Source of the DNA: Anaerolineae bacterium
GTDB taxonomy: Bacteria > Chloroflexota > Anaerolineae > Anaerolineales > Villigracilaceae
Direction of reading: 5' to 3'
Length of the DNA: 41,240 nucleotides
Assembly (NCBI GenBank): GCA_018645405.1
Contig: JABGOQ010000064.1
Coordinates: forward strand, 1 to 41,240
The notes beneath the pieces are model-generated. The model made no database searches, had not been told where the DNA came from, and saw nothing but the letters and a program-made list of their open reading frames with translations. The position numbers were made by a program, and so were the translations under genes. Below, in pieces: positions 1 to 41,240 of this stretch; the stretch's first letter is position 1; every line of letters begins with the position of its first letter.

Positions 1-24
1 TTCACTCTGCCAAACTGCCGCTTG

Positions 25-44
25 CTTCGCCATAATTGGCGAAG
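25..44. other. Short perfect hairpin upstream of the first gene
   Basis: A 7-bp perfect inverted repeat (CTTCGCC / GGCGAAG) with a 6-nt AT loop. No T run follows on either side, so it is not a convincing terminator. It may be the tail of the transcript of a gene lying before the window. Apart from this and the promoter below, positions 1-185 show nothing I can name. Confidence 0.35.
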
Positions 45-125
45 GTATTGATGAACGAATAAAGTAGTATATAGTCAGACGTTTCAATAGATTACGATTT
101 ATATCCCGCCGCATAGGGAATCCCC

Positions 126-154
126 CTGAACGCCTTCATATTTTTTAGTATAAT
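126..154 (+). promoter_or_regulatory. Candidate sigma-70 type promoter of the TPR/two-component operon
   Basis: CTGAAC (126-131) and a perfect TATAAT (149-154) are separated by 17 bp, so transcription would start near 161, about 25 nt before the ATG at 186. An AGGGA ribosome-binding site at 176-180 fits that start. The -35 box is weak, which would suit activator dependence, but that is inference. Confidence 0.55.
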
Positions 155-185
155 TACCTTGATTGGAATGTAGATAGGGAATCTT

Positions 186-1373
186 ATGAGAGAAGGTAAG
201 TATTTTAAACAACAAATAGATCAGCTCACTACCGAAATAGAATTTGCGCTTCGGTGGCAGGGACCGATTATTTTGCTTGTCATCTACCGCTCATCTCATG
301 TATTAGATGATGCTGAAGCTAGCCTGTCAGCAGAACTAACGCTATTGAAACAGGAGCTAGTTTCGGTCCGCGTGCGAAGCGATTCGTCCAATATTGTCGA
401 AACTATCGCGGGGATAGAAAATCGAGAAAACAAGGTTTTTTCTATTGCTGATCTTGATCAAGGTGGAGGGACAGGTCAAGCTGATGCCTATCGGACTTTG
501 AATTTACATCGAGAATATTTTATTGAGAAAAATATCCGCTGTGTGCTTTGGCTAACAAACGAAGAAGCCAGGCAACTTTCTCTAGTTGCCCCAGATTTTT
601 GGGCTTTTCGTCATCGTGTGATTGATTTTCTTGGAGAACGTGCCACACCGCTTCGATCAGCTTCATTTCAAGGACTTGTGTGGATAGAATGGCCTTGGCA
701 TCTTTTTGAAGATGATTCTGGAGCAGCTATAACATATCGTGAGCAATTATTGGGGGAACTGCCAGATGAGCCTGAAACGATGCTCATGCGGATCAATTTA
801 TATGCAGAAATAGCTGGTCTATATCTTCTGGATGAAAACTGGGCGCAGGCATTGGAGATAATCAAGCAAGGTTTAGATGGCGTGTTTGTAATGATGATCC
901 CAGAACTTGAAGCAAGATTATTGGTTGGCTTAGCGATTATATATATTCAACTGGAAGAGTACACTCAGGCTCAGGCCGCTCTTCAAAAAGCAGGATTTTT
1001 AAACTCTGAAAATGGTGATTATCTAACTCTCCTTGCGCAAGTGAGCAGGCTTGAAGGGCGACGTTCCGAAGCCCTTGCATATGTTCAAAAAGCAATCCGT
1101 TTACGCCCAGAGCATGCATTCGTATGGAATGAATGTGGTAATATTTATGCGGATTTGGGTAGAAACAAAAAAGCAATAGACGCTTATCAAAAAGCCTTTG
1201 ATTTGTCGCCAAAAGATGTGCTTTCCTTGGTAAATAAAAGTGCTATTCTGGCATCAGAAAACCGTTTGGATGAAGCGCTAAAATTATTAGATACCATTCA
1301 AAGAGAACAAAGAATCGTCTTAAGAAAGGTTTATAAAATGCGGGGCTTTGAATTTTTAGTAAAAATAAAATGA
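186..1373 (+). CDS. TPR protein with N-terminal STAND-associated-like domain
   Basis: A 395-residue soluble protein. Residues 1-150 form a domain with the signatures 'LNLHREYF', 'VLWLTNEEA' and 'APDFWAFRHRVIDF'. The same pattern occurs at the N-terminus of the 714-residue TPR protein at 6379-8523, so the two are paralogous there. From memory, such LN..R....WL...PDFW stretches occur in bacterial STAND-type and TPR signalling proteins; no P-loop is visible here. Residues ~190-385 are tetratricopeptide repeats, with clear units such as 'AFVWNECGNIYADLGRNKKAIDAYQ'-like helices near residues 310-350. Its stop overlaps the kinase start (ATGA), implying translational coupling. A role as scaffold or input partner of the kinase is inferred from position only. 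Confidence 0.8.
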   Translation: MREGKYFKQQIDQLTTEIEFALRWQGPIILLVIYRSSHVLDDAEASLSAELTLLKQELVSVRVRSDSSNIVETIAGIENRENKVFSIADLDQGGGTGQADAYRTLNLHREYFIEKNIRCVLWLTNEEARQLSLVAPDFWAFRHRVIDFLGERATPLRSASFQGLVWIEWPWHLFEDDSGAAITYREQLLGELPDEPETMLMRINLYAEIAGLYLLDENWAQALEIIKQGLDGVFVMMIPELEARLLVGLAIIYIQLEEYTQAQAALQKAGFLNSENGDYLTLLAQVSRLEGRRSEALAYVQKAIRLRPEHAFVWNECGNIYADLGRNKKAIDAYQKAFDLSPKDVLSLVNKSAILASENRLDEALKLLDTIQREQRIVLRKVYKMRGFEFLVKIK

Positions 1374-3562
1374 AAAAAAATCTATTAGACTATTTTATAT
1401 TGAATGCTAATAAGCCAGAATTACTCTCGATTTTTTTTGGGGGCATTATTTTAGCACTTTTTCTTTCAGGTATTATTTTCACGAAACGAAAGCTTGTTGG
1501 AAGACAGAGTTTTTTGTTTTTGGTTTCCGCCCTCCTATTTACCTACTTAATAGTTTTTCTCTATTCAATTCAAATAATACGTGAATCTAGAATAGTATTA
1601 TTTGCACTCTTTTTGGGAGGATCAGCTTCTGCAACATCGTTACTTTTTTTTTCATTGCATTATGCAGGTCAGCAGTATTGGCTAAAATTTTCAAATATTC
1701 TGTTTTTTTTCCTGGAACCAATATTTTTCACATATGTTATTTTGAACTTACCCGCAAATGCTTACACACTAGGGCAAATTTATCCCGGACCATCATCTCT
1801 GTTTTGGGCTTGGGATTATATTCATAATTTTTATATTATTATAATTTTATTGGCTGCTAGCGTTATTATTGCCCCAAGTATATTTTTAGGGATTGGTACC
1901 TTGCGGCGAAAAGTAATTGCTACATTAGGAGCAATTTTAGTTCCGATAGTTCCTATAGGGTTAGGGTTAGGTGCTCTTTTCGAACCTTTTTCTTTCCAGA
2001 TGTTTGCTTTTACCCTTAGCGGGTTAATTCTTAGCCTAACTTTATCCGAATCAAACTCTATTGACTTAATGCCTTTTTCGCGTAATCGCGTAGTGGAGCA
2101 AATGCGTGAAGGGTGGCTGCTTTTGGATAGCAAAAATCGTATTGTTGACGCAAATATATATGCTGAGAAAATACTAACTTTTTCAAAAAAGGAAGTCTAT
2201 GGAAAAGATGCCAACACAATTTTTTCTTCTTGGCCAAACATTATCAATTCCTTGATTGATGGCAAAGAAGCAGATTTCAAAACATCTTCTAATGCATACG
2301 GAGAAGTTTTATACTTGCATATTAGAATATCTCATATAAAAGATTCTATGGGATTAATGATAGGGTGGCAGATACTTCTAAGGGATTATACGGAAAGGCG
2401 TATAGCCGAATTGGCACGTCAGCAAGCACGAGATGAAATGTTTAGTCTACTACACTCAATTTCGGGTGCAGCCAGCCGTTCCGAAAATATGACTGAATTT
2501 ATTACAGCCTCGACATTTCAATTGGCATATTCTTTCGAAAGCCAAATAATAGCGATTTTTTTAAACGATGGAGAAACCAATGATGATCTTTTTTTGCTCG
2601 TTTCACACCAAGGAATCAAGGCTGAACACATAGAAAGCTTAGCTTTTCTTGACAAAAAAAATAAACTAGTTTCACAAATCCTTAAATCACGAACATCTCT
2701 TTTGGTAGGTGATATTCAAACCGATGCACGAATCCCACTTTTTCTTCGCAGAGTTTTTGTCGGAAGATTGCTCATGATTCCAATCATTACTGATGAAGAA
2801 TTTGTTGGTTTTATTCTTCTGACGCGTGAGAAGAAAACATATAGCAACGATGAAATTACTCGCCTTGAAATAGCGGCAGAACAGATTGGTGCCTTTGTAC
2901 AGAATGATCGTCGCCGAGATATTGCTAGCACTTTGGCTGAACGTCAACGATTAATTCGGGACTTACACGATTCTGTTACCCAACGCCTATACGCTCTTGT
3001 CATGACAACTGAAGCTGCCCAACTGGGCTTGAAATCTGGAAAACTGGCACAACCAGGAGATATAATCACGAAACTTGGTTTTCATGCTCGCCAGGCATTA
3101 AGAGAAATGCGTCTGTTTTTGCACAAACTTCAACCTATTGACCTTGCACGGGATGGATTTGCGGTTGTATTATTGCATCGCTTGGAGGCTGTTGAAGGTC
3201 GTGCTTGGCTGGAAAGAGAGTTAGATATTGATGAAGATATTGCCCTTGGACCTGAAGAAGAACTTGCTTTATTTTTTATTGCCCAAGAGGCATTGAATAA
3301 TATTATTAAACACGCTGATGCCAGTGCTATAAAAGTTAAATTCAAAAAAAACAGAGTTAATTATAGGCTTGAGATTAATGATAACGGTCATGGTTTTAAT
3401 TCTAAAAAAGTAAATCGATTTGGTCTTGGGCTGAAGAATATGCGTACGCGTGCAAAACAGATTGGAGCTAAAATAAGAGTAAGCTCGTCATCAGAAAATG
3501 GAACAAAAATTGTTGTACTAATTCGACATATAAAGTCAAAAAAGGGTGTAGGTGTAAAATGA
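1370..3562 (+). CDS. Membrane sensor histidine kinase (7TM-PAS-GAF-HisKA_3-HATPase), NarL/DegS type
   Basis: A 730-residue kinase. Residues ~12-225 hold about seven hydrophobic helices, resembling the histidine-kinase N-terminal 7TM region. A PAS domain follows at ~240-343, then a GAF domain at ~358-513. The dimerisation/phosphoacceptor helix of HisKA_3 type has the motif 'RDLHDSVTQRLY' near residue 530, where the His is the expected phosphorylation site. The HATPase has an N box around 'EALNNIIKHA' (~640) and a G box 'GLGLKNMRTRA' (~684). The gene is coupled by ATGA overlaps both to the TPR gene before it and to the response regulator after it, so the three form one operon. The signal is unknown; a membrane or cytosolic small ligand bound by 7TM, PAS or GAF is possible. 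Confidence 0.93.
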   Translation: MKKNLLDYFILNANKPELLSIFFGGIILALFLSGIIFTKRKLVGRQSFLFLVSALLFTYLIVFLYSIQIIRESRIVLFALFLGGSASATSLLFFSLHYAGQQYWLKFSNILFFFLEPIFFTYVILNLPANAYTLGQIYPGPSSLFWAWDYIHNFYIIIILLAASVIIAPSIFLGIGTLRRKVIATLGAILVPIVPIGLGLGALFEPFSFQMFAFTLSGLILSLTLSESNSIDLMPFSRNRVVEQMREGWLLLDSKNRIVDANIYAEKILTFSKKEVYGKDANTIFSSWPNIINSLIDGKEADFKTSSNAYGEVLYLHIRISHIKDSMGLMIGWQILLRDYTERRIAELARQQARDEMFSLLHSISGAASRSENMTEFITASTFQLAYSFESQIIAIFLNDGETNDDLFLLVSHQGIKAEHIESLAFLDKKNKLVSQILKSRTSLLVGDIQTDARIPLFLRRVFVGRLLMIPIITDEEFVGFILLTREKKTYSNDEITRLEIAAEQIGAFVQNDRRRDIASTLAERQRLIRDLHDSVTQRLYALVMTTEAAQLGLKSGKLAQPGDIITKLGFHARQALREMRLFLHKLQPIDLARDGFAVVLLHRLEAVEGRAWLERELDIDEDIALGPEEELALFFIAQEALNNIIKHADASAIKVKFKKNRVNYRLEINDNGHGFNSKKVNRFGLGLKNMRTRAKQIGAKIRVSSSSENGTKIVVLIRHIKSKKGVGVK

Positions 3563-4215
3563 AAACATCAATTAATGTTATCGTTGTGGAAGATCAGGCT
3601 GTAGTTAGACAAGGGCTAATAGCGATTCTATCTTATCGTGATGATATTGAAGTGGTTGGGGAGGCTGAAAATGGTGTCGAAGCTGTGAAGTTGGTTAAAA
3701 AACTCAAGCCCGATGTAATTCTTTTGGATTTGATTATGCCTGTTCAGGATGGATTGGAGACGATCCCTAAAATTTTGGAGATAGCACCGGCTTCTCGTAT
3801 TCTCGTTGTGACCGGATTTGGCGAAGCAGATAAGGTCTTTAACGCAATAAAATCAGGTGCGTTGGGATATTTGCTCAAAGATTCATCACATGAGAAACTG
3901 GTTAGTGCCATACATGATGTTTATCGAGGCAAGGCATTTATCCCACCTTCAATGGCATTGCGAATGATTCGTGAGATGGATGGCCTCTCTGCTTCCTCAG
4001 ATAAGCAGAGTCCATTAACAAAAAGAGAGTTGGAAACATTACGGTATATTGCACAAGGGTTAACAAATCTGGAAATTTCTAAAAAACTGGTTGTACATGA
4101 ACGTACGATTGCCAAATATGTGAGTAATATTCTCAGCAAATTACACTTGGCCAACCGTACGCAAGCTGCTTTATATGCATTGCGCACAGGGTTGTCAGAA
4201 CTTGATGAAGAATAA
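3559..4215 (+). CDS. NarL/FixJ family response regulator
   Basis: 218 residues. The N-terminal receiver has acidic residues E11/D12, the phosphoacceptor D57 in 'VILLDLIMP', and the conserved Lys in 'YLLKDSS' (~107). The C-terminal LuxR-type helix-turn-helix spans ~150-210 ('LTKRELETLRYIAQGLTN' then 'VHERTIAKYVSNILSKL'). It is the cognate partner of the HisKA_3 kinase, whose stop codon overlaps its start. It probably dimerises on phosphorylation and activates transcription. Targets are not visible; the promoter at 126-154 and the 380-bp region before the MraZ-like gene are the nearest candidates. A strong terminator follows 30 bp after the stop. Confidence 0.95.
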   Translation: MKTSINVIVVEDQAVVRQGLIAILSYRDDIEVVGEAENGVEAVKLVKKLKPDVILLDLIMPVQDGLETIPKILEIAPASRILVVTGFGEADKVFNAIKSGALGYLLKDSSHEKLVSAIHDVYRGKAFIPPSMALRMIREMDGLSASSDKQSPLTKRELETLRYIAQGLTNLEISKKLVVHERTIAKYVSNILSKLHLANRTQAALYALRTGLSELDEE

Positions 4216-4244
4216 AATGACAAGACACATCTTTTAATGCTCTT

Positions 4245-4280
4245 AATGCTCTGGGACACATTCCAGAGCATTTTTTTTGC
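4245..4280 (+). terminator. Rho-independent terminator of the kinase/regulator operon
   Basis: A 10-bp perfect stem (AATGCTCTGG 4245-4254, CCAGAGCATT 4263-4272) with an 8-nt loop is followed directly by a run of T residues up to 4278. It separates the two-component operon from the MraZ/ATPase/TPR genes. Confidence 0.9.
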
Positions 4281-4539
4281 ATAAGGTTGGAGTGGTGTGT
4301 TTTCGCCATGAAAATAACCAGGTTAAAAAGTTGTATAAATGACCAGGTAAAATATATATATTGATGGGTAGTTTTGCGATATGTGAACGGGGGAAAATAA
4401 GGTTGTTATAAAAGCCTAAAAAAGAATATTTTTATGTACTTTTTTCCTTCAAAAAGACGATTTTGAAAAACCCACTTAATTCTATGTTCGTATTTAATAA
4501 GATTGTCTAGAATACTGCTGACACTACTACATCCTGAAT
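4281..4539. other. Intergenic region with short direct repeat
   Basis: An AT-rich non-coding stretch of about 260 bp. It holds two copies of ACCAGGT followed by A residues (4317-4323 and 4342-4348), spaced 25 bp start to start, which could be a regulator site. No credible gene was found here: a 62-residue TTG-started frame at 4503-4691 overlaps the next gene and resembles nothing. Confidence 0.4.
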
Positions 4540-4568
4540 TTGGGATAAAGCCTGCTGCATCATATTTA
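4540..4568 (+). promoter_or_regulatory. Candidate promoter of the MraZ-like/ATPase/TPR gene run
   Basis: TTGGGA (4540-4545) and TATTTA (4563-4568) are separated by 17 bp and lie about 90 bp upstream of the MraZ-like start. Immediately downstream is a set of AAAGnGG-like repeats with roughly 10-bp phasing (next entry). The hexamers are imperfect, so confidence is moderate. Confidence 0.4.
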
Positions 4569-4570
4569 CA

Positions 4571-4596
4571 AAAGGGTACTAAAGTAAAAGTGGGCG
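4571..4596 (+). promoter_or_regulatory. Possible MraZ-box-like operator
   Basis: AAAGGG (4571), AAAGTA (4581) and AAAGTGGGC (4588) lie in near-helical phase (10 and 7 bp). MraZ proteins are known to autoregulate by binding short G-rich direct repeats with 10-bp period (TGGGN in E. coli, AAAGTGG in mollicutes). The match is degenerate, and the local MraZ-like protein has lost its usual DNA-contact Arg residues, so this is only a suggestion. Confidence 0.3.
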
Positions 4597-4659
4597 TTAC
4601 TATACTGACTTCACCAGCAAAGAAAATACGACGAGACGAAGTAAGGATAATCAGAGACT

Positions 4660-5100
4660 ATGTTTTATGGACAGTACACAATTCAGCTTGATCATGATAA
4701 AGCCCTCACTTTCCCTGAGTATTTTTCAGAAAAACTTTCTGGCAATGTTTTTATTACCAAGGGCATTGACCGCAACTTGGTCATCATGCCAGAAAATTCC
4801 TTTACGGAACTATATCAGCGTGTGATTAGTCTTAATATGGCAGAACCTTCAGCAAGGTTATTGCTTCGCTTATTTTTAGGAAATGCCATCCTTTCACAAC
4901 TAGACGGATTACAAAAAATGCAATTATCTGAACATTTATATGCCTATGCAGAGCTTTCAGATGAGAGCGCAGCTGTTTTAGTTGGCCAGGGAGATCACAT
5001 TGAAATTTGGTCACAAACTTATTGGGAGAAGCAGAATGTTGATTTGCAAGATGCGAGCATAAATGCACATCGTTTTGCTTCACTCGATTTACGGTTTTAG
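4660..5100 (+). CDS. Divergent MraZ-like protein (double SpoVT/AbrB fold)
   Basis: 146 residues, the usual MraZ length. Recognisable MraZ hallmarks are the start 'MFYGQYTIQLD', the stretch 'VFITKGIDRNLVIMPENSF', 'ARLLLRLFLGNA', and the end 'VGQGDHIEIWSQTYWEKQ'. MraZ is normally a ring-forming transcription repressor, the first gene of the division/cell-wall (dcw) cluster, followed by rsmH. Here neither rsmH nor fts genes are present; a P-loop ATPase follows 14 bp downstream. The two DxxGR DNA-binding signatures are degenerate: the first reads 'LDHDKALTF' (Arg replaced by Ala) and the second 'LDGLQKMQL' (Arg replaced by Lys). It may have altered specificity or a structural role. AAGGA 12 nt upstream supports the start. 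The fold call is firm; the function is not. Confidence 0.8.
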   Translation: MFYGQYTIQLDHDKALTFPEYFSEKLSGNVFITKGIDRNLVIMPENSFTELYQRVISLNMAEPSARLLLRLFLGNAILSQLDGLQKMQLSEHLYAYAELSDESAAVLVGQGDHIEIWSQTYWEKQNVDLQDASINAHRFASLDLRF

Positions 5101-5114
5101 AAGGAATGGACCCC

Positions 5115-6386
5115 ATGGACAAACTTCATTATGAACGTGCAAACGATTTTGACAGGGCTTGGCTTAACTTTGAATTGGATCTTCCTTTGCGACCAACCTC
5201 TGATGGAAAAGCGAATCCTTTTTATGTGAATCGCCCCGAAAATCCACTTTCAGAATTAAAGGATGCTCTATTAGCTCCGTTTTATAAACCTCCTAAATTT
5301 TTCTTTTCAGGACATCGAGGGTGTGGCAAATCAACAGAATTATTGCATCTATTAGGAGATCAAGAAATTCAAAAGAAATATTGGCCCATCAATTTCAGTA
5401 TCCGTCAGGATGCGGACATCATTGATCTGGATTTTCGAGATGTTTTGCTCGCTATTGGCGGACGCCTATTCCGTGAATATAGACAGGCCGGTGGGGAGTT
5501 GCCAGACCATCTACTCAAAGAACTTGATGGCTGGAAAGGAAAGATTGAGCAAGAGATTGAAACAATAAAAGAGGGACGCATTTCAACATCAATTGGAGCG
5601 GATGTAGATGCATTTTTTGTGAATGCAGGATTACGCATGAAATTGGAACCTGCAACACGAGTGGAGATCCGCCAGACTTTTGAGAAAGATATTACAGGAT
5701 TGATAGCGGTTATCAACGCGATTTCCTCTGCAATCTATGCCAAGGAAGGGCGATACCCCCTAGTCTTGATCGATGACTTGGATAAACCTGAATTAGAAAA
5801 AGCTCGCGCAATATTCCACGATCATCGCGAAATCATGACGCAACCGAGTTGCGCTATCGTTTATACGGTTTCTAGTGCTTTATTTTATAGCAAAGAGTTT
5901 GATGCTATTCGCGACCAGGCTATTTTCTTGCCAAACATCAATCTTTTTAGTCGATTTTATAACCGATTATCAGATGAAGACATTTCTCAGCCAGGGCATA
6001 GAACGCTCAAAAAGTTTATCGATTTACGTATGTCCTCTTCCCTGATTGATGGCAAAGCACTTCGTCTAGCAATAGAGTATAGCGGTGGTGTTTTTAGAGA
6101 AATGGCTCGTATTATGCGAACATCTATTGGGCGTGCTCGTCGCCGCAAAGCCTCGCTAATCGAGGTTGAAGATATTGAGTGGTCTGCAGCTGAGATTCGT
6201 AATGAATATCGCCGCATTCTTGATAGAGAAGATATCAAACTTTTGCGGCTAATTAACAAGACAAAACGATTGGAATATGTTGACCGCTTACGCCCTTTAT
6301 TACAATTATTAGCCATTCTTGAATATCGTGATGTTGATAATTGGTGTGATATTCACCCAGTCTTAAGGAAACTGATTGATGGGTAA
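5115..6386 (+). CDS. STAND/AAA-like P-loop ATPase
   Basis: 423 residues from ATG 5115. That start is chosen because AAGGA lies 9-10 nt upstream, whereas the earlier ATG at 5106 sits on the Shine-Dalgarno itself. The Walker A motif 'GHRGCGKST' is at residues ~66-74 and Walker B 'PLVLIDDLDKP' near 215-223. A C-terminal helical part includes an Arg-rich segment 'RTSIGRARRRKAS'. I recognise the general type: a single NTPase with a GHRGxGKST P-loop placed next to TPR genes in Chloroflexota and Cyanobacteria, related to STAND/NACHT-like switch ATPases, but I cannot assign a named family. The next gene overlaps its end by 8 bp, so ATPase and TPR protein are probably made and act together, like a STAND protein split into two chains. 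Confidence 0.8.
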   Translation: MDKLHYERANDFDRAWLNFELDLPLRPTSDGKANPFYVNRPENPLSELKDALLAPFYKPPKFFFSGHRGCGKSTELLHLLGDQEIQKKYWPINFSIRQDADIIDLDFRDVLLAIGGRLFREYRQAGGELPDHLLKELDGWKGKIEQEIETIKEGRISTSIGADVDAFFVNAGLRMKLEPATRVEIRQTFEKDITGLIAVINAISSAIYAKEGRYPLVLIDDLDKPELEKARAIFHDHREIMTQPSCAIVYTVSSALFYSKEFDAIRDQAIFLPNINLFSRFYNRLSDEDISQPGHRTLKKFIDLRMSSSLIDGKALRLAIEYSGGVFREMARIMRTSIGRARRRKASLIEVEDIEWSAAEIRNEYRRILDREDIKLLRLINKTKRLEYVDRLRPLLQLLAILEYRDVDNWCDIHPVLRKLIDG

Positions 6387-8523
6387 ACAACCTATAGCCT
6401 CAGCGTCTTTTAAAATGCACTTAGATAAACTCTCCAAAGAGATCAATCTATCTTCACGCTGGGGAAAACCTTCAATATTATTGGCAGTATATGAAAATAC
6501 TTTTGATGGTGCCAAGGCTGTCTCTAATCTGGAAGCACGCCTGACGCGGCAAGGACAATATGTTTGTCATATCACACCAGATATTGAAGGAAAGAACACC
6601 ATTATTGATGAAGTCACGCGCAATAAGCATTGGGGCGAGACAGTTTTCTTTGTTATGCACTTGGGTCGCAGCACAGAAGAAAATATCTACGATACGCTGA
6701 ATGCGCATAGTGATTTTTTTATCAACAATCAGATTCGTGTTGTTTATTGGCTAACAAAACAAGATTTAATTTCTTATGTTCAGAACTTATCTGAGCATTG
6801 GTTTGCTCAACACAAGCTCATTGAACTTTCGGCTTCTGGGTGGGAGCATGTTTTGCCTCACTTGGTAAAACGAACTTGGCGAAATTTTGAGCATATCGAA
6901 TCAAAACAAAGTCAAAAATTGGAAGATATTCCTCTAACCGAATTGCTTTCTTTGGATATCCGTGATGATCTGGATGGTTTACTTAAACGTGTTCAGATTC
7001 TTATTAAGCTAGGTATCTTCTATTTTCGCCAAAAAGATTATGCACAGTCATTAGAGTTTTTGGGTAAGGCAGTAGAAATTGCAGAAATTATAGAAAATGA
7101 AGGATTTTCTATTGCAAGTAATGTTGCATTTGCATTAGTTCAAACGGAATTAGATCAATATGAAGGTGCGGTTTCAATCCAAGCGAAAATCGCATCAGCT
7201 TATCCCAAGAGCAATGATGTTTGGAACAATCTTGGCAACCTATATTTTGCCCTTTTCATGTTCGACGAAGCATTTTTAGCATATCAATCTGCACTTTCGA
7301 TTTCTCGTGAAAACCCCATTAGCTGGCAAGGCCTTGGCGAAGTCTATTTACAATTTGGACAACTCGATAAGGCAACTGAAGCTCTCCATAAATCGGTTCA
7401 GGTGGCACCTAATTTTGCCTGTGCCTGGAAAGGGCTGGGAAAGGCTTATACAACCGCTGGCAATCGTCCCAAAGCCGTAGAAGCGTATACAAAATCTCTT
7501 GAGATTGATTATCGACAATCTGATGTTTGGCTTGAGGTGGGGCGCCTTGCAGAGGATGATATTGCGCAACGAGCTCTCCAATATGCACTTGAATTGGATC
7601 AAACAAAAGCATTTGCGTGGAACTTGCTTGGCAATATTTATTATCGCTCTGAAAACTTTAATAAAGCTATTAGAGCCTATTACAAAGCAATTCAACTCAA
7701 AAAAGATTTCGGTTGGCCCTATGCCAATATGGCACTGATCTATACCGACCGAAAGCAATATGAAAATGCAATTCTGCTCTATATCAAAAGCAGCCATCTT
7801 TTTCAAAATAATCTCGAAAAATCCAATGTCTTGTACAAGCAGGGAAATGCTTATCGTGACTCAGGGAAATATAGTAATGCTATAGGGCTATATCGAGAAG
7901 CCGCAAAACTTAATCGAGGAGGCAGTTTGTTGGATAAAAATCTTCTTGCCCCAGGTCCATTTAGGGATTGGGATTCAGCCTCTGTGGACGATAAGAATCC
8001 TCCCGTGGAAGACAAACGTGACGAGGAACTTGCTGAGGAGACTGAAACATCTGCCCCAATTCAACTTAATACCGATGCACAATTGAAAAAATCCACTAAA
8101 AATGCCATGCTACGTAAAATCTTGTCGACAAATAAAAAAGCCGCCAAAGTGAACTATTGGTTGGAGCTTGGCTCACATTATGTGCGCAGCCGGATGTACG
8201 AATTTGCAGAAGATGCATTCATGATTGCGGCTGAACTTGACCCTCATAATGGATGGACTTATTACAACTTGGCACTGGCAAATACGGTCAATGGACTCTA
8301 TAAGGATGCAGTTCCTCTATACGAAAAAAGCATCCGTTTGTTTGATGAAAGAAAGGATAAAGCTTTGTCATGGAATCAATTGGGAAATGTTTATCGTCGG
8401 CTGAACGAACCTTCTTTAGCAGTAGCAGCTTACGAGAACGCGCGCGTCCTTGATCCTCCTCCAAAATCCTCGATCGTTTCTCGTGCCCGATTGAGCTTGA
8501 TGAGTAATTGCTATGCAAAATAA
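6379..8523 (+). CDS. Large TPR protein, partner of the ATPase
   Basis: 714 residues from ATG 6379; AAGGA is 10 nt upstream, and an in-frame TTG just before it is not needed. Residues 1-150 match the N-terminal domain of the 186-1373 protein ('DTLNAHSDFF', 'RVVYWLTKQD', 'LSEHWFAQHKLIEL'). Residues ~205-515 are a continuous TPR superhelix with many 'W..LGN.Y' and 'A...Y.KAL' helices. A polar, acidic linker follows at ~515-590. Residues ~590-705 form a separate three-TPR cassette ('YWLELGSHYV', 'SIRLFDERKDKALSWNQLGNVYRRL') that recurs in the next two genes. TPR arrays mediate protein-protein binding, so it is a plausible scaffold for the ATPase. The 8-bp overlap with the ATPase gene implies coupled translation. 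Confidence 0.85.
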   Translation: MGKQPIASASFKMHLDKLSKEINLSSRWGKPSILLAVYENTFDGAKAVSNLEARLTRQGQYVCHITPDIEGKNTIIDEVTRNKHWGETVFFVMHLGRSTEENIYDTLNAHSDFFINNQIRVVYWLTKQDLISYVQNLSEHWFAQHKLIELSASGWEHVLPHLVKRTWRNFEHIESKQSQKLEDIPLTELLSLDIRDDLDGLLKRVQILIKLGIFYFRQKDYAQSLEFLGKAVEIAEIIENEGFSIASNVAFALVQTELDQYEGAVSIQAKIASAYPKSNDVWNNLGNLYFALFMFDEAFLAYQSALSISRENPISWQGLGEVYLQFGQLDKATEALHKSVQVAPNFACAWKGLGKAYTTAGNRPKAVEAYTKSLEIDYRQSDVWLEVGRLAEDDIAQRALQYALELDQTKAFAWNLLGNIYYRSENFNKAIRAYYKAIQLKKDFGWPYANMALIYTDRKQYENAILLYIKSSHLFQNNLEKSNVLYKQGNAYRDSGKYSNAIGLYREAAKLNRGGSLLDKNLLAPGPFRDWDSASVDDKNPPVEDKRDEELAEETETSAPIQLNTDAQLKKSTKNAMLRKILSTNKKAAKVNYWLELGSHYVRSRMYEFAEDAFMIAAELDPHNGWTYYNLALANTVNGLYKDAVPLYEKSIRLFDERKDKALSWNQLGNVYRRLNEPSLAVAAYENARVLDPPPKSSIVSRARLSLMSNCYAK

Positions 8524-8671
8524 AAGACCTCTACAAAAACGTGGAAATATCAGCCTTTATCAGGGGCTATATAAAGAAATTCTGAACGCCTATCGTGAAT
8601 TTGTTGCGGTAGATGTTAACTTTGGGTGCTCATTTGTAAAGTTTGCAATATACCCAGAAGGGAGTTTATGA
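8513..8671 (+). CDS. Possible small ORF (52 residues) coupled to the TPR gene
   Basis: An open frame begins at ATG 8513, overlapping the last 11 bp of the large TPR gene, and ends at TGA 8669-8671. The product would start MQNKRPLQKRG and is basic at the N-terminus with a hydrophobic C-terminal half ('VDVNFGCSFVKFAIYP'). It resembles no family I know. Its start overlap and its stop overlapping the next small ORF would fit a coupled chain, but a chance ORF in a 226-bp intergenic gap is as likely. Confidence 0.25.
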   Translation: MQNKRPLQKRGNISLYQGLYKEILNAYREFVAVDVNFGCSFVKFAIYPEGSL

Positions 8672-8757
8672 AAAAACAATATACCTATGTAAACGAGCGT
8701 TCAGTCTGTTTAGTCAACAACAAAATTTGTTTTAGAAAAGGAGATAAAAATGAGTGA
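8668..8757 (+). CDS. Possible 29-residue leader-like ORF before the acidic TPR gene
   Basis: ATG 8668 lies 5 nt after a good GAAGGGAG ribosome-binding site and overlaps the previous small ORF's stop. The frame runs 29 codons (MKKQYTYVNERSV...) and ends at TGA 8755-8757, inside the start region of the gene at 8750. Its ribosomes would pass over that gene's Shine-Dalgarno, so it could act as a leader peptide. There is no direct evidence of expression. Confidence 0.25.
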   Translation: MKKQYTYVNERSVCLVNNKICFRKGDKNE

Positions 8758-10687
8758 GCACCAACTGTGGAACGAACTAGGAAATATTTATATTAATTCA
8801 GGAGCGTTTGAACAAGCGATCAAGGCTTATGATAAAGCGATTGAATCTGATGCTGAATTTGGCTGGGCTTATAACAACAAAGCTTTGGCTTATATGCGTC
8901 TGGGTGAATCTGAGAAATCGATTCCCCTTTATCAAAGAAGCATTGAGTTGCTAAGTGATTTTAGAGACAAAGCGATTGCATGGCATCGTTTGGGCAATTC
9001 ATATCAGGTGATGGATGATACCAAGAATGCGATTCTTGCCTTCCAACGTGCCGTAGATTTGGATTTAGATAATACCGTTTACCGGAATGATCTGGCTGTT
9101 GCGATGGCTGAATATACCTATGAGACAGATGAAGAGCAGGAAGAAGCTGAGGCGGTAGAAATTGCCGATGATGTTCCTCTAGCAGAGGAAGCTGATATAG
9201 TGGAAGCAACCCCTGAGGTTGAGATCGAAGATGTCCTCGAAGAAGCTGAAGTAAGCTCCGAAGTCGAAGAAGAGGATTCTACCGAAATAACGGAAGAGAT
9301 CCCCGATGTCGAAGAGGAAGGTGTCTCCATGAAAAGTGATTTCGCATCTTGGCTTGAGCAAACCATTGAAAAACTTAGTAATAAGTCTTTTGAGAAAAAA
9401 ACTGCTGCTTTTGAAGATGTGCCAATCGTTTTCCCTGAAGGCGTCGCCCCAGAGGATGTTGTTGCTGAGTTAATGGCTGTGGTTGAAGAGCACGCAAGAG
9501 AAGCAGAGCCTGTTCTTGAAGAAGAAGTTGATTCTGAACTCGAGCAAGAAATTGCGGATGAGAGCGAAGAGAAAGTTGAAGCTGTTGCTCAAGATGAATC
9601 TGAGCCAGAAATTCTGGAGGAGATCGAGCCAATTGTGGAAGATGAACTCGAAGCTGTTGCAGAAGCAGAATCAGAAGACGCAGATGAGTCTGTAGAAAAA
9701 ATATTGCCTACAGAAGCAATAGCTGAGGTTGTAGAAGAAGTTCAAGAAGCAGACGATGCTCTTGAAGAGCAAAAAATTGAAGAGGAAAAAATCCCTCCTG
9801 TGCCGGCTGCAATAGCTAAAGATCTTATTCCTCTTTTGGACAGCGTCGAAGACGAAGAATTGGATGCCAATGTTGATAATCTGATGAATGAGTTGTCAAA
9901 AGAAATAGACCTCGCCGAAGATGAAGAGGTTGACGATGAGATTGATCAGGCTGCATTATTGATGATGGAAGATGATGAGATCGAAGATGAAGTGTTTGAT
10001 GAGAAAGATCTTGAAGAAGACTTTGAAGATGAAGCCGAATTCGAGCCTGTCGCATTAGACGAGGAAGAAATCGAAGAAGAAGGCTTTGAAGACGAAGTTG
10101 AAGAAGATGAACTCGACCTTGAAGGCGATGAAGACGAAGATGAGGATGACAAAGAAGATGAACGCATCCTTTTCGAACTCAAAAAAGAAGAAGCAACAGC
10201 CGCTCTCTTGTCAGCCGAAGAATTCTTCGCCAGCAATGACCAAAAAGGCTCTGGAAACGGAAATGGCAACGGCAATGGAAATGGAAATGGCAACGGCAAA
10301 GACTTTAGCCTGAGCACCGCCAAGGTCTGGGGAGAATTGGGCAACGTCTTCTTCTCGGTAGGCGTTTTTGACGGCGCGCTTTTTGCCTACGAAAAAGCCA
10401 TCGATCTGGATTCTGACTCTGGTTTGATTTTGAATAACCTGGCCTTGCTGCACGTTCGCAATGGAAAGTATCTTCAGGCTGTTGAGCTATGCCGCAAAAG
10501 TATTGATCTTCTCGACGATAGTGCCTCTCAGGCAGTTTCCTGGAATAATCTGGGCAATACCTATCGTGTGCTGAAAGAATATGATCAGGCAGAGAAAGCC
10601 TACCGCAAAGCCGATGAGTTGGATACAGGAAACATCACAGTAGAAAACTGGACGCGCTACGGTTTGCTAAACACCCAAAATTCATAG
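8750..10687 (+). CDS. TPR protein with long acidic linker and Gly-Asn tract
   Basis: 645 residues, preceded by a strong AAAAGGAGA Shine-Dalgarno. Residues 1-125 are a three-TPR cassette. Residues ~126-490 are an extremely Glu/Asp-rich, probably disordered segment, broken by a few non-acidic patches such as 'MKSDFASWLEQTIEKLSNKSFEKK' near 190-215 and 'AIAKDLIPLLDSV' near 355, which could be short binding motifs. A (Gly-Asn)7 tract lies near residues 502-516. Residues ~525-640 are a second three-TPR cassette. The first residues MSEHxxWNE(L/I)G are shared with the downstream ParB fusion, so the two genes are duplicates in part. The acidic linker could mimic nucleic acid or keep two TPR heads apart; both ideas are inference. 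Confidence 0.85.
   Translation: MSEHQLWNELGNIYINSGAFEQAIKAYDKAIESDAEFGWAYNNKALAYMRLGESEKSIPLYQRSIELLSDFRDKAIAWHRLGNSYQVMDDTKNAILAFQRAVDLDLDNTVYRNDLAVAMAEYTYETDEEQEEAEAVEIADDVPLAEEADIVEATPEVEIEDVLEEAEVSSEVEEEDSTEITEEIPDVEEEGVSMKSDFASWLEQTIEKLSNKSFEKKTAAFEDVPIVFPEGVAPEDVVAELMAVVEEHAREAEPVLEEEVDSELEQEIADESEEKVEAVAQDESEPEILEEIEPIVEDELEAVAEAESEDADESVEKILPTEAIAEVVEEVQEADDALEEQKIEEEKIPPVPAAIAKDLIPLLDSVEDEELDANVDNLMNELSKEIDLAEDEEVDDEIDQAALLMMEDDEIEDEVFDEKDLEEDFEDEAEFEPVALDEEEIEEEGFEDEVEEDELDLEGDEDEDEDDKEDERILFELKKEEATAALLSAEEFFASNDQKGSGNGNGNGNGNGNGNGKDFSLSTAKVWGELGNVFFSVGVFDGALFAYEKAIDLDSDSGLILNNLALLHVRNGKYLQAVELCRKSIDLLDDSASQAVSWNNLGNTYRVLKEYDQAEKAYRKADELDTGNITVENWTRYGLLNTQNS
10253..10300 (+). repeat. 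Hexanucleotide-type repeat encoding Gly-Asn
   Basis: Eight consecutive GGN-AAN units inside the acidic TPR gene encode seven Gly-Asn pairs and a final Gly-Lys. Codons alternate between GGA/GGC and AAT/AAC, so the DNA repeat is imperfect. It marks the boundary between the acidic segment and the C-terminal TPR cassette, and copy number may vary between strains. Confidence 0.85.
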
Positions 10688-10707
10688 CATAAAAAAGAGA
10701 GACGCCA

Positions 10708-12810
10708 ATGAGTGAACATATCATCTGGAACGAGATAGGCACCCTGCATTTTAATGCGGGTGCTTATACTCAAGCATCAAAAGCATATCAGCGCGCCATA
10801 GAATTGGGCGAAGATTTTAACACCGCCATGCAGAACTTGGCTTTGACCTATGTGCAAGAAGGAGAGTTAGCTAAAGCCGTTCCAATTTACAAAGAAGCCC
10901 TCGAGCTTATCTCTGAAAACAAAGACAAAGCCGCCCTCTGGTATCAGCTTGGCGAGATTTATGAGCAATTAGAAGATCACGAAAATGCTCTCTATGCAAC
11001 CAAAATAGCTGCTGAGCTAGAAAGAAATCAGGATGAATCTCTCGAGCAAGATTTGCCTTCGCAACCTTCCCCCGTTTCAGTTTTGGATCTTGCCGAGGAA
11101 ATAATCGGAGACACCGAACCTCTCAATCCAGAAGAACTTCAAAATGTGGATGAAGAGCCGACTCCGCCCGAGGACGAGGAACTTGCTACCGTTAAAACGG
11201 CAGATTCCCATCCTGCAGAGGGGCGGCTCTATCATCTGAATATTGAGCAGATTTTCGCTAACCCGGTTCAGCCTCGTCTGCGTGTAAATGTCCAAGACCT
11301 TGTCGAATCTATTCGTGAATACGGCATCATCCAGCCGTTAATCGTCACTCCTTGTGATGAAGAGCCTCATCGCTATATTCTCGTTTCTGGTGAGAGACGT
11401 CTACAAGCAGCGCGCCAGGTTGGGCTGAATACAGTTCCTGCAATCGTTCGTAAAATTAGCGAACACCAACGCCTGGAAATAGCTCTGGTAGAAAATGTAC
11501 AGCGGCAGAATCTCTCATTGCTGGAACAAGCAGATGCCTATGCTCAACTGAAAAACGAATTTGGTTTATCTTCTGACCAGATTGCCAAGCGGATGGGCAA
11601 AAGCAGTGTTGCAATAAGCAATTTGCTTCGGCTACTAGAGTTACCAGAAAAGATAAAGCGTGCGCTCGATTCAAATCGGATTAACGAAGAGCATGCACGC
11701 GCTTTGTTTTTGCTGAAAGATCAAAAAATGCAGACAAAAATATTAGACCGCATTTTAATTGAAGATCTATCTGTGCGTAAAACAGAAGGGTTGGTCCGTA
11801 AATTGCTCGTTCAGGTTCTTGAAGATAGCAATCAGCCTGATCCTGAAGTAGACGAACCTGTGTTTGTGGAAGAAGTTATCAAGTCAGATTTAGATACAGC
11901 AGCTTTGGCAGAAGTTGCTGAGGATATGGAGGAGAGCGTCATAGAAACAGAAGTTGTGGCGCTTACCCCCATACCTGATGATGAAGATTTGGAAGAAGAT
12001 AATGATGAGCAAGCTGTAGAATTGGATGCCGTAGAAGAAGCTGTTTCACTTGACGACAACCAAGAGCAGCCCAAAGATTCTCTCCCGGAAGATGAAGCTC
12101 CAGAAATCGCACCCGAAGATTTAGAAGAGGATTTGGCGGAGGATACCCTGCCAATCCCCTCATTGCCGCAGACGGCTAATTTTGAATCCCATGAAGCAGT
12201 TCTAACAGAGGAGCAGATGCGCAGTAGACTTGGTGCTTTCAAACGAGTTACCGAAGTTAACCCCAAAAACGATAAAGCCTGGAGTAAATTAGGCAAATAT
12301 TATTTCCATTTGGATGAAAAAGAAAGTGCCATTGAAGCGTATTTAGAAGCAATTCATCTTGCCCCAAATATCTTTGATTATCATCATGAACTGGGGCAAG
12401 TTTATATCTCCCTGCGTCAATTTGATAATGCGGCCATAGAATTGGAAAAAGTTGTAGCACTCAACGATAAAAATATTATTGCGCATTGCATATTGGCGAG
12501 CACTTACCGCCATTTGGAAATGGATGAAAAAGCGCAAGAGCATATAGACCTGGTTGCACCAGTTATCGAGTATGAAAAAATCTATAACCAAGCCTGCTTC
12601 GAAGCAATTTGTGGCAATGTAGTTCGCTCGGTTGAATTGTTGCGCACGGCCTTAGATCAAGAGCAAACGAGTATTGAGCAAATTCAGAGCGATGCCGATT
12701 TTGATTTTATTCGCGATGAGCCAATATTCGCTGAGCTGGTGAGCAAAACTGAAACGGTCTTTGGTGATCTAGTGCATGATCAGGAAGTGCTTTCAGTAGT
12801 GGAGCAATAG
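10708..12810 (+). CDS. ParB-like CTPase/HTH protein flanked by TPR modules
   Basis: 700 residues. Residues 1-110 are a three-TPR cassette (MSEHIIWNEIG start as in the preceding gene), followed by an acidic linker. Residues ~170-290 are a ParB N-terminal domain: 'NPVQPR' near 185, the C-motif-like GERR segment 'LVSGERRLQAARQVG' (~226-240) and 'ALVENVQRQNLSLLEQADAY' (~258-277). The ParB HTH follows ('SSDQIAKRMGKSSVAISNLLRLLELP', ~288-313). A second acidic linker covers ~390-490 and another TPR block ~510-640. Classical ParB ends in a dimerisation domain and is paired with ParA and parS; here TPRs replace that domain and no parA is nearby. The box residues for CTP binding look intact. It probably binds DNA and recruits partners through TPRs. 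No parS-like 16-mer was recognised in the window. Confidence 0.9.
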   Translation: MSEHIIWNEIGTLHFNAGAYTQASKAYQRAIELGEDFNTAMQNLALTYVQEGELAKAVPIYKEALELISENKDKAALWYQLGEIYEQLEDHENALYATKIAAELERNQDESLEQDLPSQPSPVSVLDLAEEIIGDTEPLNPEELQNVDEEPTPPEDEELATVKTADSHPAEGRLYHLNIEQIFANPVQPRLRVNVQDLVESIREYGIIQPLIVTPCDEEPHRYILVSGERRLQAARQVGLNTVPAIVRKISEHQRLEIALVENVQRQNLSLLEQADAYAQLKNEFGLSSDQIAKRMGKSSVAISNLLRLLELPEKIKRALDSNRINEEHARALFLLKDQKMQTKILDRILIEDLSVRKTEGLVRKLLVQVLEDSNQPDPEVDEPVFVEEVIKSDLDTAALAEVAEDMEESVIETEVVALTPIPDDEDLEEDNDEQAVELDAVEEAVSLDDNQEQPKDSLPEDEAPEIAPEDLEEDLAEDTLPIPSLPQTANFESHEAVLTEEQMRSRLGAFKRVTEVNPKNDKAWSKLGKYYFHLDEKESAIEAYLEAIHLAPNIFDYHHELGQVYISLRQFDNAAIELEKVVALNDKNIIAHCILASTYRHLEMDEKAQEHIDLVAPVIEYEKIYNQACFEAICGNVVRSVELLRTALDQEQTSIEQIQSDADFDFIRDEPIFAELVSKTETVFGDLVHDQEVLSVVEQ

Positions 12811-12832
12811 ACTAGAGTTGTCCCTGAATAGC

Positions 12833-12930
12833 AGAAACTCGGTTTTTCTTTTTCTCTCAAGATCTTTTTGGTCAAATATCGTTAGTTTTCGTACAAATGC
12901 TATATGCAGATAATAAAAAAACGAGTTTCT
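12833..12930. repeat. Inverted repeat with ~70-nt loop
   Basis: AGAAACTCGGTTTT (12833-12846) pairs with AAAAAACGAGTTTCT (12916-12930), with one bulged G. It could form a large hairpin in the 3' end of the ParB-TPR transcript or be a relic of a small mobile repeat. Function unknown. Confidence 0.45.
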
Positions 12931-13014
12931 TGACTCTTAGATTTGTTTGAGAATAACTCTATATAATTGATAAGCTCAAAACCCTCTGAGATTGCATTGC
13001 AAAATATTGTGGAA

Positions 13015-13066
13015 CATCCCCAAAGAATATAAGAAGTAGATATCATATTCTTTGGGGATGCTTTTT
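13015..13066 (+). terminator. Strong terminator after the TPR/ParB genes
   Basis: A perfect 16-bp stem (13015-13030 with 13045-13060), 14-nt loop, followed by CTTTTTCTT. It ends transcription of the MraZ-ATPase-TPR-ParB run. The reverse side lacks a T run, so it is mainly a + strand terminator. Confidence 0.9.
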
Positions 13067-13104
13067 CTTACGATGTGTCACTAAAAAAATAAGCGAGCTA
13101 TTAT

Positions 13105-13692
13105 TTACTCAATAGCTTCTTTGCGATCTAGCCATAACTCACGGTACTGCCTGTTCCAATCCACAGTGAAGCGAAAGGCGATCACTACTGCGGCGGCAAT
13201 TAGCACCCATAGCTCAAGCCCTCGAAATTGGAGTGCCCACAGCAAAAAGGGGGCAAGTAACGCAGCAATTAGTGTAGCACGCGCTGCATGGCGGATGATT
13301 AACACAAGAAGAATCAGCAAGGCAAGAACGCTCAACATTGCCGGGAGAGAAGCTGCAAGCATTGCTCCGCCTGCTACAGCGAGTCCCATTCCACCACGGA
13401 AGTTGGCGAAGATGGGCCAACAGTGTCCGATTACGACGAGAGCAGCGACAATGGCCACCGACCAAGCCGGATGTCCCGCGCGCATCGCAAGCCAGGTGGG
13501 GAGAAAACCTTTGGAGATGTCGAGAATCAAAACGGCGAATCCTGCTCCAAATCCCGCTTGTCTAATTGTATTGGTCGCACCAACGTGACCAGAGCCACCA
13601 TCTCGTACATCAATATTTTTGACGAGACGTGTAATCCACAAAGCAAAGGGGAGCGAACCTGCAAGATATGCTAAAGCCCAATAGAAAACCAT
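13105..13692 (-). CDS. PlsY-like acyl-phosphate:glycerol-3-phosphate acyltransferase
   Basis: 195 residues with five or more hydrophobic helices. PlsY transfers the acyl group from acyl-phosphate to glycerol-3-phosphate at the inner face of the membrane, the first step of phospholipid synthesis. Motif 1 is 'GSGHVGATNTIRQAG', motif 2 'DISKGFLPTWLA', motif 3 'GHCWPIFANFRGGMGLA'. In canonical PlsY the last reads FxGGKGxA, so Lys is replaced by Met here, and motif 1 has His for Asn. The enzyme may be a divergent paralogue rather than the housekeeping PlsY. It lies alone on the - strand and is transcribed from the symmetric promoter it shares with the ECF operon. Confidence 0.85.
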   Translation of the reverse strand: MVFYWALAYLAGSLPFALWITRLVKNIDVRDGGSGHVGATNTIRQAGFGAGFAVLILDISKGFLPTWLAMRAGHPAWSVAIVAALVVIGHCWPIFANFRGGMGLAVAGGAMLAASLPAMLSVLALLILLVLIIRHAARATLIAALLAPFLLWALQFRGLELWVLIAAAVVIAFRFTVDWNRQYRELWLDRKEAIE

Positions 13693-13745
13693 GATAATTC
13701 TCCTGAAATAAGGAAACTTTTTAGAGTTAGTAGTGTTTTTAATGT

Positions 13746-13769
13746 AGAACTTATATTATAATAAGTTCT
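13746..13769. promoter_or_regulatory. Symmetric divergent promoter/operator between plsY-like gene and ECF operon
   Basis: AGAACTTAT (13746-13754) and ATAAGTTCT (13761-13769) form a perfect 9-bp inverted repeat around 6 bp. A TATAAT -10 box lies inside it on the + strand (13757-13762) for the ECF operon and on the - strand (13755-13760) for the plsY-like gene. A dimeric repressor bound to the palindrome would cover both -10 boxes. Good -35 boxes were not found, so the promoter assignment is moderate; the palindrome itself is certain. Confidence 0.6.
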
Positions 13770-13798
13770 GTTCTAATAAAATACAAGCTGGATCATTT

Positions 13799-15430
13799 AT
13801 GACAAATTCTGTTGATGCACTTCCTCTTGAAATTACGAACTTAAATTTTACCTATCGTATTCGTACGACCCCCGCGATTAACAATATCAATTTATCTATT
13901 AAATCCGGTGAGCTGATGCTCGTTGCTGGGGCTAGTGGTAGTGGAAAAACGACGCTAATGCGTTGTATTAATGGGTTAATTCCACGCAGCTATAGAGGGG
14001 TGCTTGAGGGTGAAATTAAACTTTTCGGAACGCCAATTACAGAGATGGAGATGTCCGATCTTTCGCAACAAGTGGGGACTTTATTGCAAGATCCGGAGCG
14101 TCAGATTGTTTCGAGCCATGTGATGAACGAAGTTGCTTTTGGTTTAGAGAATTTGGCTTGGGAACGCGAGAGAATTATTGAACGGGTAGATGAAACTTTA
14201 GATTTTCTAAATATTTCCTTTTTGAGAGATCGAGAAACTTTTACCCTTTCTGGTGGAGAACGCCAAAAGGTTGCCTTAGCGGGGATTTTGGCAATGCACC
14301 CCAAAGTATTGATTCTCGATGAGCCTCTTGCCAGCTTAGATCCAGCCTCTGCCCGTGAAGCATTGGAACTGTTTCGAAGGTTGGCTGATGATGGGATTTC
14401 TATTATGCTCGTGGAACATCGCGTGGACGAAGTTCTGGGCATTAAACCCGATAGTGTTTTTTATCTTGACGAGGGTAGAGAAATTTACAGTGGCAATCCC
14501 GCAGGTTTGATGGATACCGCAGATTATCATCGCATTAAACTTCCCGCAAAGGTAATTCTCGAACGGGCTAAAAAAGATGAGCCAATTAGTTTTGATCCCG
14601 TGATCAAGAAATTATCGAAGATTAAGCAAGAAGATAAATTGCTTGAATTTAAAGATGTCACCTTTAGCTATGATTCATCTTTACCAGATGTTTTGCATAA
14701 TATTAGCTTTGATATTAATAAAGGCGACGTGATTGCTGTTTTGGGGCATAATGGTGCAGGCAAATCAACTTTGGTCAAGCATGCGCTGGGTTTATTAAAA
14801 CCAACTGAAGGCGATGTCCTTTTGCAAGGGCTATCCTCGAAAGAAGATACCGTCGCGCATGCCGCAGAAACAGTGGGCTATGTTTTTCAAAGTCCCGGCC
14901 ATATGCTTTTTGCGCCAACTGTAGAAGAAGAATTATCTTTTGGTCCTGAAAACCTAAAATTTGCAGAAGAAATTATTAAAGAAAATGTAGATTGGGCGAT
15001 AAAAACAGTTAATCTCGAAGAATATGCGGATTCTCCACCTTTGGCATTATCCTATGGACAGCAAAAACGAGTGAGTATTGCCGCAATTTTATCCATGCGT
15101 TCTCGAGTTCTTGTTATGGACGAGCCAACCGCTGGGCAGGATTATTGGAATTATCGTTCTTTTATGGATTCCATTCTTGAAATGCCCGGGTTTGATTCTA
15201 TCGTTTTTATTACCCATGATGTTGATTTAGCCGTTGTGTACGCTAATCGTATTCTCTTGCTCTCTGATGGTAAAGTAATGGCAGATGGTAGCCCGCAAGA
15301 AGTTTTGGGTGATGAAGAAGCCCTCAAGGCTTGCAGAGTTCTGCCCACATCTTTGCTTGAAATTAACCAAGAACGTTTTTCCCAAACAGGTCGTTTTATG
15401 CGCGCTGAGGAATTAGCTCACGTGCTTTAA
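13799..15430 (+). CDS. ECF transporter fused double ATPase (EcfA-EcfA')
   Basis: 543 residues with two complete ABC ATPase domains in one chain. Domain 1 has Walker A 'GASGSGKTT' (~42-50), signature 'LSGGERQKVALAG' (~150) and Walker B 'VLILDEPLASLDP'. Domain 2 has Walker A 'GHNGAGKST' (~317-325), signature 'LSYGQQKRVSIAA' (~417) and Walker B 'VLVMDEPTAGQD'. In energy-coupling factor importers two such ATPases drive a T component and a vitamin- or metal-specific S component; both follow directly here. The fused double ATPase with separate S and T genes resembles the YkoEDC-type layout. The ligand is unknown: no TPP, FMN or cobalamin riboswitch was recognised upstream. The ribosome-binding site is weak. 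Confidence 0.93.
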   Translation: MTNSVDALPLEITNLNFTYRIRTTPAINNINLSIKSGELMLVAGASGSGKTTLMRCINGLIPRSYRGVLEGEIKLFGTPITEMEMSDLSQQVGTLLQDPERQIVSSHVMNEVAFGLENLAWERERIIERVDETLDFLNISFLRDRETFTLSGGERQKVALAGILAMHPKVLILDEPLASLDPASAREALELFRRLADDGISIMLVEHRVDEVLGIKPDSVFYLDEGREIYSGNPAGLMDTADYHRIKLPAKVILERAKKDEPISFDPVIKKLSKIKQEDKLLEFKDVTFSYDSSLPDVLHNISFDINKGDVIAVLGHNGAGKSTLVKHALGLLKPTEGDVLLQGLSSKEDTVAHAAETVGYVFQSPGHMLFAPTVEEELSFGPENLKFAEEIIKENVDWAIKTVNLEEYADSPPLALSYGQQKRVSIAAILSMRSRVLVMDEPTAGQDYWNYRSFMDSILEMPGFDSIVFITHDVDLAVVYANRILLLSDGKVMADGSPQEVLGDEEALKACRVLPTSLLEINQERFSQTGRFMRAEELAHVL

Positions 15431-15434
15431 TCCG

Positions 15435-15463
15435 AACACGGTCCTATTTGAAAAAACCGTGTT
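15435..15463 (+). promoter_or_regulatory. Intercistronic hairpin between ecfA and ecfS
   Basis: AACACGGT (15435-15442) pairs with ACCGTGTT (15456-15463) across a 13-nt loop, followed by an AT-rich stretch with ATTTTATT and a later T run. It resembles a weak terminator or attenuator that could lower or tune expression of the downstream S and T genes. It lies 33 nt before the chosen S-component start. Confidence 0.5.
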
Positions 15464-15495
15464 ATTTTATTCACTTTTTTCACGAGGAGATAATA

Positions 15496-16041
15496 ATGAA
15501 AGATAACCTTTGGAAGTTCGGTACAAAAGAAGTTGTATATGCCGCCATTGGCGCTGCGCTTTACGGCGTATTGTCATGGGCGTCTAATGCTTTGGCATTG
15601 CCTGCTGCTGGGAATATTTCCCTGCGCCCGGCTGTCGCGATCCCTATGTTCTTCGGTGTCGCTTTTGGTCCTGTCGTTGGCTTTTTGGCTGGCGCAATTG
15701 GCAACGTTCTCGGCGACTTTATGTCTGGCTGGGGCTTCTGGTGGCACTGGGATTTGGGTAACGGCCTTATGGGCTTGATCCCCGGTCTTATGGCTGCCTC
15801 TGTGGTCAGCTTCAAAGACCGCGGCACCTTGGTCAAAGCCGTTATTTATTCGATCATCGGCGCAGCTGTTGGTATATTGGTTCCCTCCCTGCTTGAAATC
15901 CCCTTGAGCGGAATTGATTTCAATACAGCCATTGTCGGTTATTGGTTCCCTGCATTCCTTTCCAATGCAGTTAACGGTGCGATTCTCGTACCCATTCTAA
16001 TGGTCGCCTATGATGCTGTTGCATCACGGTCTGGTCGTTAG
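15496..16041 (+). CDS. ECF transporter S component (riboflavin-transporter-like fold)
   Basis: 181 residues from ATG 15496, chosen because GAGGAGA lies 6-8 nt upstream; a longer frame from 15448 would start inside the hairpin region without a ribosome-binding site. It has about six membrane helices with the Gly/Ala-rich S-component pattern: 'LRPAVAIPMFFGVAFGPVVG' (~43-62), 'GNVLGDFMSGWGFWWHWDLGNGLMGL' and 'YWFPAFLSNAVNGAI'. This looks like the ECF-type riboflavin-transporter S family (formerly DUF1393). S components bind the substrate and topple in the membrane on ATP hydrolysis by the neighbouring EcfA/EcfT. Substrate cannot be read from sequence alone. Confidence 0.85.
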   Translation: MKDNLWKFGTKEVVYAAIGAALYGVLSWASNALALPAAGNISLRPAVAIPMFFGVAFGPVVGFLAGAIGNVLGDFMSGWGFWWHWDLGNGLMGLIPGLMAASVVSFKDRGTLVKAVIYSIIGAAVGILVPSLLEIPLSGIDFNTAIVGYWFPAFLSNAVNGAILVPILMVAYDAVASRSGR

Positions 16042-16054
16042 CTAGGAAGATTTA

Positions 16055-16086
16055 ATAGGAGGAGAGTGGAGACACTCTCCTCCTAT
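16055..16086 (+). promoter_or_regulatory. GAGA-loop hairpin between ecfS and ecfT
   Basis: A perfect 14-bp stem (16055-16068 with 16073-16086) closed by a GAGA tetraloop. The 5' arm contains AGGAGGAG, a perfect Shine-Dalgarno buried in the stem and followed by no nearby start codon. No T run follows, so it is unlikely to terminate. It probably protects or separates the S and T messages. Confidence 0.6.
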
Positions 16087-16114
16087 ACTCCCGTTTTGTC
16101 GCTCTGGTGAAATT

Positions 16115-16996
16115 ATGCTAGTAACCTGGAAATATCGAGATAGAGAAAAATTTTTAGACACCTTGGATCCGCGCGCGCGTTGGATCACATCGTTTTTTGT
16201 ATTATTTTCAATTATTCAATTTTGGGATTTGCGCTACATGCTCTTCTTCTTTGGGCTTGCTATGGTGCAATATTTTATGACCGGTCTCAAATGGGTGGAA
16301 ACTAAACGTGTGTGGACATTTATTCTCATCCTTGTTGTTGTTATCGTTGGGCTGAATGCTATCCTTTCCGGGCGCGGTGGTCCTAGTGAAGTACAAACTA
16401 GTGGCGAAGGAATAGTTTGGGATACAAATTTCACTATTCCGCTTGTTAACTGGGCGTTTCATCCGAATATAACTGTAGGGAAGTTGACTTTTGCTATTAC
16501 CCAGATTTTCCGCATGTTATCCTCGGCAGTTCTCTTCTTTATCATCCCCTGGACAATGGATCCGCGTCTTTACGGAGTCACCTTTGGCGGGATGGGCTTA
16601 CCCTATCGTTTTGCCTTTTCCATGGATTTATCCTTCCGATTTGTTCCTTCTCTAGCGCGTGATTTTGGTGTTACTCTCGATGCTCAGCGTGCTCGAGGAT
16701 ACGGGATTGAAAGCATCGAAGGCAATCCCTTCCAGATGATTCGCCGTATCGCTCCCCTGATTGTGCCTATTGTGATGAATTCAATCATCAACGGCGAAGA
16801 CATCACCAACGCCATGGATTTACGTTGCTTCGGACAGGAAGAGCGCACGTGGATTGAAAAATTGACCTATCGCCAGCGTGATTATATGTGGATAGGGCTT
16901 GGCGCAGCAATCTTCATTGGGAGCCTTATTCTCAACTGGGGTTTTGATGCGGGGGGCTTCTGGGTGCCAGAATTTATGCACGCACTTGCAAAATAA
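16115..16996 (+). CDS. ECF transporter T component (EcfT/CbiQ family)
   Basis: 293 residues with four to six membrane helices. The coupling motifs are 'DAQRARGYGI' (~190) and 'AMDLRCFGQEERTW' (~230-243), the two Ala-Arg-Gly-like signatures whose helices bind the ATPases; the second has Leu-Arg-Cys for the usual Ala-Arg-Gly. A periplasmic loop (~80-110) separates early helices. Together with the fused ATPase and S component it completes a three-gene vitamin or metal importer. The Shine-Dalgarno is weak (GGTGA), and a long hairpin precedes it. A terminator follows 11 bp after the stop. Confidence 0.9.
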   Translation: MLVTWKYRDREKFLDTLDPRARWITSFFVLFSIIQFWDLRYMLFFFGLAMVQYFMTGLKWVETKRVWTFILILVVVIVGLNAILSGRGGPSEVQTSGEGIVWDTNFTIPLVNWAFHPNITVGKLTFAITQIFRMLSSAVLFFIIPWTMDPRLYGVTFGGMGLPYRFAFSMDLSFRFVPSLARDFGVTLDAQRARGYGIESIEGNPFQMIRRIAPLIVPIVMNSIINGEDITNAMDLRCFGQEERTWIEKLTYRQRDYMWIGLGAAIFIGSLILNWGFDAGGFWVPEFMHALAK

Positions 16997-17006
16997 AAAT
17001 AAACTT

Positions 17007-17047
17007 AGAATCAAAAAAGCCAGATTTTATCTGGCTTTTTTGATTCT
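17007..17047. terminator. Terminator of the ECF operon, possibly bidirectional
   Basis: A perfect 19-bp stem (17007-17025 and 17029-17047) with a TTT loop. The stem includes A6 on one side and T6 on the other, as in bidirectional terminators, so it may also stop transcripts of the converging terC-like gene. Confidence 0.9.
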
Positions 17048-17177
17048 CGAACCTATATGCTTATTTCAAAAATAAAAACTTTGTGCTTCTTCGTGTGACT
17101 TTTGCGTAGCATCCCGATTGTATTTGAGGAACGTGGATTCTTTAAAACAAATGTACAAATTATTTAATTCTTATCCT

Positions 17178-17957
17178 TTATGAAGTCGCTTTTACTTTCT
17201 CTTTTTTCTTCTTTTTTACATAGCGCGTTCGCAATTTGACTGGCTCGGAGCTGTTTTTCTTCATTCGTAAATTAAGGATTTCGACGAAGACGGAGAAACC
17301 CATCGCAAAGTAGATATAGCCTTTTGAAATATGCTGATGCAGTCCTTCCATCATAAGGCTAAGGCCAATGAGTAATAGGAAGCTCAGTGCGAGAATTTTC
17401 AGCGTGGGATGCTCGTTGACGTAGTTGCTGAGTGGTTCGGCAGCAAAAAGCATAATCCCGACCGAGATGACGACTGCAATAATCATAACAGCTAAATCAT
17501 CTGCCATGCCAACAGCAGTGATGACGGAATCGAGCGAGAAGACGATATCCAGCAAGGCGATTTGACCAATTACATTCCAAAAAGATACCTTTGCTTCGGT
17601 ATTTCCATTTTCTTTTTCTTCGTGTCCTTCCAGATTATCGTGAATTTCATGCGTGGCTTTCCAGAGTAGAAATAAACCACCGCCTAGAAGAATTAAATCA
17701 CGCCCAGAGAGACCAAAGCCAAGTATTTCAAAAAGTGGAGTTGTTAATTGAACCACCCATGCGATGGAGAATAATAATATAATGCGCATCAGCATCGCCA
17801 CGATCAAGCCGGTTTGACGAGCTTTGTTTTGTTCTGATTCGGGCAATTTTCCGCTTAAAATAGAGATAAAAATGATATTATCAATGCCGAGTACAATTTC
17901 TAATGTAGTTAACGTGAGTAATGCGATCCAAGCGGATGGGTTAGTGATCCAGTCCAT
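17178..17957 (-). CDS. TerC family integral membrane protein
   Basis: 259 residues with about seven membrane helices. The two family signatures are present: 'LEIVLGIDNIIFISILS' (~20) and 'LLDIVFSLDSVITAVGM' (~135), each with acidic residues within the membrane. TerC proteins are linked to tellurite resistance and, in several bacteria, to manganese export. The C-terminus is very Lys-rich ('YVKKKKKEKVKATS'). GGAGG six bases before the ATG fixes the start. A hairpin occupies its 5' leader. It converges on the ECF terminator. Manganese export is inferred from the family, not shown here. Confidence 0.92.
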   Translation of the reverse strand: MDWITNPSAWIALLTLTTLEIVLGIDNIIFISILSGKLPESEQNKARQTGLIVAMLMRIILLFSIAWVVQLTTPLFEILGFGLSGRDLILLGGGLFLLWKATHEIHDNLEGHEEKENGNTEAKVSFWNVIGQIALLDIVFSLDSVITAVGMADDLAVMIIAVVISVGIMLFAAEPLSNYVNEHPTLKILALSFLLLIGLSLMMEGLHQHISKGYIYFAMGFSVFVEILNLRMKKNSSEPVKLRTRYVKKKKKEKVKATS

Positions 17958-17985
17958 ATATGAGCCTCCGAGAAATTAAATAATA

Positions 17986-18036
17986 GATGTGCGTTGCATC
18001 TCCAAGATGCGCTGCACATCGGTTCTTACCATTATA
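17986..18036 (-). promoter_or_regulatory. Promoter -10 box and leader hairpin of the terC-like gene
   Basis: On the - strand a TATAAT box lies at 18031-18036, with only a weak -35. Just downstream the leader folds into a two-part hairpin: GATGTGC with GCACATC (18014-18020 and 17986-17992) outside, and GCATCT with AGATGC inside. It ends about 17 nt before the Shine-Dalgarno. It does not resemble the yybP-ykoY manganese riboswitch known upstream of other terC-like genes. Role unknown. Confidence 0.45.
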
Positions 18037-18211
18037 TTTTACCCGATAAAATCTGAAATTTGATAGCTTTTGAGACCTTCTGCTAGAATATAGGATGTAT
18101 TTTTACTCCACGATTTGTAGTGAAAACGTGAAATTTGATGTGTGAATTTTAAATCACCCTTCATGCATCAAAAAACCTCGTCTGACTTCGTAGACAAAAA
18201 AGGAACCAATT

Positions 18212-19789
18212 ATGCTCAACTCAAAAAAACTCTGGAGAACCACTCTCCTCCTCGGCTTAGCCTTCGATATTCTCTTCTGGGATAAAGTCCCCGGGATTTC
18301 ATTTCCCATCTTTATCGCGTTGATCCTTTTAGCGGGCATCCTCGTTTTATCGGATTCTGGCATCCGCCCGAACAAGCGTGCATTGGGCTTGATCTTGCCC
18401 ATCGGCTTTTTCGCAACGATGACTTTTGTTCGTGCCGAGCCGCTAACGACTTTTCTTAACTATTCGCTCACCTTTGTCTTTATGGCATTCTTTGCTCTCA
18501 GTTACACAGGTGGACGCTGGTTTTCATACAGTCTCAGCGATTATGTAGCAGGACTCTTTAAATTGGCAGGGAGCGCACTTGGCGGTCCACTTTCTTTTAT
18601 CAATGAAACGCGTAAAAAACGTGACCAAGCCCAAACTACGCGCGCTCCGTCTCGGCTTATTCCCATTCTGCGCGGACTTCTTATCGCTCTCCCCATTGTC
18701 GCTATTTTCGCATCCCTTCTCTCCTCCGCCGACGTGGTTTTTGCCCAACGCATGGATGACTTTATCAAAATCTTCAAACTCGAAGATCTCCCCGAATATA
18801 TCTTTCGCGGCATTCTTATTTTCATCATCGCCTATATTTTGCTTGGGATTTTGCTCCACGCCGCGCGTAAAAGCGGAGATGAAAAATTGATTGGCGAAGA
18901 AAAATCTCTCCTTGCGCCATTTCTTGGTTTCACAGAATCCAGCATTGTTTTAGGGAGCGTTTTGCTTCTTTTTGCCGCCTTTGTCACCATCCAGTTTCAG
19001 TACTTTTTCGGTGGCAATGCGAATATAAATATTGAAGGCTATACCTACGCCGAGTACGCACGACGCGGATTTGGCGAGTTGGTTACAGTAGCGGTTTTTA
19101 GTCTTTTTCTCTTTTTGGGGTTGAGTTCGATCACGCGGCGCAGCGAAAAAGAGCGTAAAACTTTCTCAGGCTTGGGTATTTTTCTCGTTTTGCTTGTCTT
19201 GGTGATGCTCGTTTCAGCCTTCCAGCGGCTCACGCTTTATGAAACTATTTACGGGTTTTCTCGCCTGCGTACCTACCCGCACATTTTCATGATTTGGCTT
19301 GGCGCCTTGCTCATCACCGTAGTTGTGCTCGAAATTTTGCGTAAACAGCGTGCATTTGCCCTTGCCATGACAATTGCGATTGTTGGATTTGCCGCTACAC
19401 TCAACTTCTTGAATGTGGATGCTTTTATTGTTCAGCAAAATGTTGCGCGTTCGGCAGGCGGGGCGAAATTGGATATGGCATACCTCGCCTCTCTTTCAAA
19501 TGATGCAGTTCCGGCGTTAGATGCTGCAATGGATAAAACAAGCGTCTCACACGTGACCCGTGAATCTGTTACCGTTTCGATAATTTGTCATTGGTACCAA
19601 AACGAATCTCGTTTAAAAGAGACTCGCCCCTGGCAATCTTTCCACCTTTCACATTCGGAGGCGACCCGAATATACGCCGAGATCAACCCTATCGAAGGTT
19701 ACACTGTTAATAGTGATGATTGGTATTGGCATGTCACCGCTCCTGGTGGCAGAGAATACGATTGCTCAGACCGCTTTATTTTCGATTAG
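18212..19789 (+). CDS. DUF4173/DUF4153-type polytopic membrane protein
   Basis: 525 residues with roughly 10-12 membrane helices. Family-like segments are 'SSADVVFAQRMDDF' (~170-185), 'QFQYFFGGNANI' (~263-275), 'YTYAEYARRGFGEL' and 'SAFQRLTLYETIYGFSRLRTYPHIFMIWLG' around 330-370. This pattern is what I know as DUF4173, a family without an established function. After the last helix (~405) comes an extra ~120-residue domain with several aromatic residues ('HWYQNESRLKETRPW', 'DDWYWHVTAPGG'), probably outside the membrane. AAGGA precedes the ATG. It stands alone between terC on the other strand and a terminator. Confidence 0.82.
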   Translation: MLNSKKLWRTTLLLGLAFDILFWDKVPGISFPIFIALILLAGILVLSDSGIRPNKRALGLILPIGFFATMTFVRAEPLTTFLNYSLTFVFMAFFALSYTGGRWFSYSLSDYVAGLFKLAGSALGGPLSFINETRKKRDQAQTTRAPSRLIPILRGLLIALPIVAIFASLLSSADVVFAQRMDDFIKIFKLEDLPEYIFRGILIFIIAYILLGILLHAARKSGDEKLIGEEKSLLAPFLGFTESSIVLGSVLLLFAAFVTIQFQYFFGGNANINIEGYTYAEYARRGFGELVTVAVFSLFLFLGLSSITRRSEKERKTFSGLGIFLVLLVLVMLVSAFQRLTLYETIYGFSRLRTYPHIFMIWLGALLITVVVLEILRKQRAFALAMTIAIVGFAATLNFLNVDAFIVQQNVARSAGGAKLDMAYLASLSNDAVPALDAAMDKTSVSHVTRESVTVSIICHWYQNESRLKETRPWQSFHLSHSEATRIYAEINPIEGYTVNSDDWYWHVTAPGGREYDCSDRFIFD

Positions 19790-19810
19790 AAAAATATTTT
19801 TACCCCTTAT

Positions 19811-19843
19811 AGAACGCGTCTAAAATCCGCGTTCTGTTTTTTT
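19811..19843 (+). terminator. Terminator after the DUF4173-type gene
   Basis: AGAACGCG (19811-19818) pairs with CGCGTTCT (19828-19835) across a 9-nt loop, followed by GTTTTTTT. Confidence 0.88.
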
Positions 19844-19906
19844 AACATTATGTAGATATTTTTGTTGTATACTACTCTTGTTTCACCTGTTCTGTGCTGA
19901 GTAATT

Positions 19907-20467
19907 ATGTTCAAACCCTCAACCTTTAACTCGCAAACTTATAAAATTATGCAAATAAAATTCAACGGAAAATACAATAAAAAACTCTTTTTCAACGCCG
20001 TCCGTCTCGCCAACGAGCCGGGGCGTACCTCGCGCCTCATGTATATCTTTGTAGGGATGGTCTTCGGCGTGATTACGATCACCACAATCAATGAAATCAT
20101 CAAAACAAGCGATTTTGCAGGGCAGATTATCGAAATAGCCCTTATTTTGCTGATGGGGCTTGTTCTATACCAAGCCTATATTCCGCCTTATCTTGGTGCA
20201 CGCAAAATGTGGACTGTAGAATTGGAACAACGTATTTTCAGCGGAATAATTAGCAAAAATGGAATCACCTATAATTTCCCGAAAGGGGATAAAGCTTACA
20301 CGTGGGCAGATTTCAACCGCCTCCGCAAAATGCCAAATCTGATTACTCTCATCACTCTCGGCGGGATGCTGCTCATCTTTCCTCGTCACTTCTTCAAAAG
20401 CGATGCCGATTGGGAGCGATTTGGGAAGTTGGTTGGCACGCGTGTTATTTCAACAAAACGGAAATAA
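19907..20467 (+). CDS. YcxB-like membrane protein
   Basis: 186 residues. An N-terminal strand-rich stretch ('MQIKFNGKYNKKLFFNAV', ~15-32) is followed by two adjacent membrane helices (~45-63 and ~75-92). The C-terminal half has 'SKNGITYNFPKGDKAYTWADFNRLRKMPNLITLITLGGMLLIFPRHFF', the pattern of YcxB-like C-terminal domains (PH-like fold) of unknown function. The start may instead be ATG 19949, where homology-like sequence begins; neither start has a good ribosome-binding site. A palindromic repeat follows directly. Confidence 0.65.
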   Translation: MFKPSTFNSQTYKIMQIKFNGKYNKKLFFNAVRLANEPGRTSRLMYIFVGMVFGVITITTINEIIKTSDFAGQIIEIALILLMGLVLYQAYIPPYLGARKMWTVELEQRIFSGIISKNGITYNFPKGDKAYTWADFNRLRKMPNLITLITLGGMLLIFPRHFFKSDADWERFGKLVGTRVISTKRK

Positions 20468-20471
20468 AATT

Positions 20472-20563
20472 TTTCACCACAGAGCACACGGAGATCACAG
20501 AGAAAGGCTTTTTCTCTTTTTTCTTAAAAAGACTCTGTGAGCTTTGTGCTCTTTGTGGTAAAT
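20472..20563. repeat. CACAGAG-type imperfect palindromic intergenic repeat
   Basis: About 90 bp. The left arm begins TTTCACCACAGAGCACACGG, and the right arm is its imperfect reverse complement, ending CTCTTTGTGGTA. The centre is a pyrimidine-rich then A-rich loop. Repeats of this type (CACAGAG periodic arms, often with ACAGAGA variants) are scattered between genes in many environmental bacterial genomes. Translated in one frame it gives the familiar spurious peptide TEHTEITEKGF...LCELCALCG. It sits between the YcxB-like gene and the epimerase gene, with the epimerase ribosome-binding site just past its right end. Confidence 0.8.
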
Positions 20564-20572
20564 AAGGAAAAG

Positions 20573-20977
20573 ATGGCTTCTATTACTAAAATCAACCATA
20601 TCGCCCTAGCTGTTACAGACATTGAAAATTCCCTCAGTTTTTGGCGTGATGCCCTTGGATTAGAACTCGCCGAACTACGCGATGTTCCTGCCGAATCTGC
20701 TCAAATCGCCTTTTTGCCAGTTGATGGCACAGAAGTTGAACTCGTCCGCCCAACGACGGGTGATTCTGGATTGGCGAAATATATAGAAAAACGCGGGCAA
20801 GGGATGCACCATCTCTGCCTAGAAACGGATGATATTGTAGCTATGATGGCACAGCTCAAAGAAAAAGGTGTGAAGCTGATTAACGAATCTCCACGTACTG
20901 GCGCAGATGGTAAACGCTACGCTTTCATTCATCCCAAATCAACAGGTGGAGTTTTGGTTGAGTTGTACCAAATATAG
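20573..20977 (+). CDS. mce: Methylmalonyl-CoA epimerase
   Basis: 134 residues from ATG 20573, with AAGGAAAAG just upstream; a longer frame from 20537 reads through the palindromic repeat and is rejected. It is a vicinal-oxygen-chelate fold protein with two beta-alpha-beta-beta-beta units: 'KINHIALAVTDIENSLSFW' at the N-terminus, 'EVELVRPT' (~54-61), 'RGQGMHHLCLETDDI' (~74-88) and 'GVLVELYQI' at the end. H9, H80 and E130 fit the metal ligands of the family. The enzyme interconverts (R)- and (S)-methylmalonyl-CoA in propionate and branched-chain metabolism. The mutase genes are not in the window. The fold is certain, the substrate very likely. Confidence 0.88.
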   Translation: MASITKINHIALAVTDIENSLSFWRDALGLELAELRDVPAESAQIAFLPVDGTEVELVRPTTGDSGLAKYIEKRGQGMHHLCLETDDIVAMMAQLKEKGVKLINESPRTGADGKRYAFIHPKSTGGVLVELYQI

Positions 20978-21017
20978 AATCACAGATAATTAAGCAATAC
21001 GAACATAAAATAAATCC

Positions 21018-23450
21018 ATGCTCATTTTTGTCCAAATCTCTGTAAATATCCCCGCTATCAGTGGCGTTTTTGATTATCACCTTTCTGAAAATTTGGAAGG
21101 GAAAGTTGGCGTTGGGAGTTTGGTAACCGTTCCATTTGGGAAACAAGTTGTGCAGGGGGTAATTTTACGTTTTATCGAGACTCCTGATGTAGAGAAAACA
21201 AAGTCAGTTATTGATTTACTTGATTCTCTCCCTGTGCTTACTTCTGAACAAATTGCGCTTGCAGAGAAAATGGCAGTGCAGACTCTAAATCCCCTCGCGG
21301 CGATGGTGGGAATGATGTTGCCGAGCGGGTTAAGTCAACGGGCGGATGTACTCTATTCGCTAATCAGTGAGCAGTCTTCAGTTATCAGTGAAGAATTAAG
21401 TCAAACACAGAAGAGAATTATTGGCATTCTCCAAAAACGTGGAGATTTGCGCGGTCGGCAAATTGATACGCATTTTAAGTATGTAGAGTGGCGCAAATCG
21501 GCGGGGAATTTGGTGAGACGCGGTATTTTATCGAGCAAATCGGTTTTGCCCGCGCCAAAGGTACGCGCAAAATTTGTTCGGACAGCGCAATTGGCTGTTT
21601 CCCCAAATATCGCCGAAGAAGCGATGCCTACGCTCGGCTCAACGGATGCGACCCAAAAACGTCGCTCTGCCGCTTTCCAATTCCTGCTAAAAGAAAAAGA
21701 TGCCATCGCCGTGACGTGGGTCTATGCCGAGAGCGGATGCAATTTAGCTGATTTGAAGATTTTGGCAGAAAAAGATTTGATCGCTCTGCGAGAGACGGAG
21801 ATTTGGCGCGATCCTGTTCAGAGAGTAGAGACCGACGAGTTAGGAACTGATAATTGGGAATTGACAATTGCACAAGAGAGTGCGATGAAGGTTGTGCATC
21901 AATCTTTCGCAAATTCGTCGCCTAAGCCAATTCTTTTACACGGTGTGACGGGGTCTGGGAAAACCGAGATTTATATCCGTGCCGCGCAAGAGGCGATTAA
22001 GTGTGGGGGACAGGCGTTGATTCTTGTCCCAGAAATCGCGCTCACGCCGCAGACGGTACGTCGCTTTTTAGCACGTTTTCCAGGGCAAGTGGGATTAATC
22101 CACTCGAAACTCTCGCAAGGCGAAAACTACGATACTTGGCGGCGGGCACGCGCGGGACAACTCAAAGTAATTATTGGCGCACGTTCGGCTCTTTTTGCGC
22201 CGCTTCCGAATATCAAATTGATCGTTTTAGACGAATTCCACGATGGCTCATATCATCAAAATCAGCCGCCATTTTATAATGCCCTCCGAGCCGCGCAAAG
22301 CTATGCCGAGATTTGCGGCGCGGTCTGTGTTTTGGGGTCGGCAACTCCGCCCATAGAATACCGGTATCAAGCTGAAACAAGAGCGTTCTGCCTTGTCGAA
22401 CTCCCGGGGAGAATCGGTCAGCGGCAACTTCCGCCCGTTGACGTGATCGACATGCGAGTCGAACTAAAATCCGGCAATCGCGGCGTTTTCAGCCGTGCGC
22501 TGCGAGATGCGCTATCCCAAACATTGGCGCGCGGCGAACAGGCGATCCTATTTCTCAATCGGCGCGGCACGGCGACCTACGTTTTTTGTCGTGAATGTGG
22601 CGAAAGTCTCGATTGCCCCCGCTGCGACACCCCGCTCACGCAGCATGTGGCGACGGCAAATTTGCAATGCCATCGTTGCGGATATTCGCGCCAAATGCCG
22701 AAGACTTGCCCCACTTGCAAAAGTACCAAAATTCGTGCCTATGGGCTGGGGAGCGAGAAGGTCGAAGATGAGGTCAACGCGCTTTTTCCCGCTGCCCGCA
22801 CCCTGCGCTGGGATTGGGATACGACCCGCACGAAGGATGCCCACGAGCTGATTTTGAGCCATTTCACCGCCCACCGCGCCGATGTATTGGTTGGCACGCA
22901 GATGCTCGCCAAGGGCTTGGATTTACCGCTCGTGACGCTCGTTGGTGTCGTTTTGGCGGATGTGGGATTGAGCCTGCCCGACCCTTTTGCCGCCGAACGA
23001 GTTTTTCAGACGCTGACGCAAGTTGCCGGACGAGCAGGTCGCTCCGCGCGTGGTGGACGCGTGGTCTTGCAAACTTTTTCCCCAGAAAATTACGTCATTC
23101 AGCACGCATCGGGGCATGATTACACCAATTTCTACTTGCATGAACTCGAACATCGCCGCAAACTGGGATATCCGCCCTTCGCCAACTTGGTGCGGCTAGA
23201 ATACCGTCATCGTGACCCCATCACCGCCGAAGAAGAAGCGAATAAACTTGCCGCAGAAATCAAGAACTTGCTGATTACTGAAAATCGAAAACAGACCACG
23301 CTGATTGGTCCCGTACCTTGCTTTTTTGCTAAGGTAGATGGCACCTATCGTTGGCAGATTGTTTTGCGAGGGCCAGAGCCAGCGAGCTTATTGAGGGGAA
23401 AAGAGTTGCGGGGGTGGAGGGTGGAGGTGGAGCCGGTGAGTTTGTTATGA
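21018..23450 (+). CDS. priA: Primosomal protein N' (replication restart helicase PriA)
   Basis: 810 residues. The N-terminal DNA-fork-binding domain begins 'VQISVNIPAISGVFDYHL' with 'VGSLVTVPFGKQVVQGVI'. The helicase core has Walker A 'LLHGVTGSGKTEIY' (~304-317) and motif II 'VLDEFHDGSYHQ' (~402-413). The usual PriA sequence is DEEH, so Glu is replaced by Phe at the third position. Eight zinc-binding cysteines lie between ~523 and 575 ('CRECGESLDCPRC', 'CHRCGY', 'CPTCKS'), a complete PriA set. 'GTQMLAKGLDLPLVTLVGV' and 'TQVAGRAGRS' are motifs V and VI. PriA reloads the replisome at stalled forks. The gene is 40 bp after mce and may be co-transcribed with it. Confidence 0.95.
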   Translation: MLIFVQISVNIPAISGVFDYHLSENLEGKVGVGSLVTVPFGKQVVQGVILRFIETPDVEKTKSVIDLLDSLPVLTSEQIALAEKMAVQTLNPLAAMVGMMLPSGLSQRADVLYSLISEQSSVISEELSQTQKRIIGILQKRGDLRGRQIDTHFKYVEWRKSAGNLVRRGILSSKSVLPAPKVRAKFVRTAQLAVSPNIAEEAMPTLGSTDATQKRRSAAFQFLLKEKDAIAVTWVYAESGCNLADLKILAEKDLIALRETEIWRDPVQRVETDELGTDNWELTIAQESAMKVVHQSFANSSPKPILLHGVTGSGKTEIYIRAAQEAIKCGGQALILVPEIALTPQTVRRFLARFPGQVGLIHSKLSQGENYDTWRRARAGQLKVIIGARSALFAPLPNIKLIVLDEFHDGSYHQNQPPFYNALRAAQSYAEICGAVCVLGSATPPIEYRYQAETRAFCLVELPGRIGQRQLPPVDVIDMRVELKSGNRGVFSRALRDALSQTLARGEQAILFLNRRGTATYVFCRECGESLDCPRCDTPLTQHVATANLQCHRCGYSRQMPKTCPTCKSTKIRAYGLGSEKVEDEVNALFPAARTLRWDWDTTRTKDAHELILSHFTAHRADVLVGTQMLAKGLDLPLVTLVGVVLADVGLSLPDPFAAERVFQTLTQVAGRAGRSARGGRVVLQTFSPENYVIQHASGHDYTNFYLHELEHRRKLGYPPFANLVRLEYRHRDPITAEEEANKLAAEIKNLLITENRKQTTLIGPVPCFFAKVDGTYRWQIVLRGPEPASLLRGKELRGWRVEVEPVSLL

Positions 23451-23469
23451 TCCTGTAGGGCCGACCCGT

Positions 23470-25074
23470 TTAAGGTTTCATTTCGTAGACTAAATCCCCT
23501 TCAAAGAAGGTCATCAGAATATCCACATTGGGAATCTCATTTGGCTGAATTTCAAATAGATTTTGGCTCAGGACAATAATATCCGCTTTTTTGCCAATTT
23601 CGAGTGAGCCGATTTCATCTTCGAGAAAATTGGCAGATGCGCCATTAATGGTTGCCGCTTTTATCATTTCTTCGAGGTTGACGTTCGTTTTCATGCCGCG
23701 ATAGATATCGGTTAGAACATCAAATTGGGAGGTTGTCCAGTCGCTTCCGATGGTTACTTTTACATCTGCGTCAAAAAGGCTTTTGAACGAGCTGTCTCGA
23801 GAAATCAGGCGTGGTGTCATATGTGCGTAAAGCCCCAGTTCGCCGGCTTTGATGATATCTTCTGGTCTTGCGCTTTCAACATGCACTATGGAGTGCTTGG
23901 AATCGCGTTCACCAGTTGCATCTTGGGTTTTTTCGAGAGCTTCTATCGTATATTTGACTGCGCCATCGCCAATGGTGTGAACGTGAATTTGGTATTCTGC
24001 TTTATCGACCGCAGTCATCGCCTCAACCAGTGCATCATCTTCCCAGACTTTGATGCCTTCAGGATTTCTCTCAAGCAGGAGGGCTGTTTCGCCCGCGCCA
24101 TCTGCCATAAATTTAAAGGAATGGACTTGAAAGTGTGGGTGGGTAAATTTTTCTGAGAGTCCAATTGCGTAGTCAATCTCGCCCAGATAGTCACTGGCTT
24201 CATCTAGATACCATGAGCCTCTGTAGCGGATAGTTAGTTTTTCATCCTCGGCGAGTTCGTTGTAGGCGTTATAAAAACTGGGGTCCATTTCCATCCAGGC
24301 ATCGTGTGCGGTGGTGATTCCTTCGCGGTTTAGCCAAGTTGAAATCCATTGCAGGGATGTTTTATATTCTTCTTTTGTGGGATATGGGAAAAGTACCTAA
24401 GCGGGGTCTATGGCGGGCATTTCTAGCAATAATCCTGTCAGTTCGCCAGTGGCTGGGTCTTTGACGATAACGCCGCCTTGTGGATCAGGGGTGTTTTTAT
24501 CCCAGCCGAGAATTTCAAATACTTTGGAGTTTACCCATGCGGTGTGAATATCTTTATCTATAATCACAATCGGTCGTTCTGAATCAATAGCATCGAGCCA
24601 CTCTTTTTTTGGTCCGAGTTCATCGTAAATATAACGGTCATATCCCTCGCCCATGAAACCATCTAGGTCGGGATTCTTTTCTGAAAATTCTCTAATTGCC
24701 GCTATATATTCTTCGTGGGTATTGAAATCAATCAAAGCTGCCTGAAAATTATAAGCATAGGCATTTGATAGCGGATGTAAGTGACTATCTACAAATGAGA
24801 GCATGGCAAATTTCCCGTCAAGGTCAATCACTTTTGAGTTTTTGCCAATATAGGAATCAACTCCTTCCATTGAACCGGCATAGATAATTTCACCATCTTT
24901 AACAGCGATAGATTCTACCCAGCTATTCTTTTCGTCCACTGTGTAGATTTCGCCATCTGTGAGAACGGTGTCGGCTATTTTTTTGCTACTTGCTACAGAA
25001 TTTGTTTCTGTAGCGCAGCCTGTTAGAAAAAGTATAGCGGAGAGTAGAATTAGCCATGAGAAATTATTGTTCAT
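23470..25074 (-). pseudogene. YtcJ-type amidohydrolase lipoprotein interrupted by an in-frame amber codon
   Basis: Reading the - strand, 225 codons (25074-24400) end at TAG (24397-24399). The same frame then continues without a break for 34 codons and into the remaining 274 codons, ending at 23470. A full-length product would be 534 residues, a normal size for the Amidohydro_3/YtcJ family of metal-dependent hydrolases. The N-terminus is a lipoprotein signal with lipobox 'LTGC'. Family features lie on both sides of the stop: metal-ligand 'DSHLHP' (~94-99) before it; 'YQIHVHTIGDGAV', 'IVHVESARPED' and 'TIGSDWTTSQFD' after it. So one point mutation, or a sequencing error, splits an otherwise intact gene. 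Suppression of amber is possible but unsupported. Confidence 0.88.
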
Positions 25075-25313
25075 TGGTTTTCCTTTTTAGAGATTTAATG
25101 GATCTAAACTGAATGCAAAAATTATAATCTCATAGGATGGTTTTTGGTTGGGTATCGTGGAGCACAATTTCCTGATGCGAATGTTCGCGAACATTTGTGT
25201 TGAAAAACGAAAGATTATTGCACGAAGACTTTCTGTATAAGTTTGCTATAATCTCACTTACCAGAAAGATCTGCAAAATCTTCGTGATTTGTAGATAAAA
25301 AAGGAGTCCCCTC

Positions 25314-26192
25314 ATGCAGTCATTCTCACGCGGTTGGCAATTTCTCAAACAGGCTTGGCAGATGGCATCTGCCGACAAAGACCTCATCAAACCCTCCATC
25401 TACACCCTCTTTACGGGCGTGATAGTCGCGGTGATTGGCATTATCCCCATTGTTATCGCCACCCTTCTCTTTAGCAATAGCGCATTTGGTCAAGTTTTTC
25501 TCTATCTTGGCGGTGCGCTGCTTGTTTTTGGCAACTTCATTATTAGCTATATCTTCTCGGCGATGACCGTTTATCTCATTTACGGCTACCTCTCCGAAGG
25601 TGACGGGCGCATGGATAAGGCTTGGGCAATCGTCAAGCGCGATCTGCTCGATCTCGCCACTCTCGCCGCGGCATCGACTGCGGTCAACGCGCTCCAGAAA
25701 CTCGTCAAGGGGCAGGGGCAAAAAGCGGGGCGAAATCTGCTCGCCAGCCTCATTCAAAATCTCTGGACAGAAGCCTCCTATCTCATTCTCCCCGCGATGG
25801 TCATCGAAGACATCAATCTCGCAGACGGGATTAAACGCGCCACGCAAATCGTGCAGGATAATCTCCTTTTGGTGGGCATCAGCACAGTCGGCGTGAAGGC
25901 GGTCACAGGATTGATTAGCGTCGTTCTCTTTTTAACGGGAGCAGGATTAGGGTCCGCGCTTGGCCTGGGCATCATATCCCTCTTTGGCGGCACGACCGTG
26001 ACCCTCGGCTTGGTCATTGGCATTGTAGCCGGGTTGCTGGTCTTCTTCACTTTCACGATGATTGCAACCGTCATCAGCACCTACACAAAAACCGCTTATC
26101 ACACCTGCCTCTACCTCTGGGCGCGGGATGCCGAAAAAGCACACTCAACACAAGTCAATGCCCCCGCTCCACTTGCCGCTGTGCTTGACTAA
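25314..26192 (+). CDS. Polytopic membrane protein, DUF6159-like
   Basis: 292 residues. The N-terminus 'SFSRGWQFLKQAWQMASADKDLIKPSIYTLF' resembles the DUF6159 start, where a cytoplasmic helix leads into the first membrane span. About five to six membrane helices follow (~30-52, 60-90, 155-170, 190-215, 225-255). The middle has the family-like stretch 'LWTEASYLILPAMVIEDINLADGIKRATQIVQDN'. Function is unknown. GGAG lies ten bases before the ATG. The 3' end overlaps the converging Ig/CAP lipoprotein gene by 4 bp, so the two stop codons interlock. Confidence 0.75.
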   Translation: MQSFSRGWQFLKQAWQMASADKDLIKPSIYTLFTGVIVAVIGIIPIVIATLLFSNSAFGQVFLYLGGALLVFGNFIISYIFSAMTVYLIYGYLSEGDGRMDKAWAIVKRDLLDLATLAAASTAVNALQKLVKGQGQKAGRNLLASLIQNLWTEASYLILPAMVIEDINLADGIKRATQIVQDNLLLVGISTVGVKAVTGLISVVLFLTGAGLGSALGLGIISLFGGTTVTLGLVIGIVAGLLVFFTFTMIATVISTYTKTAYHTCLYLWARDAEKAHSTQVNAPAPLAAVLD

Positions 26193-27190
26193 GGGCTGGC
26201 AAAATCGATCGCGAAATAACCACCATAAGTGCTACTACCTAAATAAGCATAGCCAATACCGATTTCGGTAACCCGTGTTTCAAGAATAGCATCTTTATGG
26301 ATTTGGTCATTCATCCACCAAGTAACCGCATCTTGAGCTGTGCCACCTGCGTAAATATTTTCAACTGTATAGGAAGAGACATAGCCCTGCTCTGCAACCC
26401 GTGACGAAGCAGAAGACCCATCTGGGCCAGTATGGCTGAGCAAACTATTGCACGCCATATCTGTGCTATGTGCATCGGCTGCCGCTTGGAGTTGGGTGTT
26501 TAGGCTTAGTGCAGGCAGGCTGTTGCTGGCACGAGCGTTATTAATTAGCGTCAAGATTTCGCTCTCATAGGATGCATTCCGATCTGGGGTGCAAACGCCC
26601 GCGGGAGCAGCCGTTGCGGTGGGGCCTCCCGGTGTTTGCGATGGGATAATAGCTCCATTTCCTACAATAATCTTTAGCCAAATATGATCCAGCGCACCGA
26701 TATTGAAAACCTCCCCCTGTGCATTTTTGAATTGATAGATGCCCGTATAGCTTCCATTTGTCGCTGGCGCAATCAAGTTGACCGAAATTTGCAAAGTTTC
26801 TTCGGGCGCAGTTTCGCTTAAGGAGATCGAAAGCGGACTGCTCATTTGGTCGCCATTGGCAAAAGTTAGGCGATAGCTTTCGTTCCATGTACAAGTGCCC
26901 ACATTGCGGACTTTCCACGTTTTCACAAAAGCTTCGCCAGCAGAAAGAACCGTCTCGTCGGGGATGGTCATATCGGCAATAAAGAGAGCCTTGTTAATGC
27001 AATTTGGGTCTTGCGTTGGCGGGATTTCGCTTGGGGTCGTGGAGATGTCAGGCACCGAGGTAGATGTGGCGGGCAGTGTGCCAGTCATCACCTGTGGAGT
27101 TTCAGTAGGTGATGTTGTGGATGAGGAGCAAGCTGTGATGCAAGTCAGCGTTATCGCTGCAATAATCAGAGAGAGAGATTTAAGTTTCAT
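26189..27190 (-). CDS. Lipoprotein with NBR1-type Ig-like domain and CAP (SCP/PR1) domain
   Basis: 333 residues. The N-terminus is a lipoprotein signal with cysteine in 'TCITACSSS' (Cys ~21). A Thr/Pro/Ser-rich linker follows (~25-65), suitable as a surface stalk. Residues ~68-180 match the NBR1-type Ig-like domain: 'FIADMTIPDETVLSAGEAFVKTWKVRNVGTCTW' and 'GSYTGIYQFKNAQGEVF'. After a second Thr/Pro linker, residues ~205-333 are a CAP domain: 'LTLINNARASNSLPALSLNTQL', 'AHSTDMACNSLLSHTGPDGSS', 'VENIYAGG', 'WWMNDQIHKDAIL' and 'IGIGYAYL'. CAP proteins are extracellular, with varied roles. This combination is common in Anaerolineae. It is likely anchored on the outer face of the membrane. Confidence 0.9.
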   Translation of the reverse strand: MKLKSLSLIIAAITLTCITACSSSTTSPTETPQVMTGTLPATSTSVPDISTTPSEIPPTQDPNCINKALFIADMTIPDETVLSAGEAFVKTWKVRNVGTCTWNESYRLTFANGDQMSSPLSISLSETAPEETLQISVNLIAPATNGSYTGIYQFKNAQGEVFNIGALDHIWLKIIVGNGAIIPSQTPGGPTATAAPAGVCTPDRNASYESEILTLINNARASNSLPALSLNTQLQAAADAHSTDMACNSLLSHTGPDGSSASSRVAEQGYVSSYTVENIYAGGTAQDAVTWWMNDQIHKDAILETRVTEIGIGYAYLGSSTYGGYFAIDFASP

Positions 27191-27310
27191 ATCAGATCAA
27201 CCTCCGTAATTAACATTTTTTTCCCCCCACTATTTCACAACATGGATACTTGCTCGACATCCTTGACACTCACCCCGAGCCTTGTTATTCTTTCTTGCGG
27301 AGAAAATCTT

Positions 27311-27997
27311 ATGCGCTTTGAAGAACTAAATTGGATGGATATCGAGTCTTATCTATCAAAAGATGATCGTTTAATCATCGTCCTCGGTGCGACCGAGCAG
27401 CACGGTTACCTAAGTTTGTTGACCGATATCAAAATCCCACTCGCCTTGGCAGATGCCGCATCCCAGCAGAGTGGGGTCTTGGTTGCCCCACCGCTTAACT
27501 TTGGGAGTTCGCCTTATTTTCTTGAGTATCCGGGCACAATTTCCTTTCGCCTGAGCACGCTCTTAGATGCGACAGAAGATATTATCCGCTCTGTCTACGG
27601 GCAGGGATTTAGACGAATTTTAGTCTTGAACGGTCACGGTGGCAACGTAGGTGTGCGCGCACGTTTGAGTGAATTGGCAAATGAATTGCCGGAATTAAGA
27701 ATGAATTGGTATTCATGGTGGCAATCACATGGCGTAGAAGCGATTGCGCTCAAGAATGAACTAAAACCTGGTCACGCCAATTGGTTAGAGGCATTTCCCT
27801 TTACCCTCGTCAGCGAAATGCCTGATGCACCAAAAACTCCGCCTTATGTCCCCAGCGGAATAATCAACGCAGAGAAAACACGAGAGGTTTATGGTGACGG
27901 ATCTTTCGGGGGACCCTATCAGGCAGATACAAAAATAATGGATGATCTCTTTGCCGTTGGGATGGGGGATATTCTGGAAATGTTGAAATTTGAGTGA
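27311..27997 (+). CDS. Creatininase family metal-dependent hydrolase
   Basis: 228 residues from ATG 27311, with GGAG about 10 nt upstream; the longer frame from 27242 has no ribosome-binding site. The fold is the creatininase/formamide-hydrolase type, with metal-ligand motifs 'GATEQHGYLSLLTD' (~29-42) and 'LVLNGHGGNVGVRA' (~104-117). The usual EqHGpHLPLxTD is changed: Ser-Leu-Leu replaces His-Leu-Pro-Leu after the glycine. A pair of catalytic E/H residues, Asp and the His of NGHGGN remain. Members cleave creatinine, formylated pterins or mycofactocin precursors; the substrate here cannot be named. It is the gene immediately before the rpoC promoter. Confidence 0.82.
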   Translation: MRFEELNWMDIESYLSKDDRLIIVLGATEQHGYLSLLTDIKIPLALADAASQQSGVLVAPPLNFGSSPYFLEYPGTISFRLSTLLDATEDIIRSVYGQGFRRILVLNGHGGNVGVRARLSELANELPELRMNWYSWWQSHGVEAIALKNELKPGHANWLEAFPFTLVSEMPDAPKTPPYVPSGIINAEKTREVYGDGSFGGPYQADTKIMDDLFAVGMGDILEMLKFE

Positions 27998-28005
27998 AAT
28001 CTTCC

Positions 28006-28035
28006 TTGACGGATTCAGCAAATCGTTAGTATAAT
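28006..28035 (+). promoter_or_regulatory. Near-consensus promoter of rpoC
   Basis: TTGACG (28006-28011) and a perfect TATAAT (28030-28035) are separated by 18 bp. Transcription would begin near 28042, giving rpoC its own promoter and a leader of about 160 nt. Confidence 0.8.
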
Positions 28036-28041
28036 TCACGA

Positions 28042-28205
28042 CTTGGATGAAAATCATATTCCTGAAAAGTTGGTAATCAGCGAGCACTTGAAATAATATT
28101 TCTAAGTGCTTGCTTTTGTGTGTCTCTTGCGCTTATTCGGCGTAAAACAACTTATCTGAAAAGTTCTGAAATTTGCAGAACTTATAGACGACGAGGAGAG
28201 TACTA
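28042..28205 (+). promoter_or_regulatory. Structured 5' leader of rpoC
   Basis: Two hairpins lie in the untranslated leader. The first (AGCACTT 28083-28089 with AAGTGCT 28104-28110) is followed by TGCTTTTGTG and looks like a weak terminator. The second (AAGTTCT 28161-28167 with AGAACTT 28177-28183) ends 8 nt before the GAGGAG Shine-Dalgarno (28192-28197). The decamer CTGAAAAGTT occurs twice (28062 and 28156). This arrangement suits attenuation or translational control of RNA polymerase subunit supply, but no known riboswitch or ribosomal-protein leader was recognised. Confidence 0.5.
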
Positions 28206-31200
28206 GTGGAAACTAAGGGGCTTAAAGCACTTCGTATCAGTCTTGCTTCACCAGAAACAATTCGTAGTTGGTCCTATGGCGAGGTTTTAAAACCGGAAAC
28301 GATTAATTATCGTCGTTTGCGCCCAGAAAAAGATGGTCTCTTCTGCGAGGCAATTTTTGGTCCACAGCGTGACTGGCAATGTTATTGTGGAAAATATAAA
28401 AACCCGCGCTACAAGGGTATTACTTGTGATAAATGCGGTGTTGAAATTACGCGTTCAGCTGTACGTCGTGAGCGGATGGGGCATATCCAATTGGCGACAC
28501 CTGTCGCGCATATTTGGTATTCGCGCCGTATCCCTTCTTATTTGGGTCTGTTGCTGAATGTCTCTCGTAAAAATCTTGATCGTGTTCTTTACTTTGCGCA
28601 GTATATTATCACTTATGTTGATGAAGATAACCGTGAAAAAGAGCTAAATAAACTTGATGAAGAAATCGCAGCTTTTGATAATCAGCAGGATTCTCTAACG
28701 AAAGAAAAAACGGCTGAAATCAAAGAACGTAGCAATACAGCATTAACTGCACTTGAGCAAGGTCGTGCCGCGATGGAACAGGATTTTGACGAACAGACCG
28801 CAGACTTGCTTGATCCAGTCATGAAAGAAGGACGACGATTGGATGAAGACCTTCAGGAAAAAATGGGGAAGGTAGCCAAGAAAGCGATTCTCTTTAGCAC
28901 AACGGAAGATATTGTTGTTGAGGCGGGCATTACAATTGGCGCTCAACATATCAGTAGAGTACAAGATATCGTTCGAGAACATTTACACAAGATTGAAAGT
29001 GATTTGCATGAGCAAAAAGCAGAAAATCTGGCTGTAATTGATCAAGAAATTGAAACCCTGAAGGCAACAACAGAAGAAGAACTAACGCTTTTACATGATC
29101 GCCTCGCAGATCAAACAGCCGAAACACGTGAGAAAAATAAGCAAATTCGCAAAGAACTGGCGAGTTTACAAATTTTCGATTTTCTTAGTGAAGTCCGCTA
29201 TCGAGATTATAGAGCTCGTTGGGGTAAGATCTTCCGTGCGGATATGGGTGCTGAAGCCTTTTTAGATATCCTCGAACGTATTGATCTTGATGCGCTGTCT
29301 GAAGAATTGTGGCATGAGGTCCGCACCACAAAGAGCAAGCAGAAACGTAAAAAAGCAACTAGCCGTTTGAAGGTGGTCGAAGCTTTCCGCCGTTCTGGGA
29401 ATAAACCAGAATGGATGATCATGAACTTTTTGCCCGTCATCCCACCCGATTTGCGCCCAATGGTGCAATTGGATGGCGGTCGTTTCGCAACATCTGATCT
29501 GAACGACTTGTATCGGCGTGTTATCAATCGAAATAACCGTCTCAAACGCCTTTTGGAATTGGGTGCGCCTGATGTAATTATTCGCAACGAAAAACGGATG
29601 TTGCAAGAGTCTGTCGATTCTTTAATCGATAATAGCCAGCGTGGCAAAGCTCTCTCAAGGCGTGGACGTCGTGAACTCAAATCACTTAGTGACATGCTTA
29701 AAGGCAAGAAAGGTCGTTTCCGCCGTAACCTCTTGGGTAAACGCGTCGATTATTCTGGTCGCTCAGTGATCGTTGTTGGACCAAAGTTGAAACTATATCA
29801 ATGCGGTCTTCCTAAAAAAATGGCCTTGGAACTCTTCCGCCCCTTTGTGATTGGTGGCTTGGTTCAACGAAATTACGCTGCAAACGTTAAAGGTGCTCGT
29901 CGGATGATTGAGCGCAATCGTCCAGAAATCTGGGAAGTGCTCGATGATGTGATCAAAGAACGCCCTGTGCTTTTGAACCGTGCCCCAACCTTGCATCGTC
30001 TTGGTATTCAGGCTTTTGAGCCGATTGTCGTTGAAGGCAGTGCAATTCAATTGCATCCTCTAGTCACGACCGCGTTCAACGCCGATTTTGACGGCGACCA
30101 AATGGCAGTTCACCTCCCGCTCTCGCAGAAATCTGTTGAAGAGGCGCGACGACTCATGCTCTCATCCAAAAATTTGCTTAAACCAGCAGATGGTGAACCA
30201 ATTATCAGTCCCTCCAAAGATATGGTCTTAGGTGTTTATTATCTAACAATGGAGGACCCCTTCGAATATAAGGGCGAAGGGAGTGTTTTTGGCTCAATTG
30301 ATGAAGTCATTTTGGCTTATGAGCTAGGGAAGGTTGAAGTGCACACCAATATCCGCTTGCAAGTGGAAACTTGGTACGATGACGAAAATACTCGCCTTGC
30401 AGAGCCTGAAACACGGATGATAGATACTTTAGTGGGACGCGCGATTTTTAATAATATTTTGCCACCTGAAATTCAGTTTGTAAATGAAACACTGGATAAA
30501 GGCGGAGTGAAAGACCTAATTGCAGATGTTTATGAAATCTGTGGGCAGGATGTGACAACAGGCGTTGCTGATGGTATCAAGACCATCGGCTTTGAATATG
30601 CAATGCGTTCTGGGGTTACAGTCGCAATTTCTGATATCACTGTTCCAGATTCGAAAAAAGAGATCATTCAGCAATCGCTTCAGGACGTGGAAGTTATTCA
30701 GCGTGATTTCCGTCGTGGTTTGCTCACCTCGCAAGAGCAAGATGAGCGCATTATCCAAATTTGGCAAGATACCACCGCCAATGTTGCTACTGAAGTCCGT
30801 AAAGTAATGGATCCGAATGGAAACCTTGCTACGATGGCAAATTCTGGCGCAACCAAAGGTGGCTATGGCCCAATCTCCCAGTTGGCTGGGATGCGTGGTC
30901 TAATGGCAGACCCTGCAGGACGTATTATCCCGCTTCCGATTCGCTCAAATTTCCGCGAAGGGTTGACGGCTTTGGAATATTTTATTTCTTCACACGGTGC
31001 GCGTAAAGGTTTGGCAGATACTGCTCTTCGTACGGCAGATGCCGGTTACCTCACTCGCCGCCTTGTGGATGTTGCGCAGGACTTAATTGTTAACGAACAC
31101 GACTGCGAGACGACCAATGGTATAACCATTCGCAGAGACGATGATATTGCAGGACAAGCTCTTAGTGTACGTATTCATAGCCGCCTTTTGGCAGATCGCC

Positions 31201-32531
31201 TTATTGATCCGAAAACAGGTGAAGTAATTGGTGAGCGCGACGATACAATTACTCAGGATATGGCGCGCAAGATTATGAAAGCTGATTTACCAGATGTTTT
31301 TGTTCGCTCACCTCTAACTTGTTCTCTACAGCACGGTGTTTGCTCTAAATGCTACGGAAATGATCTTGGACGCGGTAAACTTGTTGAGCTTGGCTCAGCA
31401 GTTGGAATCGTAGCCGCGCAATCTATTGGTGAGCCTGGTACGCAATTAACTTTACGAACATTCCATACTGGTGGTGTTGCCGCCGGAAGCGATATTACAA
31501 CAGGTCTCCCGCGTGTGGAAGAACTTTTTGAAGCCCGCAAAGCCCCCAAGGGTGAAGCGGTAATGTCTGAAATCGCTGGCAAGGTTCGTATTTCTCAATC
31601 TGAAAAATATTCTGACCTGCGTCTTGTATCTGTTGAAGAAAGTGAAATAATCAGCGATCGCTACGAAATCCCCGAAGAATGGGAGATTGTAGTCAGCGAA
31701 GAAGATGAGATAAAGGCAAATACGATCTTGGCAACACACGAAGAAGCGACTATCACTGCTCAAAACGATGGCAAAGTCCGGATTGAAGAACAGACGATTA
31801 TCGTTTCTTATGAGCAAAATGAAGTAAGTGAATATGATATTCCAACCACAGCCCGTCTTCTTGTCGTAGATGGAGATTATGTTGAAGCAGGGCAGCCGCT
31901 AACCGAAGGCTCACTAAATCCGCATCGTATTCTTAGCATTCAAGGCTCTGAAGCTTGCCAGCTATATATGATGGCAGAAGTTCAGCAGGTTTATCGTTCG
32001 CAAGGCCAAAATATTCACGACAAGCATTTTGAAGTCATCATTCGTAAGATGCTTTCAAAAGTACAAATTACGCACCCGCACGACAGCAATTACCTCCCGG
32101 GTGATATGCTTGATCGCCTCGATGTTCAACGTGAAAACGAAGCCTTGCTCGAAGAAGGCAAACAGCCCGCTCGCTTTGATAATATTCTATTGGGTATCAC
32201 CAAGGCATCTCTTAACACAGATTCCTTCCTTTCCGCAGCCTCCTTCCAACACACCATCAAGGTCTTGGCAAAAGCTGCCATTGGCTCAGAAGAAGACCCG
32301 CTCTATGGCTTGAAAGAAAACGTCATCATCGGGAAGCTGATCCCAGCCGGTTCTGGATTTGTGCCGGGACGTTTTGATCCAGAAAGTGAAGAAGAGGTGG
32401 ATGAAGAAACGGAAGCCGAACTTGACCCTGAGCTTGCTCCCGTTCTGGAAACAGAATCAGCAAGTGAGCCTGAGTCTGGCGAAGAAGTTGCTGAGGAAGA
32501 AGAACCCTCCAGCGACGCCTCAGCAGAATAA
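28206..32531 (+). CDS. rpoC: DNA-directed RNA polymerase subunit beta'
   Basis: 1441 residues with GTG start, eight bases after GAGGAG. The N-terminal zinc site is '[20 protein letters not shown]' (~58-78). The catalytic Mg loop 'NADFDGDQ' is at 625-632. The second zinc site uses C967, C1039, C1046 and C1049. A long Glu/Lys/Ala-rich coiled coil (~140-330) is inserted after the zinc ribbon, as in several phyla outside Proteobacteria. The trigger-loop region and '[16 protein letters not shown]' are intact. The last ~50 residues are an acidic tail, more than half Glu/Asp. In most bacteria rpoB lies just upstream; here the upstream gene is a creatininase-type hydrolase. A terminator follows at 32552. 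Confidence 0.98.
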
Positions 32532-32551
32532 AGAAAATCGTTCAAAATTTG

Positions 32552-32584
32552 AGACGTCACCGAATATGGTGACGTCTTTTTTTG
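32552..32584 (+). terminator. Terminator of rpoC
   Basis: A perfect 10-bp stem (AGACGTCACC 32552-32561, GGTGACGTCT 32568-32577) with a 6-nt loop, followed by seven or more T residues. Confidence 0.93.
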
Positions 32585-32773
32585 TTAAATTCCATCTTTA
32601 ATTTTATAAATCGCTTAAATAGAACAAATTTTCGTGGTAATATAAATGTGCCGAAACCAGATATTTTAACGGTATATTTTTTCTTCGAGAAAATTCTTTT
32701 TAAAGGGAAGCAAACCTAAGTTCATGCGTGATTCGGTTTTTCATCCCACTAAAAATATAAGGCAAAATTTATC

Positions 32774-32800
32774 TTGCATCTGTGAAAAGGGCGATATAAA
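32774..32800 (+). promoter_or_regulatory. Weak candidate promoter of gyrA
   Basis: TTGCAT (32774-32779) and TATAAA (32795-32800) have a short 15-bp spacing (16 bp from CTTGCA). The ATATAAATGT around the -10 occurs also near 32640, where it follows no clear -35. The rest of the ~250-bp gap between rpoC and gyrA shows nothing recognisable. Confidence 0.35.
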
Positions 32801-32831
32801 TGTCGCACTACGAAATAGTTAGGAGTTTTCA

Positions 32832-35318
32832 ATGGAACTTGGATTAGTACAAAAAATTGACATCAACGAAGAAATGCAGCAATCTTATCTCGATTATGCA
32901 ATGAGCGTAATTGTTTCGCGCGCCCTGCCAGATGCGCGGGATGGATTAAAGCCCGTTCAGCGGCGCATTTTATATGCCATGTATGATATGGGCTTGCGCG
33001 CAAATAGCTCGCATAAAAAATCTGCTCGTATTGTTGGCGAAGTGCTGGGTAAATATCATCCGCATGGAGATTCATCTGTTTACGAGGCAATGGCGCGTCA
33101 GGCACAGGATTTTAGTATGCGCTATATGCTTGTGGATGGGCAAGGCAACTTTGGCTCGGTTGATGGCGATCCGCCTGCCGCAATGCGTTATACAGAAGCT
33201 CGCCTTGCTTTACCCGCTTTGGATATGTTGAAGGAGATCGGTAAAGATACAGTAGATTTCTCACCTAATTTTGATGATACCTTAGTCGAGCCAAGTGTTC
33301 TGCCTGCGTCAATCCCCAACTTGCTGGTAAACGGAGGTACGGGTATTGCAGTGGGTATGTCTACTTCTATACCGCCGCATAACCTCTCTGAAGTTGTGAA
33401 TGCGTTGATCTATATGCTTGAAAATTGGACAAAACTCGACGATATTTCTGTTGGGCAGTTAATGGAGTTTATTCAGGGACCAGATTTCCCGACAGGCGGA
33501 ATTATTGTCCAGAAGAAAGATGCCGAATCGTTGGAAGCAGCTTACGGGGGCGGGCGCGGACGTGTCCAAATTCAGGCTAGAGTTCACGTCGAAGAAATGG
33601 GACGGAACAAGAATCGGCTTATCGTCACTGAACTTCCTTATGCGGTCAATAAATCTAATTTGATCAGTCGTATTGCCAATTTGGTACGTGATGGAAAACT
33701 CGATGGCATTACCGATTTACGCGACGAATCAGATCGTCAGGGCATGCGGATAGTCATTGAGTTGACAAAAAATGTTGAACCAGAAGATATTTTAGCAAAG
33801 CTCTATAAAAGTACGCCGATGCAATCCACATTTAGCATTATCATGCTTGCATTGGTGGATGGTGAGCCGCGTACGCTCTCGCTGAAACAGGCCTTGCGTG
33901 TTTATGTGGAGCATCGGCTGGAAGTGATCCGCCGCCGCACAGAATATGATCTGCGTAAAGCAAAAGAGCGCGCTCATATTTTGGAAGGATATTTAATTGC
34001 AATAAAAAATCTGGATGAAGTGATCGCTCTCATTCGCCGTTCACCTGATGTGCCAACAGCACGGAAGCGCTTGATGAAGAAATTTAAGTTGAGTGAAATC
34101 CAGGCGCAGGCAATTTTGGAAATGCAATTGCGTCGTTTAGCTGCGTTGGAGCGGAAGAAAATCGATCAAGAATATAAAGAGCTAAAAAAGATAATCAAAG
34201 ATTTGATGGCTTTGCTCAAGTCACCGAAAAAGATGCGCGCGCTCGTGACAGGGGAGTTGCTCAAGGTAAAAGAAGCCTATGGTGATCGCCGCCGCACAAA
34301 AATTATTAGCGTGGATGGTGAAGGTGGGCAGAAGGCTTTGTTAACTTCAGCTGATCTACTGCCTGAAAAAACCGTCTGGGTGGGCGTGACACGCGTTGGT
34401 ATTATCTCGCGTACACGCGATACCAAATCTCCAAGACCAAGTGGAAAAGAAGCCCCCAACTGGCTGGTCAAAGTCTCAACGAATGATACGCTCTATCTGG
34501 TTTCAGAAAAGGGTAAGACAGCGGCAGTAGCCGTTCATACACTGCCTGAAACTGAGAAACTCTCAGATGGAACTATTTGGCATAAAATCTCGCCGCTTAA
34601 GCCAAGCGATAAGTTGGCAACGATTTTTGCACTACCTGCCAGAAAAAGTGAGCTAGCCGAAGAAACCTATGTGCTCGCGGTAACGCGCGGCGGCATGGTT
34701 AAAAAGAGTGCAATTAGCGAGTTGCCTGGTCCTTCTGCGCAATCCTTTACAATAGTACGTGTCAACGATGGTGATGTACTCGGATGGATTGTTTTGACAG
34801 ATGGCAAGAAAGATATTCTCCTTGCGACAGCCAGTGGAATGGGCATTCGTTTCAGCGAAGATGATGTCCGCCCGATGGGGCTTGTCGCAGCTGGCGTAAA
34901 TGGTGTTAAATTAGGTGTTGGCGATTTAGTCGTTGGCGCAGAAGTTTTGCCCCAGAAATGGGATAATATCTTTATTATCACTTCAGATGGCAAAGGCAAA
35001 CGGATTATGCCGAAAGATTTCCCTATTCAAGGGCGTTATGGCAAAGGTGTCATTCTTTGGAAATTACCAGATGGAGAACGATTGGCGGGATTGGCAGTTG
35101 GCAAGGAGACTCAGGGAGTTACCCTGCATTTGCTCAGGGCAGCCGCTAAATCTGCACGATTGGATGATGCGCCCTTGCGTAAACGTGCTACTGTTCGAGG
35201 AGGCTTGGTTCAGGAAGTCAAATTGGGTGATGCTATTATTGGGCTGACAACAATCTGGGATCTGGAACGTTTCGTCGAAAAGATAAAAGAAAAAACAAAG
35301 AAGAAGAAAAACAAATAG
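32832..35318 (+). CDS. gyrA: DNA gyrase subunit A (or type IIA topoisomerase A subunit)
   Basis: 828 residues. AGGAG lies seven bases before the ATG. The breakage-reunion domain is typical: '[19 protein letters not shown]' (~31-49), '[15 protein letters not shown]' (~76-90) and catalytic Tyr120 in '[10 protein letters not shown]'. Long helices (~370-490) form the C-gate. The C-terminal beta-pinwheel (~510-820) lacks the usual QRRGGKG box in its first blade ('[12 protein letters not shown]' there), but a similar 'QGRYGKG' is at 733-739 in the last part. Without the canonical box a ParC-type role cannot be excluded; gyrB/parE is not in the window. The C-terminus is Lys-rich. It is followed after 13 bp by a small PH-like gene. 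Confidence 0.9.
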
Positions 35319-35331
35319 AAAGGAGATGAAA

Positions 35332-35628
35332 ATGGATAAACACTATAAGTCAAATAGATTAACTGCTGGTAATTCGCTTTTTCCCGATGAAGTTACTGTT
35401 GCCGAAGATGGAATTTATTTCGTCAAACGACGGATGTTTGGCTCGGACGAGGAAATCATTACTTATCAGAAAATAGCCTCCGTTAAAGTGAAATCGGGTA
35501 TTCTTTTTGCAGATATGACCATCGAAACAACTGGTGGTTCGCAGCCGATTTTTATCAATGGGCTGGCGAAAGGTGATGCACAGGAGATTAAAGACGCAAT
35601 TCGTTTTTATCAGGCGTCGGATAATTAG
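35332..35628 (+). CDS. Small PH-domain-like protein
   Basis: 98 residues from ATG 35332, which has AAGGAG six bases upstream; the ATG at 35326 overlaps that site. Beta-rich sequence ('FPDEVTVAEDGIYFVKRRMFGSDEEIITYQKIASVKVKSGILFADMTIETTGGSQPIFINGL') with a C-terminal amphipathic helix ('KGDAQEIKDAIRFYQ') is the pattern of bacterial pleckstrin-homology-like domains. No membrane segment is present. It probably is co-transcribed with gyrA, given the 13-bp gap. Function unknown. Confidence 0.7.
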   Translation: MDKHYKSNRLTAGNSLFPDEVTVAEDGIYFVKRRMFGSDEEIITYQKIASVKVKSGILFADMTIETTGGSQPIFINGLAKGDAQEIKDAIRFYQASDN

Positions 35629-35675
35629 CGTAGAAGAGGAATGAAAATAGTGTAGGACGCAAGAAGGATTTCATC

Positions 35676-36305
35676 ATGGCTATATCGAAAAAAGAGCATT
35701 GGGACAAAATATATACAGATGGCTCTGCTACACAACTTGGCTGGTACGAGCCTAAATCATTCCCCTCTAGTGCGTTGATTGAACGTTGCGCAGTGCCGAA
35801 ACATTCCCCGATTGTAGACCTTGGTTCAGGCAGGTCAACGCTTATTTCTCATCTAATAGAATCCAATTATCAAAATGTTTATGCCGTTGATATTAGCAAT
35901 GTTGCGCTGAAAAAGGCGAAAGAATTTTTAGGGCAAGAACAAGCAACTCAAGTAAATTGGATTGTTGACGATATTACTAACCCTGATGCGGTATTGGGGC
36001 TTCAAAATGTCGCCCTTTGGCATGATCGCGCTGTTTTTCATTTTCTGACAGATGAAGATGATCGGCAAAAATACCGCTCGGTTTTAAAAGAACTGCTTAT
36101 GCTGGATGGTTTTCTTGTAATGGCTACCTTTGCATTGGATGGGGCAAGCAAGTGTAGCGGTTTACCCGTACAACGATATAGTGCCGAAAGCCTAAGCGAT
36201 TTTCTTGGAGACAGGTTTAAACTTGTTGAGAGTTTGGAGTATAGCTATCAGATGCCATCTGGTAATTTTCGACCTTTTGTTTATACTCGTTTTCAGAAAG
36301 CTTAA
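35676..36305 (+). CDS. Class I SAM-dependent methyltransferase
   Basis: 209 residues. Motif I is 'IVDLGSGRSTLISHLI' (~46-61) and 'VYAVDISNVALKKAKEFL' (~68-85) follows. Subfamily marks are 'HWDKIY' at the N-terminus, 'LWHDRAVFHFLTDEDDRQKY' (~112-131), 'MATFALDGASKCSGLPVQRY' (~149-168) and a C-terminal 'FRPFVYTRF'. This group is widespread and poorly characterised, resembling small-molecule methyltransferases. The Cys-Ser-Gly in 'KCSGLPV' is strongly conserved in the family, as I remember it. Substrate unknown. It stands 47 bp after the PH-like gene, with GAAGGA upstream. Confidence 0.85.
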   Translation: MAISKKEHWDKIYTDGSATQLGWYEPKSFPSSALIERCAVPKHSPIVDLGSGRSTLISHLIESNYQNVYAVDISNVALKKAKEFLGQEQATQVNWIVDDITNPDAVLGLQNVALWHDRAVFHFLTDEDDRQKYRSVLKELLMLDGFLVMATFALDGASKCSGLPVQRYSAESLSDFLGDRFKLVESLEYSYQMPSGNFRPFVYTRFQKA

Positions 36306-36320
36306 TTTTTTTGAAGATAA

Positions 36321-36533
36321 ATAAGAGGCGAAAGTGTGACAATTTCGCCTTTGGGAGACGTGATTACGGGTCCGCTTTATGATGAAGAAGGGATTTTATA
36401 TGCTGAACTTGATTTGGGGGAAGTTGTGAGAGCCAAAGTCGATTTTGATGTGGTTGGTCATTATGCCCGCCCCGATATTTTTCAGTTAATCGTTAATGAA
36501 GAAGTAAGTAATTCTGTAAAGAAGAAGAAATAA
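36321..36533 (+). pseudogene. C-terminal remnant of a nitrilase
   Basis: About 70 codons match the end of branch-1 nitrilases: 'RGESVTISPLGDVITGPLYD' then 'ILYAELDLGEVVRAKVDFDVVGHYARPDIFQLIVNE'. Intact nitrilases are ~310-340 residues and carry the Glu-Lys-Cys catalytic triad earlier in the chain; none of that is present. An in-frame stop lies just before (36318-36320), and the preceding gene ends at 36305. So the first ~250 residues have been deleted and only the tail remains. A GTG at 36336 gives an open frame of 65 codons, but no function is expected. It marks an old deletion or rearrangement here. Confidence 0.85.
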
Positions 36534-36664
36534 ATTTTGTCATTAAAAATCACGTTGGGTGAATTTTGCCGATGATGCTAGTCGGTAGAAAATATTTGGT
36601 AAAGGGTATTAAGCTCAAAACAAGTACGGAGCGGCTTTTCATCCGAAAAAAAGAATATAGAAAA

Positions 36665-37717
36665 ATGAAAAAGATTACATTCATTTTTATGTTGTTAATC
36701 ACCTTATCCGCTTGTGCTGGTGAAGAGGGAAAAATGACGGAGAATTTCTCTAACCAAATTTCAGACGATCGAATGTTGCTAGTTTTATCTGCGCCTTCTA
36801 TTCACGAGTCTTATTATCAGCCTGTGTTTGATTTGATCGTTGAGTTTCAGATAGAGTATGCAAAAGTAATTATGGGGAATGATAATGTTGTCATCATCGT
36901 TGATGCAGATACAAAGCCTTATTATGAAGAGGATTTGCCCGAAGATATATTGATAGAAGCAGAAGTTTATGATATTTGGATGCGGGATTTTACGCTTGTA
37001 AATCCGCTAAAGCCTGTTCAATTTCAATATACTTGGGCTTCGATGACAAAGAGAGAAAGCCGCCAAGTTCAAAGAAGTTTCGCCGCATTTGCTGATAAAT
37101 ATGATATTCAACGAGGCAAAACACCGCTCTTGTTGGATGGTGGAAACCTCGTTGATAATTATGCTGGCGGCGTGATTACGACAACAAGATTTATGGAAGA
37201 TAATGAGTTGAGTTATTCAGAAGCCAAAGAAGCGTTAATAGATTTACTAGGCGCAACAGAAGTTGCCATCCTTGAGCCTGATGAAGAAGTCTTGGCACAT
37301 TCAGATGGCATGGTGATGTGGATAGATGCAAATATGCTCTTGGTAAATGATTATTCTGACTATCCTGAATTCAGAGAATTAATATTGGATGAATTAGAGG
37401 CATCTTTTCCCGCTGTTACACTTATTGAAGTGCCTGTAGAATATGGGCAAAATAAAGCTGGAGAATGGGAAGGTTTTGAATCGGCGTGTGGGGTAAATTT
37501 GAATTCGACTTTGACCTTTGAGAATATCTATGTGCCTGTTTTTGATATGGCGCATGATCAGAGTGCGGTAGATATTATCCGTGAAAATACGACTAAGAAA
37601 GTGATCACATTTAATGCAGAGGGCGTTTGCCCGATGGGTGGAAGTGTGCGTTGTTTGACATGGCAGTTGACGGGGGAAAATGCAAAAAAACTCATTCTTG
37701 CGGCGCGGGAAGATTAA
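36665..37717 (+). CDS. Agmatine/peptidylarginine deiminase family lipoprotein
   Basis: 350 residues from ATG 36665, which starts a lipoprotein signal with lipobox 'LSAC'; the longer frame from 36566 would bury it. The guanidine-deiminase fold is recognisable: 'VYDIWMRDFTLVNP' (substrate-binding Asp region, ~112-125), 'LLLDGGNLVDNYAGGVITTTRF' (~155-176), the catalytic His in 'VLAHSDGMVMWID' (~215-227) and catalytic Cys in 'GGSVRCLTWQL' (~328-338). Cytosolic agmatine deiminases hydrolyse agmatine to N-carbamoylputrescine; this one is predicted to be exported and membrane-anchored, more like surface peptidylarginine-deiminase-type enzymes. Whether it acts on agmatine or protein arginine is not visible. 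Confidence 0.82.
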   Translation: MKKITFIFMLLITLSACAGEEGKMTENFSNQISDDRMLLVLSAPSIHESYYQPVFDLIVEFQIEYAKVIMGNDNVVIIVDADTKPYYEEDLPEDILIEAEVYDIWMRDFTLVNPLKPVQFQYTWASMTKRESRQVQRSFAAFADKYDIQRGKTPLLLDGGNLVDNYAGGVITTTRFMEDNELSYSEAKEALIDLLGATEVAILEPDEEVLAHSDGMVMWIDANMLLVNDYSDYPEFRELILDELEASFPAVTLIEVPVEYGQNKAGEWEGFESACGVNLNSTLTFENIYVPVFDMAHDQSAVDIIRENTTKKVITFNAEGVCPMGGSVRCLTWQLTGENAKKLILAARED

Positions 37718-37725
37718 GCATAGAC

Positions 37726-37764
37726 AAGACTTTCGAAGTTTCTAAAACTTAGGAAGTCTTTTTT
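37726..37764 (+). terminator. Terminator after the deiminase gene
   Basis: AAGACTT (37726-37732) pairs with AAGTCTT (37754-37760), with an inner AAGTTT/AAACTT stem, followed by TTTT. A symmetric internal mismatch separates the two helices. Confidence 0.75.
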
Positions 37765-37859
37765 ATCCCAGATTTAAGTTTGTATTTTTATCGTTTCTAA
37801 GAATAAAGATGCTATACTTGCTCATATTTATCTTGTTTAGAAAAGGAACAATATCTATT

Positions 37860-38711
37860 ATGGATTATCAATGCGTAGAAACAAACGGAATTCGTTTAAA
37901 TATCGCCCAAGCTGGTTTGCCTGATGCTCAGCTCGTGATTTTATTGCATGGATTTCCGGAATTCTCTTATGGGTGGAGAAAGCAGATTCCTTATTTGGTC
38001 GAAGCTGGCTACCGCGTTTGGGTACCTGATCAGCGTGGATATAATCTCAGCGATAAACCAGATGGACTTGCAGCATACTCTCTTGACGAATTGGCAAAGG
38101 ATGTTATCGGGCTAATAGATGCGGCTGGTGAGAAGCAAGCCTTTTTAGTCGGGCATGATTGGGGCGCGGCAGTCGCCTGGTGGGTGGCGGCAAAATATCC
38201 AGATAGAATTGCTAAATTGGTGAATATGAATGTGCCACATGGGGCGGTGATGCAGAAGCATTTACGGAGTAGTTTTGCTCAAATGCGAAAGAGTTGGTAT
38301 ATGTTCTTTTTCCAAATCCCGTGGTTGCCAGAATTTTTGGCAAAATGGCAAAACTGGAAAATGGTTGTCGAATCGCTCACGAAAACTAGCCGTCGAGGAA
38401 CTTTTAGCGAGAGTGATTTGGAGCAATATCGACAGGCTTGGTCTCAACCAAAAGCGTATAAATCTATGCTCAATTGGTATAGGGCGATGTTGCAAAAACC
38501 GCCCAAGCCGCCAGCCAGTTCTCGTATCACGGTGCCGACCTTGCTGATTTGGGGTGCGAAAGATAAGTTTCTGGGAAGAGAAATGGCACAATCGAGTATT
38601 GAGCTATGTAATGATGGGCGTTTGGTTTTTATCGAAGAAGCAACGCATTGGGTGCAGCATGAAGAAGCGGAGCGTGTCAATGAGTTAATCGGTACGTTTC
38701 TGAACGAGTAA
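37860..38711 (+). CDS. Alpha/beta hydrolase, epoxide-hydrolase-like
   Basis: 283 residues from ATG 37860; an upstream frame from 37809 has a hydrophobic N-terminus and no ribosome-binding site, so it is less likely, though it could be a signal anchor. Epoxide hydrolase marks are the oxyanion motif 'LLHGFPEFSYGWRKQI' (~28-43), the nucleophile Asp in 'VGHDWGAAVAW' (~97-107), the acid Asp in 'WGAKDKF' and the catalytic His in 'ATHWVQHEE'. A lid Tyr candidate is in 'SMLNWYRAML'. These enzymes open epoxides to diols via an alkyl-enzyme ester. Cytosolic. The substrate is unknown. Confidence 0.88.
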   Translation: MDYQCVETNGIRLNIAQAGLPDAQLVILLHGFPEFSYGWRKQIPYLVEAGYRVWVPDQRGYNLSDKPDGLAAYSLDELAKDVIGLIDAAGEKQAFLVGHDWGAAVAWWVAAKYPDRIAKLVNMNVPHGAVMQKHLRSSFAQMRKSWYMFFFQIPWLPEFLAKWQNWKMVVESLTKTSRRGTFSESDLEQYRQAWSQPKAYKSMLNWYRAMLQKPPKPPASSRITVPTLLIWGAKDKFLGREMAQSSIELCNDGRLVFIEEATHWVQHEEAERVNELIGTFLNE

Positions 38712-38717
38712 ATGAGA

Positions 38718-38745
38718 TTTTTCTTATCTGTCAATATGCTATACT
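38718..38745 (+). promoter_or_regulatory. Weak candidate promoter of the MFS gene
   Basis: TATACT (38740-38745) has a TTTTTC (38718-38723) 16 bp upstream. Transcription would begin about 30 bp before the TTG start at 38783. The -35 is poor. Confidence 0.35.
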
Positions 38746-38782
38746 AGCCCGCTAAGATCATTTTTTTCACAGGAGAAACCTT

Positions 38783-40069
38783 TTGACAGCAGAAATACGC
38801 TCGGTCAGCTACAGAGAGCTTATCAGCGGGAATAAGAATTTTCGCAATCTCTGGCTTGGGCAAATTATTAGCTTGATGGGGGATTGGTTCAATTTAATCG
38901 CTACGGCCATCCTAACTGCAAATCTGACAGGTTCTGGGCTGGCAGTTGGCGGGTTATTCGTTATTCGCTCATTAGCTCAGTTTGTTAGTAGTCCTTTTGG
39001 CGGTGTCTTGGCAGATAGATTTAACCGTAAAAAAATCCTAATTTGGTCAGATATTTTACGCTTCTTCATTGTGTTGGGATTTTTGTTGGTCAAAGACGCA
39101 AGCCAAATCTGGTTACTCTATACCCTAACAGCTTTACAACTCGGTATCAGCGGCATCTTTTTTCCGACCAAGGATGCAATTCTTCCTGATGTGGTCTCAG
39201 AAGATGAGATTGGTACAGCCAACGCGCTCACTGCAACGACATGGTCAACGATGCTGGCTTTAGGCGCGTTTTTAGGAGGACAGGTTGCGGGTACATGGGG
39301 TATCGCGCCCGCTATTTGGCTGGATGCCTTTTCTTATCTGCTTTCTGCCTATTTCATTGCGAAAATATCTTATACGCAGACGACTGAAAAGAGCGAAGAG
39401 CCTCTTCGAGCGACTTCTGTGTTCAAGCTATCTTTTCAGGGATTCGGTTATTTATCTGAGCATAAAGCGATTTTAATCCTCGCCACTCAGAAAGCATCGC
39501 TGATGTTGGCTGTTTCTGGTTTTAATGAAGTTCTTCAAGTTGAACTCTCTAGTAAAGTTTTTATCATTGGAGAAGGAGGGAGTACGGGCTTGGGATGGCT
39601 TTACGCCATCGTCGGAGTTGGCACAGGGGTTAGCCCAATTCTTGCTCGTTGGATTACAGGCGATCGTGAACGAGGATTACGCCACGCTATCACAGCCGGG
39701 TACGGAATCACTCTGATAGGGCTAATGCTCATGTATCCCATAACGAGTTTGGAATTAGTACTTGCTGGCGGATTTTTTCGTGGATTTGGGGTTGCCATTA
39801 TATGGGTCTTCTCCACTACTTTATTGCTCAAAAAATTACCCAACAAGGTACGCGGGCGTGTGTTTGGGACAGAATTTGCCCTCTTGACGCTTGCTGGTGC
39901 AATTGGCTCTGGTCTCGGCGGCTGGTTTCTTGATGCCTTCAATATGTCTTTGCAAAATCTAATTCTGCTAATGGGCACGCTTATGTTCATTTTTGGCATC
40001 AATTGGTTTATCAATGGCGTTTGGCGCGAAAGAAACGAACTCTCTCGAGCGCCTGCATCAATTACCTAA
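38783..40069 (+). CDS. MFS exporter (EntS/MFS_3 type)
   Basis: 428 residues with TTG start, chosen because AGGAG lies seven bases upstream. Twelve membrane helices are visible. The N-terminal 'FRNLWLGQIISLMGDWFNLIATAIL' and the loop 2-3 motif 'GGVLADRFNRKKILIWSDILRF' (~73-94) are typical of the MFS_3 subfamily that includes enterobactin exporter EntS and macrolide exporters. Transport of a small hydrophobic compound out of the cell is likely; the substrate is not known. The C-terminal half includes 'LPNKVRGRVFGTEFALLTLAGAIGSGLGGW', the second-half equivalent. Confidence 0.9.
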   Translation: MTAEIRSVSYRELISGNKNFRNLWLGQIISLMGDWFNLIATAILTANLTGSGLAVGGLFVIRSLAQFVSSPFGGVLADRFNRKKILIWSDILRFFIVLGFLLVKDASQIWLLYTLTALQLGISGIFFPTKDAILPDVVSEDEIGTANALTATTWSTMLALGAFLGGQVAGTWGIAPAIWLDAFSYLLSAYFIAKISYTQTTEKSEEPLRATSVFKLSFQGFGYLSEHKAILILATQKASLMLAVSGFNEVLQVELSSKVFIIGEGGSTGLGWLYAIVGVGTGVSPILARWITGDRERGLRHAITAGYGITLIGLMLMYPITSLELVLAGGFFRGFGVAIIWVFSTTLLLKKLPNKVRGRVFGTEFALLTLAGAIGSGLGGWFLDAFNMSLQNLILLMGTLMFIFGINWFINGVWRERNELSRAPASIT

Positions 40070-40160
40070 GCTTTTGTGTTGTATAGATAGGCACCTAAGT
40101 TGAGAGCGAATACGAGTGGTAATAGAAAAGTAAGCTTTATGAAAAATCGAGGATAAAATT

Positions 40161-40583
40161 ATGACTAAAGAAGCTATTCAGGCAACTCTCGATGATTATG
40201 CAAAAGCATATTGCGCAAAAGATATTGACGCACTGATGCTGGTTTTTGATGATTCTGAGAATATCTCGGTCATAGGAACTGGCGCGGATGAGTTATGTGT
40301 TGGGAGAGGGGAAGTAAAAGATTTATTTCAGAGAAACTTTGATGAAGCTACTGCAAAGAAATTTGAATGGGATTGGATGGATATAAGAATATCAGGTGAT
40401 CACGCTGTGGTCTCGGTTACCTTTATTATTCATCTGGAATATATGGGTGAAGAACTTAAAATCCCTTTGCGCTGGACAGTTGTCTTAAAGAAAGAGAAAG
40501 GGCGTTGGCTTTGGATTCATCGGCACGCATCAGCGGCAGCGATCAATCAAGACGCAGGTCAAGCGTACCCGAAAGACGAATAG
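40161..40583 (+). CDS. NTF2-like (SnoaL/ketosteroid isomerase-type) protein
   Basis: 140 residues. The start 'IQATLDDYAKAYCAKDIDALMLVFDDSENISVIGTGADE' and the later 'ISGDHAVVSVTFIIHLEYMGEEL', then 'RWTVVLKKEKGRWLWIHRHAS', are the usual cone-shaped NTF2 fold. Such proteins bind or isomerise small molecules, or serve as accessory domains. No catalytic Asp pair can be assigned with confidence. It lies between the MFS gene and a small membrane protein, with weak GAGGA upstream. Confidence 0.8.
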   Translation: MTKEAIQATLDDYAKAYCAKDIDALMLVFDDSENISVIGTGADELCVGRGEVKDLFQRNFDEATAKKFEWDWMDIRISGDHAVVSVTFIIHLEYMGEELKIPLRWTVVLKKEKGRWLWIHRHASAAAINQDAGQAYPKDE

Positions 40584-40652
40584 GTGCTATCTCTATGAAT
40601 TTAGACTTTGCCAGTCATTATGCTGTTGTCTGTGTGATGCTCTCCATCCGAT

Positions 40653-41174
40653 ATGCCTGAGAAAAATACCCCCTTTGTAAAAGGTATGCTGTGGATCGGT
40701 TTGATTTTTATGTTTGCCGGTGGTGCAATTATTTGGCAGGCTATTAAGGTTGGGATGGCAGATGAATCCACGCCACGCTGGATGGGTATTATTTTTGGGC
40801 TGCTCTTCTTTAATGCGGGGGTTACTGTTGGCTATATGGATTCTGTTTTTAATCGCTTTCGAGAGGGCAAAATCTTTTCTTATGCTCATATGCTGGCGAT
40901 ACTATCTATTTTCTTGATTTTCCCCTTACTCTTTAATTGGGTGGCATTTGGATCGGGAGAACGTGAGTTCAGCATGAGCATTTCTATCCCATTTTTGTCT
41001 TATGATGGCCCAGTCAATGAAATTCTTGGGCGAGTGTTTTTTGCAATCCCCGCTCTTTTAATGGATGCCGTGATTGGGTATTTGATTTATGCTTATATTG
41101 TAGAGGCTTATAACAAAAAAGGAGACGAGGCACTTAGTGCGTATATAGGAGAGATGAGCGCAGAAGAAGATTAA
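40653..41174 (+). CDS. Small membrane protein of unknown function
   Basis: 173 residues with four predicted membrane helices: ~10-30, ~42-62, ~78-98 and ~128-155. A polar stretch with 'GSGEREFSMSISIPF' separates helices 3 and 4. The C-terminus is acidic ('IGEMSAEED'). I recognise no family. No strong ribosome-binding site is visible before ATG 40653, so the start is uncertain. Confidence 0.6.
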   Translation: MPEKNTPFVKGMLWIGLIFMFAGGAIIWQAIKVGMADESTPRWMGIIFGLLFFNAGVTVGYMDSVFNRFREGKIFSYAHMLAILSIFLIFPLLFNWVAFGSGEREFSMSISIPFLSYDGPVNEILGRVFFAIPALLMDAVIGYLIYAYIVEAYNKKGDEALSAYIGEMSAEED

Positions 41175-41186
41175 AGAGCGAGATAT

Positions 41187-41240
41187 TGAACTGCCCCCCA
41201 AAAGGTGGACAGGTAATAAAAAGAGCCTAGTGAGTTAGTC
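41187..41240 (+). mobile_element. Probable left end of an IS3-family insertion sequence (runs off the window)
   Basis: Thirteen bases after the membrane-protein stop, TGAACTGCCCCCCAAAAGG followed by TGGACAGGT resembles the terminal inverted repeat of the IS150 group of IS3-family elements, whose ends read roughly TGnACTGnCCCC..AAA..TTGGACA. The orfA/orfB transposase genes would lie beyond the window, so only one end is seen. No duplicated target site can be checked. Confidence 0.5.

Follow-up and report, generated by a model that had tools for sequence, protein, structure and literature searches.

A putative two-component-linked split ATPase–TPR switch with MraZ and ParB homologs in Anaerolineales-type Chloroflexota

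STAND NTPases are built as a single chain with the order effector, NTPase, winged helix and repeats. The vWA-MoxR ternary and iSTAND conflict systems, found in chloroflexi among others, have a central NTPase, several conserved partners and variable effectors, as described in the main text of Kaur et al. (2020; PMC7159879), which mentions neither MraZ nor ParB. Residues 173 and 201 are R and G in ParB and Q and R in Noc according to the available text of PMC7383237, and the published binding site of MraZ is given as (AAAGTGKN3)3 in that of PMC5282649. The locus described here joins a P-loop ATPase and TPR proteins with homologs of both MraZ and ParB. The original prediction knew of no named system with this composition, and we found none in the open-licence literature.

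Layout and conservation of the locus

The window, i.e., the whole 41,240-nt stretch of Anaerolineae DNA that was analyzed, contains all five genes originally predicted between 4540 and 13066, each on the + strand. They encode an MraZ-like protein, a P-loop ATPase, a protein with an N-terminal domain (N-domain) followed by TPRs (TPR6), an acidic TPR protein and a ParB-TPR protein. The intergenic gaps are 5, −11, 226 and 20 nt, in line with the tight spacing proposed for the first part. The predicted two-component system, with another TPR protein of the same N-terminal type, is encoded upstream at 186–4215. The limits 4540–13066 turned out to be too narrow, as these genes for the N-domain/TPR protein, kinase and regulator also belong to the unit. 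The features are:

186–1373, + strand: N-domain + TPR protein, gene 1 of the upstream two-component unit (N-domain profile match at 192–689)
1370–3562, + strand: histidine kinase (7TM (HisKA_7TM), PAS, GAF, HisKA_3, HATPase_c)
3559–4215, + strand: NarL/LuxR-type response regulator (domain profile matches)
4245–4277, + strand: intrinsic terminator 3′ of the two-component unit (stem 4245–4272, 12 pairs, T-run)
4660–5100, + strand: MraZ-like protein (Pfam MraZ 1.4e-15; DxKGR motif lost)
5106–6386, + strand: P-loop ATPase, AAA_16/STAND-like (Walker A GHRGCGKST, Walker B LIDDLDK, GGVFRE)
6376–8523, + strand: TPR6, N-domain (aa ≈1–175) + TPR, ATPase partner (two TPR cassettes)
8750–10687, + strand: TPR–acidic linker–TPR protein (pI 4.05)
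10708–12810, + strand: ParB-TPR (TPR cassette, ParB_N, HTH_ParB, acidic linker, TPR)
11227–11502, + strand: ParB_N (CTPase-fold) domain (retains Box II GERR and Box III ENVQR)
11506–11805, + strand: ParB HTH domain (specificity positions 173/179/184/201 = S/L/E/E)
13015–13060, + strand: inverted-repeat terminator, operon end (stems 13015–13030 and 13045–13060, then CTTTTTCTT)

TPR6 is called from a TTG at 6376, with the next ATG at 6379. The terminator at the operon end, also part of the original prediction, is not listed by a consensus terminator scan because its loop of 14 exceeds the scan's loop limit of 8. Scanning the window for Rfam families and tRNAs gave zero matches. The TPR cassette said to be common to three proteins is a triple-TPR unit of ≈105 residues, with two copies each in TPR6 and the acidic protein and a single N-terminal copy in ParB-TPR (copies 27–43% identical). 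Pfam TPR matches in the TPR proteins are far over the cut-off. The linker of the acidic protein spans 405 residues, 39.8% of which are D/E.

Relatives were gathered with two peptide patterns, and the best 80 of 96 confirmed stretches were used, with three of the 80 (L127, L153 and L204) left out as >95% identical. Genes in these loci are greedy longest-ORF calls that include some false frames, and the names plsY, TerC, priA, gyrA, rsmH, ftsL, ftsI and ParA were assigned by eye from the sequences. Mis-binning is the probable explanation for loci labeled Gammaproteobacteria, Gallionella, Bacteroidia or Deltaproteobacteria.

Among these best 80 of 96 loci, an MraZ-like gene lies upstream in all 41 loci with sufficient flank and an ATPase at least 60% identical to that of the window, vs. 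none of the 21 with an ATPase below 60%. A histidine kinase is found upstream in 29/33 loci of the ≥60% group and in 0/15 below it. The same group has an upstream response regulator in 30/33 loci and an upstream N-domain/TPR gene in 30/32, while an N-domain/TPR gene follows directly 3′ of the ATPase in 48/50. The gene set is maintained across ATPase identities of ≈61–86%, and the MraZ-bearing ATPases (52 of 76 rows) form one side of a tree branch with an SH-aLRT of 100. Adjacency in relatives had been set beforehand as a test of the prediction, and the neighbor counts for MraZ (41/41) and the downstream N-domain gene (48/50) bear it out and rule out a chance run. Misassembly is unlikely, since the order recurs in other contigs: it is identical in L184, the same with one extra TPR gene in L126, and that of the window in L128, with a masked gap inside the acidic gene.

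Some loci deviate from this pattern. L129, which belongs to the window's own lineage, has no kinase, regulator or upstream N-domain gene within 9.99 kb, and L149, L180 and L168 each lack some of these three genes. Six loci have the upstream N-domain gene in reverse orientation. The comparison indicates that the conserved locus consists of two units, (A) N-domain/TPR–7TM histidine kinase–NarL-type regulator and (B) MraZ paralog–ATPase–N-domain/TPR–TPR scaffold–output protein, and that it belongs to Anaerolineales-type Chloroflexota.

The ATPase–TPR pair and the output genes

Of the class-wide N-domain matches, 42/49 sit 5–889 nt 3′ of an ATPase match on the same strand, one of them paired with two ATPase pieces. 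The pair was also seen in 10 of 11 archaea-titled loci (best 80 of 96 loci), and the contig of the 11th stops 306 nt past the ATPase. One archaeal carrier of the two-gene pair is Methanococcoides alaskense (L191). These arrangements indicate that the older core is a two-gene one, made up of a STAND/AAA-like ATPase and an N-domain/TPR partner, and that other Chloroflexota and methane-cycle archaea have this core by itself. A switch ATPase and a TPR partner encoded as two proteins are the most widely conserved part of the cluster. The original prediction had switch, sensor/scaffold and DNA-binding parts as separate proteins of one machine; its first half agrees with the 42/49 adjacent pairs, and its ParB part proved optional.

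The label "STAND-like" is based on sub-threshold Pfam matches and motifs. For the window ATPase every Pfam family is below cut-off, and a PDB search gave nothing below E 0.02. Among 70 ATPase members, Pfam matches at E ≤ 1 include AAA_14 (52/70) and AAA_16 (48/70), the best being 1.2e-6 (AAA_16). Residues G69, G72, G74, K75, D224, and D226 are invariant in the 70-row alignment, with Walker A and an acidic Walker B present. The N-domain has a best PDB match of E 0.032 and scattered Pfam/NCBIfam matches in few members only, and a profile comparison between N-domain and ATPase was not significant (prob 0.9%). One locus, L050, carries a 1478-aa frame.

ParB was found in 10 of the 35 loci with at least 7.5 kb downstream (best 80 of 96 loci); because it is absent from the other 25, it is optional and not core. 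Sister lineages without ParB have Mrr or GH25 genes. A nuclease (Mrr-type) gene is present in 14/51 loci. A GH25 gene lies directly upstream of the ATPase in 8/51 loci, in six of the eight visibly between MraZ and ATPase. The 25 loci visible on both sides have ParB (7), Mrr (12), GH25 (4) or none of these (2), never two together, each of the three genes being scored as absent on the basis of the available flank. The accessory labels track clades (13 changes vs. 45.5 shuffled), and the exclusion counts are therefore not independent.

The MraZ and ParB homologs

The window MraZ has two MraZ domains and the length of a dcw MraZ. It is flanked by the ATPase and the response regulator, not by rsmH/dcw genes, and the dcw-type mraZ of the genome is located at C51 (dcw genes named by eye). 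The canonical set used for comparison, picked by likeness, combined the genome's own copy with the 29 top class matches that have a locus. One branch parts 48 cluster copies from 30 others (SH-aLRT 94) in a tree that has few columns relative to rows, and in which cluster rows L149 and L157 adjoin the canonical branch. Both sets share the invariant residues W115, W120, and E113. R15, which we take to be a DNA-contacting residue, is present in 30/30 canonical and 21/48 cluster copies. Positions 13/14/15 of the window protein are D/K/A, and its DxKGR DNA-contact motif is lost. Upstream of the gene, GTGG triple repeats were found for 20/30 canonical copies vs. 0/48 cluster copies, and neither a TGGG triple (6/30 canonical) nor a GTGGG pair (8/30 canonical) occurs in any of the 48. 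These features point to a dedicated paralog with an eroded DNA-contact motif and without MraZ boxes, so that the predicted MraZ family membership holds for a protein that has diverged from classical MraZ.

The ParB-TPR protein has Pfam matches to ParB_N (1e-23) and HTH_ParB (1.5e-29), embedded in a TPR protein. Its PDB matches are Noc (3.3e-39) and Spo0J (2.7e-37), and the best NCBIfam match is Noc (TIGR04285; 2.3e-57) at 194.3 bits, below the cut-off of 315. The cluster ParB domains form one side of a branch (95/95), which indicates a single origin, and they sit in different proteins of the cluster among loci. Canonical ParBs for comparison were the 19 best class matches, the genome's own and two or three from the loci, picked by likeness. 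The ParA-binding motif LG[RK]GL is present in 22/22 canonical vs. 0/15 cluster ParBs, and R173 in 23/23 canonical-group vs. 0/15 cluster domains. Both parS-specificity residues are changed in the window (173 = S, 201 = E). CTP Box II (GERR) and Box III (ENxQR) are intact in the six domains of the window lineage (window + five nearest relatives), while one or both are altered in all nine cluster domains outside it.

No ParA was found among the eight cluster proteins, and further neighbors of the window ParB were judged by eye. A gene beside the genome's other ParB, at C197, is presumably ParA-like (by eye). A canonical parS at the locus was rejected: the window has three sites with three mismatches each, vs. 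1.52 expected, and the two one-mismatch sites of the genome are both on C203.

Proposed function and comparison with known systems

The cluster could best be explained as a split STAND-like switch that is under two-component control and has interchangeable outputs, a reading to which we give a probability of roughly 0.45. The kinase and regulator would sense a condition and set expression, and the ATPase and TPR partner would act jointly as a split STAND-type NTP switch. The repeated TPR cassettes may keep the cluster proteins together, and the MraZ oligomer may be an adaptor, or may regulate a new target. Once switched, the complex would release or load the exchangeable output, which in the window might be a CTP-gated ParB clamp put on DNA at a non-parS site without ParA.

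More tentatively, this may be a new kind of regulated machine, in which a split STAND-like switch became linked, in one bacterial clade, to a two-component system and to an MraZ oligomer that no longer depends on its former DNA site. Its exchangeable output would be a ParA-independent CTP clamp, an Mrr nuclease or a muramidase. If this is true, MraZ and ParB would have been diverted from division and segregation to serve in a signaling or immunity complex. The locus offers a defined conserved gene set with the ATPase and sensor halves as separate proteins, each purifiable and testable alone. It also allows one to test if MraZ can be released from its dcw role and if ParB clamp loading is possible without ParA and parS. 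Because clamp, nuclease and muramidase alternate on a single core, nature itself provides an experiment on the target of the switch.

An anti-phage or conflict system, which we consider possible though rather unlikely, would have a TPR-guarded STAND-type sensor switch that triggers an exchangeable effector, be it an Mrr-type nuclease, an endolysin-like GH25 or a ParB clamp acting on invading DNA, while the two-component genes set expression. The exchange of outputs among loci fits this, as does a patchy spread: a close ATPase was found in 3/61 genomes of the order (own included) and in 2/13 own-family genomes, with a distant match only in a third (G164), and in genome G027 the cluster and its plsY-like gene (by eye) are ≈1.5 Mb apart. 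NTP-dependent systems with variable effectors are described for multicellular prokaryotes including chloroflexi in the main text of Kaur et al. (2020; PMC7159879). Two Mrr-like proteins scanned singly match the PADLOC candidate PDC-S02 (6.9e-24 and 9.5e-19). From 242 flank genes 138 were chosen and 124 of these scanned, giving PDC-S02 in 12 (best 7.4e-33), mad8 in 5, mad3 in 3, and DndA/SspA and AriA in 2. Genes behind a Band_7 gene were rejected as the source of the mad8 matches, as their scan gave no match. However, in a PADLOC scan of the cluster proteins other than the regulator (seven of eight), the kinase, MraZ and ATPase matched nothing, and the TPR proteins matched TPR-bearing models (TPR, C3a198, PDC-M71B, PrimPol), with ParB-TPR also matching MTase_II (4e-4). 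The 25 commonest Pfam families of the 124 flank proteins are mostly metabolic, Mrr_cat excepted, and to our knowledge a 7TM PAS/GAF kinase and MraZ are unusual in a defense locus.

A cell-cycle or envelope checkpoint, in which MraZ, a ParB/Noc-like clamp and muramidase would be the working parts that link division and nucleoid state to an external signal, is distinctly unlikely. Three parts do come from division and wall biology, namely MraZ, the Noc-like ParB (below the Noc cut-off) and GH25. The cluster adjoins mraZ-rsmH-ftsL-ftsI-like genes in L143 (rsmH and fts names by eye), and a canonical parB is found 8–9 kb downstream in L161 and L197 (parA names by eye). Against this, the cluster MraZ is without DNA motif and boxes, most lineages have a changed ParB or none, with a nuclease gene instead in 14/51 loci, and a close ATPase is missing from most sampled relatives.

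It is very unlikely that ParB-TPR and MraZ are plain DNA-binding regulators of a local regulon (cf. the ParB-related VirB and KorB) that the TPR and ATPase proteins only modulate. CTP-dependent gene regulation by ParB-type proteins is described in the available texts of PMC10770331 and PMC11790492, and the altered ParB recognition residues are compatible with a new operator, but no candidate palindrome at the locus is common to three or more of six relatives, and the enzymes in ParB's stead suggest an output rather than a regulator. That unrelated accessory genes are only neighbors kept together by chance is barely credible given the MraZ and N-domain counts and the range of ATPase identity over which the set is kept.

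Like dcw MraZ, the cluster MraZ has two domains, the same length and shared invariant residues, but it is on a separate branch, with the DNA-contact motif lost and without MraZ boxes. ParABS and Noc share ParB_N + HTH_ParB with the window, including intact CTP Boxes II and III, whereas the window has no adjacent ParA that we could see and no LG[RK]GL, and TPRs flank ParB on both sides. Residues 173/201 are S/E, unlike either ParB or Noc, and Q173, K179, K184, and R201 of Noc correspond to S, L, E, and E. The ParB-CTPase fold fusions of Kaljevic et al. (2025; PMC12704722) likewise join a ParB fold to another domain outside a parAB pair; TPR or tetratricopeptide is not mentioned in the main text of that paper. 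The vWA-MoxR ternary and iSTAND systems, as far as described in the text cited above, are also NTPase-centered clusters with conserved partners and variable outputs, but a MoxR or vWA match is absent among the eight window proteins. From STAND NTPases the cluster differs in having the ATPase and the TPR sensor as two proteins, an unnamed N-domain on the TPR chain and, in the window, an ATPase below every Pfam cut-off, and it resembles STAND/AAA_16-type ATPases in its P-loop ATPase with Walker A and an IDDLD Walker B, and in the TPRs of the partner.

Layout and conservation of the cluster

The window's contig (C63) belongs to a 3.9 Mb genome bin of 208 contigs. Gene calls bore out the strand and order given in the original prediction for the five genes (MraZ-like, ATPase, N-domain/TPR, acidic TPR and ParB-TPR), which are spaced by 5, −11, 226 and 20 nt. 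Here, N-domain denotes an unnamed domain covering roughly the first 175 aa of the TPR partner of the ATPase. The MraZ, ParB and TPR parts gave strong Pfam scores, and the ATPase fell below every cut-off in the Pfam scan. The predicted terminator at the operon end was found again, as was the two-component system with a TPR protein upstream, and the operon is framed by two terminators:

186–4215: upstream N-domain/TPR gene, 7TM-PAS-GAF histidine kinase and NarL-type regulator
4245–4277: terminator ahead of the operon
13015–13060: terminator at the operon end

Elsewhere, on the minus strand at 23470–25074, an amidohydrolase-like gene is seen by eye as two consecutive ORFs (24397–25074 and 23470–24294) and is possibly broken.

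An ATPase alignment was scanned against 84,980 species genomes and the best 80 of 96 confirmed stretches were used; removal of 3 near copies left 51 loci (L-numbers) whose ATPase shares 60% identity or more with that of the window, and 26 loci below this value. Counting adjacency in relatives, the check proposed originally, showed that the genes are kept together: in the group of at least 60% identity, all 41 loci whose flank reaches 2.6 kb have MraZ upstream, and in 48/50 the gene immediately following the ATPase is of the N-domain/TPR kind (missing in L130 and L185). With 0.7 kb of flank MraZ was found in 46/48 loci; in the remaining two (L147 and L166) a GH25 gene occupies that place and the sequence then ends. 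The upstream kinase is present in 29/33 loci, the regulator in 30/33 and the upstream N-domain gene in 30/32, the latter on the opposite strand in six (L160, L165, L167, L168, L170, and L180). This upstream set is not universal: L129, from the window's own lineage, is without all three genes within 9.99 kb, L149 and L180 are without kinase and regulator, and L168 is without kinase. Below 60% identity, MraZ was found in 0/21 loci, the kinase in 0/15 and the downstream N-domain in 18/24. The MraZ-bearing rows of the ATPase tree (52/76) form one side of a branch (SH-aLRT 100).

Carriers include the named Candidatus Desulfolinea nitratireducens (L128, 83%), order Anaerolineales. Anaerolineales-type clusters were also seen in contigs titled Gammaproteobacteria, Gallionella, Deltaproteobacteria, and Bacteroidia (L127, L135, L154, and L160), which are probably mis-binned. 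Close ATPases (E 1e-50) are patchy, being found in 3/61 genomes of the order, the window's own included, and in 2/13 of its family. The close relative L184 has plsY-, TerC-, and 18212-type neighbours in common with the window; in G027, another genome of the class, the cluster lies at 2.40 Mb, a long way from the plsY-like gene at 0.92 Mb. On this evidence the cluster is an accessory block at different genomic places, for which transfer and repeated loss are both possible.

The pair of ATPase and N-domain is older than the full cluster. Among 249 genomes of the class the ATPase was found in 60 (E 1e-5) and the N-domain in 40; for 42 of the 49 N-domain matches, an ATPase match on the same strand precedes at a distance of 5–889 nt, and the seven exceptions include the upstream N-domain gene of G027 and that of the window's genome. 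The pair is present in 10 of 11 archaea-titled loci, the contig of the eleventh ending 306 nt past the ATPase. These carriers are Methanosarcinales, Methanoperedens-, Methanophagales- and ANME-2-type archaea and the isolate Methanococcoides alaskense. By eye, none of the cluster's other genes was seen in the seven listed archaeal loci, where other neighbours look metabolic and L192 and L193 have two in common. MoxR-like and DUF58-like genes were noticed by eye about 4 kb behind the pair in one locus only (L193:16367–18321). Searches of Pfam, NCBIfam and PDB gave nothing informative for the N-domain; its hallmark, VVFWLT..E...LA..APDFW..RHRVVEF, is near the majority consensus, and one tryptophan is invariant across the 57 aligned rows.

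The MraZ and ParB copies

By its sequence, the cluster MraZ is a dedicated paralogue. The second MraZ of the window's genome (contig C51) adjoins genes resembling the division/cell-wall (dcw) cluster, and one branch separates 48 cluster copies from 30 others, termed canonical (SH-aLRT 94), in a tree of 145 columns for 79 rows whose inner forks are poorly resolved. A second MraZ in L143, outside the cluster, groups with the canonical copies. In that locus (L143:10901–14945) the cluster adjoins dcw-type genes, canonical mraZ being followed by rsmH-, ftsL-, and ftsI-like genes. W115, W120, and E113 are kept in both sets (48/48 and 30/30). R15 of the DxKGR motif, a residue which we take to touch DNA, is present in 30/30 canonical but only 21/48 cluster copies, and K13 in 29/30 against 9/48; the window protein has D-K-A at positions 13–15. 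A GTGG triple repeat within 450 nt upstream was found for 20/30 canonical copies and for 0/48 cluster copies, and it is consistent with the MraZ site (AAAGTGKN3)3 reported in PMC5282649.

The other ParB of the window's genome (contig C197) lies beside a ParA-like gene. Fifteen cluster ParB domains from 14 loci, two of them in one locus, are separated by a single branch (95/95) from 23 domains of the canonical group; one of the latter, from L198, is a remote ParB whose branch is very long. The motif LG[RK]GL, ParA-binding according to PMC12704722, is present in 22/22 canonical proteins tested and in none of the cluster ParBs. Position 173 is R in 23/23 canonical-group but 0/15 cluster domains, and position 201 is G in 22/23 but 2/15. 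PMC7383237 describes R173 and G201 as absolutely conserved among ParB orthologues and gives Q/K/K/R for Noc at 173/179/184/201; the window ParB, with S, L, E, and E there, differs from the orthologues (S at 173, E at 201) as well as from Noc. The window and its five closest relatives keep CTP Boxes II and III intact. In each of the remaining nine domains at least one of the two boxes is altered, and several of these nine also give a poor alignment in the HTH.

The host of the domain varies, from the N-domain protein (L158, L140) to the middle TPR protein (L160, L165, L167, L168, L170, L180) and the last protein (window lineage, L140). The two domains at L140:11253–16637 lie in neighbouring cluster TPR proteins and differ in their Box II/III changes; screening the cluster proteins of the other loci with a ParB profile brought up no additional ParB domains. 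Away from the window, its genome (G000) has a pair of parS-like sites, each with one mismatch and 72 bp from the other (G000:C203:9298–9313 and 9370–9385).

Proposed exchangeable outputs

A ParB domain accompanies the core in 13/51 loci, an Mrr-like nuclease gene precedes the upstream N-domain gene in 14/51, and a GH25 muramidase gene is found in 8/51, visibly behind MraZ in six:

L151:3522–4373, L031:15726–16622 plus another 13 loci: an Mrr-type nuclease gene sits immediately ahead of the N-domain/kinase unit
L164:8830–9981 plus another 7 loci: the gene just upstream of the ATPase encodes a GH25 muramidase

The Mrr gene lies 3–47 nt from the upstream N-domain gene in 13 loci and 304 nt in one; in single Pfam runs of two Mrr genes, Mrr_cat was over the cut-off in both and Mrr_N in one. 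A Y1 (IS200-like) transposase-type gene was seen upstream of the Mrr gene in 12/14 loci. G027, outside the 51 loci, has the Mrr gene and a cluster without ParB. The L164 GH25 protein has SH3 domains and no obvious signal peptide at its start. Downstream in 7/8 GH25 loci is a family of membrane-type proteins of ∼444 aa.

Two of these putative outputs were found together in 0/51 loci. Where the flanks extend to 8.5 kb upstream and 7.5 kb downstream (25 loci), the split is ParB 7, Mrr 12, GH25 4, and none 2 (ParB against the other two, Fisher p 7.5e-5), a value that does not come from independent events because the output labels follow clades on the tree (13 changes vs. 45.5 when shuffled). ParB occurs in several deep cluster lineages besides that of the window, with one domain origin. 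ParB may have been gained repeatedly; the most economical account has ParB present early and then lost where Mrr or GH25 came in.

A possible reading of the locus

Conservation of the cluster, paralogy and motif changes are established at sequence level. Our main reading, with a probability of roughly 0.45, is that the two-component genes would control a split STAND-like switch, with the TPR proteins as scaffold and MraZ turned to a new use, and that this switch would drive the exchangeable output. Switching, complex formation and the role of the output are what we infer here.

As for biological purpose, PADLOC matches among 124 cluster-flank proteins (the sole set scanned) were PDC-S02, a PADLOC candidate (12), mad8 (5), mad3 (3), and others (1–2 each), and PDC-S02 was confirmed for two Mrr proteins. 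The 25 commonest Pfam families of the same proteins are mostly metabolic, apart from Mrr_cat (12/124). A role in conflict or defence is possible though less likely than not, and a cell-cycle or envelope checkpoint somewhat less probable.

That the switch with its exchangeable output is a categorically new machine seems somewhat doubtful. Since its parts come from known families, none of which accommodates the locus in full, we rate it as a variant among the NTP-switch systems with variable outputs.
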